NCBI GenBank assembly: GCA_015654675.1
Contig: JAATGM010000019.1
Span: 1-64,000 of the forward strand
DNA: 64,000 nt
Origin: Planctomycetota bacterium
Lineage (GTDB): Bacteria; Planctomycetota; Phycisphaerae; UBA1845; UTPLA1
Direction of reading: 5' to 3'
Of the stretch, positions 1 through 64,000 are shown piece after piece. Under the pieces are notes generated by a model, which ran no database searches, was not told the origin of the DNA, and saw only the letters and a program-made list of their open reading frames with translations. A program made the translations under genes and the position numbers. Every line of letters begins with the position of its first letter. Within the stretch, counting starts at the first letter, position 1.

Positions 1-129
1 ATCGTGGAACGGACAATTGCGTGGCTCTCGACCTTCCGCCGCCTGGTCGTGCGATATGAACGGAATCTGACCATGTACCAGGCGTTTTTCCATGTCGCGT
101 GCCTGATCATCACCCTGAGGCGGTTATGA
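1..129 (+). CDS. IS5-type transposase, C-terminal fragment (cut by window edge)
   Basis: The frame starting at base 1 is open for 42 residues and ends in TGA at 127-129. It reads IVERTIAWLSTFRRLVVRYE and continues with a hydrophobic AFFHVACLIITLRRL end. The ERT-x-AWL...RFRRLVVRYER pattern is the C-terminal signature of IS5-family DDE transposases, where the Glu is the last catalytic acid. The rest of the gene lies outside the window, so whether the element is intact cannot be judged. The right inverted repeat should lie within a few tens of bases after the stop; gaaactggttcta at 127-139 is a possible part of it, but the partner end is not available. Confidence 0.85.
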   Translation: MVERTIAWLSTFRRLVVRYERNLTMYQAFFHVACLIITLRRL

Positions 130-170
130 AACTGGTTCTAGGTGGAAGGGATTGTCCCAGGCACCCGGCG

Positions 171-458
171 CTAACGCGGGTTGCATCGCATGCACCTCGT
201 GTAGTTGCCCGAGCGGTTTTCGAGCAGCCAGCTCACTGCGTCTCGAAACGTCGGGAAAAAAAGCTTCTGACCCTGCGTCTGGACAGTCATGGCCTGGTGG
301 TCGCGTGATGGGTCGCACTCGGCGCAGTTTGCCCGATGCAGCTTGTTCCAATCGCGATTCTGCGATGTATCGCGCGGTCCACCGAAATCGTTGAAGATAT
401 ATCCCGCTCCGGCTGACGTGAGTGCCCTTAGTTCAGCGTTCGAATCGATTGTCTTCAT
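171..458 (-). CDS. Small Cys/His-containing protein of unknown function
   Basis: A 95-residue protein beginning MKTIDSNAELRAL if the ATG at 458 is used. A GTG at 497, preceded by AGGGGA four bases upstream, would add 13 residues. It has an LHRANCAEC motif in the middle and ends in YTRCMRCNPR, so a His/Cys pair plus a CxxC could bind one zinc. The segment KLFFPTFRDAVSWLLENR looks like an amphipathic helix. I recall small proteins with this IFNDFG...LHRA.C layout but no assigned function. It lies 73 bases downstream of the FRG-domain gene on the same strand, probably co-transcribed, and next to a transposase end. Confidence 0.6.
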   Translation of the reverse strand: MKTIDSNAELRALTSAGAGYIFNDFGGPRDTSQNRDWNKLHRANCAECDPSRDHQAMTVQTQGQKLFFPTFRDAVSWLLENRSGNYTRCMRCNPR

Positions 459-531
459 TTTTCTACCGAAAGGGAGGATCGATTTCTGAAAAAACACAAT
501 GTCCCCTGGGACCTCGCACTTTGAAGCAACT

Positions 532-1539
532 TCACTTGGTTACTTTTAGTAGCCAAGGAATCCCGCGGTCGATCACTTCTCGCTCCCACTCCCATTTTCG
601 TTTGAGGGCGAATGCGACATTATCAAGTGCAGGCATCAGGTGCGCCTTGGAAACTCGTCGTCGCCACAACAGTCGCAAGAGCGATTCGCTTTCAGTCGCA
701 GGCAACGTAAGCACTCGAGCGAACTCACGAACTTTCTCCGGTGGTGTGAATTGGCGCAACCCGTCGATCAGGGTCGGCCATCTGCCGTGCGTGAGGTAGA
801 AATTGTTTGCATCAATATCGTACGTAAACAGTGCATCTTGTGCGTGGAGAAAACTGTTCTCATGCCGCGGGCACAGCAGCAATCGAAGGGTCGCGTGCAT
901 CGTCACCAGAATCGAGTCGATTGCCCAAACCGCCAAATACCGGGGTTTTTTAGCATTGGTTGCTGTTTTCAGTAGCTCGTGGCAATCTTCTGCGGCAAAA
1001 TAAGCAGCAACGAGCGGATTACGCGTCCAATCGAGGAGCCTTGTCGGAATTCCGTGGTGCTGCGCTAGTGCAAATGCCCTGTTTAGCGCTGGAAATCGCC
1101 TGAACCATTCGCGGTCGTGAGTGACGGCCTCCCGATAGGCAAGGAATGGCGCGTATTCCGGTTTGAACTCGTGCATGTCGCTTACTGGGAAAGCGAGCTC
1201 ATTTGTGAGTTCAACGAACGAGCCGACGGCCAGATACTCTGCATGTGTCTGCGTAACAACCGCCGCTTCGCGATCGCAGTTCGTTGCACCTGCTTTTGAG
1301 ACGCATTGGCGAACATAATCCTGCATTGCGCCAACGATTCGGGAGAGCGTCGCTTGTCCGTCCGCTCGAAACGCGCGAGGCCACAATGGCCAATCGAAGT
1401 TACCGTGTCCGCGAAAAATCCAGGAACAGGTTGTGCCGGTTCCCCAAATCTCCTTTGATATGTCGAGGCTGTCCAAGAATTGCTGAGCGGATTCGCACGC
1501 TGTCTTCTCAACGATGCGAGATTCGTTCTGTTCGTGCAC
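532..1539 (-). CDS. FRG-domain protein
   Basis: A 335-residue protein with the two hallmarks of the FRG domain: WIFRGHGNFDWPLWPRAFR near residue 40 (the F/Y-R-G motif that names the family) and HGIPTRLLDWTRNPLVAAYF in the middle. The biochemical role of FRG proteins is not settled; they are common near mobile and defence genes. The start is the GTG at 1537-1539: it has a GGAAGAG ribosome site just upstream, whereas the longer frame to 1626 would run back through the dnaK terminator. Base composition looks lower in GC than the flanking dnaK gene, and the IS5-type fragment lies 0.4 kb beyond its 3' end, so this is probably an acquired gene. Confidence 0.8.
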   Translation of the reverse strand: MHEQNESRIVEKTACESAQQFLDSLDISKEIWGTGTTCSWIFRGHGNFDWPLWPRAFRADGQATLSRIVGAMQDYVRQCVSKAGATNCDREAAVVTQTHAEYLAVGSFVELTNELAFPVSDMHEFKPEYAPFLAYREAVTHDREWFRRFPALNRAFALAQHHGIPTRLLDWTRNPLVAAYFAAEDCHELLKTATNAKKPRYLAVWAIDSILVTMHATLRLLLCPRHENSFLHAQDALFTYDIDANNFYLTHGRWPTLIDGLRQFTPPEKVREFARVLTLPATESESLLRLLWRRRVSKAHLMPALDNVAFALKRKWEWEREVIDRGIPWLLKVTK

Positions 1540-1582
1540 TTGCTCTTCCACCGGACATCTTGATTGGAATTGGTTAGTTTTT

Positions 1583-1612
1583 GCACAAAAACGGCCGGCG
1601 TATGCCGGCCGT
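1583..1612 (-). terminator. Intrinsic terminator of dnaK
   Basis: On the minus strand ACGGCCGGC, loop ATAC, GCCGGCCGT forms a perfect 9-bp stem followed by TTTTTG. It sits 27 bases past the dnaK stop codon. It also separates dnaK from the FRG gene read further along on the same strand. Confidence 0.9.
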
Positions 1613-1638
1613 CTCGCGGGTCGCAACCAATCTATCTC

Positions 1639-3564
1639 TTACTTCTTTACTTCGAACTCGGCGTCGATGACGTCGTCGTCCTTTTTTGCCCCGCCACCGG
1701 GGGCGCCGGCTCCTACGGGTTCGCCTTCGTTTGGCGGGCCGCCGGGTTGGGGGCCTGCCTTCTTGGACGCCGCCTCGTACATGATCTTGCCGATGATCTG
1801 GCTGACTTCCTGGAGGTTTTCCATGGCTTTCTTGATGGCGGCCGCGTCGTCCTTTTTGAGGACTTCCTTCAGGTTGTTGATGGCGCTTTCGATCTTGGAG
1901 CGCTCCTCGGACGGAATCTTTTCGCCGTGTTCCTTGAGCGCCTTCTCGGCCTCGTAGGCGGCGGAGTCGGCCTTGTTGTGGATGTCGGCCAGCTCGCGCT
2001 TGCGCTTGTCCTGCTCGGCGTGAGACTCAGCCTCGACGCGCATCCGCTCGACCTCGTCCTTGCTGAGGCCGGAGCTGCCCTTGATTTCGATCTTCTGCTC
2101 GCGGCCCGAGGCCATGTCCTTCGCGGAGACATTGAGGATTCCGTTGGCGTCGATGTCGAACGTGACTTCGACCTGCGGCGTGCCGCGCGCGGCCGGCGGG
2201 ATGCCGCTGAGGTTGAAGCGCCCGAGGGTGCGGTTGTCGACCGACATGGGCCGCTCGCCCTGCAGGACGTGGATGGTGACTTCGGTCTGGCCATCGGCGG
2301 CCGTCGAGAAGACTTCCTTCTTGGAGGTCGGGATGGTGGTGTTGAGCGGGATCATGGCGGTCATGACGCCGCCGAGCGTCTCGACGCCCAGCGAGAGCGG
2401 GGTGACGTCGAGAACGAGGATGTCCTTCATTTCGCCGGCGATGATGGCGGCCTGGATGGCTGCGCCGATCGCGACGGCTTCGTCCGGGTTGACCGACTTG
2501 TTGGGCTCCTTGCCGAAGATCTCCTTGCAGAGCTTCTGCACGGAGGGCATGCGGGTGCTGCCGCCGACGAGGATGACCTCGGCGACGTCACCGGCGGAGA
2601 GCTTCGCGTCTTCGAGGGCTTTCACGCATGGCCGGCGGCAACGCTCGGTCAGGTCGTGGGTAAGCTGCTCGAACTTGGCGCGGGTGAGCGTCTCGGTCAG
2701 GTGCTTGGGCCCGCTGGCATCGGCCGTGATGAACGGCAGGTTGATGGTGGTCTCCATGCTGGTGGAGAGCTCGCACTTGGCTTTCTCGCAGCCCTCTTTG
2801 AGTCGCTGGAGGGCCATGGCGTCTTTGCGGAGATCGATGCCGGTGTTCTTGCGGAAGTTCTCTGCGACGAAGTCGATGAGGACCTGGTCGTAGTCGTCGC
2901 CACCGAGGTGGGTGTCCCCGTTGATGGACAGCGTCTCGAAGACGCCGTCGCCGACGTCGAGGATGCTGATGTCGAAGGTTCCGCCGCCGAGATCGAAGAC
3001 GGCGATCTTGCCGCCCTTTTTCTGCTCCATGCCGTAGGCGAGGGCCGCGGCGGTGGGCTCGGGGAGGACGCGCTTGACCTCGAAGCCGGCAATCTCGCCT
3101 GCCTCCTTGGTGGCTTTGCGCTGGGCGTCGTTGAAGTAGGCCGGGACGGTGATGACCGCGGCGCTGACCTTCTCGCCGATGTAGTCTTCCGCCGTTTTCT
3201 TGAGATCCTGGAGGATCATGGCGGAGATTTCGGGCGGGGTGTAATGCTTGCCGCGGATGTTGACCTTCACGAGCTCGTCGGGGCCGCCGACGATCTCGTA
3301 GGGGACGAGCTTTTCTTCTGAGCCGACTTCGTTGTGGCGGCGGCCCATGAAGCGCTTGATGCTGAAGACGGTGTTCTTGGGGTTCGTCACTTGCTGGTGC
3401 TTGGCGATCTGGCCGACGAGGCGCTCGCCCTTCTCGGTGAAGCCGACGACGGAGGGCGTGATTCGCGAGCCCTGAGCGTTGGTGAGGACCTTGGGCGAAC
3501 CGCCTTCCATGATGGCAACACAGGAGTTGGTCGTGCCGAGGTCGATGCCGATGATTTTTGACAT
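1639..3564 (-). CDS. dnaK: Chaperone protein DnaK (Hsp70)
   Basis: 641 residues, the normal DnaK length. The ATPase domain opens with [20 protein letters not shown], has the phosphate motif [17 protein letters not shown] near residue 190, and [14 protein letters not shown]. The interdomain linker [11 protein letters not shown] (about residue 385) leads into the substrate-binding domain, and the tail is [13 protein letters not shown] after a Gly/Pro-rich stretch. It folds nascent and stressed proteins in the cytoplasm with DnaJ and GrpE, neither of which is in the window. AAAGGATC lies eight bases before the ATG. aroB is upstream on the same strand, 214 bases away. No CIRCE repeat was seen; a sigma-54-like element lies about 75 bases upstream. 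Confidence 0.98.
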
Positions 3565-3639
3565 AGTTGGATCCTTTCTTCCTCGACCCTAGGCCGAGGT
3601 GAGGGCGCGCGGGGGCGCAATCCCTCGGGCCGAATTATG

Positions 3640-3654
3640 GCAAGGGGGGTGCCA
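3640..3654 (-). promoter_or_regulatory. Candidate sigma-54 (-24/-12) element upstream of dnaK
   Basis: The minus strand reads CTGGCACCCCCCTTGCC. This fits the sigma-54 consensus TGGCAC-N5-TTGC with exact GG-to-GC spacing. A transcript would start near 3628 and leave a leader of about 64 bases before the dnaK ATG. The last bases overlap CATAAT, which could instead be a sigma-70 -10 box, though no matching -35 was seen. No activator-binding site was recognised. Confidence 0.35.
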
Positions 3655-3778
3655 GACGGGGTGCGGGGCGGCTATGGGCTGTAATTGGTTGGATTTGCAG
3701 GGTTTGCGGATTGTGCGAACGGGCGGGCCTGCTCACGGCGGCCTGCCAGACTGACATATCTTGTTGCCAGCTTGACGG

Positions 3779-4912
3779 TTAGTTGCTGGCGGGGGCGAGG
3801 GCGGTGATGGCGGCGGCGGCTTCGGCGGCGGTCACGTCGTCGGCCCATTCGAGCTTGCCGGAGGTGGGCATGAGGAGGAAGCGGACGCGGCCTTCCGCGG
3901 ACTTTTTGTCGCGAGTCATGTAGGTCCAGAAGGCGGTGGGCTCGAGGTCGGCCGGGGCGTGGGTGGGCAGGCCGAAGGCGGCGAGGAGGGCGCGGGTTCG
4001 TTCGAGCAGGGCCGGGTCGGTGAACTTGCGGGCGACGCCGATCTGGAGGGCGGCGAGCAGGCCGATGGCGACGCATTCGCCGTGGCGGAGGGCGAAGGCG
4101 GCGTGGGCTTCGAGGGCGTGGGCGATGGTGTGGCCGAAGTTGAGGGCGGCGCGGCCGACGGAGTCTTCGGCGCCGGTTTCGTGTTCGTCTTCGCGGACTA
4201 CGGCGGCCTTGATGTTGACGTTCTTGCGGATGAGCTCGACGGTGGCGGTTTCGTCGTGATTGAGGATGGCGGCGGCGTTGGTTTCGAGCCAGTTGAAGAG
4301 GGCCGGGTCGCGGATGAGGGCGTGTTTGACGGCTTCGGCGAGGCCGGCGCGGAGGTCGCGGGCGGGCAGGGTGCGGAAGGTTGCGATGTCGACGAGGACG
4401 AGGCGGGGCTGGTGAAATGCGCCGACGAGGTTCTTGCCGGCCTTGAGATTGACGGCAGTTTTTCCGCCGACGGCGGCGTCGATGGCGCCTTCGGTGGTGG
4501 TGGTGCAGTTGATGAAGGGGACGCCGCGGAGCCATGTGGCGGCGAGGAAACCGGCGAGGTCGCCGATCATGCCGCCGCCGAGGGCGATGATGGGTGAGGC
4601 GCGGTCTAGGCGGAGCTCGGCGAGGGCTTGGGCGAGGCGTTCGACCTGGGCGAGAGATTTGGAGGATTCGGATGCGGGGACGGTTTGGAGGGCGGGGGTG
4701 AAGCCGGCGGCGATGAGGGAGGTTTGGAGCGCGGGGGCATGCAGCGCGGCGACGGATTCGTCGGAGATTATGCAGGCGAGGCGTGGCTTGACGATTCGGG
4801 CGATGAGGTCGCCGGCTTTCGCGAGGAGGCCGGAGGCGATCTGGACGTCATAGCTGGCGTTTGTGAGGGTGACTCGGGCGGCTGGTCGGGCTTTGGCGGT
4901 TCGTGAGTAAAT
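3779..4912 (-). CDS. aroB: 3-dehydroquinate synthase
   Basis: Converts DAHP to 3-dehydroquinate, step two of the shikimate pathway, using NAD+ and a divalent metal. The nucleotide-binding core ALGGGMIGDLAGFLAATWLR and INCTTTTEGAIDAAVGGKTAVN are diagnostic; metal-ligand motifs include the glutamate of AGLAEAVKHALI and the histidine of NFGHTIAHALEAH. The frame continues upstream of the first in-frame ATG (4570) through the normal N-terminal Rossmann region (ASYDVQIASGLLAKAG), so the ATG cannot be the start. No ATG, GTG, TTG or CTG lies between that region and the stop at 4934. The best candidate is ATT at 4910-4912, seven bases after GGAG, giving 377 residues. A one-base error joining the frame to the ATG at 4940 is the alternative. 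Confidence 0.93.
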   Translation of the reverse strand: MYSRTAKARPAARVTLTNASYDVQIASGLLAKAGDLIARIVKPRLACIISDESVAALHAPALQTSLIAAGFTPALQTVPASESSKSLAQVERLAQALAELRLDRASPIIALGGGMIGDLAGFLAATWLRGVPFINCTTTTEGAIDAAVGGKTAVNLKAGKNLVGAFHQPRLVLVDIATFRTLPARDLRAGLAEAVKHALIRDPALFNWLETNAAAILNHDETATVELIRKNVNIKAAVVREDEHETGAEDSVGRAALNFGHTIAHALEAHAAFALRHGECVAIGLLAALQIGVARKFTDPALLERTRALLAAFGLPTHAPADLEPTAFWTYMTRDKKSAEGRVRFLLMPTSGKLEWADDVTAAEAAAAITALAPASN

Positions 4913-5297
4913 CGGGAGTCTCCGGTTCGTTGATCACCATAGCATAGGGCTTGTTCGGTGGAGGGATAGATGGGAATGGGGGCGAACAAGCTGGGCTTTG
5001 CGGACGTAATTTGGGGGTTGGGAATAGTTTGTGGATTGGTTCCCATTTCGGCGATGGGACTGGGTGGCGTCTATGATCTTGCCGAGGTTGGTTCCCGGAA
5101 GTTTCGCGTTTGCATGATGCTACGGCGGACGTCCGAGAAAAGCCGGAATATTGGCGACAACGTGTTGACTTGCGCGATGACGAGTTGGCATATCTGCGCA
5201 ACCTTGGGTGAAGTCGGGGCGATTTCGTAAGTATATGTAATAAAATACGTTATAATTCCCTAGTGAGGATGCCGGACCCCACTTTGGCGGAGTTTTC
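4913..5297. other. Divergent intergenic region aroB / folC
   Basis: 385 bases between two divergent genes. The folC-proximal part (about 5225-5260) is distinctly AT-rich in this GC-rich genome. Frames in the remainder have no recognisable protein character. No RNA gene or riboswitch was recognised. Confidence 0.6.
5228..5256 (+). promoter_or_regulatory. Candidate sigma-70 promoter for folC
   Basis: A perfect TATAAT at 5251-5256 follows an AT-rich tract. The -35 position 17 bases upstream (taagta) is a poor match, so recognition would depend on the -10 box and AT-rich spacer. Transcription would start near 5263, about 35 bases before the folC start. Confidence 0.4.
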
Positions 5298-6761
5298 TTG
5301 ACGTTCCGGCGTCTGGTAAGTATCCTGAACCTCCTTATGAGCCATTCGACGATTGCAACCCGACCGACGGTTCGGACCAGCGGTACGCCCATTCGCACGT
5401 ATCGGAATGCGGTGGCCTGGCTCGATTCTTTGCCTAATTTTGAGAAGCGCCCCACCAGCCGGGCGGCTGCGAACGCGTTCAAGCTGAGCCGGGTGCAGAA
5501 GCTCCTCGCCGCGCTTGGGAATCCGCAAAAAGACTTCCGAACGGTGCATGTGGCCGGGACGAAGGGGAAGGGTTCGACGTCTGCGATGCTCTCGAGCATG
5601 CTGCACGGGAACCGGATGACGGTCGGACTGTATGCCTCGCCGCATATTCTGGATTTGCGCGAGCGGATCAAGATCAACGATCGGGTTATTTCTGAGCCAG
5701 ATACGACGCGGCTGGTCGCCAAGGTGGCGAATGTCGCTCGACGGCTGATGAAGGGCGATCCGCCGACTTTCTTTGAGGCGGTGACCGCGGTTGCGTTCAT
5801 GTACTTCGCGCAGCGCGAAGTGGATGTGGCGGTGGTTGAGGTCGGCCTTGGCGGCCGACTGGATGCCACGAACGTGATCAAGCCGGAGGCGTGCGGGATC
5901 ACGAGCATCAGTTACGACCATATGGCGGTTCTCGGAAATACGCTCACGGCGATTGCCGAGGAGAAGGCCGGGATTTTCAAGCCAGGCGTGCCGGTGATCA
6001 GCTCGCCGCAGCATGCGGATGTGAAGAAGACATTGAAGAAGGTCGCGGCGAAGGTCGGGTGTCCGATCCTGTTCGCGGGCGAGGATTTTGAGTTCAGCAC
6101 GCGGTTTGAGTCGTCGCGGGCGACGGGCCCGCAGACGCGGATCTGCATTACGACGCCGACCAGCCATTTCGAGCATGTGCACGTGCCGATGCTGGGCGAC
6201 CATCAGGCGCGGAACTGCGCGGTGGCGCTCGGTTTGCTCGACCAACTTAAGGGTCGCGGCTTCTCGATTGACGATGAGCTCGCTATGGCCGGTCTGGCTA
6301 AGACGGCTCTGCCGGGCCGGATGGAAGTCATCCATGAGACGCCGCGGGTGCTGGTTGATGGGGCGCATAACGCCGCCAGCATTGAAGCGGTGATGCATGC
6401 CATCGGGCAGAACATCTCCTGCGACTCGATGATCGTGATCTTTGGTGCGAACATCGACAAAGATGTGAAGGGGATGCTCAACCTGCTGAGCCAGGGCGCG
6501 GATAAGGTGATCTTCACGAAGAGCACGAATCCGCGGGCGGCGGCGCCGTCGGACCTGGTGGCACAGTTTAAGGAGCTGACCGGGCGGCAGGAGCAGTTCT
6601 CTGAGACGCTGGACGGTGCTCTGGAGATCGCGGCCAAGGCGGTTTCCCGGGATGACCTGATCTGCATCACCGGGTCGTTCTTCCTCGTAGCGGATGCGAA
6701 GCGGTTGTTCGCGAAGCGCGGCGGGGTGCCGGTTGTGCGCGAGGCCGTGGCCGCGGAATAG
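5298..6761 (+). CDS. folC: Folylpolyglutamate synthase / dihydrofolate synthase
   Basis: A Mur-ligase-family enzyme that adds glutamate to dihydropteroate and/or folates using ATP. The P-loop region HVAGTKGKGSTSAMLS (about residues 84-99), LYASPHILDLRERIKIN, VEVGLGGRLDATN, and the C-terminal ligase segment LPGRMEVI...VLVDGAHNAAS are all as in FolC. The TTG at 5298 is preceded by GGCGGAG five bases upstream; the ATG at 5337 has no ribosome site, so TTG is preferred (487 residues). The first 30 or so residues precede the usual FolC start, so the shorter form remains possible. It is a single gene with its own candidate promoter and terminator. Confidence 0.95.
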   Translation: MTFRRLVSILNLLMSHSTIATRPTVRTSGTPIRTYRNAVAWLDSLPNFEKRPTSRAAANAFKLSRVQKLLAALGNPQKDFRTVHVAGTKGKGSTSAMLSSMLHGNRMTVGLYASPHILDLRERIKINDRVISEPDTTRLVAKVANVARRLMKGDPPTFFEAVTAVAFMYFAQREVDVAVVEVGLGGRLDATNVIKPEACGITSISYDHMAVLGNTLTAIAEEKAGIFKPGVPVISSPQHADVKKTLKKVAAKVGCPILFAGEDFEFSTRFESSRATGPQTRICITTPTSHFEHVHVPMLGDHQARNCAVALGLLDQLKGRGFSIDDELAMAGLAKTALPGRMEVIHETPRVLVDGAHNAASIEAVMHAIGQNISCDSMIVIFGANIDKDVKGMLNLLSQGADKVIFTKSTNPRAAAPSDLVAQFKELTGRQEQFSETLDGALEIAAKAVSRDDLICITGSFFLVADAKRLFAKRGGVPVVREAVAAE

Positions 6762-6789
6762 CTGCCTTCGACAATTGAAATGACATGAG

Positions 6790-6819
6790 GCCCGCGACTT
6801 CGCAGTTGCGGGCTTTTTT
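6790..6819 (+). terminator. Intrinsic terminator of folC
   Basis: GCCCGCGACT, loop TCGC, AGTTGCGGGC (10 bp with one G-T pair) followed by six T. It begins 28 bases after the folC stop and slightly overlaps the 3' end of the convergent membrane-protein gene. Confidence 0.92.
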
Positions 6820-7387
6820 ATGCGCGGAGGTCGGGGGGCATTTCGCGGTCGATGAGGCGATCGGGCTTGAAGTCTTTAGGGGCCTTGCCGAGGTCGGCGG
6901 GCGGGGGATTGCGCTTGAGTTCGTCGGCGGAGATGACGCTGAGGACGGCGCAGAGGCCCCAGACGAGCAGCATGAGGACGATCCAGATCAGGCGGCCGAT
7001 ACCGGCGGAGTGAGTCAGGGCGAAGGCGAAGTAGGCGAACCAGAAGACCGCGCCGGCTCCGGCCGTCCACGCGGCGATGGTTCCGCTGCGGCGTTTTTCG
7101 GCCTGCAAGCCGAGGCCGAGGGCGGCGAGGGCGAGGCCGCCCGCGAACGAGACGCAGACTGCGGCCATGGACCATATTTGAAGCGTGTCGGCGGCTGCGA
7201 CGACTTCACCCAGGGAACCTGGCTGCGACGTGGGGTGGAGTTGCTTTTGGGTCAGGCCGGCGAAGGACCACCAGCAGCAGGTTCCGAGCGTGAGGACGAT
7301 TCCGACGAGCTGGAGGATGAGCCCGGTGGCCTGTGCGAAGGCGCGCGGGGAGGGCGATTGCTCGGCGGGCGGGATGCTATTGGTCAT
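6818..7387 (-). CDS. Four-helix membrane protein of unknown function
   Basis: 189 residues with about four hydrophobic segments: ATGLILQLVGIVLTLGTCCWW, a second around MAAVCVSFAGGLALAALGLG, a third in FWFAYFAFAL, and a fourth LIWIVLMLLVWGLCAVLSV. The C-terminal 40 residues are hydrophilic (PPPADLGKAPKDFKPDRLID) and probably cytoplasmic. I recognise no family. It follows yidC with a 20-base gap on the same strand, so it is probably co-transcribed with the insertase. Confidence 0.8.
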   Translation of the reverse strand: MTNSIPPAEQSPSPRAFAQATGLILQLVGIVLTLGTCCWWSFAGLTQKQLHPTSQPGSLGEVVAAADTLQIWSMAAVCVSFAGGLALAALGLGLQAEKRRSGTIAAWTAGAGAVFWFAYFAFALTHSAGIGRLIWIVLMLLVWGLCAVLSVISADELKRNPPPADLGKAPKDFKPDRLIDREMPPDLRA

Positions 7388-7407
7388 TCGCGGCGAACTT
7401 CAGCAGG

Positions 7408-9525
7408 TCAGCGGCGGCCGGTGTTGCCCTTGATTTGGCGGGCTTCCTCGGCCTTCTTCTGGATCTTCTCGAGCCAGCCAGGAACGCGCGGGGCCGCGGG
7501 TGCGGCGGCGCGCGGTTTCGGCGGCGGAATCAGCTTGCCTTGTTCGTCCAGCCGTTTGAGCTGGGTGCGGATGTGATGCTGCTCGGCCATGGCGAGCAAG
7601 CTGCTGGTAAGGATGTACACCGAGAGTCCGCTGGGGAAGTTGTAGAACATGAGCGAGAAGAAAACGGTCATGTAGCCCATCATCTTTTGCTGCATGGCCA
7701 TCTGGTCGGCCATGCTGGGCTTGCCGTCCGGCGAAGGAGTGGGCGGCGGAGCCGAGTTGGGCTTGGACATTTTCATGGAGTACTTCTGCTGCCACCACAT
7801 GGTGATTCCCATCAGGATGGGCAGGATGTTCAACGAGACGATGGGGCCGATCATCATGCCGTCGCTGAGAAATGGGATTTTGAAGCCGTGTCCGAAGCTC
7901 ATCACTGCGTCCGGTGCGGCGAGATCGGGAATCCACCATTGGAGGGGCACGAACGGTTCGTGCCGCAGGGCAATCGATGAGTTCAGGGTTGACCAGAGTG
8001 CGACCCAGACGGGCATCTGCAGGAGCATCGGCAGACAGCCCAACAGCGAGCCCGCGGCCGGATTGACACCTTCGGAGCGATAGAGCTCCAGTGTTTCGGC
8101 GTTGAGCTTCTGCTTGTCGTTGCCGTATTTCTGCTTGAGGGCTTCGAGCTTGGGCTGGAAGACCTGCATGACCTTCTGCATTTTGTAAGTCTGCGTCTGG
8201 CCGCGCTTGGTGAGCGGATGGAGCAGGGCGCGGACAATGAACACCAGAATGATGATGGCGAAGCCGTAATTATGCTGGCCGGGCAGGATTCGGTGGAGGA
8301 AGGCGAAGAGCTTTCCGATTCCGATCGCCAGCCACTCGAACGTGCAGGGCGATCGATCGGCGGCGAAGATCTTGTCGAATCTGTAGCGCTGATCGGCGTC
8401 TGTCGTCATATCGGTCGGGCTGCGCGGGCCCATGTAGACCGTGAAACTGCAGGCGAAGCGGTTTTTCGGCGCGAGCGGCGCCGCGGGGGAGATGACATAG
8501 CCGACTGTCAGGTCGCCGAGGTCCTTTACATCTTCGCCAAATAGCGTGCGTGCGTCGGCGTTGCGCACGTATTCGGCGGCCGTAGCCGAGCCGATCGGGT
8601 TGGGAGCCATGATGCAGCCGAAGTATTTATTTCCGACGGCGGACCAGACGACGGATACGCCTTCGCGAGAGAAGTTCAGGGTGTGGTCTTCCATGCCCCA
8701 GACTTCCTGCCGTGTGTGCGCTTTGATCTTGTCGTCGCTCATGAAGTTGTAGGCATGGCGATCGTCCCAGCGCAGGTCCTCACGGCGAAAGCCGACCGGG
8801 CCGGACTGGGAAAGCGTGAAGGACTCCTGCGAGTCGGAGACGTTTTCGACGGCCAGTTCCATGGTGACGTCGCGCGAGTTCTGTTCGACGCGGTAGGTCT
8901 TTGTCAGATTGAGGATGGGGCGCCCGCCGCGAAGAATGGCCGTGCTGAAGCGGGCCAGCTCGCCTGAAGAATCCGGTGAGTGTTCGACGGCCCAGATCGT
9001 TTCGCCGAGATCGACCTCAGACTTGTCATTCACCAGCACGAGCCGGCGGGTGGGCAGCGAATCAAACACGCGACCCGAAATCGGATCGGTGATGGGCTTC
9101 ATCAGATCGTAATTGTCGGAGGCCGGATCGCGGCCGCGGGCGACGGTGTTGCGGGAGTCGGTCACCTTCACGTTTTCGATGGCAGCGCCGCGCTGGTTGA
9201 GGCGCAGATAGAGAAGATATGGATTTTTGACGACGCCATTTCGAGGCGCGTCGATGCCGAGCGAGATGGAATCGACGCGCGGTGCGTCGACGATCGTTAC
9301 CGCGGCGGGGGAAGATGTGGTCGGCTTCCCGGCTGCGACTGGTGCGATGGATGGCTGCGTTCCGGCCGCGATGGTCGGCTCGGGTCGTACGGTCGTCGTC
9401 TCGACCGGCTGTGTGGTGGGCTGGGGGCGGGGCGGATAGAGCTTTCGCTGAATCTGGCTCCAGCCCATCAGCAGGACCATGCAAATCACGGTGGCGAGAA
9501 GCAATCTCTTGGTATCAGAAGTCAT
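7408..9525 (-). CDS. yidC: Membrane protein insertase YidC
   Basis: 705 residues, slightly longer than typical Gram-negative YidC. An N-terminal anchor (RLLLATVICMVLLMGWSQI) is followed by a Pro/Thr-rich linker and a large periplasmic domain. The conserved insertase core starts near residue 400: HNYGFAIIILVFIVRALLHP carries the groove arginine, then a coiled cytoplasmic loop (QKVMQVFQPKLEALKQKYGN), LLGCLPMLLQMPVWVALWS, and last helices around YMTVFFSLMFYNFPSGLSVY. The C-terminus is basic (PKPRAAAPAAPRVPG). It inserts inner-membrane proteins alone or with SecYEG. The periplasmic domain suggests a diderm envelope. The rpmH-rnpA neighbours common in other bacteria are absent. Confidence 0.97.
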   Translation of the reverse strand: MTSDTKRLLLATVICMVLLMGWSQIQRKLYPPRPQPTTQPVETTTVRPEPTIAAGTQPSIAPVAAGKPTTSSPAAVTIVDAPRVDSISLGIDAPRNGVVKNPYLLYLRLNQRGAAIENVKVTDSRNTVARGRDPASDNYDLMKPITDPISGRVFDSLPTRRLVLVNDKSEVDLGETIWAVEHSPDSSGELARFSTAILRGGRPILNLTKTYRVEQNSRDVTMELAVENVSDSQESFTLSQSGPVGFRREDLRWDDRHAYNFMSDDKIKAHTRQEVWGMEDHTLNFSREGVSVVWSAVGNKYFGCIMAPNPIGSATAAEYVRNADARTLFGEDVKDLGDLTVGYVISPAAPLAPKNRFACSFTVYMGPRSPTDMTTDADQRYRFDKIFAADRSPCTFEWLAIGIGKLFAFLHRILPGQHNYGFAIIILVFIVRALLHPLTKRGQTQTYKMQKVMQVFQPKLEALKQKYGNDKQKLNAETLELYRSEGVNPAAGSLLGCLPMLLQMPVWVALWSTLNSSIALRHEPFVPLQWWIPDLAAPDAVMSFGHGFKIPFLSDGMMIGPIVSLNILPILMGITMWWQQKYSMKMSKPNSAPPPTPSPDGKPSMADQMAMQQKMMGYMTVFFSLMFYNFPSGLSVYILTSSLLAMAEQHHIRTQLKRLDEQGKLIPPPKPRAAAPAAPRVPGWLEKIQKKAEEARQIKGNTGRR

Positions 9526-9572
9526 AGTCGCCTTACATCAGCAGGAAAGGTGGGCTCGATGCGACGGTGCAT

Positions 9573-10331
9573 CTAGCGGCCCTCATAGAGCCGCGTTCCG
9601 AGGAAGTCGTCGAGGTTGGGGTTATCGATGATCTTTTTGGCCGCGGTGTCGATGTCGTACTCCAGTCGGATGAATTCGATCGTGTCGTCCTCGACGACGA
9701 CGTAGCTGGCGCGCGGGTCGCGGTCGCGCGGCTGGCCGACGCTGCCGACGTTGATGATGGTTTTCTCTTCGCCGATGGTGTACTTGTGGCCGTCCATTTC
9801 GTAAGGGGGCTCGAAGTAGGGGTCGTCGACGAAGACGCCGGGGACGTGGGTGTGACCGACGAAGCAGGTGGTCTTGTCCATGCGCTCAAAGTTTGAGAGG
9901 AGCTTCTGGGGGTTGGTGTAGACGTCGTCGGGGAAGAGATATTCGTTGATGGGCTTGCGCGGGGAGCCGTGGACGAAGAGCATGTCGCCGACGGTGTAGC
10001 GGACCGGAAGTCCGCCCAGGAAACGCCAGCGCTGATTTCGCTGCGGCGTGTTCGAATCTTCGTCGAGTGCCTGCCGCGACCAGTAGCTGGCTTTTTCGGC
10101 GGCGGCGTTGAAGTTGGTTGGTTCGTAGAAGACGGCGTGATCGTGGTTGCCGCAGAGACTGACGACGGTGCGCTGCATGACGAGATCGACGCATGCAGCG
10201 GGATCGGCGCCGTAGCCGACGACATCACCCAGGCAGACGATGCGCTCGACGGAGCGCTTTTCGATATCGCCGAGGACAGCGCGCAGGGCTTCCAGGTTGG
10301 AGTGGATGTCCGAGATGATGGCGAATTTCAC
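9573..10331 (-). CDS. Calcineurin-like metallophosphoesterase
   Basis: 252 residues with the full metallophosphoesterase motif set: ISDIHSN (residues 6-12), VCLGDVVGYG, CGNHDHAV, FVHGSPR and VGHTHVPGVF. These supply the two-metal site. The fold and size match the small YfcE/PP2A-related cytoplasmic phosphodiesterases; the substrate cannot be told from sequence. It lies 48 bases upstream of yidC and 39 bases downstream of the Trm112-like gene, all on the same strand. Confidence 0.92.
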   Translation of the reverse strand: MKFAIISDIHSNLEALRAVLGDIEKRSVERIVCLGDVVGYGADPAACVDLVMQRTVVSLCGNHDHAVFYEPTNFNAAAEKASYWSRQALDEDSNTPQRNQRWRFLGGLPVRYTVGDMLFVHGSPRKPINEYLFPDDVYTNPQKLLSNFERMDKTTCFVGHTHVPGVFVDDPYFEPPYEMDGHKYTIGEEKTIINVGSVGQPRDRDPRASYVVVEDDTIEFIRLEYDIDTAAKKIIDNPNLDDFLGTRLYEGR

Positions 10332-10370
10332 AAATTCGTCCGCGTCAGTGCGGCCGGCGGACGGCCCCCG

Positions 10371-10568
10371 TCAACCCGTGGGCGCCTTGTCGGCCTCGTC
10401 AATCAGCATGACCGGGATGTCGTCGCGGACCGGGTAACGCAGTCCGCAAGTGGCGGAGGTGCAGACCAAGCGGGTCTCGGTCTTATCCGCGACACGGACG
10501 TCGCGCGGCTCCACCTTGGATTTGCAGGCCGGGCACACCAATATTTCGAGCAATTCCGGGTCGATCAT
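10371..10568 (-). CDS. Trm112-like small zinc-binding protein
   Basis: 65 residues beginning [20 protein letters not shown]; the YcaR/Trm112 family consensus is LLEILACPxCK. A second pair [20 protein letters not shown] completes the pattern. In other organisms Trm112 proteins activate methyltransferases, while the bacterial family is often fused to or adjacent to tetraacyldisaccharide 4'-kinase. The ATG at 10566-10568 is chosen because the extra upstream 17 residues are not conserved in the family. It is the first gene of a probable three- or four-gene unit ending in yidC. Confidence 0.88.
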
Positions 10569-10656
10569 CGCGCCGCCATCGAAAGAAGCGGCCCGCCAGA
10601 GGCGAGCCGACAGGTCCAAATGCAGAGTGTCATGCTAGGTAGGCGGGGGGGGCCTG

Positions 10657-12399
10657 TCAATCCGGCCGGCTGTGCTCGGCGAGCCAGAGCTTGAGGGTGA
10701 GTAGTCCGAGAAGAACGGGCGGGCGGAGGTAGGGGCGGACCATCAGGCCGCGTGCGCGGCGCGTGAGCGCGGCAAAGAGGCCGTCGGAACCGTCGGGCGC
10801 GGTGGATGGGGCTTCGGCGAAGACGGCCCGGCAGGCGAGTTCGATGGATTTTCGATCGAACCAGCGATCGAAGGCGGGCTGCGGGGCGACCAGGGTGTCG
10901 ACGAGGTAGCGCTGAAACGCGCCGGCGTCTTTCATGACGCGGCGCCATTTTACGCGGCCGGAGCGGGTGGCGTAGGGGATGGCAGCGAGGTCTGGGTCGA
11001 GTCGGGCGACGGCATCGCGAAGGAAGCGTTTGTGGACGCGCTGATCGGGCGGGAGGGCGGCGGCGAGGTTGAGCATGGGCGCGGAGAGCAGCGGGCTGAC
11101 GGCATCGAGGTAGCGGCGCCAGAGGGCCTTGGGGCCGGTGAGAAGGCGCGGGAGGCGGACCTGCCAATAGAGGCGGTCGTGCAGGTCTTGCGGGGAGAGG
11201 CCGGCGTTGTCGGAAGTCTGAAGTTCGCGGAGGGCGGTGGTGTAGTCGGCTGTGGCGGTTTCGGCGGCTTCGGGGCGCATGAAGAACTTTATCAGGCGGC
11301 GGACGCCGGCGGGGAGCGTGCTGATGCCGATGGCTTCGACGGCTTCGTCGGGCGAGTGGACTTCGGACTCGCCGCGGTAGCACTGGTCGCCGAGGAAGAT
11401 GGCATCGTGCCCGGTGGAAATGTTGGCGGCGAAGCGGTGGCGATCGGCGAAACCGCCGAGGTGGCCGATGAGGCCGTCGGATGCGTGGACGAGGGCGGAG
11501 GCATCTTCGGCGAGGGTTTTCCAGTTGAGGCGGAATTGTTCGTGGGGGAAGCCGGCCTTTTCGGCGACGCGGGCAGCGACGGCGAGATCGCTCTCGGCAT
11601 TGTCTTGTTCGGAGTAGGTCCAGGTGAGCGTCGGGACATTCATTCCGGCGGCCTGGATGGCGGCGATCATGACGCGCGAGTCGACGCCACCCGAGAGGCC
11701 GATGACGGGTCGCTCGAAGCGGCCGAGGTGCTCGGAGACGGAGTGGACGATGATTTCGTCGCAGGACTTGGGGTCGAGCGCGGCGGTTTGTCCGAAGGCA
11801 GGCGTCCAGTAGCGGGCGATGTCGAGCGATTTTCCGCGGAGCGTGAGGCGGCGGGCGGGGCCGAGGCAACGGACGCTGGGCCAGTAGGTCATCTCGCCGA
11901 ACATGTAGGAATTGATCAGGAGACTGAGCAGGGCGGCGGGGCGCGGCGATTCGCCGGCACACGATGCCCGGAAGCACTTGAGTTCGGGGGCGATGAGCAG
12001 GCCAGCATCATTGTGGGAGTAAAAGATCGGGCGGGAGCCGGCGCGGTCCGTGAGGACGACGGCGGTCCGCTTTTCGGCATCGAGGATGGCGATGACGAAG
12101 GAGCCGTCGAGTTGCTGGAGGGCTTCGATGCCGCCGGTGCGATAGAGCTGGGCGAGCTCGTCGGCGGAGCGGGTGGGGCTGATGGTGTAGCCCTCGATGA
12201 CGAGGACGAAGTTGGGAGCGGTGGCGCATTCCGCCGGGCGGGCAATACCTGGCCAGCGGAGGCAGCGGAGATGAGCGGTGTTCAGGTCGACGGCGTGAGT
12301 TTCGACGGCGCCGTCGTGCAGCAGCGGCGCGGCGAGGGATTGGGTGCACTCGGCGGCTTGGCCGAGTGCGTGCCAGTCGGTCGCGAGGAGGAATGGCAT
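10657..12399 (-). CDS. Asparagine-synthase-like protein with degenerate glutaminase domain
   Basis: 580 residues in the AsnB two-domain layout. The N-terminal class-II amidotransferase-like domain (to about residue 185) keeps GGIEALQQLDGSFVIAILD and TDRAGSRPIFY, but it begins MPFLLATD and lacks the Cys2 nucleophile; the region of the usual NGEIYN motif reads LVIEGYTIS. The C-terminal ATP-pyrophosphatase domain has VIGLSGGVDSRVMIAAIQAA near residue 237. It could activate a carboxylate with ATP and use ammonia or another amine, as in beta-lactam synthetase or lasso-peptide cyclase relatives, so calling it asparagine synthetase would be unsafe. It follows kbl by three bases, probably in one transcript. 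Confidence 0.8.
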   Translation of the reverse strand: MPFLLATDWHALGQAAECTQSLAAPLLHDGAVETHAVDLNTAHLRCLRWPGIARPAECATAPNFVLVIEGYTISPTRSADELAQLYRTGGIEALQQLDGSFVIAILDAEKRTAVVLTDRAGSRPIFYSHNDAGLLIAPELKCFRASCAGESPRPAALLSLLINSYMFGEMTYWPSVRCLGPARRLTLRGKSLDIARYWTPAFGQTAALDPKSCDEIIVHSVSEHLGRFERPVIGLSGGVDSRVMIAAIQAAGMNVPTLTWTYSEQDNAESDLAVAARVAEKAGFPHEQFRLNWKTLAEDASALVHASDGLIGHLGGFADRHRFAANISTGHDAIFLGDQCYRGESEVHSPDEAVEAIGISTLPAGVRRLIKFFMRPEAAETATADYTTALRELQTSDNAGLSPQDLHDRLYWQVRLPRLLTGPKALWRRYLDAVSPLLSAPMLNLAAALPPDQRVHKRFLRDAVARLDPDLAAIPYATRSGRVKWRRVMKDAGAFQRYLVDTLVAPQPAFDRWFDRKSIELACRAVFAEAPSTAPDGSDGLFAALTRRARGLMVRPYLRPPVLLGLLTLKLWLAEHSRPD

Positions 12400-12402
12400 G
12401 CG

Positions 12403-13587
12403 CTACAGCTTTGCGAACGCTTCGAGGGCGCGTTGGATATGTTCGGGTTTGTGGGCGGCGGAGAGCTGCACGCGGAGGCGGGCCTTGCCTTCGGGGACGA
12501 CCGGGTAGCCGAAGCCGATGACGAAGACGCCGAGTTCGAGGAGCCGTTTGCTGGCGGCGATGGCCTTGGCGGTTGGGCCGAGGATGATAGGTGTGATGGC
12601 GCTGGGGCCTTCGACGGTTTCGAAGCCGCGTTCTTTGAGGCCGGAGCGCATCATCTTTACGTTGTCGCGGAGGCGCTGCACGCGCGAGGGGTCGCGCATG
12701 AGGATGTCGACCGATTTTTCGGCGACGGCTGCGCCGGCTGGCGGGAGGGCGTTGGAGAAGAGTTGGGGACGGGATTTCTGGATCATCAGATCGATCAGAT
12801 TCTTTGGGCCGGCCACGTAACCGCCGGCTGCGCCGCCCAGCGTCTTGCCGAGCGTGCCGGTCATGACGTCGATCTTGCCGTGCAGGCCGAAGTGTTCGGC
12901 GGTGCCGCGGCCGGTCTGGCCGACGACGCCGACGCCGTGGGAGTCGTCGACAACGAGCAATGCGCCGTGCTGCTTGCAGATGGCGTGGATGCGATCGAGC
13001 GGGGCGAGCGAACCCTCCATGCTGAAGACGCCGTCGGTGACGACGACTTTGAAGGGCTTGGCGGCGAACGCTTTGAGCTTGGATTCGAGCTCGGCGAGGT
13101 TGGCGTGCGGGTAAACGGCCGACTCGGACTGTTTGTTGATCTGCCGGCCGAGGCGGACGGCGTCGATGATGCTCGCATGGTTGAGTTCGTCGGAGACAAC
13201 CGCGACCTGATCGCCGCCGATGGCCATGAGCGTGGGGAGGATGGCTTCGTTCGCGTTCCAACAACTGACATAGGTGGTGGCCGCTTCGGTGGCGGAGAGC
13301 TGGGCGAGTTTTTTCTCAAGGGTGCGGTGGTAGTCGAAGGAGCCGCAGATGAAGCGGACGGAGCCGGTGCCGGCGCCCCACTTGCGGACGGCCTGTTCGC
13401 CGGCGGCGACGACCTCGGGATCGTTGGCGAGGCCGAGGTAATCGTTGGAGCAGAGGAGAACGACTTCGCCGGCGCCTTCGAGGCGGGCGGTGGGACCCAT
13501 TGGAGAGAGCAGATTCTGGAGCTGCTTGAATTGGCCGGCGGCGCGCATGGCGTCGAGATCGGCGTCGATTTTCTCGAGCATTTTCAT
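12403..13587 (-). CDS. kbl: Glycine C-acetyltransferase (2-amino-3-ketobutyrate CoA ligase)
   Basis: 394 residues, typical for this PLP-dependent alpha-oxoamine synthase. The PLP lysine is in TGTLGKTLGGAAGGY (near residue 247), and VVTDGVFSMEGSLAPLD plus LLVVDDSHGVGVVG supply the cofactor contacts. FICGSFDYHRTLEKKLAQL matches Kbl. It cleaves 2-amino-3-ketobutyrate with CoA to glycine and acetyl-CoA; the partner threonine dehydrogenase (tdh) is not adjacent. BioF and related synthases share the fold, but the specific motifs favour Kbl. The start ATGAAAATG at 13587 overlaps the upstream stop by four bases (ATGA), so translation is probably coupled. Confidence 0.93.
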   Translation of the reverse strand: MKMLEKIDADLDAMRAAGQFKQLQNLLSPMGPTARLEGAGEVVLLCSNDYLGLANDPEVVAAGEQAVRKWGAGTGSVRFICGSFDYHRTLEKKLAQLSATEAATTYVSCWNANEAILPTLMAIGGDQVAVVSDELNHASIIDAVRLGRQINKQSESAVYPHANLAELESKLKAFAAKPFKVVVTDGVFSMEGSLAPLDRIHAICKQHGALLVVDDSHGVGVVGQTGRGTAEHFGLHGKIDVMTGTLGKTLGGAAGGYVAGPKNLIDLMIQKSRPQLFSNALPPAGAAVAEKSVDILMRDPSRVQRLRDNVKMMRSGLKERGFETVEGPSAITPIILGPTAKAIAASKRLLELGVFVIGFGYPVVPEGKARLRVQLSAAHKPEHIQRALEAFAKL

Positions 13588-14555
13588 CGGATGACCCTTC
13601 CCTCCCACAAGCTGTGAACGCGCTGGTCGTAGTCGCCGAGGTTGAACAGGCGCATTTTCATTTCTTCGAAGACCTGGTCGATGAATCGATCCAACTCGGC
13701 CTGCAGCGCAGCGCGTTGCTCGGCATCGCGAATGGTGTTCAGAGTTTGGTAGTCCTCGCGGAGTTGGTTGCGATATTCGGCGACGCGGCGGAGGCAATCT
13801 TCGGTGATCAGGCGGCCGATGTTCTTCTGCTCGGGGGTGTAGTTCATGCGCTCGCCGAGGCGCTCGGCGTAGCGGAACCACTCATTGGTTGGCAGGGCCG
13901 TGCCGTAGAAGCGCGGAAAGTTGGGCTCAACGGCGGCGGGAGGGTCGAAGAAAAAGGTTGGAAGTTGCTCGGCGTTTTCGAAGACGCCTGCGCGTTGAAA
14001 ACAGCGGTGGCGGATGAGCGCGAGGGCGGCGCGTGCCTCGGGCGTTCCGGGAGCGAGGGTGCGGAGGTCGGGAACCACCGTCACTGGTACGAAGCGGGCT
14101 CGTGCGTTGTAGAGCGCGGCGCCGGCGGCGGAGTAGCAGGACTTTTCGATGAACGGCGTGATCGCGCCGGCGACCGAACGCAGTTCGAGCGGAGCGCCAA
14201 GGTAGATCTGTTCGAGCTGGCCGAATATCGCGTTGAGCCGGGCGCGGGATCGCAGCGAGCGGGCCTGCGGGCCGTTCAGGATTTCGTCGATTTCATTGGC
14301 GAGCGAGGTGCGGAGCGGGCGCGTGGATGATTCGTAGCCGGCGTTGCGCTCGACGAGACTCTCCAAGGCGGCGTGCAATGGCGTGACGCTGCTCGGCTGG
14401 AGATTGCATGCGCGGACGACGGCGGTCTCGTACCGGCTGGCCAATTCATGGCCCATGGTGCGAATTTGATCGATGTCCGGGGTGGGCGCGGGCGATTGGG
14501 CCAACGCAATTCCGGTGATCGACAGCAAGGCGAACTGGACAAAAAATCGCTGCAT
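13584..14555 (-). CDS. Secreted protein of unknown function
   Basis: 323 residues with an N-terminal signal peptide (QRFFVQFALLSITGIALAQS, probable cleavage after LAQ or nearby). The mature part is largely helical and charged, with four cysteines. Near the end it has DYQTLNTIRDAEQRAALQAE and EEMKMRLFNLGDYDQRVHSL. I recognise no domain. Its stop overlaps the kbl start by four bases, an unexpected pairing of an exported protein with a cytoplasmic PLP enzyme that suggests co-expression rather than shared function. Confidence 0.78.
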   Translation of the reverse strand: MQRFFVQFALLSITGIALAQSPAPTPDIDQIRTMGHELASRYETAVVRACNLQPSSVTPLHAALESLVERNAGYESSTRPLRTSLANEIDEILNGPQARSLRSRARLNAIFGQLEQIYLGAPLELRSVAGAITPFIEKSCYSAAGAALYNARARFVPVTVVPDLRTLAPGTPEARAALALIRHRCFQRAGVFENAEQLPTFFFDPPAAVEPNFPRFYGTALPTNEWFRYAERLGERMNYTPEQKNIGRLITEDCLRRVAEYRNQLREDYQTLNTIRDAEQRAALQAELDRFIDQVFEEMKMRLFNLGDYDQRVHSLWEGRVIR

Positions 14556-14591
14556 GATGGTGATCGATTCTGACCGCGCGGCGCGAGGCGG

Positions 14592-15281
14592 TCAAACTTT
14601 GTCGTGCCGGATGCGGAAGATGCGACCGTTGACGGTGCGCGTCAGGCGATCGGGAATGTCCGGGGCGGAAGCGGGGATGAGGTCGGCGACCAGGCCTGAT
14701 TCGAGAAGGGCGATTTCGAAATCATCGGCGGTGCGGCGCGCAGGATCACTGATATAGGCCGTCCCGCCTGGGACCAGCGCGATCGCCAAGAACTTGGCAA
14801 TTGCGTCGAGGATGCGAGACTCGTAGAGCACGTCGGCGGCGATGATTGTCTGGAATTGCGCCGTCGGCGGCTCGCGCCAATCGAGCACGATTGCGTCCTG
14901 CAGCGAAGCGTTATTGAGTGACGCGTTAGCGCGCGTGAAGGCGACGGCGTCTTCGTCGTAGTCGGAGGCGAGGACCGGGACGCCTGACAGCGCGAGCGAG
15001 ACGGAGACGAGGCCGAGTCCGCAGCCGAGCTCGAGAACGGAGCCGCGCGGCTCGTCGAGTGAGCGGAGATGGTCGGCGAGCATTGCGGCGGCGGGCCAGG
15101 GGATGGCCCAGTAGGGGAGGTATTCGTCCTGCTTGTAGCGGTCGGCGACGGACTGGTCGTCGAGGAGGTCGTCGGGCTTTTTCGGGCCGACGATGCGGAG
15201 CGTGCGTCCGGCGATTTCGAGGGCGTATTCGTGGCAGGGGAAGCGGCCGATGGATTCGGGATGCGGTTCGCGATTGAGCAT
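14592..15281 (-). CDS. Class I SAM-dependent methyltransferase (lysine-methyltransferase-like)
   Basis: 229 residues. SAM-binding motif I is VLELGCGLGLVSVSLALSG, preceded by PYWAIPWPAAAMLADHL and followed by VLASDYDEDAV. ADVLYESRILDA carries the DxxY motif typical of the family that includes METTL21-type protein lysine methyltransferases. The substrate is unknown. The start ATG at 15281 (MLNREPHPES) is chosen because the longer frame is only the reverse reading of dgt. It begins six bases after the dgt stop on the same strand. Confidence 0.88.
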   Translation of the reverse strand: MLNREPHPESIGRFPCHEYALEIAGRTLRIVGPKKPDDLLDDQSVADRYKQDEYLPYWAIPWPAAAMLADHLRSLDEPRGSVLELGCGLGLVSVSLALSGVPVLASDYDEDAVAFTRANASLNNASLQDAIVLDWREPPTAQFQTIIAADVLYESRILDAIAKFLAIALVPGGTAYISDPARRTADDFEIALLESGLVADLIPASAPDIPDRLTRTVNGRIFRIRHDKV

Positions 15282-15286
15282 GTGGA

Positions 15287-16447
15287 TCAGTCGAAGCGCT
15301 CGGGGTCGAAGAGGCGGGCGCATTCGGTGCGGCAGTAGCGGTCCGTCATACCCGCGATGTAGTCGCAGATGACGCGGGGTGCGCCCTGTTCGGTGATGCG
15401 CTCGGCATAGCGCGGGGGGAGGAGGCGCGGCTCGGCGATGTAGGCGGCGAAGAGTTCGCGGATGAGGCGGCGGGCCTTGGCGTCCATGCGGACGACGTGG
15501 TGGTGGCGGTAGACGGCGCGGCGGAGGAGATCCTGGAACTCGCTGAGCTTGGTTTGCATGGCGGATGAGAAGTCGATGAGCGGGCCGGCGGCGCGGCGGA
15601 CGTCGTCGACGGTCTTCGCTCCGGCAGCGGCGATGCGGGCGTTGCCTTCGGCGACGACGTCGGCGGCGAGTGCGTCGGCGAGGCCGTCGAGGATGGGGCG
15701 GCGGACGGCGGCGATCTGCGCCTGCGGGTGTTGACGGCGGACCGGTTCGGCGGCTTCGCGCCACAGCGCGCAACTCATCAGCGCTTCTTCGCTGAGCATG
15801 GACTGCATGAGGCCGTCTTCGACGTCGTGAATGCTGTAGGCGATCTGGTCGGCGACGTTGGCGACCTGGCCTTCGAGCGGCGGGAAAGGGCCGGAGTCGA
15901 GCAGTTCGCGCGTGGCGGCGTCGGCCGGTGCGGCGGATTCTGGGCGGTCGTAGGGCGTTGAGTGTTTGATGAGACTTTCGCGGAGTTCGAATGAGAGGTT
16001 GAGGCCGCGGAAGGCGGGGTAGGGATGTTCGAGGTAGTCGACGACGCGGAGGGATTGGACGTTGTGCTCGAAGCCGCCGTGGCTTGTCATGAGTTCGGCG
16101 AGGGCTTTTTCGCCGGCGTGGCCGAAGGGTGGGTGGCCGAGGTCGTGCGCGAGGGCGACGGCGCCGGCCAGCGGGGCGGATAGGCGGAGGCGGCCGGCGA
16201 TGCGCTGGGCGTGGGCGACGACCTCGAGGGTGTGGGTCAGACGGGTGCGGAAGTGATCGCCTTCGTGGCTGATGAAGACTTGGGTTTTCTGCATGAGGCG
16301 GCGGAATGCGGCGGAGTGGAGGATGCGGCGGCGATCGAACTCGAAGGGCGGATCGTTGGGCGGCGGCTCGGAGTGGCGTCGGCCGCGTGCCATGGCGGCG
16401 TGCACGGCGTAGGGAGCCAGGCCGGGTTCGGGGGTGGGATTGTTCAT
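15287..16447 (-). CDS. dgt: dGTP triphosphohydrolase (HD domain)
   Basis: 386 residues. The HD-domain metal site is spread over TRLTHTLEVVAHAQRIAGRL (about residue 70), AHDLGHPPFGHAGE (about 104-117) and QIAYSIHDVEDGL, the exact Dgt pattern. FDRRRILHSAAFRRLMQKTQVF is the family's N-terminal signature. It hydrolyses dNTPs, chiefly dGTP, to the nucleoside and triphosphate, limiting nucleotide pools. Its start overlaps the end of the HIT gene by four bases (ATGA). Confidence 0.95.
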   Translation of the reverse strand: MNNPTPEPGLAPYAVHAAMARGRRHSEPPPNDPPFEFDRRRILHSAAFRRLMQKTQVFISHEGDHFRTRLTHTLEVVAHAQRIAGRLRLSAPLAGAVALAHDLGHPPFGHAGEKALAELMTSHGGFEHNVQSLRVVDYLEHPYPAFRGLNLSFELRESLIKHSTPYDRPESAAPADAATRELLDSGPFPPLEGQVANVADQIAYSIHDVEDGLMQSMLSEEALMSCALWREAAEPVRRQHPQAQIAAVRRPILDGLADALAADVVAEGNARIAAAGAKTVDDVRRAAGPLIDFSSAMQTKLSEFQDLLRRAVYRHHHVVRMDAKARRLIRELFAAYIAEPRLLPPRYAERITEQGAPRVICDYIAGMTDRYCRTECARLFDPERFD

Positions 16448-16983
16448 TCTTTTGCGTCGGATGCGATGCGCGGCAGGTTCATTTCGGATGATAGGCGGCG
16501 GAGGTGGTCGTAGAGGCCGTCAATGGATTGCATGATGACGCGGACGTCGCCGATGACGGACATGAAGTTGGTGTCGCCGTTCCAGCGCGGGACGACATGC
16601 AGATGAAGATGGTCGGGCAGGCCTGCGCCGGCGCAGCGGCCGAAGTTGATACCGACGTTATAGCCCTGCGGCTCGATGGCACGGGCGAGGACGGCCTGGG
16701 CGTCGGCGACGAGTTGGAGGAGTTCGAGGCGCTCGGCGGTGTCGAGCGATTCGAGGTCGGGCTTGTGTGACGCGACGGCGACGAGGAGATGGCCGTTGGT
16801 GTAGGGGAAGCGATTGAAGCAGACGAGGGATCGCGGCGTTCGCCAGAGGACGTGATTTTTTTCGTCATCGGCGGGGGATTTGAAATAGTCGCAGAGGAAG
16901 CAGGCATTGGCGGTGGGGCGCGAGAGTTGGCGGATGTAGTCGAGTCGCCACGGGGCCCAGATGTTGGATGCGAGATCGGGCAT
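16444..16983 (-). CDS. HIT-family nucleotide hydrolase/phosphorylase
   Basis: 179 residues. The HIT triad is in GLPDHLHLHVVPRWNGDTNF, and the N-terminal CFLCDYF is a zinc-knuckle-like pair seen in the Ap4A-phosphorylase-type branch. LVCFNRFPYTNGHLLVAV is also typical. The likely role is cleavage of diadenosine polyphosphates or nucleotide conjugates in the cytoplasm. It overlaps dgt by four bases and follows mutM by 33 bases, forming a nucleotide-sanitation and repair run. Confidence 0.93.
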   Translation of the reverse strand: MPDLASNIWAPWRLDYIRQLSRPTANACFLCDYFKSPADDEKNHVLWRTPRSLVCFNRFPYTNGHLLVAVASHKPDLESLDTAERLELLQLVADAQAVLARAIEPQGYNVGINFGRCAGAGLPDHLHLHVVPRWNGDTNFMSVIGDVRVIMQSIDGLYDHLRRLSSEMNLPRIASDAKE

Positions 16984-17016
16984 GGTTGGTCGAAGTCTAC
17001 CTTGCCGCGCCGGGGG

Positions 17017-17913
17017 TCACAAGGAATCGAGCTCGTCGATGGTGCGCGGCCAGTCGTCTTTGAGCAGACGCGAGAGTGAGCGGTCGGCGAGGATGCGGCC
17101 TTCGGTCTGGCAGCGCGGGCAGTAGTTGGTTTCGTTCTCGGCGTAGCGGATTCGCTGGACGGCCGTTCCGCAGACGGGGCAGGGTTTGTCGTATTTGCCG
17201 TGGACGGCGAAATCCGGGCGGAAGGCGGTGATTTCGCCGGGGCCCGGGAAGCGGCCGGCGAATTGGCGGCGGAGCGTGTCGGTCCAACGCGTCAGGGTTT
17301 CGCGCGTGGCGATGAAGAGGCGCGCGATCTGTTCTTCGGTGAGGCGCTGGGTGAGGGTGATGGGCGAGAGCTTCGCCGCGTGCAATATTTCGTCAGAGTA
17401 TGCGTTGCCGATTCCCGAGAAGAGGTGCGGGTCGGTGAGGGAGCGCTTGAGCGTGTGGTTTTCGCGGAGGAGGGCGGCTTTGAACGCCGATTCGGAACAG
17501 CTCAAGACATCGATGCCGCCGGGGTTGTGAGCGGCGAGCTGCGATTCGCCGCGAACGAGATGGATTGATGCGCGCTTCTTCGTTCCCGCCTCGGTGAGGG
17601 CGAGCGTTCCGTCGGGAAACTCGAGCGATGCGAGCGTGATCTTGCCGGGAAGTTTCTGGCCGGGTTTCAGCCAGCGAAAGCGCCCCGCGATCATGAGGTG
17701 AATCACGAGGAACAAGTCATCGTCGGCGGCGAGGACAATTCGCTTGCCGAGACGACGAACGTCGGTGACGGCGCGACCCTCGATCGCTTCGATCGGCGGG
17801 TCAAAGGTTCGGAGTACGAACGGACTGAGAATGCGGATGCGCTCGATGCGCCGCTGTAGAACGCGCTCGCGGATGACTTCGCAGTACACGGTTACGTCGG
17901 GGAGTTCTGGCAT
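17017..17913 (-). CDS. mutM: Formamidopyrimidine-DNA glycosylase (Fpg/MutM family)
   Basis: 298 residues starting MPELPDVTVY: Pro2 is the Schiff-base nucleophile and Glu3 the general acid; most Fpg proteins read PELPEV, so Asp6 is a variant seen in part of the family. LGKRIVLAADDDLFLVIHLM contains the conserved Lys of the active site. The helix-two-turn-helix region has LFSGIGNAYSDEILHAAKLS, and a zinc finger closes the protein (CPVCG...YCPRCQ, about residues 240-265). It excises oxidised purines and cuts abasic sites. The family also contains Nei-type enzymes, so exact base preference is unsure. Confidence 0.9.
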   Translation of the reverse strand: MPELPDVTVYCEVIRERVLQRRIERIRILSPFVLRTFDPPIEAIEGRAVTDVRRLGKRIVLAADDDLFLVIHLMIAGRFRWLKPGQKLPGKITLASLEFPDGTLALTEAGTKKRASIHLVRGESQLAAHNPGGIDVLSCSESAFKAALLRENHTLKRSLTDPHLFSGIGNAYSDEILHAAKLSPITLTQRLTEEQIARLFIATRETLTRWTDTLRRQFAGRFPGPGEITAFRPDFAVHGKYDKPCPVCGTAVQRIRYAENETNYCPRCQTEGRILADRSLSRLLKDDWPRTIDELDSL

Positions 17914-18026
17914 TCATTCGACTCAGGAATTCATTCCGTCATGACGTCCGGAAACGTCGTAGCGCTTTATTAGCGCATGATTTTACGGATTCGTCGACAA
18001 AGGCGGCACAGACCATCCGTTCAGAA

Positions 18027-18056
18027 TTGAATTGGCAATTGGTCGTGGCGTATAGT
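18027..18056 (+). promoter_or_regulatory. Candidate sigma-70 promoter of the PEP-CTERM gene
   Basis: TTGAAT at 18027-18032 and TATAGT at 18051-18056 with an 18-base spacer. A transcript starting near 18063 would have a leader of about 57 bases with a strong AAGGAGAGG ribosome site. Confidence 0.4.
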
Positions 18057-18119
18057 TGAATGCGAGGGAAATCCCGGGGGAACGGGGTCCCAGCGACAAC
18101 AAGGTCAAGGAGAGGATTC

Positions 18120-19022
18120 ATGCGACGAACAGTCGTCACAGTGGCGGTGTCTGCATTTATCGGCAGCTTTTCGGGCGTAGCGATGGGCGCGACCAATCTT
18201 GGGATCGCGCAGGACTACAACGCCTTCATTTTTCAGGACATCAGCGCGAGCGGCGGCGATACGGAAGGCCGACTTGCCGTGGGTCGCGACGCGAACCTTC
18301 AGTTCTACGGCGTGGGATCGCATCTGACGAACTCGCACGGGACGCGAAACGATTTCATCGTCGGCCGCAACATGAATGCGATGGGCGGCTGGCAGGTGTT
18401 CAATGGAAACGCCGTGTGGGGTAACAGTCTAATCGCGGGCCCGACGACGCCGAACGGTTCGACCTTTCATGGAACGCCGATCGACTTCACGGCGGCGGCT
18501 CTCGATTTGACGAATACCGCGAATCAGTGGAGCGCGATTTCACCGAACGGCTCGGCGGTATATGACGGATTTGCGACACTGAATATTACGGGGACCGACC
18601 CGACGCTGAATATCATCAACATTCCGGGCGCGCTCTGGTCGAATCCATCGATCAGCTCGCGAATCGTCAATGCGCCGGCCGGATCGACGGTGTTGATTAA
18701 CATCAGTGGCGCAACGAACTCCATGAGTGGCGGATTGGCGCTGACGGGCGGCGTCACGAAGCAGACCGTGCTCTGGAACTTCTATGAGACGACGGCGCTG
18801 AACTCGTCGTTCCTGTCGATGCAGGGGAGCGTGCTTGCTCCGCTGGCTCACCTGGAGCTGAACGGCGGCAACTTTGAGGGTATTAGCGTGCTCGGCAGCG
18901 CGCACACGTTCAACGGCGGCGAGTTCCACAACTACGGCTTCACCGGATTGATTCCGGAGCCGGCGACACTGGCTCTGGTGGGCCTGGCGGCGCTCGGCCT
19001 GCGTCGGGCGCGGTTGCGCTAA
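18120..19022 (+). CDS. Secreted choice-of-anchor-A protein with PEP-CTERM tail
   Basis: 300 residues with a signal peptide (RRTVVTVAVSAFIGSFSGVA then MGATN). The body is a choice-of-anchor-A-type domain: LGIAQDYNAFIFQDISASGG, DTEGRLAVGRDANL and a C-terminal part with VLAPLAHLELNGGNFEGISV. It ends IPEPATLALVGLAALGLRRARLR, the PEP motif, hydrophobic stretch and Arg cluster recognised by exosortase. It is expected to be anchored or processed at the outer surface. The ATG at 18120 follows AAGGAGAGGATTC. It is a single gene with a candidate promoter and a terminator; no exosortase lies in the window. Confidence 0.9.
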   Translation: MRRTVVTVAVSAFIGSFSGVAMGATNLGIAQDYNAFIFQDISASGGDTEGRLAVGRDANLQFYGVGSHLTNSHGTRNDFIVGRNMNAMGGWQVFNGNAVWGNSLIAGPTTPNGSTFHGTPIDFTAAALDLTNTANQWSAISPNGSAVYDGFATLNITGTDPTLNIINIPGALWSNPSISSRIVNAPAGSTVLINISGATNSMSGGLALTGGVTKQTVLWNFYETTALNSSFLSMQGSVLAPLAHLELNGGNFEGISVLGSAHTFNGGEFHNYGFTGLIPEPATLALVGLAALGLRRARLR

Positions 19023-19048
19023 AGCGATCGAACTCACCTAACAAACAG

Positions 19049-19083
19049 AAAGGGCGCGTCCCGTCGGGACGCGCCCTTTTTTA
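19049..19083. terminator. Terminator between convergent genes
   Basis: AAAGGGCGCGTCCCG paired with CGGGACGCGCCCTTT, followed by TTTTTTATT on the plus strand. It serves the PEP-CTERM gene. The minus-strand side has CTTTCTGTTTG, so it may also stop the convergent protease transcript. Confidence 0.9.
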
Positions 19084-19106
19084 TTGCATCGAGTTCACGG
19101 CGGTTG

Positions 19107-21950
19107 TTACCGCTGCGGGAGGACTTCGATCACCGAGTCAGCCGTCTGACCGTCGCCAGTGGGCCGCATGATCATGATGCCCTGCCCGCCACCCATGCCG
19201 CGGCCGCCGATCATGTATTCGGCTTCCAGGGCCTTGTCGATTCGCTTCTTCGAGTCGATCAAGTGGGCCTGCGTCTCCGGGCCAGCGTTTCCGGCTTTGA
19301 GCCGCTTGCCAAGCTTTTCGGAGAGTCCGGAGGCGGCCTGCCGCGCGACCGCGCCCGCATCAGCGGGGAGGCCGTCGTCTTCGCCGGAGAGAACCAACTC
19401 CGTCAGCATCTTGAGATGCATGCGCTGCAGGTTGCGCCGGTAGCTGTTGATGGCTTCCTTGTCGCCGGCCTTCGAATCATCCAGTTCGGACCAGATTGAG
19501 TCGGTCAGGGTCTGGATGTGGTCGGCCAGCGTGTAGGCGGGCGCATCCTTCGCGAACTTCTCCTCGCCGTCATGGATACGGACGAGCGTGAAGGGGTTCA
19601 TGAGACTGAAGAGGCAGCGATACTGACTCGCGGCCACCAGGTCGTGGATATTGAACTCCTGCTGCAGATCGAACTCGTCGGAATCCCAGTGCCAGAAGCG
19701 ACCGGGGGCGAGCTGGTTGAGCAGGGCCGGGTCGAAAGAATAGGCGTCGGCCGCGAAGACGTTCTTGATGACGAAGTCGCGGGCGGCCTTCTGCTTCTCG
19801 GCTTCCACCGGCTGGATGGGCGGGCGCGCGTTCGGATCGCCCTTCTGATCGCGATTGATGATCTGTCCGCCGACCATGCGGGCAACGAAACCGCAGACGC
19901 GGGCCTTCTCGGTCGCGAGCCGGGTGAACGTGCGACGGAGGTGGTTGTAGGACTCACCGTCCTTGATTCCCCAGGAACCGATGTCCTTCGACAATGAGTC
20001 GATCAGCTTGATCTGGGCCTCGGCATAGGCCATCGGGTCTTTGCCGGCGTCGAAGCGATTGCTGAGCGGATCGGCCGAGAGGACGCCAAAGGTGTCTTCA
20101 TCGGTTCCGTAATCGAGACCCGGCTCGGCGCAGCGGCCAGCGATCTTCTTGAGCATCTCGTCCTCGCCCTTGTCATCCTTGCCGGGGACGCGATAACCGT
20201 ACTCGATGGCCCAGAAGTCGTAGGGGCCGATGGTGCGCGGGATGTAAGAGCCCTGCTTTTCACCGCGGACGGCGAAGAGGTTGGGGTTGTAGTCCATGAC
20301 CGAGCCGACGGTGGGCTCGTTGGCGGCTGACGCTGTTTCCATTTCTTCGAGCGTCTTCCAGGTACTGGACTTGAAGTTGTGTCGCAGACCGAGGCAGTGA
20401 CCGACCTCGTGCATGACCACTTCCTTGACGACCTGGCCGAGGAACTCCTCGTTTTGCTGAGGCGTCATGCCTTTGGCCTCGAGCTGGATGCGGGCGAAGG
20501 CGAGCTGGTGGCCCATTCCGGCGGCGTAGTCGCAGAGCGGTCGGCCGCGCTGGGACATGCGCTTGCTGAGTGCGTTGTTGAATTGCTCGCGACTGTCGAC
20601 CTTCATTTTGACGTTGGGCATGAGTTTTTCCCACGACGTGCTGAAGCCCCAGCGCGGGTGGGTGCGGAGGAAGTCATTGAGGAACGGGTCCATCGGGTCC
20701 CAGGCGGTCGCGCCGCCAGTCATGCGCTCATATTCCTGCACGTAGAAGCGGACCATCGAGTCGTCGAAGACGATGTCGGCGTCGAGGATTTCGCCGGTGA
20801 GCGGGTGATCGCGCGACGGGCCCATGGCAAAGCTGTTGCCCGTAACGATCCAGCGGAAGAAGTTGTAGCGGACATCTTCGGGGTCGAGGTCGGCATATTC
20901 TTTGTCAGTCTGCTGCAGAACCTGCACGGCATTGACGAGACCGCATTTCTCGAAGGCCTTGTTCCACTCTCCAATGCCGTCGATGACGTAGCGGCGCCAG
21001 CGAACCGGGACGGTCTTCTCGACGAACCAGGTGATCGGCTTGACGGGCGGGGCGACGTCGAGCGAGTCGTCCGACTTCTTGAGATTCCAGCGATTGATGT
21101 AGCGATTAAAGAGCGTCTTGGCGTCGTACTTCTTGCCCCAGTCGTAGCGGACCGTCATGAAATAGCCAACGCGATTGTCAGCGGCGCGCGGCTTGTAGTC
21201 GGTCTGGGGAAGACTTGAGAGACTGTAGTGCATCTGGATGCGGCGTCCCATGGTACCCGAGTCGTCGCCGGCGCCCGGGCCGCGGCGGCCGGTCACGGCC
21301 ATGTCGACATTGAGCTCGGTGTTGTTGGGGAAAGTCTTCCAGCTTCCCCACTTGCTCAGGCCGGCGTTCGCCGATCCGCCGAGGAACGGCGCGATTCCGG
21401 CGAAGTCGCCCTTGAACAGATCGCCCATATCGACGATCGCATCGGCGCCCTGCGTGGTGCGAATCGGGATGACCTTGGCGATTTCGTCGGTGTAGCTGCG
21501 CTTGACGACATCGGCGACGGGGGCTCCGTCGTCGGCGGCGTAGCGCGGATCGACGCGCATCAGGACGAGGTTCTTATCCATGCGCTCGAGGTAGGCGAGC
21601 CAGTGATCGATCTGGAAGCCGGTGGCCGACGGGCCGCCGGAAACACTGACGGCGATGAGAAACTTCTTGCCGACCAGCGACTGCGGGATCTGGGCGAAGA
21701 GCTGGTCCGTCTTCTTGTTGTACCAGAGCGTCAGGAAGCAGTTGTCTTCAACGCCGCTCGGCTTCACTTTCTCGAAGCCCTTGCATATCTCATCGAACTT
21801 GGGGAAGTCGGGCTTCTCTTCGCCTGGCTTCGCAGCGGACTGCGGCGTGGGCGGACCCGCGGGTGGCTCCGCGAAACAAAGACCGCCCGTGGCGACGAGC
21901 GTCAGGGCGGCTACAAGGGAGAGAATTGGTTTTTCGAACCGACGCGACAT
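19107..21950 (-). CDS. Large secreted zinc metalloprotease (DUF4953/DUF5117 type)
   Basis: 947 residues with a signal peptide (PILSLVAALTLVATGGLCFA). The zinc site is VVMHEVGHCLGLRHNFKSS near residue 515, the HExxHxxGxxH metzincin motif, with a following Met-turn candidate SVMDYNPNLFA. Upstream segments such as LVGKKFLIAVSVSGGPSATG and YFMTVRYDW fit the N-terminal domains found before this catalytic domain in the DUF5117/DUF5118 protein group. It probably acts in the periplasm or outside the cell. It reads away from the divergent topA, with no partner gene on its strand. Confidence 0.9.
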   Translation of the reverse strand: MSRRFEKPILSLVAALTLVATGGLCFAEPPAGPPTPQSAAKPGEEKPDFPKFDEICKGFEKVKPSGVEDNCFLTLWYNKKTDQLFAQIPQSLVGKKFLIAVSVSGGPSATGFQIDHWLAYLERMDKNLVLMRVDPRYAADDGAPVADVVKRSYTDEIAKVIPIRTTQGADAIVDMGDLFKGDFAGIAPFLGGSANAGLSKWGSWKTFPNNTELNVDMAVTGRRGPGAGDDSGTMGRRIQMHYSLSSLPQTDYKPRAADNRVGYFMTVRYDWGKKYDAKTLFNRYINRWNLKKSDDSLDVAPPVKPITWFVEKTVPVRWRRYVIDGIGEWNKAFEKCGLVNAVQVLQQTDKEYADLDPEDVRYNFFRWIVTGNSFAMGPSRDHPLTGEILDADIVFDDSMVRFYVQEYERMTGGATAWDPMDPFLNDFLRTHPRWGFSTSWEKLMPNVKMKVDSREQFNNALSKRMSQRGRPLCDYAAGMGHQLAFARIQLEAKGMTPQQNEEFLGQVVKEVVMHEVGHCLGLRHNFKSSTWKTLEEMETASAANEPTVGSVMDYNPNLFAVRGEKQGSYIPRTIGPYDFWAIEYGYRVPGKDDKGEDEMLKKIAGRCAEPGLDYGTDEDTFGVLSADPLSNRFDAGKDPMAYAEAQIKLIDSLSKDIGSWGIKDGESYNHLRRTFTRLATEKARVCGFVARMVGGQIINRDQKGDPNARPPIQPVEAEKQKAARDFVIKNVFAADAYSFDPALLNQLAPGRFWHWDSDEFDLQQEFNIHDLVAASQYRCLFSLMNPFTLVRIHDGEEKFAKDAPAYTLADHIQTLTDSIWSELDDSKAGDKEAINSYRRNLQRMHLKMLTELVLSGEDDGLPADAGAVARQAASGLSEKLGKRLKAGNAGPETQAHLIDSKKRIDKALEAEYMIGGRGMGGGQGIMIMRPTGDGQTADSVIEVLPQR

Positions 21951-22572
21951 GCCTGGCTCCTTGAAAGTTGGGGAAGAATGTCCGACTCGTCTATCTTGTT
22001 ACCTGTTGAACGAAGATCGGGTGCGACTTACCTGCACGCGATGCTTGCCGTTCCAGGTTCGATGTTTCCTGATCGAGCTCCCCGCTGGTTCTGCACTTCC
22101 GCGTTGAGGTTGGGCCGCATCGTCGATGGGGCAGGTGGGGCAGGACGACGATCTGACGCAACCAACCGCTGCGATGAGCCCAATTATAGGCCTTAGGGGG
22201 TTTCCAATAAAAGCGCGGCCGAACCGAGTCGCCCCGACCCGGCCGAATCGCGGCTGTGATCCACGGGTGTAAACGCTTGGCACGCTTGCCTTTCACGCGC
22301 GGCGACGACCGGGTTTGAGTATCGGCAGACGGCAAGGTTCGGTCGAGGCGGGGTTTGACTCTCGTGAATGAGGGTGCTACCTTCCCGCCGCTCCGTACTG
22401 AAAACGGCGAGTGGAGAACCGGCGGGGAGGAATCCGACCGGGGTAGGGGCAGTTTGGCCAAGCGGTAAGTGGGCTGGCAGCCGGGGCGGGGCTCGAGAGA
22501 ACGGCCGGTCAGGTTTGATGGCCGTCCGCGATATAAGGGAAGCTGTCGCTTTGATGGTCGATATTGTGCGGT
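21951..22572. other. Divergent intergenic region (metalloprotease / topA)
   Basis: 622 bases. The only long frames run out of topA or are low-complexity Arg/Pro readings, so I see no gene. A short tRNA-like D-arm string (tggccaagcggtaa, near 22455) has no matching anticodon arm or T-arm. Promoters for both genes must be here, but none stands out. Confidence 0.6.
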
Positions 22573-25500
22573 ATGGCAAAGAAGAAGGAAGTAACGTCCG
22601 AAAACGGTGGTGGTAAGGCCCTTGTGATCGTTGAGTCGCCGGCCAAGGCGAAGACGATCAACAAGTACCTGGGGAAGAACTACGTCGTTAAGGCGAGCAA
22701 GGGGCACGTCCGCGACCTTCCGAAGCGGAAGTATGGGATCGACCCGGGGCGAAACTTTGCGCCGGAATACGAGATCCTTCCGTCGCATGAGAAGATTATC
22801 CATGAGCTGAAGGAATACGCGGACAAGGCGGACATGGTCTATCTGGCGACCGACCTTGACCGTGAGGGCGAGGCGATTGCGTGGCATCTGGCCCGGGCGC
22901 TGGACCTGCCGGAATCGAAGACGCGGCGCGTCATATTCAATGAGATTACGAAGAGCGCGATCAACGACGCGTTCAAGAAGCCGCTTGAGATAGATATTGA
23001 TAAGGTGAATGCCCAGCAGGCGCGGCGGATTCTGGACCGCGTGGTGGGGTATGAGCTGTCGCCGCTGCTTTGGAAGAAGATATCGAAGGGGCTTTCGGCG
23101 GGGCGGGTGCAATCGGTTGCGGTGCGGCTGATTGTGGAGCGCGAGGGAGAGATTCGCAGGTTTGAGCCGCAGGAGGCGTGGTCGGTCGAGGCGGTCTTCA
23201 CGACGAAGACGGCCGAGGCGGGGAAGCTGGCGGTTGAGTGGCGGAAGCTGCTGACGGCGGGAGCCGAGCCGCCGACGTTGAAGGATCAGGGTCGTTGGCT
23301 GGGCGATCAAGCGGCGTTTCGTGCGGAACTGGTTGAGTTTGGCGGGGCGGCGGCGAAGATCGAGGGCCGGCTGGAGCCGGTGAAGGGGAAGCCCGCGACG
23401 GGCGGGGCCGAGAAGACGTTCGTCAGCGCGGTGGGTGAGGCGCGGCGAATTGTCGAGGCGCTGGGGTTCAAGATTACGCAGGAAAAGGCGGCCGATTGGC
23501 CGGAGTATGCGCGGCTGGGTCTGAAGAAGATCGAGCTGGTGGGCGAGCTGAATCTGGGCGCAACGTCTTATGCCATCGAGAGCTTAGAGACGAAGCGGAA
23601 TCGATCGCGACCATCACCGCCGTTCACCACTGCGGCGCTACAGCAGGCGGCGGCGAACCAGCTTCGGTTCGCGGCCAGCCGGACGATGAAGACGGCGCAG
23701 ATGCTCTACGAGGGTGTCGATCTTCAGGATGGGCAGGGGCCGGTCGGATTGATCACGTACATGCGAACCGATTCGACGAACCTTTCGAAGGAATCGATCG
23801 AGGCGGTTCGGGGATTCATCAAGAACAGTTTCGGCGACAAGTATTTGCCCGAAGAGGCGAATCGGTATTCGAGCCGCGAGGGCGCGCAAGAGGCGCACGA
23901 GGCGATTCGTCCGACGGATGTGACGCGACGGCCTGAGACGCTGCGTGGGCATTTGTCGGAAGAGCAGATCAAGCTTTATACGCTGATCTGGAATCGATTC
24001 GTTGCCTGCCAGATGACGCCGGCGGAGTGGGATACGACGACGGCGCGGATTGCGGCGGAGACCAAGGTCGGCCGGGCGGTGTTCAAGGCGTCCGGGCGCG
24101 TTTTGGTATTCGACGGTTTTTACAAAGTGCTGGGCGTGCCGGGCGGGGGCGAGGATCAGTTGCTGCCGCCGCTGAAGGAGAAGCAGCCGGTCGCGGCGTT
24201 CGACTTGTTGCCGGAGCAGCGATTCAGTTCACCGCCGCCGCGATTCACCGAGGCGTCACTGGTAAAGGAGTTGGAGGCGCAGGGGATTGGGCGGCCGAGC
24301 ACGTACGCGAGCATCATCGAGACGATTCAGAGCCGCGGGTATGTCGATCAGGAAGATCGGAAGTTTTATCCGACGGCGCGCGGGGAGCTCGTCACGAAGA
24401 AGCTGGTTGAGCATTTTCCGAAGATCATGGATGTGAAGTTCACCAGCTACATGGAAGACGAGCTGGACAAGATCGAGTCGGCGCACCTCGACTGGATCCA
24501 CGTATTGCACGAGTTTTACGATCCGTTCAAGGAGAACCTCGGCAAGGCACATCTTGAGATGACGGCCGTGCGGGCTGAGCCGAGCGCGTATACGTGCGAC
24601 AATTGCGGCAAGCCGTTGGTCTATCGATTTGGCAAGACAGGGCGGTTTTTGGCCTGCACGGGCTATCCCGATTGCAAGTTTGCCTGCGACGTCGATCGCG
24701 ACGGGAAGCAGGTCAAGCCGGTCGTTACCGACATCAAGTGCGAGAAGTGTGGGAAGCCGATGCAGCTTCGCAAGAGCAAGCGCGGGCCTTTCCTGGGATG
24801 CACGGGGTATCCGGAGTGCATGAGCACGCTGCCGTCGGATGATCAGGGCCGGCCATTGAAGAAGGTGAAGCCGGAAGAACTCAATGTGAAGTGCCTCGAG
24901 TGCGGCAGCCCGATGGCGGCGAAGTTTGCGCGCGGGCGATCGTTCCTGGGATGCACGGCGTATCCGAATTGCAAGGCGACGCAGCAGATTCCGGAAGGTA
25001 TCTACATCGAAAAGCCGAAGCCCGAGGATGCGGGCGTTCCCTGTAATAAGTGCGGGCGGCCGATGGTGATTCGCAAGAGCCGGCGCGGGCCGTTCCTGTC
25101 GTGCTCGGGATTCCCGAAGTGTCGCAATGCGATGCCGATGGAGAAGATCGAGGAGCTTCGCAAGCTGGCGGAGAGCGGGCAGGTGCCGACGCCGCCGGTG
25201 GACGACGGCAAGGCAAAGCGCGGCGGCGCTGCGGCGCGGCGCGGGACGAATGGGGCACGATCGCGCGAGAAGGTTGATCCGGCCACGCTGGGTGCACCGC
25301 CGCCGGGATTTGCGTGGACGCGGACGGGGCGGCCGGTCGTAGAGACCTGGCCGGAGAAGCCGCTGAGCTGTCCGGATTGCGGGGCCGAGGTGAGCGTTCG
25401 GAGCGGGCGATTCGGGCCGTTCTTTGCGTGCGCGAAGTGCCGGTTTGTGGCCAACATGCGCGGCGAGGCGAAGAAGCGGGCGGATGCGGAAATCCCGCAG

Positions 25501-25677
25501 CCGGATCGACCGAAGCCAATTCCGACGGAAGTGGATTGCCCGGATTGCGGTGCGAAGATGCTGCTGCGGATGGGTCGAACGGGGCGATTCCTTGGGTGTT
25601 CGGCGTATCCGAAGTGCAAGAAGACGATGGAGGCGCCGCCGGGATTGCTGCGCGAGGTGGGGGCGGCGGCCGAGTAG
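22573..25677 (+). CDS. topA: DNA topoisomerase I with six C-terminal zinc ribbons
   Basis: 1034 residues. The TOPRIM domain has ALVIVESPAKAKTINKYLGK (about residues 15-34) and YLATDLDREGEAIAWHLARA with the DxDxE metal acids. The catalytic tyrosine is in GLITYMRTDSTNLS (about residue 396), followed by IGRPSTYASIIETIQ. The C-terminal third carries six Cys4 ribbons starting CDNCGKPL, CEKCGKPM, CLECGSPM, CNKCGRPM, CPDCGAEV and CPDCGAKM; the fifth has an atypical second pair (CAKC), and a 70-residue basic linker separates the fourth and fifth. It relaxes negative supercoils. The ATG at 22573 is preferred to the TTG three codons upstream; neither has a clear ribosome site. Confidence 0.97.
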   Translation: MAKKKEVTSENGGGKALVIVESPAKAKTINKYLGKNYVVKASKGHVRDLPKRKYGIDPGRNFAPEYEILPSHEKIIHELKEYADKADMVYLATDLDREGEAIAWHLARALDLPESKTRRVIFNEITKSAINDAFKKPLEIDIDKVNAQQARRILDRVVGYELSPLLWKKISKGLSAGRVQSVAVRLIVEREGEIRRFEPQEAWSVEAVFTTKTAEAGKLAVEWRKLLTAGAEPPTLKDQGRWLGDQAAFRAELVEFGGAAAKIEGRLEPVKGKPATGGAEKTFVSAVGEARRIVEALGFKITQEKAADWPEYARLGLKKIELVGELNLGATSYAIESLETKRNRSRPSPPFTTAALQQAAANQLRFAASRTMKTAQMLYEGVDLQDGQGPVGLITYMRTDSTNLSKESIEAVRGFIKNSFGDKYLPEEANRYSSREGAQEAHEAIRPTDVTRRPETLRGHLSEEQIKLYTLIWNRFVACQMTPAEWDTTTARIAAETKVGRAVFKASGRVLVFDGFYKVLGVPGGGEDQLLPPLKEKQPVAAFDLLPEQRFSSPPPRFTEASLVKELEAQGIGRPSTYASIIETIQSRGYVDQEDRKFYPTARGELVTKKLVEHFPKIMDVKFTSYMEDELDKIESAHLDWIHVLHEFYDPFKENLGKAHLEMTAVRAEPSAYTCDNCGKPLVYRFGKTGRFLACTGYPDCKFACDVDRDGKQVKPVVTDIKCEKCGKPMQLRKSKRGPFLGCTGYPECMSTLPSDDQGRPLKKVKPEELNVKCLECGSPMAAKFARGRSFLGCTAYPNCKATQQIPEGIYIEKPKPEDAGVPCNKCGRPMVIRKSRRGPFLSCSGFPKCRNAMPMEKIEELRKLAESGQVPTPPVDDGKAKRGGAAARRGTNGARSREKVDPATLGAPPPGFAWTRTGRPVVETWPEKPLSCPDCGAEVSVRSGRFGPFFACAKCRFVANMRGEAKKRADAEIPQPDRPKPIPTEVDCPDCGAKMLLRMGRTGRFLGCSAYPKCKKTMEAPPGLLREVGAAAE

Positions 25678-25680
25678 GGG

Positions 25681-27645
25681 TTACGTTCGGGCCACGTCTT
25701 TCAGACGATTTGAACCAGTTCGATTAGCGACATTCTCTCGCAGGCCGGCCGCTTCGCGCGTTCGGCGAATGGCGAACTGTACGGATTCGGCGATACCGGC
25801 GGCATCGAGGCCGCATTCGGCGAGCTGGGCTGAGCGTGCGCCGTGGGGGATGAAGCGTTCCACCGGCATTCCCAGGCGGACGATGGCACGCGTGTCGAGG
25901 CCGAGTTCCTGAGCTGTTTCCAAAACTGCTGATCCGAAGCCGCCTGCAAGGGTGTGATCTTCAACCGTCACGAGCGGGTGACCCGTTTCGAGAGCGGTCG
26001 AGACCATTTCGCGATCGATGGGCTTCGCGAAGCGGGCGTTGACGACGCCGATTTCGAGGCCTTCGTTGGCGAGGAGTTCGGCGGCGTCGAGGGCTTCGCG
26101 ACACATCACGCCATAGGCCACGATGGTCGCATCGCCGCCCTTTCGGAGGATGCGCGAGCGGCCGAGTTCGAATTCGGGCGTCGTTGCTTCGCCGGGGGCG
26201 AGGAGCGGCGTGGGCACGTTGTCGCGCGGGTAGCGGATGGCACAGGGCTTATCGAGCTTGAGCGCGAGTCGGAGGCATGCATTCAATTCGGGCTCGTCGG
26301 CGGGGGCCATCAGGACCATGTGCTGGTAGCAGCGGAGATAGCTGATGTCGAGGTAACCGTGGTGGACGGCGCCGTCGCTGCCGACGAAGCCGGCGCGATC
26401 GAGGCAGAAGATGACGGGCAGGCCTTGCAGGACGACTTCCTGGAAGACCTGGTCGAAGGCGCGCTGCAGGAACGTGGAGTAGATCGCGCAGATCGGTCGC
26501 AGGCCGGATTTGCACATGCCGGCGGCGATATCGACCGTGCTGCTTTCGGCGATGCCGCCGTCGAGGTAGCGATCGGGGAAGGCCTTCTGGAATTTGTTGA
26601 GGCCGGTGCCGTCGGGCATGGCGGCCGTGAGGCCGAAGACGCGCGGGTCGTTTTTCGCGGCTTCGATCAGTGCGTCGGCGAAGGCGGCGGTCCAGCTTCG
26701 ACCGCTGGATTGAATCTCGACGCGGCAGCCCTCGACGCGGAATGGGTTCGGGCTGTGGAAGCGGCAGGGCTCGGCGACGGCGTATTCGGCGCCGCGGCCC
26801 TTGGTGGTATGGACGTGTAGCAAAACGGGATGCTGCGTGGACTTCAAAACTCTCAGCAATTCGATCAGGTGTTCAATGTCGTGGCCATCGGTAGGACCGA
26901 CGTACTTGTAGCCGATCTGTTCGAAAATCTGGTGCGGCGAGACGGCGGCCTTGATGCCTTCTTTGAGGTGATCGAGCGCGCCGAGCGCGGGCTTGCCAAT
27001 GACAGGTACGGACGGGAGAAAGCGCTTGACCGTTTTCTTCACGTCTTCGTACATGGGGCTGACGCGGAACTTGGCGAGGTGTTCGGCGAAGCCGCCCTGT
27101 GTCGGGGCGATGCCCATTGAGTTGTCGTTGAGGATGACGAGCAACTGGCGGCGGAGGAGCCCGCCCTGATTCAGGCCTTCGAACGCGACGCCGTTGACGA
27201 TGCTGGCGTCGCCGACGAGGGCGACTACGGACGCGTCGCTTTTCTGAATTGAGGCGGCGCGGGCCATGCCGACTGCTGTGGGGATGGCCGTTCCGGCGTG
27301 GCCGACGTTAAACAGGTCGTACGGGCTTTCGTCGATGTTGGGGAAGCCGCTCGGGCCGCCGGCCTTGCGGAGTTCGTCGAAGTTCTTGTTGCGGCCGGTG
27401 AGAAGCTTGTGGACATAGGCCTGGTGGCCGACATCCCAGAGCAGGCGGTCGTGAAGAAAGTCGAAGACGTAGTGCAGGGCGATAGTGAGCTCGACGACGC
27501 CGAGGTTGCTGGCGAGGTGGCCGCCATTGCGGCCGACGACGTCGATGATTCGCTGGCGGATTTCCTCGGCCAGTTGCTTGAGCTGCGGCATGGAGAGCTT
27601 GCGCAGGTCGGCGGGGGACTCAATCGTCGAAAGAATGCCGGTCAT
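25681..27645 (-). CDS. dxs: 1-deoxy-D-xylulose-5-phosphate synthase
   Basis: 654 residues. It condenses pyruvate and glyceraldehyde-3-phosphate, the first step of the MEP isoprenoid pathway, using thiamine diphosphate. RNGGHLASNLGVVELTIALH, LLWDVGHQAYVHKLLTGR and VVALVGDASIVNGVAFEGLN form the ThDP site; the transketolase half has DRAGFVGSDGAVHHGYLDIS. The ATG at 27645 (MTGILSTIES) follows AAGGATGG; an ATG twelve codons upstream has no ribosome site. It lies 66 bases after ispA on the same strand, the xseB-ispA-dxs order also known from E. coli. Confidence 0.97.
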   Translation of the reverse strand: MTGILSTIESPADLRKLSMPQLKQLAEEIRQRIIDVVGRNGGHLASNLGVVELTIALHYVFDFLHDRLLWDVGHQAYVHKLLTGRNKNFDELRKAGGPSGFPNIDESPYDLFNVGHAGTAIPTAVGMARAASIQKSDASVVALVGDASIVNGVAFEGLNQGGLLRRQLLVILNDNSMGIAPTQGGFAEHLAKFRVSPMYEDVKKTVKRFLPSVPVIGKPALGALDHLKEGIKAAVSPHQIFEQIGYKYVGPTDGHDIEHLIELLRVLKSTQHPVLLHVHTTKGRGAEYAVAEPCRFHSPNPFRVEGCRVEIQSSGRSWTAAFADALIEAAKNDPRVFGLTAAMPDGTGLNKFQKAFPDRYLDGGIAESSTVDIAAGMCKSGLRPICAIYSTFLQRAFDQVFQEVVLQGLPVIFCLDRAGFVGSDGAVHHGYLDISYLRCYQHMVLMAPADEPELNACLRLALKLDKPCAIRYPRDNVPTPLLAPGEATTPEFELGRSRILRKGGDATIVAYGVMCREALDAAELLANEGLEIGVVNARFAKPIDREMVSTALETGHPLVTVEDHTLAGGFGSAVLETAQELGLDTRAIVRLGMPVERFIPHGARSAQLAECGLDAAGIAESVQFAIRRTREAAGLRENVANRTGSNRLKDVART

Positions 27646-27711
27646 CCATCCATCCTTCAGTAGTGGTTCGGCGGGGGCCATCGGAGCCCGCGACCGTCGG
27701 ACCAGTGTATC

Positions 27712-28608
27712 CTATGACTGCCGCTGCGCCATGAAGTCGGCGAGATCGGCCAACGGTTCGGCGACGGGGCCCAGCGGGGCGACGGCGGCCTTGGCGCGAT
27801 CAACGGCCTGGCGAGCGAGGGACATGCTCGTTTCTACGCCGAAGACACGAGGATAGGTCTGTTTTTCACTGGTTTCATCTTTACCGGCACGTTTACCGAG
27901 GGCCTCGGTGGTGGCGGTCACGTCCAGTAAGTCGTCCACGATCTGGAAGGCCAGCCCCAATTCGTGGCCGTATTGGCTGAGAGCATCGTAGGCGGGGCGG
28001 GGTGCGGCGGCGGCAATGGCGCCGAGCCGGCAGGCCGATTGGATGAGCCGGGCGGTCTTCATGGCGTGGATACGCTCGACGCGTTCGCGGTGCGGGGGGT
28101 TCGATTCGCCGTCGATGTCGTCGACCTGGCCGCCGATCATGCCCTGCCAGCCGGTGGCATCGGCGAGTTCGGCGACCATGCGAGCGATGGTGATGGGTTC
28201 GGCGGATTGAGTGGCGAGGATTTCAAACGCGAGGGTGACGAGTGCATCGCCCGCGAGGATGGCCATGGCTTCGCCGAAGACTTTGTGGTTGGTGGGCCGG
28301 CCGCGGCGAAGGTCGTCGTCGTCCATCGCGGGGAGGTCGTCATGGATGAGCGAGAAGGTGTGGACGCACTCGATGGCGGCGGCGGCGGGAAGGGCGGCAG
28401 CATCGGCGCCGCCGCAAGCACGGCTCGACAGCAGGACGAGCGCGGGGCGGAGACGCTTGCCGCCGGCTTCGACGCTGTATCGCATGGACTCGGCGAGGCG
28501 CGCGGGGGCGCGGCCGGACTTCGCGAGGTAGGCGTCGAGCGCGCGATCGACGGTTGTTGCGCACTGCTTGAGAAGGTCGGGGATGGCGGATGTGGCGGCC
28601 GCGGACAT
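27712..28608 (-). CDS. ispA: Polyprenyl (farnesyl/geranylgeranyl) diphosphate synthase
   Basis: 298 residues. The first Asp-rich motif is LIHDDLPAMDDDDLRRGRPT and the second QIVDDLLDVTATTEALGKRA; both bind the Mg-diphosphate groups during chain elongation. Length and the residues before the first motif (ECVHTFS) fit short-chain trans-prenyl synthases such as IspA, with C15 or C20 product undetermined. It lies six bases after xseB and upstream of dxs, consistent with isoprenoid supply. Confidence 0.95.
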   Translation of the reverse strand: MSAAATSAIPDLLKQCATTVDRALDAYLAKSGRAPARLAESMRYSVEAGGKRLRPALVLLSSRACGGADAAALPAAAAIECVHTFSLIHDDLPAMDDDDLRRGRPTNHKVFGEAMAILAGDALVTLAFEILATQSAEPITIARMVAELADATGWQGMIGGQVDDIDGESNPPHRERVERIHAMKTARLIQSACRLGAIAAAAPRPAYDALSQYGHELGLAFQIVDDLLDVTATTEALGKRAGKDETSEKQTYPRVFGVETSMSLARQAVDRAKAAVAPLGPVAEPLADLADFMAQRQS

Positions 28609-28613
28609 ACGAA

Positions 28614-28862
28614 CTATTCGTCCTCGTCGGTGTCGTCGGCGTGGAGGTCGGCGGTTTTGAGTTGTCCGGCGGCGTCGGCCTGCAGCTTCTGGATTTTCAG
28701 TTCGGCGTCGGCCAGGACTTTGCCGCAGTGGCGGATCATCTCCATGCCTTCGGAGTATTTCTCGATGGAGTCTTCAAGGCCGATCTTGCCCTGCTCAATG
28801 GCCTCGACGATTTTTTCGAGGCGGGCCATGGCTTGTTCGAATGTCAGCTTGTCCTTTGCCAT
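28614..28862 (-). CDS. xseB: Exodeoxyribonuclease VII small subunit
   Basis: 82 residues starting MAKDKLTFEQAMARLEKIVE. EQGKIGLEDSIEKYSEGMEM is the family signature, and the protein ends in an acidic tail (DDTDEDE). The small subunit binds XseA to form the single-strand exonuclease; xseA is not in the window. The ATG at 28862 is chosen because the family starts there. It sits between asnS and ispA with gaps of 63 and five bases. Confidence 0.94.
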   Translation of the reverse strand: MAKDKLTFEQAMARLEKIVEAIEQGKIGLEDSIEKYSEGMEMIRHCGKVLADAELKIQKLQADAAGQLKTADLHADDTDEDE

Positions 28863-28925
28863 TGGTGAAATCGTAAGACAAATAGGGCGATGCGCCCATT
28901 GCAATACGGGCATGAACGGCTGCAA

Positions 28926-30431
28926 TCAGGGGTAGAATTTGCCCATCATTCGTGGAAATGGAATAGTTTCGCGGATGTGCTTGAGGCCGCAGAGCCAGGC
29001 CAGCGTTCGCTCCACTCCGAGGCCGAAGCCGCCGTGGGGTACGCTTCCGTAGCGCCGCAGATCGAGGTACCACTCGTAGTCGGCTTCGTTCAGGCCTTCT
29101 TCGTGCAGACGGTGGAGCAGAACGTCGAGATTATCTTCGCGCTGGCTGCCGCCGATGATCTCGCCGTAGCCGTCCGGGGCGAGCATGTCGACGTTGTTGA
29201 CGCGCGAAGAATCGTCCTTGTTCTGCTTCATGTAAAAGGCCTTGCAGTCTTTGGGGTAGTGCGTCACGAAGACCGGCCGGTCGTGCAGGCGGCTGATGAT
29301 CGTCTCGTCACTGCCGCCGAGGTCGCCGTCGGGATCGAAGTTGGCGGCCAGTTCGATGTGCTGGGGAATGTTGCGGACATCCGTGTCGAGATCGTCCTTC
29401 TCCTCGCGCAAATCGGCCAGCTCGGCGACCAGCTTGTCGCGCTGCCACTCCTTGAGCCCCTGCCCCTTTTCCTGCGTCTCTTTCTCGCCGATGAGCTTGG
29501 TGACTTCGTCGAGTCGCGCCTTTTTTGTTGTCAGGTCACGATCCAGCAGCTCGCGCGCTTTGGGCCCGCGCAGAATCTCCGCCGCCTGTTTGTGCGTGAT
29601 GCGGTGAAACGGCTTCTGCACGGTTTCCAGCCGTGCGATATCGCGCCCCAGGAACTCTAGCTCGGCTCGGTTGTCGCGAATCACGCGCTGCACTATTGAA
29701 CAGATGAAGTCTTCGGCCACGCCGATCACATCGTTCAAATCCGCGTACGCGATCTCCGGCTCTACCATCCAGAACTCAGTCAGATGCCGGCGCGTCTTGC
29801 TTTTCTCGGCCCGAAACGTCGGCCCGAAGCAATACACCTTGCCAAATGCCATGCAGCCGGCTTCGACATAAAGCTGGCCCGTCTGCGCGAGATAGACCGG
29901 CTCGCCGAAATAGTCGACCGAGAAGAGCGTCTGCGACCCCTCGCCCGCGGCCGGCGCAAAGATGGGCGTGTCGATCAGCGTATATCCGTTGCGGTTGAAG
30001 TACCCGCGAATTTCATCCACCAGCGTCGCACGAACTTTGAGAATGGCCCACTGCCGCCGTGAGCGGAAATGCAGGTGCCGATTCTTCATCAGGAAGTCGA
30101 TGCCGTGCGGCTTGTTGGTGATCGGATAATTCTCCGACTTGTGGATGATTTCCACGCCGCTGACGGTCAGCTCATGCCCACCCACCTGTTTGGGATCGGC
30201 TCGCACCGCGCCGGTTACCCGCAATGACGATTCCTGTCCCAGCCGCTTGCACTCCTCGAAGAATGCATCCGTCTCGGGTCCTTTGGCGACCACGCACTGG
30301 CATAGCCCGCTGCCGTCGCGAATTACCAGGAAGATGAGCTTTCCCGAGTCGCGGCGGTGATAGAGCCACCCCTGCAGCGTGACCTCCTGACCGACGTGCT
30401 TCGACAATTGCGAGATCGTGACGACCGGCAT
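28926..30431 (-). CDS. asnS: Asparaginyl-tRNA synthetase with a coiled insertion
   Basis: 501 residues; most bacterial AsnRS are about 430-470. The N-terminal OB fold (VTLQGWLYHRRDSGKLIFLV) reads the anticodon. Class II motif 2 is FRAEKSKTRRHLTEFWMVEP and motif 3 is GGFGLGVERTLAWLCGLKHI; LAQTGQLYVEAGCMAFGKVY is AsnRS-like. Between HRITHKQAAEIL and GDLGGSDETII there is an insertion of about 75 highly charged residues (LTTKKARLDEVTKLIGEKET, LADLREEKDDLDTD) predicted to be helical or coiled. It charges tRNA-Asn in the cytoplasm. GAGGAGAC directly precedes the ATG at 30431. Confidence 0.95.
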   Translation of the reverse strand: MPVVTISQLSKHVGQEVTLQGWLYHRRDSGKLIFLVIRDGSGLCQCVVAKGPETDAFFEECKRLGQESSLRVTGAVRADPKQVGGHELTVSGVEIIHKSENYPITNKPHGIDFLMKNRHLHFRSRRQWAILKVRATLVDEIRGYFNRNGYTLIDTPIFAPAAGEGSQTLFSVDYFGEPVYLAQTGQLYVEAGCMAFGKVYCFGPTFRAEKSKTRRHLTEFWMVEPEIAYADLNDVIGVAEDFICSIVQRVIRDNRAELEFLGRDIARLETVQKPFHRITHKQAAEILRGPKARELLDRDLTTKKARLDEVTKLIGEKETQEKGQGLKEWQRDKLVAELADLREEKDDLDTDVRNIPQHIELAANFDPDGDLGGSDETIISRLHDRPVFVTHYPKDCKAFYMKQNKDDSSRVNNVDMLAPDGYGEIIGGSQREDNLDVLLHRLHEEGLNEADYEWYLDLRRYGSVPHGGFGLGVERTLAWLCGLKHIRETIPFPRMMGKFYP

Positions 30432-30542
30432 GTCTCCTCCTCTACCGCTGGCTTTTTCTGCTCCGCGTACCTTAAATGCGCGGATGCACGCGTGGCAAGC
30501 TCGCCCTCTGCGAAGCCCCATGCCGGCAGGAGGCATGGGCCG

Positions 30543-31631
30543 ATGGGCTTGCGGAAACTGACACTAATCGGAATCACGACCCTCATGACGGCAGCGGCCT
30601 ATGCCGGCCCTGCCAAGCCGGCCACTCAACGAGCGAGCCGAAACAACGGTCTTCCGGCTGACTTCGTTGCTGGAAGCATCACGAGCTCGGAAGGTCACAC
30701 CCAGCCCTACGCCGTTTTCGTTCCCGAGAATTACGATCCCAAGGTGAAATGGCCGCTGGTCATGTTCCTGCATGGCAGCGGGGAATCGGGCGCCGATGGT
30801 GTTCGCCAGACGCGCGTGGGCCTCGGCCCTTTTCTTGCCGCTTACCGAAAGAAGTGCCCGTTCATCGCCGTGTTCCCTCAATCCCCGAATGCTCAAACCT
30901 GGTTCCGCGGAATCCAGGCCAAGATCATGTTCGAGATTCTCGACAAGGTGCAGCGCGATTACAACGTCGACCCCGATCGGATTTACCTCACCGGAATCTC
31001 CATGGGCGGATTCGGCACCTGGGAAATGGCCATGATGCGTCCCGACATTTTCGCCGCGCTCATTCCGATCTGCGGAGGCGGACCGGTTGAGTTCGTCGAC
31101 CCGCTCAAGCGCATGCCGATCTGGTGTTTCCACGGGGCGCGCGACGACCGCGTTCCCGTCAAGCTTTCGCGAGCGCTCATCGATCGGCTGAAGAAAATTG
31201 GCGGTGAACCGAAGTACACGGAGTTCCCCAACGAGAGCCACATGTGCTGGGACACCGCCTATGCCACGCAGGGCCTCTTTCCCTGGATGCTCAAACAGCG
31301 CCGCGCCCAGCCGCCGGCCGTCATGGCCGTGAATCTCGACACGACCTGGTGTCCCGTCCCGACGCGAATCTGGTGGTTTCGGGTCGATAAGGCGGAAAAG
31401 GGCGTGAAGATGCTTCAGATCGAAGCCGGGATCGTTTCCCCCAATGAGATCCGTGTTGCGACCAGCGGCATTACCGCCTGTTCGATCATGCTCGATAAGC
31501 CACTCTCACCGAAGGACGACGCGGCGCTGAAGGTGATCTGGCAGGGAAAGGTTGCGTATCAGGGAGTCTGGCAGCCCGAGATCCAGCTTGACCTCAACGC
31601 GGCCGCGTCGCAGCCCAGCAACGAAAAATGA
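30543..31631 (+). CDS. Secreted alpha/beta-hydrolase esterase
   Basis: 362 residues with a signal peptide (LTLIGITTLMTAAAYAGPAK). The hydrolase core has PLVMFLHGSGESGADG (oxyanion region), YLTGISMGGFGTWEMAMM with the G-x-S-x-G nucleophile elbow, WCFHGARDDRVPVKLS with the acid, and ESHMCWDTAY with the His. This is the pattern of the secreted phospholipase/carboxylesterase and PHB-depolymerase-like family. The last 100 residues look like an extra beta domain. AGGAGG lies nine bases before the ATG at 30543. It is divergent from asnS with 111 bases between starts. Confidence 0.88.
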   Translation: MGLRKLTLIGITTLMTAAAYAGPAKPATQRASRNNGLPADFVAGSITSSEGHTQPYAVFVPENYDPKVKWPLVMFLHGSGESGADGVRQTRVGLGPFLAAYRKKCPFIAVFPQSPNAQTWFRGIQAKIMFEILDKVQRDYNVDPDRIYLTGISMGGFGTWEMAMMRPDIFAALIPICGGGPVEFVDPLKRMPIWCFHGARDDRVPVKLSRALIDRLKKIGGEPKYTEFPNESHMCWDTAYATQGLFPWMLKQRRAQPPAVMAVNLDTTWCPVPTRIWWFRVDKAEKGVKMLQIEAGIVSPNEIRVATSGITACSIMLDKPLSPKDDAALKVIWQGKVAYQGVWQPEIQLDLNAAASQPSNEK

Positions 31632-31634
31632 GGA

Positions 31635-32789
31635 TCAACCCTTTGGCGTCGAGCGCGCCCTGGCTCGATGTTCTCTCAGCAGGTCGAATACCCGCTGCAT
31701 ATCCGCCGGCATCGGCGCCGTAATTATCAGCGGTTTCTCGGTAATCGGGTGCATGACTTCCAACCGCCAGGCGTGCAGTGCCTGCCGCCGAAAAAACGGC
31801 TCTGTGCTGTCCTCGGCTCGCCCCGTTAAGTCCCGCTCGCTCACGTGCCGTCCGCCATAGAACGGATCGCCGACGATCGGATGGCCGATGTAGCTCAGGT
31901 GCACTCGCAACTGATGAGTCCGCCCCGTCTTGGGCTTCAATTCCACCAAAGTGAATCCGTTGAATCGCTCAACGACGTGATAATGCGTCACGGCCTCCTT
32001 GCCCAGACTCTTTTCGAATCGGCCGCCGAGTTTCTCCGCGATACCGGTCACGACATACCGATCGTGCACGGTTGAGTGCTGGCCGATCGGCACGTTGATG
32101 ACATCCTCGTCGCGATCCATCTCGCCATGCACGATTGCTACATAGGTCTTTTGCGTCGTTCGTCGTTCGAACTGCAGTGCCAGGCGCCAGTGCGCCTCAT
32201 CCGATTTCGCGACAATCATTACGCCTGAAGTGTTCTTATCGAGGCGATGTACGATTCCCGGCCGAAACGGATCTTCGCCGTGTGACAGCGTGCGGCAGTA
32301 ATAGGCCAGCGCGTTGGCAATCGTCCCCTTTTGCGTCGATCGTGCCGGATGGCAGATGATCCCGATTGCCTTGTTGATGGCCAGCACCCACTCGTCTTCG
32401 TAGATGACGTCGAGCGGGATGTTTTCCGGAATGACCTCGTACGGCTCGGGCGGCGGAATCACCAGATCGATGATGTCACCGCCCTCCATCTCATAGCTCG
32501 GTTTGGTGGGCTTGCCGTTGACGGTGATGGACCCCTGTTTAATCAGTCGCTGGATGGCGGTCCGAGAAAGTCGCTTAAATCGGCCATTCAGGTACTTGTC
32601 GAGCCGCCGGCCGGGGAGCTTGCGGCGGAGCTTGAGGCGGACGTGGTGTGAAACCTGGCCGGCCTGTTCCAGCGGTATAGGCCGGTCCAGGATCTCGTCA
32701 TCTTCTGACGGGGCGATATCAGCCGGGCTGGGGCCGGATGGGGCGGCGTCCCCATCAGCGTCGTCGAGAATGGGCTCTTCTACATCCAT
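31635..32789 (-). CDS. rluD: RluD-family 23S rRNA pseudouridine synthase
   Basis: 384 residues. An acidic, unconserved N-terminus of about 50 residues precedes an S4 RNA-binding domain (GRRLDKYLNGRFKRLSRTAI). The catalytic motif is GIVHRLDKNTSGVMIVAKSD, with the Asp that attacks uridine, and LKTGRTHQLRVH-like KPKTGRTHQLRVHLSYIGHP follows. RluD modifies helix 69 of 23S rRNA; RluC/RluA paralogues cannot be excluded. It converges with the esterase gene with three bases between stops and has no terminator on this strand that I could see. Confidence 0.93.
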   Translation of the reverse strand: MDVEEPILDDADGDAAPSGPSPADIAPSEDDEILDRPIPLEQAGQVSHHVRLKLRRKLPGRRLDKYLNGRFKRLSRTAIQRLIKQGSITVNGKPTKPSYEMEGGDIIDLVIPPPEPYEVIPENIPLDVIYEDEWVLAINKAIGIICHPARSTQKGTIANALAYYCRTLSHGEDPFRPGIVHRLDKNTSGVMIVAKSDEAHWRLALQFERRTTQKTYVAIVHGEMDRDEDVINVPIGQHSTVHDRYVVTGIAEKLGGRFEKSLGKEAVTHYHVVERFNGFTLVELKPKTGRTHQLRVHLSYIGHPIVGDPFYGGRHVSERDLTGRAEDSTEPFFRRQALHAWRLEVMHPITEKPLIITAPMPADMQRVFDLLREHRARARSTPKG

Positions 32790-33068
32790 TCGAGATCGCG
32801 ATTAGCGTCCTATAAATCGTGCATCGGCAGCAATTTGGCAAATGCGGTGTCGGGCCGACGTCCAGCGTCGTCTTATGGTAGTCGATAACGGGAACGGTGT
32901 ATGTCCGCCCCGTTTGAGGCCCCCTATCGCTCTCCATGGCGATGCCGTGCAAATGTCACATGGCTGGGCGGTAGAATGATTTAGCGGCTTAGCCCATGTG
33001 CGGGCGAGCCGTACCTGATGCGATCGACACGCCGAGGGAACCGAGCGTGCGCGACAGGAAGTCGGGAC

Positions 33069-35585
33069 ATGTCGAATCGAAAATCGCGCCTGCTGGCGGG
33101 TTGTGTTGCAGCGATCGCACTTGGTGTGACCGCTATGGCTTTTGCCGGTCCACAGAATGGCATTGCCAACGACGATAACGACCCAGCGGTCCTGCGTTTG
33201 AAGATCGGAAAGATTTCGCTTGCTCCGTCGGCGTCGCTGACACGTGGCGCCGCGGGTGCTCGCATCTCCGCTGAAGGACGATTTATCGTTCAACTGGATG
33301 GGCCGTTGACGCCGGAACGAGCCGACGCGCTGGCACGGGCGGGCGTCACACTCGGCGACTACCTTCCGAACTTTGCTTACGTCGTTCGGCTTCCGGGTGG
33401 GTTCAATGTGGCCCAGCTCGGCAATCTGCCATTTGTTCGCTGGGTCGGGCCGTTCGACAAGAGTTGGAAACTCGATCCTGAGATCGGTCAATTGCAGCTT
33501 CGATCGGCGGCGCGACAGGCGCTGGCCGGGCAGAATCTCATTCAACTCAGCGTATCGCTCTTTGCCAACGAGCCGCCGAATGCCGCGTTGGCGTCGATCC
33601 GGGCGATTCCCGGAGCCGCGATTCTTGCGACGGAGCGTTCCGGGGACGTGGTCCGGTTCTGCATCAACATACCGCGCAGCGAATACGCACGGCTGGCCGA
33701 CATTCCCGCCATACAGTGGGTGGGCGAAAACGATGAGCCGCAGCCGCGCAATTACCCCGGCAATTGGATCAATCAATCGAACGTGCCCGACGCATTTCCC
33801 ATCTGGGCCCACGGACTTACGGGCATTGGACAAATCGGCGGGCTGATCGACGGCAACTATTTCGGCACCGAAGGACTCAACGCGGACCATTGCTCGTTTC
33901 GGGATCCCGGCGGCAATCCGATCGGACCGACGCATCGCAAGCTGGTCGCGTACTTTGGGACAAACGCCTACGACATGCATGCGACGCACACTTCCGGCAC
34001 GATGGTGGGCGACGAACAGCCGATTTCGGGCACGACGACGAACCGCGGCATCGCATACGACGCCAAGCTCGCATTCACAAATCTCAACCAACTCAACACC
34101 AATAGCTTGATGACGATGCTTACACAGGATGCGGGTGCGGGTGCGCGAGTCCACAGTAATAGCTGGGGCGGCGGGAGCACTCTTTACAACCAGTGGTGCG
34201 TCGATATCGACAAGTTCATGTACGACGACGAGGACCAGCTGGTCGTGTTTGCCGTGATCAATGCGGGGGGCGTGAAGAACCCCGAAAATGCCAAGAATCT
34301 TCTGGCCGTCGGTGCGTCCGGCGACACGCCAAATCAGGCGAACTACTGCTCAGGCGGTAGCGGACCGACGTCCGACGGCCGGCGACGACCAGAGATCATG
34401 GCGACAGGTTGCAGCGTCTTCTCCGCTGTAAATTCCGGCGCTGTGTGCGACTTTGCGGCGGACCAAGGAACGTCCATGGCGTGTCCGCTCGTGGCGGGTT
34501 CGGCAGTTCTGGTGCGACAGTACTTCATGTCCGGCTACTATCCGACCGGAGCTGCGAACGCGGTTGATTCCTGCACGCCATCCGGAGCCCTGATTAAAGC
34601 CGTGCTTATCAACTCGGCAGTCGACATGACCGGCATCGCCGGCTATCCCTCGAATCAGGAGGGATGGGGACGCATGCTGCTCGACAACGCCCTCTATTTT
34701 TCGGGCGATTCTCGCAAGCTCGCACGGCTGGCTGATGTGCGGAATGCTTCCGGAATGGCGACGGGAGAGACGCGGACCTTTACTGGTCTGATCAATAGCT
34801 CGGCCGAGCCGCTGCGGATCACGCTCGCCTGGACGGAAAAGCAGGCGGCCCTGAACGCGAACCCTACTTACATCAATAACCTTGACCTCGAAGTGACCGT
34901 CAACTCGACGCTTTATCGCGGAAACGACTTTGCGGCCGGCCAATCAACCACCGGAGGGCCGAGCGACACGAAGAACAATGTCGAACAAGTGTTGCTGCTT
35001 GCGCCGCCGGTCGGGCCGTTCAGCGTGACGGTGCGGGCTACGGCGGTGAATACGCCGGGGCTGCAGGGGTTTGCGCTGGTGGGCTCGGGCGATATCGGGG
35101 GCGCACCGACGCTTGCGTCAATTTCGCCCAATGCCGCCCTCAGCGACGACGTCGTATCCGTCACCGACCTGCTTGGATCCGAGTTTCGGTCCGGCGCCGG
35201 TTTCCAGCTTCGGCACTCGAGCAGCTCGCCGATCATCGATGCGACGGGCGTTTCGCTGGTCAGCGCGGGCAAATTGACCGGAACGCTCGACCTGACTGCC
35301 GCACCGGCCGGTTCGTATGACGTCATCGTGACCAACCCGGACGGGCAATCGGCCACGCTCGCAAATGCCTTCAGCGTGAGTGTCGTGTGCAGCCCGGCCG
35401 ACCTGAATAACGATGGGTTCATCGATGGGTTGGACATTCAGCCGTTTATGAACGCCGTGATCGCCGGCGGCGGCACTCCGAGGCAGCTCTGTGCCGCGGA
35501 TGTTAATCAGGACACCCTGATCGATGCCAACGACATCTCGGCATTTGTTCAGTGCCTGACCCAGACCGGTCCCTGCCCGCCATAA
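33069..35585 (+). CDS. Secreted subtilisin-like (S8) protease with TIG-like and dockerin domains
   Basis: 838 residues. A signal peptide (LLAGCVAAIALGVTAMAFAG) is followed by a propeptide-like region of about 220 residues. The S8 triad is plausible: Asp in GQIGGLIDGNYFG (about 259), His in YDMHATHTSGTMVGD (about 305, where most S8 enzymes read HGTHVAG), and Ser in DQGTSMACPLVAGSAVLV (about 467). C-terminal beta domains include a TIG/IPT-like segment (PTLASISPNAALSDDVVSV). It ends with a dockerin pair: DLNNDGFIDGLDIQPFMNAV and DVNQDTLIDANDISAFVQCL. The ATG at 33069 follows AGGAAGTC. It is divergent from rluD, with a 279-base gap. Confidence 0.92.
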   Translation: MSNRKSRLLAGCVAAIALGVTAMAFAGPQNGIANDDNDPAVLRLKIGKISLAPSASLTRGAAGARISAEGRFIVQLDGPLTPERADALARAGVTLGDYLPNFAYVVRLPGGFNVAQLGNLPFVRWVGPFDKSWKLDPEIGQLQLRSAARQALAGQNLIQLSVSLFANEPPNAALASIRAIPGAAILATERSGDVVRFCINIPRSEYARLADIPAIQWVGENDEPQPRNYPGNWINQSNVPDAFPIWAHGLTGIGQIGGLIDGNYFGTEGLNADHCSFRDPGGNPIGPTHRKLVAYFGTNAYDMHATHTSGTMVGDEQPISGTTTNRGIAYDAKLAFTNLNQLNTNSLMTMLTQDAGAGARVHSNSWGGGSTLYNQWCVDIDKFMYDDEDQLVVFAVINAGGVKNPENAKNLLAVGASGDTPNQANYCSGGSGPTSDGRRRPEIMATGCSVFSAVNSGAVCDFAADQGTSMACPLVAGSAVLVRQYFMSGYYPTGAANAVDSCTPSGALIKAVLINSAVDMTGIAGYPSNQEGWGRMLLDNALYFSGDSRKLARLADVRNASGMATGETRTFTGLINSSAEPLRITLAWTEKQAALNANPTYINNLDLEVTVNSTLYRGNDFAAGQSTTGGPSDTKNNVEQVLLLAPPVGPFSVTVRATAVNTPGLQGFALVGSGDIGGAPTLASISPNAALSDDVVSVTDLLGSEFRSGAGFQLRHSSSSPIIDATGVSLVSAGKLTGTLDLTAAPAGSYDVIVTNPDGQSATLANAFSVSVVCSPADLNNDGFIDGLDIQPFMNAVIAGGGTPRQLCAADVNQDTLIDANDISAFVQCLTQTGPCPP

Positions 35586-36032
35586 CTCGCAATAGGCGAT
35601 TCAAGAGCCAGCGCATTCCACTTCGGTCGTAAATTCCGGAGCATAGCGATTCGGACTGGCAACGATGTCGTGCCACCGGAGCCTAGTTCTCTTACGCGCG
35701 GTCATGGATTCTGAAGTCGCACCTATTCCGTCGATCGCCGACGCCCGACATCATGTTGTGGTGGGACTTGAATCGAAGGTCGGGGGCGACGTCATGCGTC
35801 TCAGTGCGACGAATAGTGTCGGAGGTGTGGAGGACTGATGAGTGGGGCAGCTATGGGCGTTCCAGTACGCGGCAAACGGGCGAAGTCGCGAGCGGATCGT
35901 TCAGCGTGCGTCAAATAGTCACGCGGCGCAGACTAAATGCAGCGCAATCCAACGCGGATAATTGAGGCCGAATGGGCTGGAAGTTTGAGAAGTGTGCCGG
36001 AGTGGATTGCTGAATTGACCGGATGAGGGGTA
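35586..36032. other. Intergenic region after the S8 protease
   Basis: About 450 bases without a convincing gene. Short frames here lack ribosome sites and protein-like composition. No plus-strand terminator for the protease was recognised; the only strong hairpin lies at 36033-36070 and is oriented for the minus strand. Confidence 0.6.
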
Positions 36033-36070
36033 CAAAAAGAGAGGGTCGCGACCTCTCGGTCGCGACCCTC
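36033..36070 (-). terminator. Intrinsic terminator of the 36.1-37.0 kb PEP-CTERM gene
   Basis: GAGGGTCGCGACC, loop GAGA, GGTCGCGACCCTC is a perfect 13-bp stem on the minus strand followed by TCTTTTTG. It starts 26 bases after the stop. Confidence 0.92.
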
Positions 36071-36096
36071 GATCGTAAGCACAATGAACGCCGGAC

Positions 36097-36972
36097 TTAG
36101 CGTCGGCGGCGGATCAAGGCGATGGCGCCCAGACCCAGGAGACCCATCGTCATGGGCTCGGGGACGGCCGGAGAAACGAACTCCCAGCCGAAGTTGACCG
36201 GCGGCGCGCCGCCAGCGGGATAACCGAAGTCATCGACAAAGCCCTGAACCTGCGGCGTACCGACGTTGTTCGGGAAGCCGTTGTTCGCGCTGAGGCCGAA
36301 CCAGTACTCATTCGGATTGCTGTAGCCGACATCCGGGACGTCAGCAAAGAAGGCCTGGCCCAAGTTTGACAACTGAGCCAAGCTGGCGCCGGTCCCACCG
36401 GCGTTGTTGTCGTACTGGACGCCCGCCCAGAACTTCAAGCTGCCCGGGACCTTGAAGCCGGTCGCGGTCGGTGCGAACGTCGTAAAGAAGCACGAGACCG
36501 AACCAGCGTTGAACGTAATCGGATTAAACGTAAAACCCTGCTGGGTCGCCGGCGTTCCGCTGGCGTAATACGTGGAGGGGCTATTGGCGCCGTCCGGCTG
36601 GCCATCGTCCGCCCAGAAGCGAAGTCGAGCGCGAGCCGAGACCGTTGATGTGTTGAAGTTTGCAACACAGAACGTGAGCTGGCTGATGTCGCCACCCGGC
36701 AGGGTGCCCGGGGCGAACGTTATGTCGTCCATGAGGATCGGGGTGATGCCGTTACCAGACTCAATGCCGGCAGTGGTGGCAATTCCCTGGCCGCCTGACA
36801 GCGTGGTTACGTTTGAGTAGCTCGCGCCCGGGGTGACACCGCGGACAGACGGCGTACCGCCGTTGAGCGGCGCTGACCAGAGCAGCTGCGCTCCCATTTC
36901 GCCGTTCATCTGGGCGAGGGCCGGCGCCGTAAACAGCGCGAGGGCCGCAACAGTGGACAGGATTCGCTTCAT
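36097..36972 (-). CDS. Secreted PEP-CTERM protein
   Basis: 291 residues. Signal peptide MKRILSTVAALALFTAPALA, probably cut after ALA or LAQ. The body is Gly/Asn/Ser-rich and beta-like, with DDITFAPGTLPGGDISQLTF and an invariant-looking NFGWEFVSPAV before the tail, as in other jelly-roll-type PEP-CTERM proteins. The tail is VPEPMTMGLLGLGAIALIRRRR. Function is unknown; a surface or matrix protein sorted by exosortase is likely. AAGGAGGAAACAG precedes the ATG at 36972. A strong promoter-like pair lies 72 bases upstream, and it has its own terminator. Confidence 0.92.
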   Translation of the reverse strand: MKRILSTVAALALFTAPALAQMNGEMGAQLLWSAPLNGGTPSVRGVTPGASYSNVTTLSGGQGIATTAGIESGNGITPILMDDITFAPGTLPGGDISQLTFCVANFNTSTVSARARLRFWADDGQPDGANSPSTYYASGTPATQQGFTFNPITFNAGSVSCFFTTFAPTATGFKVPGSLKFWAGVQYDNNAGGTGASLAQLSNLGQAFFADVPDVGYSNPNEYWFGLSANNGFPNNVGTPQVQGFVDDFGYPAGGAPPVNFGWEFVSPAVPEPMTMGLLGLGAIALIRRRR

Positions 36973-37043
36973 TCTGTTTCCTCCTTTTAACCTTTTCCAA
37001 AAAACCGATGACCGGTGCTTACTTTCCCACACTCGGACAGATG

Positions 37044-37072
37044 ATTTAACCACAAAAAGCACTGAAAGTCAA
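37044..37072 (-). promoter_or_regulatory. Sigma-70 promoter of the PEP-CTERM gene
   Basis: Minus strand: TTGACT, a 17-base spacer, then TTAAAT. This is the best sigma-70-like pair seen in the window. Transcription would start near 37037, giving a leader of about 65 bases before the ATG at 36972. Confidence 0.6.
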
Positions 37073-37267
37073 TAGATGATGCGATCCAGGGAGCGCTGTG
37101 ATTCGTCTGGCGCCTCGATATGATTGCTGAGATGCGTCGAACATAAAGTCTTATAAGACATCGATTTGCTAATTGGCCCGATATTCCACAAAAATTCACA
37201 GCCAGCGTACGGAAGGCAATACTCTGAATTTTGGATGCGAAACGGCGGAAAACGAGACGCAGGTCGC

Positions 37268-37900
37268 CTATGTGAACTTCAAAGCCCGTTCAGACGGCCG
37301 TCTTCGGAGTACCAATCCGGACATGAAGGCCAGCAAGAATCCCGTCGTTGGCTCCGGGGCGACCAGGAAGCCAAGTGCAAATGGCTGCGAGGCTAGCTCA
37401 AGCCCGGACGGGTCAGTCAGCTGAAACCAGACGGTAAAGCTATCTCCAGCATGCACCTGCGATCCGTCCGCCCGGTAGAACACATCTTCGTGTCCCAGCC
37501 CGCCCGCGAAGGGGAATAAGAACGATTCGCCGTCCGTACCGAGGATCGGGGTGCCCGTGAAGGGATCGAGCATATCGAACGCCGTGGTCGAAGCCCCCAA
37601 CCGATTGAGCGTCAATTCGTGACCGGCCAGCAATGGGGCAGGGATTCCTTCCTTTGCCGACCAGCCCGGGAACTCGGAAACGAAGTAGCCGTCGTTCAGG
37701 CCGTCGCCCGGAAACAGCAGGATCTGCTCGCCGGAAAGGAAGTGATGTCCGTCCGGGTCCGAGATGACCAGCTGATGCTGGGCCGAGCCATCCTGACCGA
37801 GCAGGAAATCAATATCCTCCTCGCCGGCCAGGGCGGGCTGGGTCAATGCGGGCGCGCTCACAGTTATTAGCAGGACGATGAATTCGATTCTTCGCTTCAT
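37268..37900 (-). CDS. Secreted protein with PEP-CTERM-like tail
   Basis: 210 residues with a signal peptide (IEFIVLLITVSAPALTQPAL). The mature part is acidic and beta-rich (DIDFLLGQDGSAQHQLVISD, GLGHEDVFYRADGSQ). The tail APEPTTGFLLAFMSGLVLRRR fits the PEP-CTERM pattern, but nine residues (PSERALKFT) follow the Arg cluster, which is unusual. GGAGG is eight bases before the ATG at 37900. It follows the dockerin gene by 70 bases on the same strand. Confidence 0.82.
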   Translation of the reverse strand: MKRRIEFIVLLITVSAPALTQPALAGEEDIDFLLGQDGSAQHQLVISDPDGHHFLSGEQILLFPGDGLNDGYFVSEFPGWSAKEGIPAPLLAGHELTLNRLGASTTAFDMLDPFTGTPILGTDGESFLFPFAGGLGHEDVFYRADGSQVHAGDSFTVWFQLTDPSGLELASQPFALGFLVAPEPTTGFLLAFMSGLVLRRRPSERALKFT

Positions 37901-37970
37901 TTGAATTGCCTCCGATGGTGTCACGGGCCGTTCGGACCACGCCGACACACGCATGAAAAAATTCTGGTCA

Positions 37971-39719
37971 CTAGGGCAGAAGACTCACGAACGTCGAGAT
38001 GTCGCGGCCATTCGCGCTGCCATCGCCATTCAGGTCGCTGCGTTGCACGTACTGAGGATTTGCTTCGAGCCCCAATAATACGCGCGCCAGCAACACGCCG
38101 TCCGCCCCGTTTACAACGCCATTTCCGTCGATGTCTCCGGGAAGCGCCGCTGCGGGCAAGACTACCAACGACAAATTTCCACTTGCATTCTCGATTGGAT
38201 AACTCGCGTCAAAATCGTTGATACTGTCGCTCACTCCGATCGCGATCGCATAGGGTGATCCGCTCGCGGTGCCTGCACTCGGCGTCCCAGAAATCACTCC
38301 CGTGTTTGCGTCTAATGAGAGCCCGGAGGGCAGGCCCGTCGCCGACCAATTTTTGAACGGCGGCGTACCCTCTGCAGACAGCGCCGCAGAGTAGGGCTGA
38401 CCTTCGTGGGCTGCCGGAAGCATTGTGGAGGTGATTGCGAGCGGGGCCTTTTTAAACGCGAGAATGGCGAAGACACCAATGCGATTTGAGCCGGTGTAAT
38501 CGCCAAACGCGATCGATTTCAAAGTCCGTGTCGAGTCGGCTGGTGTCCCGGCCCGGAAGAAAAACATCGTCGCCCCGGCGGCGCCGTCGATGGCGACTCC
38601 CGTACTTCGAACGAATCCCACCGACCGATCTGCGTTGGCTCCCACCGTGGTCCATGGCCGCGGCGTCGCGGATTGCTGCCAGTCGTCGATCGGTCGATAC
38701 GGGAGCCAGTCCGACGTTCCCTGACGAATCGCAACGACTCTTGTGCTGTTGTCGGTGTATGTCAGTGTCACGTTCAAAGTGTCGCTGGACGTGAATGCGC
38801 CGGCCCCCGCAACGAGGAACTCGAGCGAGAGAAACTGATCCGCCTGTCCGGTCGCCATGAGATCCAGAATCGCGCTGGTTGAAAGCGAGCCGTTGTCCAG
38901 CAACACATTCAACGCCGATCCCGTGAGCCCAGCTCCACCCGGTCCGCCAAGCTGGAAGCCGTCCAACTGACCGTTCGCCGGCAGTCCAGCAGTGGTCCCG
39001 TAATTTCCGTTCAAGACCCAGCTTTTGCCGCCGGCGTCAAACGGCATGGGAGTGTCCGTGCCGTCACTGTCCACCACGTCCGCGTTGAAGATGCTGCTCA
39101 TGTTGAGCGGAACAACCGTTGCGCGGCCTGGGACCGTCGTGAAGTAGTATGTGTAATTGTCCGACGGCAGCCACTGATCAGACGTGATCTGCATGTCCCA
39201 GCGCGTTAGACCTGGCCGACGCGCCAGCCAGAGCGGGTGAACATGCCCGCCATTCGCCGATGTGCCGAAGGCGTATTCGTCATTGTCCTCCACCATGCGC
39301 GGCAAACCGCTCGGGGCGTAGACCGCGAACTCGGCTGGGCGGCTATACGACAGACGCTTGAATCGCACGCTGAAGTCCGCCGGCGGCCCCGGAAGCTGGC
39401 TGATATCGAGGTTGTATGGTGACGCAGCGTAATCAAGCCCCAGATCGCTGAACCCGCTCGTGCTGAACGAGTAGCCGCCGAAGCGCGGTTGTGCGTACGA
39501 GCTCGCCAGGTTGATTCGAACGATCGGAATGATCGTCCCGGGCGACACGGAGGGGCCGTGTCCGGAGGCCCCGATCAGCGAACCATCAGTAAACAGCTTC
39601 AGCGGAGTTCCGGCCGGCGGATTCACGCCGACGACGATGTGATCCGGAGATTGCGCCGCCAGGCGCCCTGCCGCGACTAACACAATTCCAGCAACGAAAC
39701 TTAGTCGATTTTGAATCAT
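37971..39719 (-). CDS. Secreted protein with putative Ig-like and dockerin domains
   Basis: 582 residues with a signal peptide (LSFVAGIVLVAAGRLAAQSP). The first 400 residues form an unrecognised beta-rich region. About residues 430-500 look like a putative-Ig repeat: LPAAHEGQPYSAALSAEGTP then ATGLPSGLSLDANTGVISGT. It ends with a dockerin pair, GDIDGNGVVNGADGVLLARV and SDLNGDGSANGRDISTFVSL. The start overlaps the stop of the upstream pseudopilin gene by four bases (ATGA), so the two are made together. Confidence 0.88.
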   Translation of the reverse strand: MIQNRLSFVAGIVLVAAGRLAAQSPDHIVVGVNPPAGTPLKLFTDGSLIGASGHGPSVSPGTIIPIVRINLASSYAQPRFGGYSFSTSGFSDLGLDYAASPYNLDISQLPGPPADFSVRFKRLSYSRPAEFAVYAPSGLPRMVEDNDEYAFGTSANGGHVHPLWLARRPGLTRWDMQITSDQWLPSDNYTYYFTTVPGRATVVPLNMSSIFNADVVDSDGTDTPMPFDAGGKSWVLNGNYGTTAGLPANGQLDGFQLGGPGGAGLTGSALNVLLDNGSLSTSAILDLMATGQADQFLSLEFLVAGAGAFTSSDTLNVTLTYTDNSTRVVAIRQGTSDWLPYRPIDDWQQSATPRPWTTVGANADRSVGFVRSTGVAIDGAAGATMFFFRAGTPADSTRTLKSIAFGDYTGSNRIGVFAILAFKKAPLAITSTMLPAAHEGQPYSAALSAEGTPPFKNWSATGLPSGLSLDANTGVISGTPSAGTASGSPYAIAIGVSDSINDFDASYPIENASGNLSLVVLPAAALPGDIDGNGVVNGADGVLLARVLLGLEANPQYVQRSDLNGDGSANGRDISTFVSLLP

Positions 39720-40489
39720 GGGTTACTCCCATCGTCCGGCGTGTACCAGCCCTGCGGCGAGTGCGGAAATCCCGGATCGAACCGGTCGATCTCCAACGCC
39801 TGGCTGCCCGGATTGACGTAAAACAATTGATCAAAGCCGAAGTGGTCGGCATGCCCATCGGCGAACAAATAGTTCTCTTTCCCCTGATGTCGCTTCAAAG
39901 CCAGGTCGTATTTCGGATCAGCCCCACCGTAGCCGGTGAGCGGATTGGTGCCCCACTTGTCGGCGTGAAAGTGATCCGGATAGATCGGCGCGCCGTTCTG
40001 CCCGGTCTCGGCCAGCTCGGCGACATAGACCAGATCACTCGCCCCGCGCAGGTGCGTCTGAACTTCGTACCCGTAGGGTGGAATCCCCGACGGATTCCCG
40101 GGGAACCAATCCTCGTCATTCGGACCCATAAAGACGTTGATGCCGTAACTCGTCACGCGCCGCAGGGCCGGATTCGGATCCTCAAAGTTCGTCGCCTGAT
40201 CCGACGGGCAGCGATATTGCAGCTTCATCTGCGTGTGTGGCGCCAGCGTGTCGAGCCAGGCCGTGCCCGGCTGATAGCCACCGTGGGCTTGCGACAGGGG
40301 AAAAACGTCGTCGTTCGTGTTGAAGTAGCATTGCAGCGCAGCCCCGACGTCATGCAGTGCTGCCAGGCATTTTGTGCTACGCGCGGTGTTACGGGCGCTG
40401 GACAGAGCCGGCAGCAGGATGCCAATCAGGGTCGCAATGATTGCGACGACCACGAGCAATTCGATCAGGGTAAATCCACGCCGTGACAT
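39716..40489 (-). CDS. Pseudopilin-like protein with H-X9-DG C-terminal motif
   Basis: 257 residues starting MSRRGFTLIELLVVVAIIAT: a short basic leader, the prepilin peptidase site G/FTLIE, and one hydrophobic helix. KRHQGKENYLFADGHADHF holds the H-X9-DG motif (His, nine residues, Asp-Gly) of planctomycete/verrucomicrobial DUF1559-like pseudopilins. After the helix, SARNTARSTKCLAALHDVG is the usual conserved stretch. It is presumably processed by a prepilin peptidase and assembled by a type II secretion or type IV pilus-like machine, not encoded here. It is coupled by a four-base overlap to the dockerin protein. Confidence 0.93.
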   Translation of the reverse strand: MSRRGFTLIELLVVVAIIATLIGILLPALSSARNTARSTKCLAALHDVGAALQCYFNTNDDVFPLSQAHGGYQPGTAWLDTLAPHTQMKLQYRCPSDQATNFEDPNPALRRVTSYGINVFMGPNDEDWFPGNPSGIPPYGYEVQTHLRGASDLVYVAELAETGQNGAPIYPDHFHADKWGTNPLTGYGGADPKYDLALKRHQGKENYLFADGHADHFGFDQLFYVNPGSQALEIDRFDPGFPHSPQGWYTPDDGSNP

Positions 40490-40660
40490 GGGCGGACTCC
40501 TTTCGATTGGTCGAGAATTCGAATGACAGCTCGGACAACGCCGACAATGGAATTGTGATTGGCGTTGATCGGGGCGGGTCAGAATCGCGCGAAGGCGCGC
40601 AATGCGCCGGATGCGATTAGACCGTGGCCGATCTCTCGTCCGAGATACGGAAAGACTTGT

Positions 40661-40951
40661 TTAGAGAGTGGGTGGGGCGCGTGGCGAGGCGGGCGCTTGC
40701 CGCGGCAAGACCGGCGCGACGCGATCGGATTCTGGGATGATTTGGACGACCTTGTCGGTCGAAAGCGTAAGTGCCGGAGGAGCGTCGGTGTGGACGGTCC
40801 GGCCGATCTTGATGAGATAGCAGGTGCCGCAATCCTGAGCGGCCGGCGACGCGGCCGAGCAATCGTGATGGTGAAACGCGAGAACGGCGCCCGAGGCAAC
40901 CCAGCCGACAAGGGCGATGAGAATCAGAGATGTCAGCTTGCGATGTGACAT
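40661..40951 (-). CDS. Small exported His/Cys-rich protein
   Basis: 96 residues from the ATG at 40951 (an ATG seven codons earlier is also in frame). A signal sequence, LTSLILIALVGWVASGAVLA, is followed by FHHHDCSAASPAAQDCGTCY, a cluster of three His and three Cys that could bind a metal, and then a Pro-rich tail. No strong ribosome site. Similar short proteins (DUF2946-like) are linked to copper, but the match is only to the general layout. It lies 171 bases upstream of the pseudopilin gene on the same strand. Confidence 0.5.
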   Translation of the reverse strand: MSHRKLTSLILIALVGWVASGAVLAFHHHDCSAASPAAQDCGTCYLIKIGRTVHTDAPPALTLSTDKVVQIIPESDRVAPVLPRQAPASPRAPPTL

Positions 40952-41411
40952 AACGCTTATTGAATGACCCATTATAAACGCAATTTCATTCGCGTCAATG
41001 GTGATCGGACGAAGCGGCGTACTGTCGTCACCGAACTCGCTATTAGTCCCGGGTCGTCTGAGCTGGTGGCGTGGCGTGGCGTGGCGATGGGATTGCTTCC
41101 CACTAACGACTAAGGATGGCTTGCAAGTCTCTGGGGCTGCGCTAGTTGGGGGGCACGTGGGATTTGTGGGATGATATTGGATGTCGGAAATCGGAAATGT
41201 GTTTCTCGTGCAGCTGTCGCGGTACGGATCAAGTGAGTCCAGGATTCGCCATTATGTGTTAGGAAAGTGTTTTGATCATGTCAAGGATGGGGCGGGGAAT
41301 CTTCAGGGCGAGTTTTATGGCTTGAGATACTGGGTGCCGGGTTCGAGCCCGGCCTGGCCTCCCCCCGGGCTCGCCGCCGGGGGGAGGTTGGGCCAGATTG
41401 CGAGGCCCTGA
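40952..41411. other. Intergenic region with stem-loop and short tandem repeat
   Basis: 460 bases with no convincing gene. It contains four copies of GTGGC in tandem at 41066-41085. A GC-rich stem-loop at 41351-41394 pairs CCTCCCCCC with GGGGGGAGG, with further pairing outside. The hairpin lies just past the stop of the 1328-residue gene and may protect or end its mRNA, although there is no T-run. Confidence 0.55.
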
Positions 41412-44400
41412 TTACGGGCCGGTTAGCAGGGCGTTGACCATGTTCTGGATGTCCTTGCCGTTGAGCACGCCGTCGCAGTTGGTGTCGGCGAGCACGACGT
41501 CGTAGACCTTTACGGGGGTTCCGCGCAGGGCATTGACGAACAACGGGACATCGGCGGCGGTGGTCGCGCCGTCTTCGTTCATGTCGGCCACCACGCCAAC
41601 GGCGCAGTTAGACGTCTTGACGGAGATGGCTTCGACCGGATCGGGGACGCCATCGCCATCGGTATCGGCCTCGAGCTTGATCTCGATGGGCTGGAACTGC
41701 TCGTTCTCCAGGACCGTGACGGAGATCGGGAGCTGTGTTGTTCCACCCGGAGCCAACGAGAGCGTTCCGATGACCGGCTCGCCCGGCGGCAGCCCGTTCA
41801 AACTGATGGCCTGGATGTCGGGGGCGTTATCCGAATTGGGGTAACGCGCCGTCCAGCGGTAATCGACCGTGCCGGATGCCGAGGTCGATTCGTTTGTGAC
41901 GCCGAGCGAGAAGTCGCGAGTTGTTCCTGCGATGACAACCGGGACGTTGCAAGGCGGATTGCAGATGATGCACAGATCGCGTGTGCGGCTGACCGTGTTG
42001 GAACACGTGAACTGCCGGCCCGTCGTGGTATTGGTGACGGCGAGCTGGTAGCAGCCGGTGACGATCGGCGGCGGAATCGGCATGCCGGTCGGCAGGGTCA
42101 GGTTGACGCAGATGGTGCGGCACTGTCCCGGTACGACTGGCCCGGTGGAACCGCTCGACGGACTGAAGATCATCGGGCCCGTTGCCGCGCAGCCGGCGCC
42201 GCCGGTCGGTCCGGAGAGCGACCAGTTGAAGTTAGCATCCTGATCGCAGTAATTGCAGATCTCGATGCAGACCTTCTTGGAGTTCTCGTTGCGGCAGAAG
42301 ACGATGGCCGGCGTGTAGCAGGTGTCACAGCACTTGCCGAACGTGCGGGCCTTGTACAGGTCGATGATTTCCTGGTTGGTGAGTGCACGCTTGAAGAACT
42401 CCCATTCGTCGAGCATGCCGTTGAAGACGGCCGGGTTTCCGCCCGAGAAGACGTATTCTTTGCCAAAGAGCAGAGGCACGGTGTTGTTGACGCTTCCGAG
42501 GACGTTCGAGTTGGTGAACGACTGGAAGACACCGTCGACATAGAGGCGAATCTGGTTGGGGTTGCCGCGCTTCACGACGGCGGCGACGTGGTGGCACTGG
42601 CCATCCTGAACGTTGAAGCCGCTAGTCAGGAAGTTGGCGAAGGGCGGACTTCCGATCTGGAAGCCGATGTTGCCGCCGGACCAGAGGAAGAAGGCATATC
42701 CGACGACGTTGGGGAAGGCGCCGCCGCGCTTGTCGACCATGGGCTGGTAGCCCTGAACGTTGGTCTTGACCCAGCCCTCGAGGGTGAAGTCACCGGTACC
42801 GAAATTGATGTCGGCGGAGCTTGCACCTGTGTTCGGCACGCTGACGAAGCCGTTCGTGCCGTTGAAGACTAGGCCTTGCCCGACGCAAGAATTGGCCGGG
42901 GTTGCGACGGTGACGCCGCCGGAGGGCGTTCCGTGATTCAGGAAGTTGACGCGATCCTTGACCGGAGCGACGCCGTTCATCGGCCACCAGTCAACCATGT
43001 TCTGCGGGGGCTTCTTGCACTCGCAGACGCAGTGATAAAGGATGCCGCTGGGGGTTCCATCCGGATTCGGCGCCTCGGGAACGGCGACGACGTTGCAGAG
43101 ACCGCCGTTCGGGGTCGGGCAGGTGCCTTCGCAGACAACGTGGCCCTGGATGACGCGCGGATGGCAGGGCTGCGGGTCGCAACTGCACTGAGTGATGGTG
43201 AAATTACCTGAGCCGGCGGGGAATTCGCGAATCTCGACCGGCGTGCAGGGCGTACCGTTCGGGCACGGACCAGCGCAGGCGGATGCAGTCGTGCCGGGGT
43301 TGGTGGGGTCCGGCGCGTTGACGACCTGGCAGGTGGGCGGGTCCTGCGTGCAGCCGCAGGTGAACACCACTGTTCCATCGGCGTTGCTCTGGCTATTCGG
43401 AGCACACGTTCCACCGGGAGGAACCGGGCATGGATCGATGCAGCTTGGGGGAATATCCGGGCCGTTGTACTGGATTCGGCAATGGCCGTCGGGGAGACAA
43501 TCGCATGCGGCGATTTCGTATTGGCCGGCGGAATTGCGGATGACCTTGGTCGGTCCACAGATGCTGCCCGGCGTCGGGCACTGAGTGCATTGGCGCGTGA
43601 GCGGGTCGTATGCGCAAACGGGCGGATTGGCTTCGGGGCAGGAGATTTCGACATCGCCCTGCTGGAACTTGTCCACCGAGCCGGTGATCTGGTTGGAGTC
43701 GATCATCAAGCCGTTGGTGTAGGGATTGGTGCCGGCATAGGTCATTCCACCGAGGCCGTAGATGAATGGATCGGCGGCGGGCGGATTACCGAACTTGATG
43801 GCATCGCCCGTGGCCCAGACGTTGACATTGATACCGGCGCCGCTCGCGTAGTCGTAGTCGCAGCCGCCAGCAGACGAATCGGGGATTGAGGGATTGCCAA
43901 CGGTGAAGTTTGAGCCGGAGGGCGTCCAGGTATTGTTGACCTTGCAGAACTCGAGCAGGCGACTCTGGTGCGCGTAGGAGGTGGTGTCGTCGAGCATGGT
44001 TCGCTCGGCAAGGAGCATGCAGCATGTGTTCGGCCGGAAGCTGATGTCGGAGACCGGATTCGAGAATCCGTTCGCTCCGTACGGCGGCATGGAGAGTTCG
44101 AGCTGCTCGGTGCCTGCCCAGAATTCGCCATTGGGGAAGAGATTGACGGACCAAATCTCATTCGCCACCGCGCCGGACGGGCGGCCCGTGTCTTCACGCC
44201 AGACGCTGTAATACAAGCGTCCGCGACCAACTCGGACGGCCCAGACGCGCTGACCGCGGCCGGTGCCCGCGTGCGGGGTGAGCGGGGAGAAACCGTTGGG
44301 GTCGGGCGGCGGTGATCCGCCGAGCATGGTGCCGGTGGAGTGTCGCCAGGTGGATTGGACGACACCAGCGGTGTTCAGGCGGTAGATGCGGCCATCTTCG

Positions 44401-45398
44401 TGATTTGTGACGTAGAGCATGTGATGCTGGCATGAGAAGCAGATATTGCCCAGGCCCGGGTAGCAGTCCGGGGGCGTCGTGCAGCCGGTAATCAGCGCAT
44501 TGGGCAGGACGGCGAAGACTGACGGAATTCCGGTGTTGGTGTCGATCTTGTAGATCGCGCCTGCGGATCCGCCTGTGATGGTTCCGACGGCGTCGCCGGG
44601 GCCCATGGAGGGGTTGCCGTAGCAGGAGGCGTGGGCGAGATAGGTGTTGCCAAGGTCGTCGAGCGTGACGCCGAATACCGTACCGAGGTTGGATTGGGTC
44701 CAGTTCTGCGGGCCACTGGGGGTGAAAAAGGGCGCGTACCAGTTAACCATGGAACTCGTGGGTGGCTGCGAGCTAATATCGATGTAATCGACTACGCGAT
44801 TACTGATGCCGGCCTGTTGGGTCAGGACGGCGACACCGGCGTTGAAGCCGCCGATGGTCTGCGAGAGGAACTTGGGCTTCTTGCCGCAGCAGTCTTCGCA
44901 GGTCTGGCAGGCGTTGCCGTTACATGCGATGGAGAACTGGCCGGTCCCCGGCGGAGTGCCGGGCTTGCAACCGATGCGGATCATCATGGGCTGGCCGCAA
45001 TAGGTTTCGCAAACGACGGAGCTTTGTGGGTTTCCGCAGCCGTCATCGTCGCAACAGAAGGGGGAGGGGCTGGGGGGAAGAGAGGGGACGCCGCAGCCCA
45101 TGTAGTAGAAAATCTTGGTGTTTACGTTGGTGAGGCCGCAGGTCTGGATGGTGGCCATTCCGCTGCAGGTGGGGGTCCAGCAGAACCAAATATCGTTGAC
45201 GACGCCGCCGCACCAATCCTGACCTTCGGGGCTGGTGGTGGCCTGGGTGAGGTCAAAATTGAAGAGACCGGTGCCCGAGATGGCAGTGGCACTGGATGCG
45301 TTGTCGTTGACAGGTGGTGCGGCCATCAGAGCGGTTGAAGCCGACACAAGGGATGCTAACGCTAAAGCCAGTAATGAACGTGGGTAACGAGCGAACAT
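41412..45398 (-). CDS. Giant secreted protein: Cys-rich repeats, LamG-like domain, dockerin
   Basis: 1328 residues with a signal peptide (SLLALALASLVSASTALMAA). Residues about 30-160 are a Cys-rich beta domain (VNDIWFCWTPTCSGMATIQT). About 180-580 suggests a propeller-like region (LDDLGNTYLAHASCYGN, HHMLYVTNHEDGRIYRLNTA). About 585-797 holds four Cys-rich repeats. About 800-1000 is a LamG/concanavalin-like domain (FTLEGWVKTNVQGYQPMVDK, YVDGVFQSF). Another Cys-rich and an Ig-like stretch lead to a dockerin pair: DMNEDGATTAADVPLFVNAL and DTNCDGVLNGKDIQNMVNAL. It probably binds glycans or surfaces outside the cell. CTGGAGGCGACC precedes the ATG. Confidence 0.9.
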   Translation of the reverse strand: MFARYPRSLLALALASLVSASTALMAAPPVNDNASSATAISGTGLFNFDLTQATTSPEGQDWCGGVVNDIWFCWTPTCSGMATIQTCGLTNVNTKIFYYMGCGVPSLPPSPSPFCCDDDGCGNPQSSVVCETYCGQPMMIRIGCKPGTPPGTGQFSIACNGNACQTCEDCCGKKPKFLSQTIGGFNAGVAVLTQQAGISNRVVDYIDISSQPPTSSMVNWYAPFFTPSGPQNWTQSNLGTVFGVTLDDLGNTYLAHASCYGNPSMGPGDAVGTITGGSAGAIYKIDTNTGIPSVFAVLPNALITGCTTPPDCYPGLGNICFSCQHHMLYVTNHEDGRIYRLNTAGVVQSTWRHSTGTMLGGSPPPDPNGFSPLTPHAGTGRGQRVWAVRVGRGRLYYSVWREDTGRPSGAVANEIWSVNLFPNGEFWAGTEQLELSMPPYGANGFSNPVSDISFRPNTCCMLLAERTMLDDTTSYAHQSRLLEFCKVNNTWTPSGSNFTVGNPSIPDSSAGGCDYDYASGAGINVNVWATGDAIKFGNPPAADPFIYGLGGMTYAGTNPYTNGLMIDSNQITGSVDKFQQGDVEISCPEANPPVCAYDPLTRQCTQCPTPGSICGPTKVIRNSAGQYEIAACDCLPDGHCRIQYNGPDIPPSCIDPCPVPPGGTCAPNSQSNADGTVVFTCGCTQDPPTCQVVNAPDPTNPGTTASACAGPCPNGTPCTPVEIREFPAGSGNFTITQCSCDPQPCHPRVIQGHVVCEGTCPTPNGGLCNVVAVPEAPNPDGTPSGILYHCVCECKKPPQNMVDWWPMNGVAPVKDRVNFLNHGTPSGGVTVATPANSCVGQGLVFNGTNGFVSVPNTGASSADINFGTGDFTLEGWVKTNVQGYQPMVDKRGGAFPNVVGYAFFLWSGGNIGFQIGSPPFANFLTSGFNVQDGQCHHVAAVVKRGNPNQIRLYVDGVFQSFTNSNVLGSVNNTVPLLFGKEYVFSGGNPAVFNGMLDEWEFFKRALTNQEIIDLYKARTFGKCCDTCYTPAIVFCRNENSKKVCIEICNYCDQDANFNWSLSGPTGGAGCAATGPMIFSPSSGSTGPVVPGQCRTICVNLTLPTGMPIPPPIVTGCYQLAVTNTTTGRQFTCSNTVSRTRDLCIICNPPCNVPVVIAGTTRDFSLGVTNESTSASGTVDYRWTARYPNSDNAPDIQAISLNGLPPGEPVIGTLSLAPGGTTQLPISVTVLENEQFQPIEIKLEADTDGDGVPDPVEAISVKTSNCAVGVVADMNEDGATTAADVPLFVNALRGTPVKVYDVVLADTNCDGVLNGKDIQNMVNALLTGP

Positions 45399-45605
45399 GG
45401 TCGCCTCCAGAGATGGTTATTCGGGACCCGATCGTGCCGTCGATGCGCGAACGCGCGATCAGACGACGGACTACGCCTCAACCCGTATGCGGGCCCTGTA
45501 GGGGAAATGTTTCACTTGTGCAATTTTTTGATGGCTGGGGTTCTGGCCCCGTCGTCATCGAGGGGGAAGGACGATTCACGATATAATGGCTACTTGGAAT
45601 GGGAA

Positions 45606-46211
45606 ATGCTGGCAGAACCTGTGACTAAAACGACAACTGCCCTTCTGGAAGGGTTGTTCGACCTTCAGAACGCCATGGCTTGGCGCGAATTCGACGATCG
45701 GTTTCGGCCGATTCTGGTCGGCGTGGCGAGCCGGTTGGGTCTGGAGCCGGCCGACGCTGCCGACGTTGCCCAGGAAACGATCACTCAATTCGTACGGGAC
45801 TACCGGGCGGGGAAATATGACCGGACACGCGGACGGCTTCGGTCGTGGGTGGTGGGGATCGCGCGGCACCGCGTCGCGGAACACCATCGGACTCGAGCGG
45901 GACGCCGGGAGCAGCGCGGTCAGTCGGCCATCGTGACGCTGCCGGAAGAAAGCGACTTCACGGAAATCTGGGACGCGGAGTGCCGCCAGGCGACGGTATG
46001 CGCGGCGCTTCGGGAGCTGGTCGCGAGCAGCAAGGTGAGCGAGCGGACCCTCGATGCGTTTCGGATGCATGTCATTGATGAAGAAACGCCTGAGCGAGTC
46101 GCGGAAAAGCTGGGCACGACGGTGCGAGCCGTCTATATGGCCAAGCACCGCTGCCTGGCGCGACTCCGGTCCGTGATGGACGGAATGAAAGACTCATACG
46201 AGCTGGCATAA
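45606..46211 (+). CDS. ECF-type RNA polymerase sigma factor
   Basis: 201 residues. Region 2 (WREFDDRFRPILVGVASRLG, ADAADVAQETITQFVRDYRA) and region 4 (ERTLDAFRMHVIDEETPERV, LGTTVRAVYMAKHRCLARLR) form a two-domain ECF sigma of the type that accompanies kinases in planctomycetes. The ATG at 45606 has a weak GGAATGGG ribosome site; a TATAAT at 45582-45587 could be a -10 box 19 bases upstream. The kinase gene begins 48 bases after the stop, so they probably form one unit in which the kinase controls sigma activity. Confidence 0.9.
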   Translation: MLAEPVTKTTTALLEGLFDLQNAMAWREFDDRFRPILVGVASRLGLEPADAADVAQETITQFVRDYRAGKYDRTRGRLRSWVVGIARHRVAEHHRTRAGRREQRGQSAIVTLPEESDFTEIWDAECRQATVCAALRELVASSKVSERTLDAFRMHVIDEETPERVAEKLGTTVRAVYMAKHRCLARLRSVMDGMKDSYELA

Positions 46212-46259
46212 GGCTGGCGGGTTCAATCGCCGAGTGGGGGAGTTCGGTAGAAGGCGGGC

Positions 46260-49200
46260 ATGTCGCGCTGTCCCTCGATCGAGGAGCTAGAGGTTGCGCT
46301 GAGGGACTCTCCCGAAGGGGAGATCGCGGCGCATGTCGGCATTTGTACGCGTTGCGGTACTCGCGTGGCGCGCATGCGACAAAACCAGGACCTGCTGAAA
46401 GCGGTTCGCGGCGTTGGCGCGCGGCAGCTCAGCGGGGCCATGAGCGGCCGGTCGCCGCCCGCGCTGGAGCGACCGCAGGGGTTGGCGGGGTACGAAATCA
46501 CCGGGGAGATTTATCGGGGCGGTCAGGGGGTCGTCTATAAAGCGCTGCAGAAGTCGACGAAGCGCACGGTGGCGATCAAGGTTGTATTGCGCGGCGCTTT
46601 CGCGACGCGGCGGCAGCGGAATCGATTTGAGCGCGAGATCGAGATTGCGGCGCGGTTGCGTCATCCAAATATCGTGACGATTCACGAGAGCGGCGTTACA
46701 TCGGACGGGTCGCATTACTTCGTCATGGAGTATGTCGAGGGGGCGGCGCTGGACGCTTACTGGCGGAACGCGGAAGCCGCGAATGGCGAAAGCGCGGGAA
46801 TATCCACAAAGCTGAAGGTGTTTTCGAAGATTTGCGATGCAGTCAACGCGGCGCATCAGCGCGGCATCATTCATCGCGACCTCAAGCCGGCCAATATCCT
46901 GATCGAGGCGACAGGCGAGCCGCGCGTGCTGGACTTCGGACTGGCGAAGGCGGTCGGGGTCGAGTTCGGCGGCGGGGAGGAATCGGCACAGACGCGGACC
47001 GGCGAATTCATGGGGACGTTCAGTTATGCGGCACCGGAGCAGGTGCGTGGCGATCCTGATCTTGTCGATACGCGGACTGACGTCTATGCGTTGGGAGTAA
47101 TTCTCTACCAGACGCTGACGGGAAAGTTTCCATATCCGGTGGACGGGTCGCTTTCGGCCGTGCTGCGGAACATCACAGAGACCGAGCCGGAGCTGCCCTC
47201 GGCGCATGCGGCGGAGGTGGGCGACGAGCTGAATACCATCGTGCTGAAGTCGCTTTCGAAAGAGCGCGAGCGGCGATATCAGTCGGCGGCGGCGCTGCGG
47301 CGTGACATTGAGAGTTTCCTGGCGGGCGAGCCGATCGATGCGAAGCGTGACAGCCGTTGGTATGTGCTGCGCAAGACGGCCCGGCGGTATCGGGTCGCGC
47401 TGAGCGTGGCCGCGATCTTTGTTGTGCTGGCCGGAGGTTTCGGGGCTTCGATGGCGATATCGGCGCGGCGGACGGCGCGCGAGCGCGACCGGGCGCAGGC
47501 GGCGGAGAAGTCGGCGGAGCGAAATGCGACGCAACTTGCGGCGGCTCTGAGCGAGAGCCGCGTTCAGCAGGGCACTTCGCTCGCGGCTGCTGGAAACGTT
47601 GCGGCCGCTGAGGAAGTCTTCTGGCGGGAATTGCTGTCGGGACCGGATGACGGGATCGCGAACCCGCGAAAATCCGGTCGACGCCGGGCGTTCTGGGCAC
47701 TGTCGGAGATGTATGCGGCGGCGCCGTGCCTTGCGACGTGGCGTCTGGGTGACGCGGGGCGATGCCAGTCGGGCATCGATCGGGAAGGCCGAGTCCTGAT
47801 GGCGACGGACGACGATGGGCCGTTGACCTTTTGGGATATTCCCACGGCACGGTTGCTTTCGAGCCACGCGGGGGGCGGGGCCGATTTGGTGGGAATCCTG
47901 ATGGCGCCGGCCGGAGATTTGGCGGTGCTGCTGGACGGGGCGAGCACGATTCACTTGTGGAGTCTGGATCCAAAAACTGGAAAGGGCCTCGAACGCCGGA
48001 GCTTTGGCGCGCCGGATCGTGGGTTCATGCGGATCGCGATCAGTCCCGACAGCCGCTCGATGGCGGCGGGTTTTCAGTCGAACTCGGTCTGGATTTGGGA
48101 TGACCTGAGCCGAAACGAACCGCGGCGCGTTTGCGAGACGGCGGATGAAGTTACTTCGTTGTCGTTCGACGAGCATGGCACGGCCCTGGCGATCGGATTG
48201 AAGAACGGTGAAGTTCGTTTACAGGAACTTGTCAATGCGGGCGGTAAGCGGTGGGCGACGAATGCGCACAACTCACCGGTGCGATACGTCTCATTCAGCC
48301 CGGATGATTCGGAACTGGCGACGGCAGGCGCTGACAACGATTGCACGGTTCGGATGTGGGAGTCGGCTGGCGGGCGGCTCATTCGGTCGTTTTCGGGGCA
48401 CACAAGCTACGTGAACTCAGTGGTATTCAGTCCGGATGCGAAGCGACTCGCGTCGGCCGGAAGCGATCGGACGGTTCGGATCTGGAACTCGCGGACTGGC
48501 GATCTGATTGCAACCTATGGCGGGCACTCAGCACCGGTGATGCATGTGCGGTTTTCGGGCAATGGCGAACGGGTGGCGACGACGAGCAACGACTTGACCG
48601 CCCGGCTCTGGGATGCCGAGCCGAATCGGATGCTGCTCGGCCTGCCTGATCAGAAGCTGACTGTGATGAGCGCGTGCGCGTCCCCAGACGGGCGCGTTGT
48701 ATATTCGGCCGGTTCGGATGGAACGATCCACGAGCGCGACGCGGTGACCGGCGCGATTCGTGCTGACTTCATCGGGCATGGCGGGCCCGTGTCGGGTGTG
48801 TGCGTGAGTCCGGATGGCGCGCGGCTGGCCAGTGCGAGTTATGACCGGACACTCAGAGAGTGGGACACGAAAACTCGAGACATGATTCGCGAGTATCGGG
48901 GCTTCGACTACAACGTGATGTGCGCGGCTTATCATCCCGATGGACGCCTGCTGGCGACGGGAAGCGACGACGGGGCGGTGCGAATCTGGGATACCTCCAA
49001 CGGAGCATGCGTACGCACGATTGAAGGACCGGCCGAGTCGAAGCGGCGACCGACCATTGCGTTCAGCCCAGATGGGAAGACGCTGGCTGCGGCGGAGGGT
49101 CGGTCATCGATTGTGCTTTACGACGTGGCGACCGGGGCGCAAAGGGCGATTCTGAAGGGACATCATGGCCAGGTGCGCTGCGTGACTTACTCGCCGGATG

Positions 49201-49631
49201 GGCGCGTGCTGGCGTCTGCGGGGAATGATGCGTCGTTGCGTTTCTGGGACGCGACGAGCGGTGAGCAAATTGCACTTTTGGAAGGGCATACCGACGATGT
49301 GTTTGGCGTGGCGTTCAGCCATGACGGCACAGTCCTGGCGAGCGGCGGACGCGGGCGGCAGATCAAAATCTGGGATGTTCCGTCGCGGCGCTGCCTGGCG
49401 ACGCTTTCGGGACACGCGGGCATGGTGTTCTCGCTGGTGTTTTCCACCAACGACGAGCGATTGTATTCGTGCGGTGCGGACGGGATGCTGGGGGTCTGGG
49501 ATCTTCGATACTACGACCGACACATCGCGGGCAACCTTGAATTTCAATTGTCTCGGCATAGCGACTTGCAGACGAGCCCTCGAACCGTTGCGGACTTGCG
49601 GGCGTGGGCCGCTGAGACGCTGGCGCGATAG
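46260..49631 (+). CDS. Serine/threonine kinase with zinc-finger N-terminus and WD40 repeats
   Basis: 1123 residues. The first 60 residues have HVGICTRCG, an anti-sigma-like HxxxCxxC zinc motif. A Hanks-type kinase follows at about 76-350: ITGEIYRGGQGVVYKAL (Gly loop), VAIKVV (Lys), IIHRDLKPANIL (catalytic loop, about 205), LDFGLAKAV (DFG) and SYAAPEQVRGDPDL. A membrane helix lies near 380-400 (ALSVAAIFVVLAGGFGASMA), then a helical segment, then WD40 repeats up to about 1083 (for example VRYVSFSPDDSELATAGADN). The kinase is cytoplasmic; the side on which the WD40 propeller lies depends on topology. It follows the ECF sigma gene, probably as its partner. Confidence 0.95.
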   Translation: MSRCPSIEELEVALRDSPEGEIAAHVGICTRCGTRVARMRQNQDLLKAVRGVGARQLSGAMSGRSPPALERPQGLAGYEITGEIYRGGQGVVYKALQKSTKRTVAIKVVLRGAFATRRQRNRFEREIEIAARLRHPNIVTIHESGVTSDGSHYFVMEYVEGAALDAYWRNAEAANGESAGISTKLKVFSKICDAVNAAHQRGIIHRDLKPANILIEATGEPRVLDFGLAKAVGVEFGGGEESAQTRTGEFMGTFSYAAPEQVRGDPDLVDTRTDVYALGVILYQTLTGKFPYPVDGSLSAVLRNITETEPELPSAHAAEVGDELNTIVLKSLSKERERRYQSAAALRRDIESFLAGEPIDAKRDSRWYVLRKTARRYRVALSVAAIFVVLAGGFGASMAISARRTARERDRAQAAEKSAERNATQLAAALSESRVQQGTSLAAAGNVAAAEEVFWRELLSGPDDGIANPRKSGRRRAFWALSEMYAAAPCLATWRLGDAGRCQSGIDREGRVLMATDDDGPLTFWDIPTARLLSSHAGGGADLVGILMAPAGDLAVLLDGASTIHLWSLDPKTGKGLERRSFGAPDRGFMRIAISPDSRSMAAGFQSNSVWIWDDLSRNEPRRVCETADEVTSLSFDEHGTALAIGLKNGEVRLQELVNAGGKRWATNAHNSPVRYVSFSPDDSELATAGADNDCTVRMWESAGGRLIRSFSGHTSYVNSVVFSPDAKRLASAGSDRTVRIWNSRTGDLIATYGGHSAPVMHVRFSGNGERVATTSNDLTARLWDAEPNRMLLGLPDQKLTVMSACASPDGRVVYSAGSDGTIHERDAVTGAIRADFIGHGGPVSGVCVSPDGARLASASYDRTLREWDTKTRDMIREYRGFDYNVMCAAYHPDGRLLATGSDDGAVRIWDTSNGACVRTIEGPAESKRRPTIAFSPDGKTLAAAEGRSSIVLYDVATGAQRAILKGHHGQVRCVTYSPDGRVLASAGNDASLRFWDATSGEQIALLEGHTDDVFGVAFSHDGTVLASGGRGRQIKIWDVPSRRCLATLSGHAGMVFSLVFSTNDERLYSCGADGMLGVWDLRYYDRHIAGNLEFQLSRHSDLQTSPRTVADLRAWAAETLAR

Positions 49632-49636
49632 GCCGC

Positions 49637-51127
49637 TCAATCGGCTGGGACGCAGCGTGACCTGGCCCATTCGCGGAGCTCGTCGATTCGTTCGGACATG
49701 AGGCGCGAGAGCGGACTGGTCGCACGGATTTCGGCGAGCAGGGCCTCGGTCGTCAGATCGGCATCGGCGGCGAAGGCGGCGTAAAGGGCGGCAATGACTG
49801 ACTGCTCAATCTCGGCGCCAGAGAAGCCGTCGGCGGCAGCGGCGAGCGCGGCGAGATCGAACCGGGCGGGATCGCGTTTTCGTTTTCGGATGTGAATGGC
49901 GAAGACTGTTTCGCGGGCGGCCGGACTGGGGAGATCGACGAAGAAGACTTCGTCGAAACGTCCTTTTCGCAATAGTTCCGGGGGCAGGTCGGCGACGTTG
50001 TTGGCCGTGGCGACCAGAAAAATGGGGAAGCGATGGTCCTGCATCCACGACAACAGGGAACCAAACATGCGCTGGCTCAAACCGCCATCGGCTGAGGCAC
50101 TGGATGCCGAAGCGAAGGCCTTTTCGATTTCGTCTACCCAGAGGATGACGGGAGACATGGTCTCGGCCTGCGAGAGGGCGGAGCGAAGCCGGCTCTCGGT
50201 TTCACCGACGAAGCGCTGATAGAGGACTCCGGGATCGAGCTTCAGCAGCGGCAGCCCCCAGTCGGCGGCAACGACTTTGGCGGCGAGACTCTTGCCACCG
50301 CCCTGGACGCCGAGCAGCAGTATGCCGCGCGGGGGCGAAAGTCCGAAGTCTCGGGCCTTCGCGGTAAAGCCGCCGCGACGTTTTGCGAGCCAGCCCTTGA
50401 GGCGGTTTAGCCCGCCCATGTCGGAGGGGGCCACATCGACGGCGACGGACTCGAGCAGGCCGGAGTCGGCGAGAAGCGTGCGCTTGGCTTCGATCATGCG
50501 CGGCAAGTCGTTTGCGTCGAGTTTGCCGTCGTCCCAGATGGCGGTAGCGACCACGCGCGTTGCTTCGGCGCGGGTGAGACCGCGAAGGGCCTGCACCATC
50601 AGATCGAGGTCGCGCTGCGTGATTTCGGAAGTGACATTCTGAAAGGCCGCCGCATCGCGAAAGGTGCCGCGAATAATCTGTTCCAACTCGGTGGCGTCGG
50701 GCCAGCGGACATCGAAAGGGACGGCGAGGCGGCGAACCGAATCGGGGAGCGGGCTGTCATCGACGAGGAAGAGAGTGGATTGCCGCTCGGTGAATGCGGC
50801 CTGAACGTCGCGAAGCAGGCGAGAGTTCAGTGCGTCCTTCAGGTGATCGCCGAGGTCGCAGAAGATGAACAGTGCATTTATCTCAGCGTCTTTGAGGTGG
50901 GCGAGGGCATGCTTCGGGGCATCGGTGCCGGTGACCATGCCCTCGGCCGGCGGCTGCACTCGACACAGGCCGGTTGTCAGCGACCATTCGAAGAGCGGAC
51001 GTTGCATGTCGATGGCGACGCGGCGGATGAGTTCGAGGGCACGCGGCTCGTCCGGCGTTTCGATGGAAACGATGGGATGCCTTGATCGGATGAGCAGTTT
51101 CAGTTCGTTGGTGAGGTCGGCGAGCAT
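49637..51127 (-). CDS. AAA+ ATPase (Ycf46-like)
   Basis: 496 residues. The N-terminal 250 residues include LIRSRHPIVSIETPDEPRAL, typical of the Ycf46/26S-subunit-like AAA group. The AAA domain has Walker A GILLLGVQGGGKSLAAKVVA (about 279), Walker B VILWVDEIEKAF (about 327), sensor 1 FLVATANNVADLPPELLRKG and RFDEVFFVDLP. Its job is unknown in bacteria; plastid and cyanobacterial relatives are only partly characterised. It converges with the kinase gene with five bases between stops and lies 24 bases from the start of the proB end. Confidence 0.92.
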   Translation of the reverse strand: MLADLTNELKLLIRSRHPIVSIETPDEPRALELIRRVAIDMQRPLFEWSLTTGLCRVQPPAEGMVTGTDAPKHALAHLKDAEINALFIFCDLGDHLKDALNSRLLRDVQAAFTERQSTLFLVDDSPLPDSVRRLAVPFDVRWPDATELEQIIRGTFRDAAAFQNVTSEITQRDLDLMVQALRGLTRAEATRVVATAIWDDGKLDANDLPRMIEAKRTLLADSGLLESVAVDVAPSDMGGLNRLKGWLAKRRGGFTAKARDFGLSPPRGILLLGVQGGGKSLAAKVVAADWGLPLLKLDPGVLYQRFVGETESRLRSALSQAETMSPVILWVDEIEKAFASASSASADGGLSQRMFGSLLSWMQDHRFPIFLVATANNVADLPPELLRKGRFDEVFFVDLPSPAARETVFAIHIRKRKRDPARFDLAALAAAADGFSGAEIEQSVIAALYAAFAADADLTTEALLAEIRATSPLSRLMSERIDELREWARSRCVPAD

Positions 51128-51151
51128 GTGAGCTTCATCGTACCGCGCCGC

Positions 51152-52279
51152 TCAGGGGTGCGTGATGACCAGGTCGTCGCGATGGATGATCTCGCGGACG
51201 TACTCATAACCGAGGACCTGTTTGATTTCGGCTTGTTTGCGGCCTTTGAGGCGGCGGATTTCGTCGGCGGCGTAAGAGGCGAGGCCGACGGCGAAGGCGT
51301 GACCGTGGTCGTCGATGATTTCGACGCGGGCGCCCATGGGGAAGTCGCCATCAACGCTAACCACTCCGGACGGAAGCAGGCTTGCATTTCGTTCGACTAA
51401 CGCGCGGCGGGCTCCGGCGTCGACGTGGATGCGGCCGGCGGCGCGGGTTTGCTGGGCGATCCAGCGCTTGCGGGCGGTGAGGCGCGAGACGGCGGGGACG
51501 AAGCGCGTGCCGATCGGATCGCCAGCGATGATTCGTGGGAGCAGGCCGGCCCGCGCGCCGGCGGCGATGATGGTGGTGACGCCGCCGCGTCCGGCGAGGC
51601 GGGCGGCGGAAACCTTCGCGACCATTCCGCCGACGCCCGTCGCGGATAAATCGTTGCTGACGTGGCGATCGATTGCCGAGTCGAGTTCTATCTGGGCGAT
51701 GAGGGGACCCTTGCCGCCGTCGGCGAGTAGGCCTTCGACGCGACTGAGGATGACGAGGAGTTGGGCCGAGACGAGATTGGCGACAAGGGCGGCGAGGTGA
51801 TCGTTGTCACCGACCTGGTTTTCATCGGTCGAGAGGGCGTCGTTTTCGTTGATGATGGGGACGATGCCGGATTCAAGGAGCGTGAGCAGCGTGTGCCGGG
51901 CCGAGAGGAACCGGCGGCGGTGATCGATGTCGTCGGCGGTGAGGAGAAGCTGGGCGACGTCGGTGCGGTGCTTGCGAAAGGCGGCGGCGTAGAAGGCCAT
52001 GAGGCGGGGCTGGCCGACGGAGGCGGCGGTTTGGCGCTGGAGCACTGTCTTGGCCGGGGGCTTGAGCTTGACGGAGGCGGCTCCGGCGGCGACTGCGCCG
52101 GACGAGACCACGACGACCTCTGTGCCGGCGCGCCGTACGGCGGCGATGTCGGCGACGAGCCGCGCGATGGCGGCGGGACGGAGCTTTCCGCGTTCGGCGA
52201 TGACGGCGGAGCCGACTTTTACGACGATGCGTGTGGGTGGCGCGTGGCGCGAAGCGGACTGGTCGGCGTCGGCGGGCAT
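51152..52279 (-). CDS. proB: Glutamate 5-kinase with PUA domain
   Basis: 375 residues. The kinase domain has RIVVKVGSAVIAERGKLRPA, VVVVSSGAVAAGAASVK, VPIINENDALSTDENQVGDN and SRVEGLLADGGKG. The C-terminal PUA domain (about 280-375) includes RIHVDAGARRALVERNASLL and SYAADEIRRLKGRKQAE. It phosphorylates glutamate in the first step of proline synthesis. proA is not adjacent, which is unusual, so the partner reductase is elsewhere. The ATG at 52279 shares one base with the stop of the upstream dehydrogenase (TGATG), so translation is probably coupled. Confidence 0.95.
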   Translation of the reverse strand: MPADADQSASRHAPPTRIVVKVGSAVIAERGKLRPAAIARLVADIAAVRRAGTEVVVVSSGAVAAGAASVKLKPPAKTVLQRQTAASVGQPRLMAFYAAAFRKHRTDVAQLLLTADDIDHRRRFLSARHTLLTLLESGIVPIINENDALSTDENQVGDNDHLAALVANLVSAQLLVILSRVEGLLADGGKGPLIAQIELDSAIDRHVSNDLSATGVGGMVAKVSAARLAGRGGVTTIIAAGARAGLLPRIIAGDPIGTRFVPAVSRLTARKRWIAQQTRAAGRIHVDAGARRALVERNASLLPSGVVSVDGDFPMGARVEIIDDHGHAFAVGLASYAADEIRRLKGRKQAEIKQVLGYEYVREIIHRDDLVITHP

Positions 52280-53289
52280 CAGGGTTTGATGACGATCTTG
52301 CCGAAGAAGTCGCCGGACTCCATTTGGCGATGAGCGTCGGCGGTTTTCTCGAGGGGCCAAACTTTATCGATGATCGGGCGGATGCGGTTTTGATAGGCGA
52401 GATTCATTGCGCCGGCGAAGGACTCGTCAGAAGCATAGAACTCGACGATGCCCTGGATGGTGACCTCCTTGAACATGAACTTTGCCGCGGTGATTTCGGC
52501 GCTGGGCCCGTCGACCATTCCCAGGACGATCCAGCGTCCACCGTAATTGAAGCAGTCGATTGTCTTGGTTGCCGTCTTGCCCCAGACCGGGTCATAGACG
52601 ACATCGACGCCGCGGCCCTTGGTGAAATCCATGACGGCGGTGACGAGGTCCTCGGTGCGGTAGTTGATGACGCGATCGGCGCCGAGGAGCGATTTTGCTT
52701 TTTCGGCCTTGGCAGGATTGCTGACGGTTGTGATGACCGTCGCGCCGGCGAGCTTCGCGACTTGGATCGCTGCCACACCTGCGCCGCCCCCGCCGCCGTG
52801 GACGAGGACGGTTTCGCCGGGCTTGACCGCGGCGCGGAGCACGAGTCCGCACCAGGCCGTGAGGTAGACGCAGGGAAACGCCGCGGCTTCTTCATATGAG
52901 TAGTTTGCCGGCTTCGGGATTGCGGCTGATGCCGGTGCGAGGACGTACTCGGCGAGCCCGCCGGGACGCGCGATTCCGATGATGTCGAGCCGGCCGCGTG
53001 CGGTGGGCCCGGTGATGCGAGCTTTGAGCAGGACCGGTTCTCCGCGTCGTTTGGAGTCCACTCCCGGACCGATTTCGTGTATGTCGCCGGCGACGTCGAA
53101 GCCGCCAGTGTGCGGAAGCGAAAAGCCCGGCATGGTGATCTGGCCGGCGCGCAGGAAGACATCCATTCGATTGAGTGCAGCGGCTTTAACCTTTATGACG
53201 ACTTCGGCAGGACCGGGGGTTGGGACGGGCACGTCGTCGAGGCGGATGACTTCGGGTGATCCGGGCTGGTGGAAGCGGGCTGCGTGCAT
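52279..53289 (-). CDS. Zinc-type alcohol dehydrogenase / quinone reductase (MDR family)
   Basis: 336 residues. The MDR fold is clear: MHAARFHQPGSPEVIRLDD start, AALNRMDVFLRAGQIT, GGFDVAGDIHEIGPGVD, and the NADPH site VLVHGGGGGAGVAAIQVAKL. NYRTEDLVTAVMDFTKGRGV and VVYDPVWGKTATKTIDCF match quinone oxidoreductase relatives. No structural-zinc Cys cluster was seen, favouring zinc-independent quinone reductase over alcohol dehydrogenase. GGAG lies eight bases before the ATG at 53289. It overlaps proB by one base. Confidence 0.9.
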   Translation of the reverse strand: MHAARFHQPGSPEVIRLDDVPVPTPGPAEVVIKVKAAALNRMDVFLRAGQITMPGFSLPHTGGFDVAGDIHEIGPGVDSKRRGEPVLLKARITGPTARGRLDIIGIARPGGLAEYVLAPASAAIPKPANYSYEEAAAFPCVYLTAWCGLVLRAAVKPGETVLVHGGGGGAGVAAIQVAKLAGATVITTVSNPAKAEKAKSLLGADRVINYRTEDLVTAVMDFTKGRGVDVVYDPVWGKTATKTIDCFNYGGRWIVLGMVDGPSAEITAAKFMFKEVTIQGIVEFYASDESFAGAMNLAYQNRIRPIIDKVWPLEKTADAHRQMESGDFFGKIVIKP

Positions 53290-53519
53290 GGGCTTAACTC
53301 CGGGTATTCGGCTGGTTGTGGGACGGCGACGAGGACACTGAATTGAGGTGCTCCGTTCTTTGTTTGTCATGAATTGTCAAGACGGAATTCGGCAACTCCC
53401 GATACGAAATGTCTTTATAAAAAGCGAGCATTTTGGTAGCATAATAACCAGTTCGAGGGAAAGTGGCCCGCGCCAAGAAGTTGCGCATTTTTGATGCCCG
53501 CGAGGGCGAGAGGTGTGGG

Positions 53520-54170
53520 ATGAAGCACAGTGCGATCGGAATTGCATCGGGATTATGCTTGCTAGCGGCATCGGCCGCCGGCGCCGCGACGCTTGAGTAC
53601 ACATCGTACGTACCGATGGCGCGCACGAATTGGTCCACGACGGTGAACCTTCCAAAGTTCGATCCGTCGCTCGGAACACTCGGCGCGGTGAATCTTGCAA
53701 TCGTTGGACATGTCGAAGGAGATGCTGCCTTCCAAAACTTGAATGCGTCGGCCGCGACGGTCACGACGACGATCTCAGCGCGGATCGAATTGCATCCGAC
53801 CCCGGACACGCTGCTCGTGGCGGCGACTCCACACATCGTGAAAGTGGATACTGTAGCCGGCTTCACCGGTGACTTTTCTTTTGATGGTCCCGACGCGCGG
53901 CGCTATTCGGATCTCGTCGCAGCGGAATCATTTTCGCGCGATGTTCCGGTACTTGATCTTTCGCAGTTCATCGGAGCGGGGACGATCGCCATTCCGGTCA
54001 ATTCGGCGGCGCTTTCGAGCGTACGGGGCCCGGGCAATTTGATCGTCCAGTTTTCGACCAGGGCGGCGGCTGACGTAACAGTCACGTATGACTACATTGC
54101 CGTTCCTGAGCCGATCAGCATCGGGCTGTTTGGGGCCGCGCTGGCTTCGCTCGCCTTGCGGCGACGCTAA
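53520..54170 (+). CDS. Secreted choice-of-anchor-E-like PEP-CTERM protein (copy 1)
   Basis: 216 residues with a signal peptide (AIGIASGLCLLAASAAGAAT). The body matches its downstream paralogue in order: YTSYVPMARTNWSTTVNLPK, FDPSLGTLGAVNLAIVGHVE, DFSFDGPDARRYSDL and FSTRAAADVTVTYDYIAVPE. This is the choice-of-anchor-E pattern. The tail VPEPISIGLFGAALASLALRRR is an exosortase signal. GAGAGG lies six bases before the ATG at 53520. A terminator follows, so the two copies are separately transcribed. Confidence 0.9.
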   Translation: MKHSAIGIASGLCLLAASAAGAATLEYTSYVPMARTNWSTTVNLPKFDPSLGTLGAVNLAIVGHVEGDAAFQNLNASAATVTTTISARIELHPTPDTLLVAATPHIVKVDTVAGFTGDFSFDGPDARRYSDLVAAESFSRDVPVLDLSQFIGAGTIAIPVNSAALSSVRGPGNLIVQFSTRAAADVTVTYDYIAVPEPISIGLFGAALASLALRRR

Positions 54171-54193
54171 GGGCCGCTTCGAGACAAGAAAAT

Positions 54194-54236
54194 ACTTCGG
54201 GTTCGCCGCGAGGGGCGGACCCGAAGTTGTTGTTTG
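54194..54236 (+). terminator. Terminator after PEP-CTERM copy 1
   Basis: ACTTCGGGTTCGCC paired with GGCGGACCCGAAGT (14 bp, one G-T pair, loop of six) followed by TTGTTGTTTG. It lies 24 bases after the stop. Confidence 0.85.
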
Positions 54237-54297
54237 CGCCGTGTTTGATCGCATAATTAATGTGCAAGGATCGGGTTGAACGACCCGGGAGGAAGCA

Positions 54298-54942
54298 ATG
54301 CGCCGATATTGGGTATCGATTGTTGGAATTATCGCAGGTCCGATGATGGCACATGGGGCGATTCTGAATTACTCAGATTCCATCCCGTTCACGCCGACTG
54401 ATTGGTCGAGTTCATTTTCGATCCCCCGATTCGATCCGGCACTTGGAACGCTGGATTCGATCACGCTGTCCATCACTTCGCGGGTCCGCGGTAGCATCCG
54501 TCTGGAGAGCGAAGATGCGGCGCCGGCGCAGGTGAATAGTGCTCTGGCCGCGAACGTCAATCTGTATCGCCCGGACAACTCCATTCTTTCGGCAGCGTCA
54601 CCCGAAGTGTCGAACACCGATTTCCTTTCAGCCTACGACGGCGTATTGGATTTCGGCGGGACGTCGGGCCGGTCGTACCTGAATCTGAATCACTCAGACA
54701 CCGCGATGCTGGTGATTTCGGGAGTGGATCTCGACGCGGCGCTGTTTACCGGATTGGGAAATGTACTGCTGCCGGTAACGGCGATGGGGCAATCGACAGC
54801 GGACGGGGCTGGAAACCTGTTGCTGATCTTCAGCACTCAGGCCGCCGCAGACGTGAATGTCACCTATTCGTACACGATTCCGGAACCGGCGACGCTGGCG
54901 CTGGTGGGATTCGGGGCGTGGTTGCTGCGACGACGCCGCTAG
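54298..54942 (+). CDS. Secreted choice-of-anchor-E-like PEP-CTERM protein (copy 2)
   Basis: 214 residues with a signal peptide ending near PMMAHGAILNY. It is a diverged paralogue of the upstream gene: SIPFTPTDWSSSFSIPRFDP, ALGTLDSITLSITSRVRGSI, DFGGTSGRSYLNLNHSD and FSTQAAADVNVTYSYTIPEP. The tail IPEPATLALVGFGAWLLRRRR is a canonical PEP-CTERM. GGGAGGAAGCA precedes the ATG. A small inverted repeat CGGGT-TGAACG-ACCCG (54273-54288) abuts the ribosome site and may modulate initiation. Confidence 0.9.
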   Translation: MRRYWVSIVGIIAGPMMAHGAILNYSDSIPFTPTDWSSSFSIPRFDPALGTLDSITLSITSRVRGSIRLESEDAAPAQVNSALAANVNLYRPDNSILSAASPEVSNTDFLSAYDGVLDFGGTSGRSYLNLNHSDTAMLVISGVDLDAALFTGLGNVLLPVTAMGQSTADGAGNLLLIFSTQAAADVNVTYSYTIPEPATLALVGFGAWLLRRRR

Positions 54943-54970
54943 GCCAATTCGAAATCGGAATACTCATGCG

Positions 54971-55004
54971 ACACCCGGCGGTAACGGTACCGGCGGGTGT
55001 TTTG
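54971..55004 (+). terminator. Weak terminator after PEP-CTERM copy 2
   Basis: ACACCCG pairs with CGGGTGT across an inner GGTA/TACC stem, followed by TTTTG. It separates copy 2 from ribD. The T-run is short, so read-through is likely. Confidence 0.6.
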
Positions 55005-55059
55005 CTGCGCCGACGGCGAGGCGCTTCTCGCGAGTCGAATTTCGGTCAGAATGCGAGTG

Positions 55060-56184
55060 ATGGATTGGTCTGACAAAGAGATCGGCTACATGCGGCGGGC
55101 GCTCGAACTCGCGAAGCGGGGCCAGGGATTCGTCGAGCCGAATCCGATGGTTGGGGCGGTCATTGTTCGCAAAGGCCGGGTGTTGGGGGAGGGGTATCAT
55201 CGCCGATTCGGCGGTGCGCATGCGGAAGTCGACGCATTGCGGGCATGCGGCGGCGGGTCAGTTCGCGGGGCGACATGCTATGTCTCGCTGGAGCCATGCT
55301 GCCATTTCGGGAAGACGCCGCCCTGCACCGAGGCGCTGATTGCCGCCGGGGTGACGCGGGTAGTTGCGGCGGTGCGAGATCCGAATCCGCGCGTGAGCGG
55401 GGGAGGATTCCGTCGGCTGCGAGTGGCCGGCGTTCGCGTCGAGGTGGGGCTTCTGGGGGACCAGGCGCTTGAAGTGAGTGCCCCGTTTTTCAAATTGCAG
55501 CGCACGGGTCGGCCGTGGGTGACGCTGAAGTGGGCACAGAGTCTGGATGGAAAGATTGCGACGTGGAGCGGGGACTCGAAATGGATCACGTCGACGGCCG
55601 CGCGGAAGATGGGGCATGAGCTGCGCGGGCGGATGGATGCAATCCTGGTTGGTATTGGAACCGTCATGGCGGATGACCCGGAATTGACTTGCCGACTGGC
55701 TGCGGCGCGGCGGGGCGCGGCGAGAATCGTGATGGATACGCGGGCCCGTACGCCAGTGACGTCGCGGTTGGTACGAACCGCGCGAAGCGTGCGGACGATT
55801 ATTGCGACGGCAAAGGCGAACTCGGTTGGGGCGCGGCGTTTGGCGCGGGCGGGGTGCGAGATTCTGCCGTTGCCAGCGCGGGGCGGCCGGCTGCATTTGC
55901 CAACCTTGCTGGACCGGCTGGGTCAGGAACAGATGACGAATCTGCTGGTGGAGGGCGGAGGACAGGTGTTGGGTGGATTCGTGGATGCGCGGCTGGCGGA
56001 TGAGGCCGTGGCGTTCGTCGCACCGCGGCTGATCGGCGGGCGAGCCGCGGCCGGGCCGCTGGACGGGGTCGGGCCGAGATTGATGCGAGAATTGCCGGAA
56101 ATTTGCATTGTTGGCGAGGGTCGAGCCGGACCGGACCGGTGGATTCGGCTGCGTTTTCAGCCGGAAAAACAGCGGCGGAGATAA
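55060..56184 (+). CDS. ribD: Riboflavin biosynthesis deaminase/reductase RibD
   Basis: 374 residues, both domains present. The deaminase (about 1-145) has FVEPNPMVGAVIVRKGRV, FGGAHAEVDALRACGGG and SLEPCCHFGKTPPCTEALIA, supplying the His and Cys zinc ligands. The reductase (about 146-365) has VTLKWAQSLDGKIATWSGDS, ILVGIGTVMADDPELTCR and NLLVEGGGQVLGGFVDARLA. It carries out the second and third steps of riboflavin synthesis. No other rib gene or FMN riboswitch is next to it. The ATG at 55060 is chosen (one at 55051 is also possible); longer frames run into the terminator. Confidence 0.95.
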   Translation: MDWSDKEIGYMRRALELAKRGQGFVEPNPMVGAVIVRKGRVLGEGYHRRFGGAHAEVDALRACGGGSVRGATCYVSLEPCCHFGKTPPCTEALIAAGVTRVVAAVRDPNPRVSGGGFRRLRVAGVRVEVGLLGDQALEVSAPFFKLQRTGRPWVTLKWAQSLDGKIATWSGDSKWITSTAARKMGHELRGRMDAILVGIGTVMADDPELTCRLAAARRGAARIVMDTRARTPVTSRLVRTARSVRTIIATAKANSVGARRLARAGCEILPLPARGGRLHLPTLLDRLGQEQMTNLLVEGGGQVLGGFVDARLADEAVAFVAPRLIGGRAAAGPLDGVGPRLMRELPEICIVGEGRAGPDRWIRLRFQPEKQRRR

Positions 56185-56269
56185 GCAAAACGCGTATATA
56201 CTCATGGGTTCGTTTGATGTGCTGACGCCGGCGTTTCACGCGGGCAAGACCTTAATACGGAGTTATGTC

Positions 56270-57334
56270 ATGAAGAACTGGCTGATGCCGGCGGCGCTGA
56301 TGTTGACCGCGACATTGGGCGCGACGGCAAAGGAATTGAAGATCGGGGACAAGGCCCCGCCATTGACCATTGAGCAGTGGATCAAGGGGAGCCCGGTCGA
56401 CCCGACCAAGGGTGGGGCTGAGCCGATTTACGTGGTTGAGTTCTGGGCGACCTGGTGTGGGCCGTGCCGGCAGAGCATCCCGCACCTCAGCGAGCTTCAG
56501 AAGCACTTCGACAAGAAGATCACGGTGGTTGGCGTGTCGAATGAGACGCCCGAAGTGATCAAGTCGTTCCTGCGGACGTGGGACAAGAAGATGCAGTACA
56601 CGGTCGCCGTGGACAAGGACAATAAGACCAGCTCGGCGTACATGGAGGCGGCCGGGGTCAATGGGATCCCGCATTCGTTCATCGTGAAAGAGGGGAAACT
56701 GGTCTGGCATGGCCACCCGATGGAGATGGACGACCAGCTTGTGAAGCTGACGGGCGACAAGGAGTTCGCGGCGGCGATGGAGAAGTCGCAGGCCAAGAGC
56801 CGGAAGCGATCCGAGATGGCCATGAAGGCCGGCATGGCGATGAAGTCGGAAAAATGGGACGACGCGATCAAGATTCTGGATGACATGATCGCGGTGGACG
56901 CCGCCGACTATGAAGTCATGGCGCAGAAGTACTACCTGCTGCTGGTGAAGAAGAAGGACGCCAAGGCAGCGGCGGAGTACGGGGCGAAAATGGTGCAGGT
57001 GGTTGAAGACGCGGATCTGTTGGATGCGGTGGCGTTCTCCATCCTGATGGAGGAAGAATTCCAACCCGTGAAGGATCCGAAGACGGCCCTGGCGATGTCT
57101 ACCAAGGCCGCGAAGCTCTCGCCAAAGGATCCTGGTGTTCTCGCGACGCTGGCCCGGGCGCAGTTCGAAAATGGAAATGGGGCTGAGGCCGTCAAGAGTG
57201 CCGAGGCGGCGTTGCAGGTTGCCGAGGATGATCAGCTGAAGGAAGAGATTCAGAAGAGTCTCGAGAAGTATCGTGGCACGAAGACGGGCGGCACGCCGGG
57301 AGCCACGAAGGGAGAAGCTGGGAGCAAGGGCTGA
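56270..57334 (+). CDS. Periplasmic TlpA-like thioredoxin with helical C-terminal region
   Basis: 354 residues with a signal peptide (MKNWLMPAALMLTATLGATA). The thioredoxin active site is FWATWCGPCRQSIPHLSEL (about 58-66 for the CxxC), with a cis-Pro site in GVNGIPHSFIVKEGK. The remaining 160 residues are helical, Lys/Ala-rich and resemble TPR repeats (KEFAAAMEKSQAKSRKRSEM, VLATLARAQFENGNGAEAVK). It is probably a thiol-disulfide reductant in the periplasm. GGAG lies eight bases before the ATG at 56270, 85 bases after ribD. Confidence 0.92.
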   Translation: MKNWLMPAALMLTATLGATAKELKIGDKAPPLTIEQWIKGSPVDPTKGGAEPIYVVEFWATWCGPCRQSIPHLSELQKHFDKKITVVGVSNETPEVIKSFLRTWDKKMQYTVAVDKDNKTSSAYMEAAGVNGIPHSFIVKEGKLVWHGHPMEMDDQLVKLTGDKEFAAAMEKSQAKSRKRSEMAMKAGMAMKSEKWDDAIKILDDMIAVDAADYEVMAQKYYLLLVKKKDAKAAAEYGAKMVQVVEDADLLDAVAFSILMEEEFQPVKDPKTALAMSTKAAKLSPKDPGVLATLARAQFENGNGAEAVKSAEAALQVAEDDQLKEEIQKSLEKYRGTKTGGTPGATKGEAGSKG

Positions 57335-57368
57335 TCGAGCGACCTCGCTGTCTGGAATGGATATTCGA

Positions 57369-57404
57369 GCCTGTCGCTGTGGAATCGCAGCGGCGGGCTT
57401 TTTT
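57369..57404 (+). terminator. Terminator of the thioredoxin gene
   Basis: GCCTGTCGCTG pairs with CAGCGGCGGGC (11 bp with two G-T pairs) followed by six T. It lies 34 bases past the stop and touches the end of the convergent nfo gene. Confidence 0.87.
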
Positions 57405-58312
57405 CATGCGCCGAGCATTTTTCGAAGTCGTTCGAGATTCAGCCGGTCGAAGTCTCGACCGCGACTGTCTTCGCCCTTCGGGGTTTCGAGGATCATGGGG
57501 ACCGTGGCCAGGCGCGGGTCTGTGACAATGCGGCGAAAGGCATCCTGGCCGACGTGGCCTTCGCCGATGTGGGTGTGACGATCGACACGCGAGCCGAGGG
57601 GCTTTTGCGAATCGTTGAGGTGGAAGCAGGCGAGCTTTTTGAAACCAATGGTGCGGTCGAAGGCGGTGAAGGTTTCGGCGTATGTCTCATCCGTATCGAA
57701 CTGGTAGCCCGCGGCGAGGGCGTGACAGGTATCGAAGCAGACGGCGATGCGATCGGGAGATTTTACGGCGCCGATGATGTCGCCGAGGTGTTCGAAGCGG
57801 TGGCCGATGCAGGAGCCCTGGCCGGCGGTGATTTCCAGGGTGGGGCGGACGCGGGCCGAGCCGAGGCGGTCGAGGATTTCGTTGAGGGCCTCGGCTACGC
57901 GTCGGCAGGCGATCGTTTCGCCCGCGCCCATGTGGGCTCCGGGGTGAACGACAAGAGACTCTATTCCGAGTTGCTCACAGCGTTGCAGCTCGACGAGGTA
58001 GGCGTCGATGCTCTTGCGCCGGTTGGCGTCGTCGGGCGAGGCGAGATTGATGAGATAGGTGGCATGGGCTACCACCGGAGTGATTTTCGTGCGCGTGGCT
58101 GTTGCATGCCATGTTGCGAGTTCATCGTCGTTTAGCGCGCGGGCGTTCCACTGACGCTGATTCTTCACGAAAACCTGCAGGCAATCGCAGCCGGCGGCAA
58201 CGGCGATGTCGAAGGCGTTATGCATGCCGCCGGCGATGGACATGTGGGCGCCGAAGCGCGGGGCTGTGGTCGGGGCGGGCTTAGACTTCTTCTTTTCAGT
58301 CTTAGCCATCAT
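57404..58312 (-). CDS. nfo: Deoxyribonuclease IV (apurinic endonuclease)
   Basis: 302 residues. After a short basic tail ([14 protein letters not shown]) the TIM-barrel starts [16 protein letters not shown]. The zinc ligands fall in [52 protein letters not shown] and MILETPKG, as in Nfo. It cuts abasic sites in DNA base-excision repair. Two ATG codons at 58312 and 58309 begin the gene; the first overlaps the YjbQ stop (ATGA), so the two are coupled. Confidence 0.96.
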
Positions 58313-58728
58313 TCACCAATGATCTTGATAAGGACACGCTTGCGGCGACGGCCGTCGAACTCGCCGTAGAAAATCTGCTCCCACGGACCGAAGTCGAGTT
58401 TGCCGTCGGTAATGGCGACGACTGTTTCTCGTCCCATGATGGTGCGTTTGAGATGGGCGTCGGCGTTGTCTTCGCCGGTGTCGTTGTGGCGGTACTGGTC
58501 GATCGGCTCGTGCGGGGCGAGCTTCTCGAGCCAGCGGTCGAAGTCGCCGTGCAGGCCGCGTTCGTCGTCGTTGATGAAGACGCTGGCGGAGATATGCATG
58601 GCGTTCACCAGGCAGAGGCCATCGCGGATTCCGCTTTCCGCGATGGCGGCTTCGACCTGCGGTGTGATGTTGAGGTAAGCGCGGCGCGTCTTCGTTTCGA
58701 ACCAGAGTTCCTTGCGAAAGTTTTTCAT
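58309..58728 (-). CDS. YjbQ-family protein (UPF0047)
   Basis: 139 residues. The family signature is present: [40 protein letters not shown] and [21 protein letters not shown]. coli YjbQ has thiamine phosphate synthase activity, but the cellular role is not settled. The ATG at 58728 is chosen because GGAG lies seven bases before it and the upstream frame is unconserved. It overlaps nfo by four bases. Confidence 0.9.
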
Positions 58729-58789
58729 CCGATGGCTCCACGTGGGCCGCGTATGATAGCCCGCCGTTTCGGGCCCGGGCAGCAGACGC

Positions 58790-59998
58790 ATGAGCATGTT
58801 GAAGCATTATGTCGAGTTGCCCCGGGCGGTACACATTCTCTGTCTTGGTTCGTTCATCAATCGACTGGCGTCTTTCCTCGCGCCTTTTCTGACGCTCTAT
58901 CTGTGCGAGACGCTGGGCTTTGGCGAGGGACGGGCGACTCTTGCCATGGGCGTGTTCGGGGCAGGATCGATCTGCGCGGCGCTTGTCGGCGGGCACCTGG
59001 CCGATGCAGTTGGGCGAAAACCGATCATGCTGCTGGGGTTGATCGGCAGCGCGACGGTGTTGTTGGCGCTGGGGTACATCCGGTCGTACGCGGGGATACT
59101 CGCGGCGATTTTTCTACTGGCGTTTGTAGCGGATATGTACCGACCGGCCGCATCTGCGATGATTGCGGACCTCGTCCCGATCGAGCGACGTCCGTACGCA
59201 AACAGCCTAATGTATCTTTCGGTCAATCTCGGGTTTGCGATTGCGCCGGTCATCGGCGGAATTCTATCGAAGCTGTCGTTTAAACTTCTGTTCACTCTGG
59301 ACTCGACCACGTCACTCATTTACGCCGCGATCATCGCAATCATGATTCGGGAGACGCGGCCGGCCACGAAGGCTGGCGAAGTGTCGAGTGTCATTCCGCC
59401 AATGGCAGCGTTTCGGCGGATCCTTTCTGATCGAACGTTTCTTCGATTCTGCGCGGCTACTCTCCTGGTCTCATCGATCTATCAGCAGGCGGTCTCGACG
59501 CTTCCGCTCTATCTAAAGTCGATAGGGATTGATCGCGTCCATTATGGATGGATCATTGCGCTCAATGGAGCATTGATCGCAATATGTCAGCTCCCGATCA
59601 CCTGGTTTGTCTTTCGTTTCGATCGGGTTCGGCTGATCGCCATTGCGGCGCTGGTGACCGGGATCGGCTTTGGCTTGCATGGCTTTGCGGCAACTTCGTT
59701 GCAATTCGCCGGGGCGGTGGCGATCTGGACGATTGGGGAGATGCTGCAATCGCCGCTGGTGCCGACGATTGTCGCGGAACTTGCTCCGGTGGAATTGCGA
59801 GCGCGGTATTTTGGCGTCGTTTCAATGTGCTTCTCTGGCGGAAATATGCTGGCCGCCCCGCTGGGCGGGCAGGTGCTCGAACACTTCGGCGGGCGCAGTC
59901 TGTGGACGGGGTGTTTTGTGATGGGGATTCTCGCAGCAATGCTGTATGGATCGTTACGATCAAAGCTACCGCCGCGCGCGGCGGGGGTGGGGCGATAG
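58790..59998 (+). CDS. Major facilitator superfamily transporter
   Basis: 402 residues, about twelve hydrophobic segments. The MFS loop 2-3 motif is [40 protein letters not shown] is typical of the MDR-type MFS exporters. The second half begins after the [12 protein letters not shown] loop (near residue 196). Substrate unknown. It is divergent from yjbQ, 61 bases apart. The ATG at 58790 has no strong ribosome site. Confidence 0.92.
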
Positions 59999-60039
59999 GC
60001 GATTTGGCGGGGCGCGCGACGAGGCATTAGCATGGTGGG

Positions 60040-61401
60040 ATGCGTACGCGATACCACGATGCGACATTGATTGTGCACGAGGGCGGCCGGCCGGTTGTCC
60101 GGGAGCATCAGTCCATCGTCGTTGAGGGGACGCAGATTGCGGCGGTGGGGTCGGCGGCGGAGTTGGCGCGGCTGGCGGTGGACGAGACGGTCGATTCGTC
60201 GCGGTATCTCATTATTCCGGGGCTGATCAATACGCATCACCATCTGTTTCAGTCGCTGACCCGCGGGCTGAAGGCGGTTCAGTCGGCGAAATTGTTTGAC
60301 TGGCTGACAGGGCTCTACCAGCGGTGGCAGCATGTCGATTTCGTGGCCGACAAGATGGCGGCGCAGATCAGCATTGCGGAGTTATTGCTGGGCGGCTGCA
60401 CGACGACGAGTGATCATCATTATCTGTTTCCGGTCGGTAGCGATGTCCGGTTGGAAGCGGTGCTGGAGGCGGCCGAGTCGCTCGGAATCCGCATTCATGC
60501 CTGCCGCGGCAGCATGACGATGGGGCAGAGCAAGGGCGGGCTGCCGCCGGATCGTTGCGCCGAGGACGAAAAGAATGTTCTGGCGGACTGCACGCGCGTG
60601 CTCGACCTGTATCACGATCCGCAGCGCGGGGCCATGCGGCGGATCGATTTGGCGCCTTGCGCGCCGTTCAACGTCAGCCCGGAGCTGCTTCGCGACACGG
60701 CGACCATGGCGCGCGAGCGGCGCGTATTGATGCATACGCACGCGGCTGAGACGCTGGACGAGGAAGCATATTGCCTGGAGCGGTTCAAGTGCCGGCCGAT
60801 GGAGTATTTGCGGCAGCATCACTGGGTCGGTCCGGATGTATATCTGGCGCACTGCGTGTGCCTCGACGATAGCGAGATCGAGTTGCTGGCGCGGACGAAG
60901 ACGGCGGTGGCGCACTGCCCGTCGTCGAACATGCGGTTGGGAAGCGGAATCCCGCCGGTGCGGAAGCTGCTGGATGCGGGCGTGACGGTGGGGATCGGCG
61001 TCGATGGAAGCTCGAGCAATGACGGCGGGTCGCTCGTCGCGGAGATGCGGCAGGCGATGTTGCTGCAGCGCGTCGCCCACGGTGCGACGGCGATGACGCC
61101 GGCTCAGGCATTTTCGGCGGCCACGATGGGCGGGGCCGCGGTCTTGAATCGCGAGGAACTTGGGAATATCGCGGTGGGAAATCCGGCGGATCTGGCGATG
61201 TTTCGGACGGATGACATCGCGCTGGCGGGGTTGATCGTGCAGGACCCGCTCGGGGCACTGGTGCTGGGGCAGCCGCCGCGTCCGGAGCGCGTGATGGTGA
61301 ATGGCCGACTGGTGGTGAAAGACGGGCGGTTGACCATGCTCGATCAGGAGCGGCTGGTCGCGGAATTCAACTCGCTAGTTCGGAAGCATTTCTCAAGCTG
61401 A
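60040..61401 (+). CDS. Amidohydrolase (8-oxoguanine deaminase / AtzB-like)
   Basis: 453 residues. The metal site is built from NTHHHLFQSLTRG, LMHTHAAETLDEE, YLAHCVCLDD and VGIGVDGSSSNDGGSL; this is the cytosine-deaminase-like amidohydrolase pattern, and the order and spacing match 8-oxoguanine deaminase and hydroxyatrazine hydrolase relatives. NPADLAMFRTDDIALAG is in the usual C-terminal part. Deamination of a purine or related ring is likely; the exact substrate is not certain. It follows the transporter by 41 bases. Confidence 0.88.
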   Translation: MRTRYHDATLIVHEGGRPVVREHQSIVVEGTQIAAVGSAAELARLAVDETVDSSRYLIIPGLINTHHHLFQSLTRGLKAVQSAKLFDWLTGLYQRWQHVDFVADKMAAQISIAELLLGGCTTTSDHHYLFPVGSDVRLEAVLEAAESLGIRIHACRGSMTMGQSKGGLPPDRCAEDEKNVLADCTRVLDLYHDPQRGAMRRIDLAPCAPFNVSPELLRDTATMARERRVLMHTHAAETLDEEAYCLERFKCRPMEYLRQHHWVGPDVYLAHCVCLDDSEIELLARTKTAVAHCPSSNMRLGSGIPPVRKLLDAGVTVGIGVDGSSSNDGGSLVAEMRQAMLLQRVAHGATAMTPAQAFSAATMGGAAVLNREELGNIAVGNPADLAMFRTDDIALAGLIVQDPLGALVLGQPPRPERVMVNGRLVVKDGRLTMLDQERLVAEFNSLVRKHFSS

Positions 61402-61404
61402 CCA

Positions 61405-64000
61405 TCACGGGCCGAGCAGCAGACGCTGGACGAACGGCTGAATGTCGCGGCCGTTGGTGAGCGTGTCGCAGTTCATGTCGGCGGCGGCGACGTGTTGGGC
61501 GTTGACATCCGTGCCGCGCAGGACGTTGACGAAGCCGGGGACGTCGGCGTTGTTTACCAGCCCGTTGTTGTCGATATCGCCGAGGATGGCGGCGAGGGGG
61601 ATGAACTCGTAAGCGCCGCGATCAACGATTGGGGGCGTGCCGACGCCCGTGTCGGTGGCGCACGGGTCGTTGGCGAAGCGGGCGTTGCCGGCGACATCGG
61701 TTGTCACGCCGACGGGCACGGCGGCGTTCTGGCCCGAGTCGATGGCGGGGGAGCCGCGGAGGGGGCGGAGATTGTCGTCGATTGTGCCGATGATGTTGTC
61801 GGCGCCGGCCGGGTCGGTGAATTGCGGGTTGGAGCCGAGGTTGCCGGTTCCGCCGAGGCCGCCGGTCAGGCCGTGGATGATCGAGTAATTCACCGTCGAG
61901 GACGAACCATTGTAGTTCGTGAGCTGCGATGATTCGGTGCTGCCGCTGGGATCGGTGTTCTGCCAGAAGATGCAGTTCTTGATTGTGGCGGTGGAGGCGT
62001 CGTTCCAGATGCCGCCCGCGCCCCACTGGGCCGAGTTATTGCTGGCGGTGCAATTGATGAAACTTGCCGAGGAGCCGCTCCATTGTTCGGCGGTTGCACC
62101 GTAGCCGTCCGTCGACGTATTGCCGCTGAAGACACAATTGGTGATGACCGGCGTGCTGGCGTCGGTGACGAAGACGCCGCCGCCGCCCCATTCGCCAGTG
62201 TTACCGAAGAAGCGGCAGTTGGTGACGACGGCCGAGCTGTGGTCAGCGATCCAGACGCCGGCGCCGTATTTCGCGTGGTTGGCTGTGAACGTGCAATCGC
62301 GGATGGTGGGCATGCTGGCGAAGGATACAACGCCACCGCCGCTCCAGCCGGAGGTGTTTTGATTAAACGTGCAATTGGTGATCGTCGGCTGACTGCCGTT
62401 GGACATGCCGATCGCGCCGCTGCTGCCCGTGACGTTAACAATGGAGCCGCCGGTATTGGTGGTAAAGGTAGAGCCAGTGACGACAGGGCTGGCGGCGTAG
62501 ATCCAGATGGCGCCGGCGTCGTTGGCGCCGACGTTGCTCGTGAATGTGCAGTTGTTGAAGTGTGCATTCGCACCGTCGTGGCAATAGGCGCCCGCGCCGA
62601 AGGTGGCCGTGTTGCCGGTAAAGGTGCACTGGGTAAGCGTTGGTGAGTTGGGAGACGTGCCGCCGGCAATGAAACCGCCGCCTCCGTTGCCGAGGGCGGC
62701 ATTGGTGTTGAAGTTGCACTGTGTCAGCGTCGGACTGGCGTTCCAGCTTCCGAACGCGCCGCCCCATGGCGACATGTTGCTGGTAAAGGTGCAGTTGGTG
62801 AAGGTCGCGCCGTCGCTCAGTTCGCAGTTGACCGCTCCGTAGTCGGCGGCGGCCGTGTTGTTGGTGAAGGTGCAGCCGGTGTAGGCGGGAGAGGACTGAT
62901 AGCTGCTCGCCGCGCCACCGAGCGAGCCGGCCGTGTTGGCGTCGAAGGTGCAGGAAACGAATTGGGAATTGGAGCCGTCACTGTCGCTTGCTCCTCCGCC
63001 AATGGTCGCGTTGTTGGCCGTGAAGCGGCAATTGCGAATGGTCGCGCCGCTGCAGCGAGACCGGTAACCGCCGCCGCTTTCGTTGGGGTATCCGTCATTC
63101 GCATTGCCGGCGGTGATGGTGAACCCGTCGAGGATGGCGGTCGAATTCAATCCGGTGCCGTCGACGACGTGATAGGAATTGTCGGAGTTGTCTCCCGAGA
63201 CGCCGATGTCGCCGGAGAGAGTGGTGACGTTGGCGGCGATGTTTCGCTGGGTGAGAAGCGATTCCGTGCCATTGAAGCCGCCGTAGATCGAGACGCCGTT
63301 GATCGGGCGGAATGAAAGATCACGTACAAACAGTGGATTCGTTTGGCCGCGATTGGGCTTGTAGGTCCCCGCAGCGACCCAGACTTCGGTGACGACGCCG
63401 CGCGATGACACGGCCTTTCCAATTCCCGCCTGGAGATCCTGAATAGCGGTGGCCCAGGATGAACCGTCGCCTCCGGGAGCAGCGGCCGCTCGAACAAAGA
63501 GTCGACTGGGCGGCGGCGAGACGAGCGTGCTCGGACGGAAGTTTGCAATGGTGAAGGCCGTGTTGTTATGGGTGAGCACGTTGTTGCAGGACGTATTGAT
63601 GTCGTCGCCAGCGACTCCCATCGCTCCGTGGTTTCCAAGCGGGCCGTTGTAGTCCATGTTGGGGTTGGAGAAGTAGAGAATGTTCGTGCCGGGCGGATAG
63701 GCCATGATGGTCTTCCAGACGCTGCCGGGCTCGCGATAGCCATAGGAATAATTGAAGAAGCCGCAGCAGGGTGTCGTGACGCGATCATGCTGGCAACCAA
63801 AGTTGTGGCCGACTTCGTGGGCGAGAGTTTCGAAGGGGGCGTTGTCCTGTCGCATGACGCCAAAGGTGGAGCGGCCGTCGTCATCGGGGCCGAGTGTTGC
63901 GAGGAAATAGGCGGCGCCGCCGGCATCGAGGTTATTGACGAAGAGGAACACGAGGTCGGCACCGTATGTGTCGCGGTCGGCGTGGACGCTGTCGAGGAAG
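61405..64000 (-). CDS. Secreted reprolysin-like protease with beta-helix and dockerin (5' end beyond window)
   Basis: The open frame runs to the window edge (at least 864 residues); the codons beyond 63951 read FLDSVHADRDTYGADL, so the start is outside. The zinc motif is LAHEVGHNFGCQHDRVT (HExxHxxGxxHD), followed by SVWKTIMAYPPGTN with the Met-turn, as in metzincin M12-type enzymes. After VRAAAAPGGDGSSWATAIQD about 550 residues form a right-handed parallel beta-helix of NCTFTSN-like coils. It ends with a dockerin pair, GDIDNNGLVNNADVPGFVNV and DMNCDTLTNGRDIQPFVQRL. It is convergent with the amidohydrolase gene, with three bases between stops. Confidence 0.92.
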   Translation of the reverse strand, partial: FLDSVHADRDTYGADLVFLFVNNLDAGGAAYFLATLGPDDDGRSTFGVMRQDNAPFETLAHEVGHNFGCQHDRVTTPCCGFFNYSYGYREPGSVWKTIMAYPPGTNILYFSNPNMDYNGPLGNHGAMGVAGDDINTSCNNVLTHNNTAFTIANFRPSTLVSPPPSRLFVRAAAAPGGDGSSWATAIQDLQAGIGKAVSSRGVVTEVWVAAGTYKPNRGQTNPLFVRDLSFRPINGVSIYGGFNGTESLLTQRNIAANVTTLSGDIGVSGDNSDNSYHVVDGTGLNSTAILDGFTITAGNANDGYPNESGGGYRSRCSGATIRNCRFTANNATIGGGASDSDGSNSQFVSCTFDANTAGSLGGAASSYQSSPAYTGCTFTNNTAAADYGAVNCELSDGATFTNCTFTSNMSPWGGAFGSWNASPTLTQCNFNTNAALGNGGGGFIAGGTSPNSPTLTQCTFTGNTATFGAGAYCHDGANAHFNNCTFTSNVGANDAGAIWIYAASPVVTGSTFTTNTGGSIVNVTGSSGAIGMSNGSQPTITNCTFNQNTSGWSGGGVVSFASMPTIRDCTFTANHAKYGAGVWIADHSSAVVTNCRFFGNTGEWGGGGVFVTDASTPVITNCVFSGNTSTDGYGATAEQWSGSSASFINCTASNNSAQWGAGGIWNDASTATIKNCIFWQNTDPSGSTESSQLTNYNGSSSTVNYSIIHGLTGGLGGTGNLGSNPQFTDPAGADNIIGTIDDNLRPLRGSPAIDSGQNAAVPVGVTTDVAGNARFANDPCATDTGVGTPPIVDRGAYEFIPLAAILGDIDNNGLVNNADVPGFVNVLRGTDVNAQHVAAADMNCDTLTNGRDIQPFVQRLLLGP

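Follow-up and report, generated by a model that had tools for sequence, protein, structure and literature searches.

C-terminal type I dockerin tails in a planctomycete mostly carry a putative recognition motif in one of two repeats, in either position

Introduction

Dockerin–cohesin pairs are best known from clostridial cellulosomes. In the type I dockerins of Clostridium thermocellum, a Ser-Thr pair at positions 10-11 of the calcium-binding loop makes the main hydrogen bonds to the cohesin. Binding in the nM range needs only one intact repeat, whichever of the two it is, and disappears when both are lost (PMC4728124). Dual-binding-mode dockerins of this kind, including CaDoc0917 of C. acetobutylicum (PDB 6kg9/6kgc/6kge), bear the recognition motif in both repeats. 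By contrast, the single-binding-mode dockerins of Ruminococcus flavefaciens groups 1, 3 and 6 have asymmetric repeats and one cohesin-binding face; the structures from group 1 all use helix 1 as their fixed, dominant face (PMC5429695). Published inventories reach 223 dockerins in R. flavefaciens (PMC5429695) and over 200 in B. cellulosolvens (PMC8063739).

The nearest published idea to what we describe here is the planctosome, a hypothetical system of the freshwater Nemodlikiaceae (Phycisphaerae) (Andrei et al. 2019, PMC6461901). It shares with the genome studied here a planctomycete, non-cellulolytic cohesin/dockerin set with a dockerin on an M12B reprolysin; its protein combining a cohesin, HYR repeats and a dockerin is paralleled here by a 2246-aa protein on contig C19, and its lamin-tail protein with a cohesin by a 2097-aa protein on C30. 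The present set differs in its larger scale (about 118 tails and 11 cohesins), two cohesin classes, an adaptor of the form CohA-CohB-dockerin, scaffolds bearing CotH and a position-swapped one-site rule in the tails. A Pfam scan of five scaffold-like frames reported no P-domain of the proprotein convertase type, which belongs to the planctosome's anchor. Another likeness is the S8-protease double dockerin dDoc_0689 of C. thermocellum (probably PDB 8x39/8x3a; PMC12484212), which also joins an S8 protease to dockerins and for which cell-surface anchoring was proposed; however, unlike the S8 protease described below, it carries two full dockerins and comes from a cellulosome-producing clostridium. 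The NCBIfam model NF041540, dockerin_GC ("GC-type dockerin domain-anchored protein"), likewise takes a C-terminal dockerin as an anchoring tail, a name that we did not find in the open-licence papers searched. What is new here is the one-site rule, with the recognition loop either first or second, of which we found no earlier description in the literature searched (open-licence papers only). Moreover, the dockerin inventory is of an order comparable to the published counts, in a planctomycete without a cellulosome signature and with cohesins that Pfam mostly misses.

Results

The tail in the window and across the genome

The window, the whole stretch of 64,000 nucleotides analysed, encodes four otherwise dissimilar secreted proteins, in which the first-pass annotation had noticed a paired EF-hand tail. 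These prove to be real reading frames, each ending in a Pfam type I dockerin (Table 1), with the tail occupying the last 55-65 residues and comprising two EF loops in all four. When the proteins are searched, two of the Dockerin_1 matches (E 2.8e-4 and 3.2e-3) fall slightly under the Pfam cut-off; when the genome is searched with the same profile, all four tails lie above it. The NG.DIQ-like text that had been pointed out in the second repeat of three of the tails is indeed present (NGRDISTFV, NGKDIQNMV and NGRDIQPFV), and the fourth, that of the S8 protease, carries the motif in its first repeat instead (DGLDIQPFM), which became the key detail of the analysis. The start of the reprolysin/beta-helix gene lies outside the window, the frame being 1160 aa long in the contig. 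An Rfam search of the window gave no match.

Table 1. Dockerin-tailed proteins of the window and their tails
Feature	Coordinates	Strand	Pfam matches
Secreted S8 (subtilisin-like) protease with C-terminal dockerin	33018..35585	+	Peptidase_S8 E 2.5e-25; Dockerin_1 E 1.3e-6
Dockerin tail of the S8 protease, with the recognition loop DLNNDGFIDGLDIQPFM ahead of the other loop DVNQDTLIDANDISAFV	35397..35582	+	
Ig-like (He_PIG) secreted protein with C-terminal dockerin	37971..39719	-	He_PIG E 5e-10; Dockerin_1 E 2.1e-8
Dockerin tail of the Ig-like protein; both repeats, DIDGNGVVNGADG and DLNGDGSANGRDISTFV, have Gly at loop position 10	37974..38141	-	
1328-aa secreted protein with LamG-like lectin fold domain and C-terminal dockerin	41412..45398	-	Laminin_G_3 E 1.5e-20; Dockerin_1 E 2.8e-4
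Dockerin tail of the 1328-aa protein; recognition loop second DTNCDGVLNGKDIQNMV	41415..41588	-	
Reprolysin (M12B-like)/right-handed beta-helix protein with choice-of-anchor Q domain and C-terminal dockerin	61405..64000	-	Dockerin_1 E 3.2e-3
Dockerin tail of the reprolysin/beta-helix protein; recognition loop second DMNCDTLTNGRDIQPFV	61408..61584	-	

The first-pass annotation had proposed searching the whole genome for further tailed proteins and for cohesins. In the assembly (G000; 4.93 Mb in 62 contigs, 96% complete) the former search returns 142 Dockerin_1 matches at E<=1, spread over 135 distinct frames; 92 of the matches reach E<=0.001. The weakest of these are not all trustworthy; the profile also matches in 9 of 14 control genomes at E<=1 and in two at E<=0.001. 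The position of the domain is distinctly C-terminal: 114 of 129 closed frames stop within 20 residues of the end of the Pfam match (median 9). A crude signal-peptide test is positive for 106/113 tail proteins as against 88/213 control frames, the latter being a mix of real and spurious frames. The bodies to which the tails are attached (118 proteins, last 400 residues scanned) include Ig-like, beta-helix, propeller, HYR and TSP3 domains, S8 and M12B/M64 peptidases and a single GH44; reprolysin-like families, the window search aside, match 2 of the 118. In places the tails adjoin "choice-of-anchor" domains, which NCBI finds beside other C-terminal anchors. Across the 118 tails the calcium ligand positions D1, N/D3, D/N5 and D12 are strongly conserved, as befits type I dockerins (PF00404), and the tails match PDB dockerins as well as Pfam. 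We take it that type I dockerins serve here, genome-wide, as C-terminal docking tags; there is good support for the tag function. The earlier proposal of a sorting or attachment tag is in this sense borne out, as a general C-terminal tag on over 110 unrelated proteins of exported type, and no cellulose-specific role was seen for the tails.

Two other identities for the tail were considered and set aside. PEP-CTERM calls for a PEP motif, a transmembrane helix and a basic end, and the tails end in the dockerin. The dockerin_GC model, which is abundant in the relative G035, matches only 3 of the 118 tails at E<=0.001, none of the G000 tails rising above its 29-bit cut-off (best 27.3).

A few tails stand apart. 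One, at C60:68062 (L112), is symmetric in that its two repeats each read NNSDISGFN, and perhaps has a different partner. Near-identical tails, GRDIQPFIACIASGNLATNDCGCADLN and close variants, occur on different contigs (C5:191061, C62:82264 and C62:20710), suggestive of a recent expansion of a gene family.

A single putative recognition repeat in either position

In the 118 tails with two clear loops, which share a mean identity of 38%, glycine occupies loop position 10 in exactly one EF loop in 104 cases (43 in the first and 61 in the second), in both in 9, among them the Ig-like protein of the window, and in neither in 5. Were the repeats independent, one would expect 60, 31 and 27, respectively (Fisher p about 1e-17). 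The motif surrounding this glycine is NGxD(I/V)Q. Redundancy-thinned sets still show the rule, with p 1.4e-6 for 50 tails below 50% identity, weakening to p 0.02 for 30 tails below 45%; a strict literal pattern (regex) finds a single site in 84/94 tails. Gly10 is the sole strong mutual exclusion among 58 residue/position tests, the next being Gln14 (p 0.003). The independence test, the redundancy thinning, the strict pattern and the controls at other positions together rule out chance as its origin. Further, the swap is clean, in that the first repeat of one class has a profile similar to that of the other class's second repeat, and a single type of linker is found with both orders, six tails of each. 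Position 10 of the other repeat is free, featuring A, S, T, P, L or V.

The best PDB match of the tail profile is CaDoc0917, both loops of which read NGRD, a motif that it has in common with the tails, and the deposited mutations that select its binding mode, R16D/R49D, fall at loop position 11. Since the positions conserved in the tails coincide with known cohesin contacts, here as in the C. thermocellum dockerins, we read the Gly10 pattern as one of partner recognition. The tails differ from the dual-binding-mode dockerins in having the motif in exactly one repeat; they share asymmetry with the single-binding-mode dockerins of R. flavefaciens, but in place of a fixed face the recognition repeat comes first or second within one genome. 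The tail resembles a docking tag with a single site, which may lie in the first or the second half of a pseudo-symmetric domain. The swap rule offers a sign, from sequence alone, of selection on partner recognition beyond calcium binding; it bears on the open question of the purpose of dual binding and names the exact residues for mutation.

Cohesins and scaffold-like proteins

The first-pass annotation had seen no cohesin or scaffold, which is correct for the window; the genome, by contrast, encodes about 11 cohesin domains, an adaptor and large scaffold-like proteins. It had itself held that a cohesin scaffold binding these tails would count against its reading; the cohesins, one half of that, are found. 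They comprise five CohB domains, recognized by sequence, and six CohA domains, recognized by profile and predicted fold. Pfam Cohesin finds just one above its cut-off and three weakly in the genome search; seven of the 11 were used to build our profiles and match these by construction, and the four new ones match with E 5e-20 to 2e-43. All 12 members of the CohB alignment match Pfam Cohesin and PDB cohesins. The sequence match of CohA to cohesins is weak, leaving its identity uncertain at that level: narrow profiles of CohA and CohB align with 1% probability, wide ones with 93%. Its AF2 model (pLDDT 98.1), however, aligns with 4uyp_A over 129 residues (Z 14.4, rmsd 2.3), and all the top matches in the fold search are cohesins; as modeled, CohA has the cohesin fold.

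The two classes meet in a 395-aa adaptor, CohA-CohB-dockerin, at C58:37724-38611, and this adaptor recurs in three relatives (G001, G005 and G015). Four proteins of 2308, 1810, 2097 and 2246 aa each couple one cohesin to a divergent second-type dockerin near the end, and a 3346-aa frame shows this dockerin with no cohesin detected. The second-type dockerin (D-F-xIL-x-RWN...DFTxxQxNF or a relative) sits behind an Ig-like segment in most such frames. The genome also codes for CotH-LTD proteins with cohesins and for an 846-aa beta-helix protein combining CohA with a C-terminal tail, and contig C58 bears several scaffold-like frames in a row. No protein with more than two cohesins was found in the 62 contigs, with at most two per frame among the 11.

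Several scaffold-like proteins (L105 at C58:23500-43400, L073, L055, L123 and L124) have a common C-terminal block consisting of an Ig-like segment, the divergent dockerin (DFxILxxRWN...DFTxxQxNF) and a third, lone EF loop ending in ...LFAxxxGLxLxPEFExKL; this block looks like an X-dockerin dyad. Apparent fusions of cohesins with CotH kinase and lamin-tail domains occur in several genomes (L073 on C30 and L303 on C45 of this genome; L124 and L125).

The tail code in related genomes

All 41 relatives that we compared, among them Planctomycetota and Phycisphaerae metagenome assemblies, encode dockerins; detectable cohesins occur in only about half, and across the family we saw no tracking between dockerin and cohesin numbers. 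Two relatives display the same one-site code, namely G014 (one-site 31, both 1, none 9), which is a single contig, and G009 (22, 1 and 4, respectively). Neither yields a cohesin by any of four profiles (Pfam Cohesin, CohB, wide CohB and CohA), and the same is true of other tail-rich relatives (G006, G029, G035 and more); G007 and G016 show only weak partial CohA matches. In these cohesin-negative, tail-rich relatives either the cohesins have diverged beyond reach or another receptor reads the tag, which lowers our confidence in a cohesin as the general partner; equally, these genomes let one ask whether a dockerin works without a cohesin.

The code itself varies. G029 is symmetric, 7 of 10 tails having a Gly10 in each repeat (NGFDID), and in other families, from which few tails were read, there are different symmetric signatures, such as NIFDL in G030 and NPVDLF in G034/G037. 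Given these differences among relatives and families, lineages appear, from their sequence signatures, to own separate tail codes. Three genomes with other dockerin signatures (G034, G037 and G031) encode 18-33 CohA-like cohesin domains each, far above their CohB complement.

Discussion

Around the computed tail, its C-terminal position, the one-site rule and the cohesin domains, we infer binding, calcium dependence and a cell-surface location in the following manner. The tail would fold as two pseudo-symmetric EF-loop/helix repeats, exactly one of which, in nearly all copies, presents the recognition residues: Gly10, often Arg/Ala/Asp11, Ile/Val13 and Gln14. Because the domain is pseudo-two-fold symmetric, either repeat may take the recognition role; the partner would read a single face, to which the tail would bind turned by about 180 degrees. 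The likely partner, as far as the sequences indicate, is a cohesin, most probably one of the approximately 11 on the scaffold-like exported proteins, that is, the CohA-CohB-dockerin adaptor and the giant proteins with a cohesin and a divergent second-type dockerin. The outcome would be an assembly at the surface or in a matrix, dependent on calcium and non-cellulolytic, that gathers proteases together with beta-helix, Ig-like and propeller proteins. We favor this reading as a whole with little better than even confidence. Counted against it are the one-site tails of G009 and G014 in genomes with no detected cohesin, the lack of tracking between dockerin and cohesin numbers, the window's own Ig-like protein with its two glycines and the stoichiometry of about 118 tails for 11 cohesins.

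It is also conceivable, although we would place it only as a tentative alternative, that the tail is a sorting or anchoring tag for a non-cohesin receptor, such as a surface or secretion factor, with the cohesins serving some tails or another layer. The first-pass annotation had set the tag against cohesin-based assembly. As worded, this contrast does not survive the finding that scaffold-like proteins carry about 11 cohesin domains, but the cohesin-free reading is kept alive by family members that share the code and have no detectable cohesin, one of them a single contig, and by the universal presence of dockerins among the relatives. The NCBI name for a related tail, with its reference to anchoring, and the choice-of-anchor domains beside the tails point the same way. 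Against this, the recognition positions are known cohesin contacts and no candidate receptor was found; moreover, the absence of cohesins is weak evidence because they diverge fast and Pfam misses most of those present here. In a family-wide form, which we consider doubtful, the dockerin would be a proteome-wide sorting or anchoring signal for a non-cohesin receptor, with one recognition repeat in either half being necessary and sufficient, and the cohesin scaffolds a later addition in some members.

That the tail has no partner and is simply a calcium-binding C-terminal cap, its one-glycine pattern inherited from an asymmetric ancestor, seems unlikely to us. One such ancestor followed by shuffling of tandem repeats could give both orders, as a frame with four dockerin matches (C11:77316-78245) illustrates, and copy-and-paste spread would account for the genome-specific signatures; the Gly10 exclusion could thus partly be inherited. 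However, a single asymmetric ancestor accounts for part of the pattern and not for its retention: at least one Gly10 is kept in 113/118 tails, in either repeat and despite the low mean identity, even though position 10 of the other repeat varies. A partnerless calcium cap would not need this, which argues for recognition, and neither the absence of strong exclusion at any other position nor the occurrence of both orders within one linker class sits well with a cap. An ordinary cellulosome is the least credible reading and very improbable: it would explain the architecture of dockerin, cohesin and adaptor, but the multi-cohesin primary scaffoldin is lacking among the frames found, and most tail proteins are of Ig, beta-helix, propeller or protease type, with the lone GH44 in the last 400 residues scanned.

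Some neighbors of the dockerin-tailed genes in the window also deserve mention. A PEP-CTERM protein (36097-37062, -) lies between two of them, placing two different C-terminal tags side by side. A prepilin-like N_methyl/DUF1559 protein (39716-40489, -) directly adjoins the gene of the Ig-like protein, and at 46260-49628 (+) a Ser/Thr protein kinase is fused to a long WD40 propeller.
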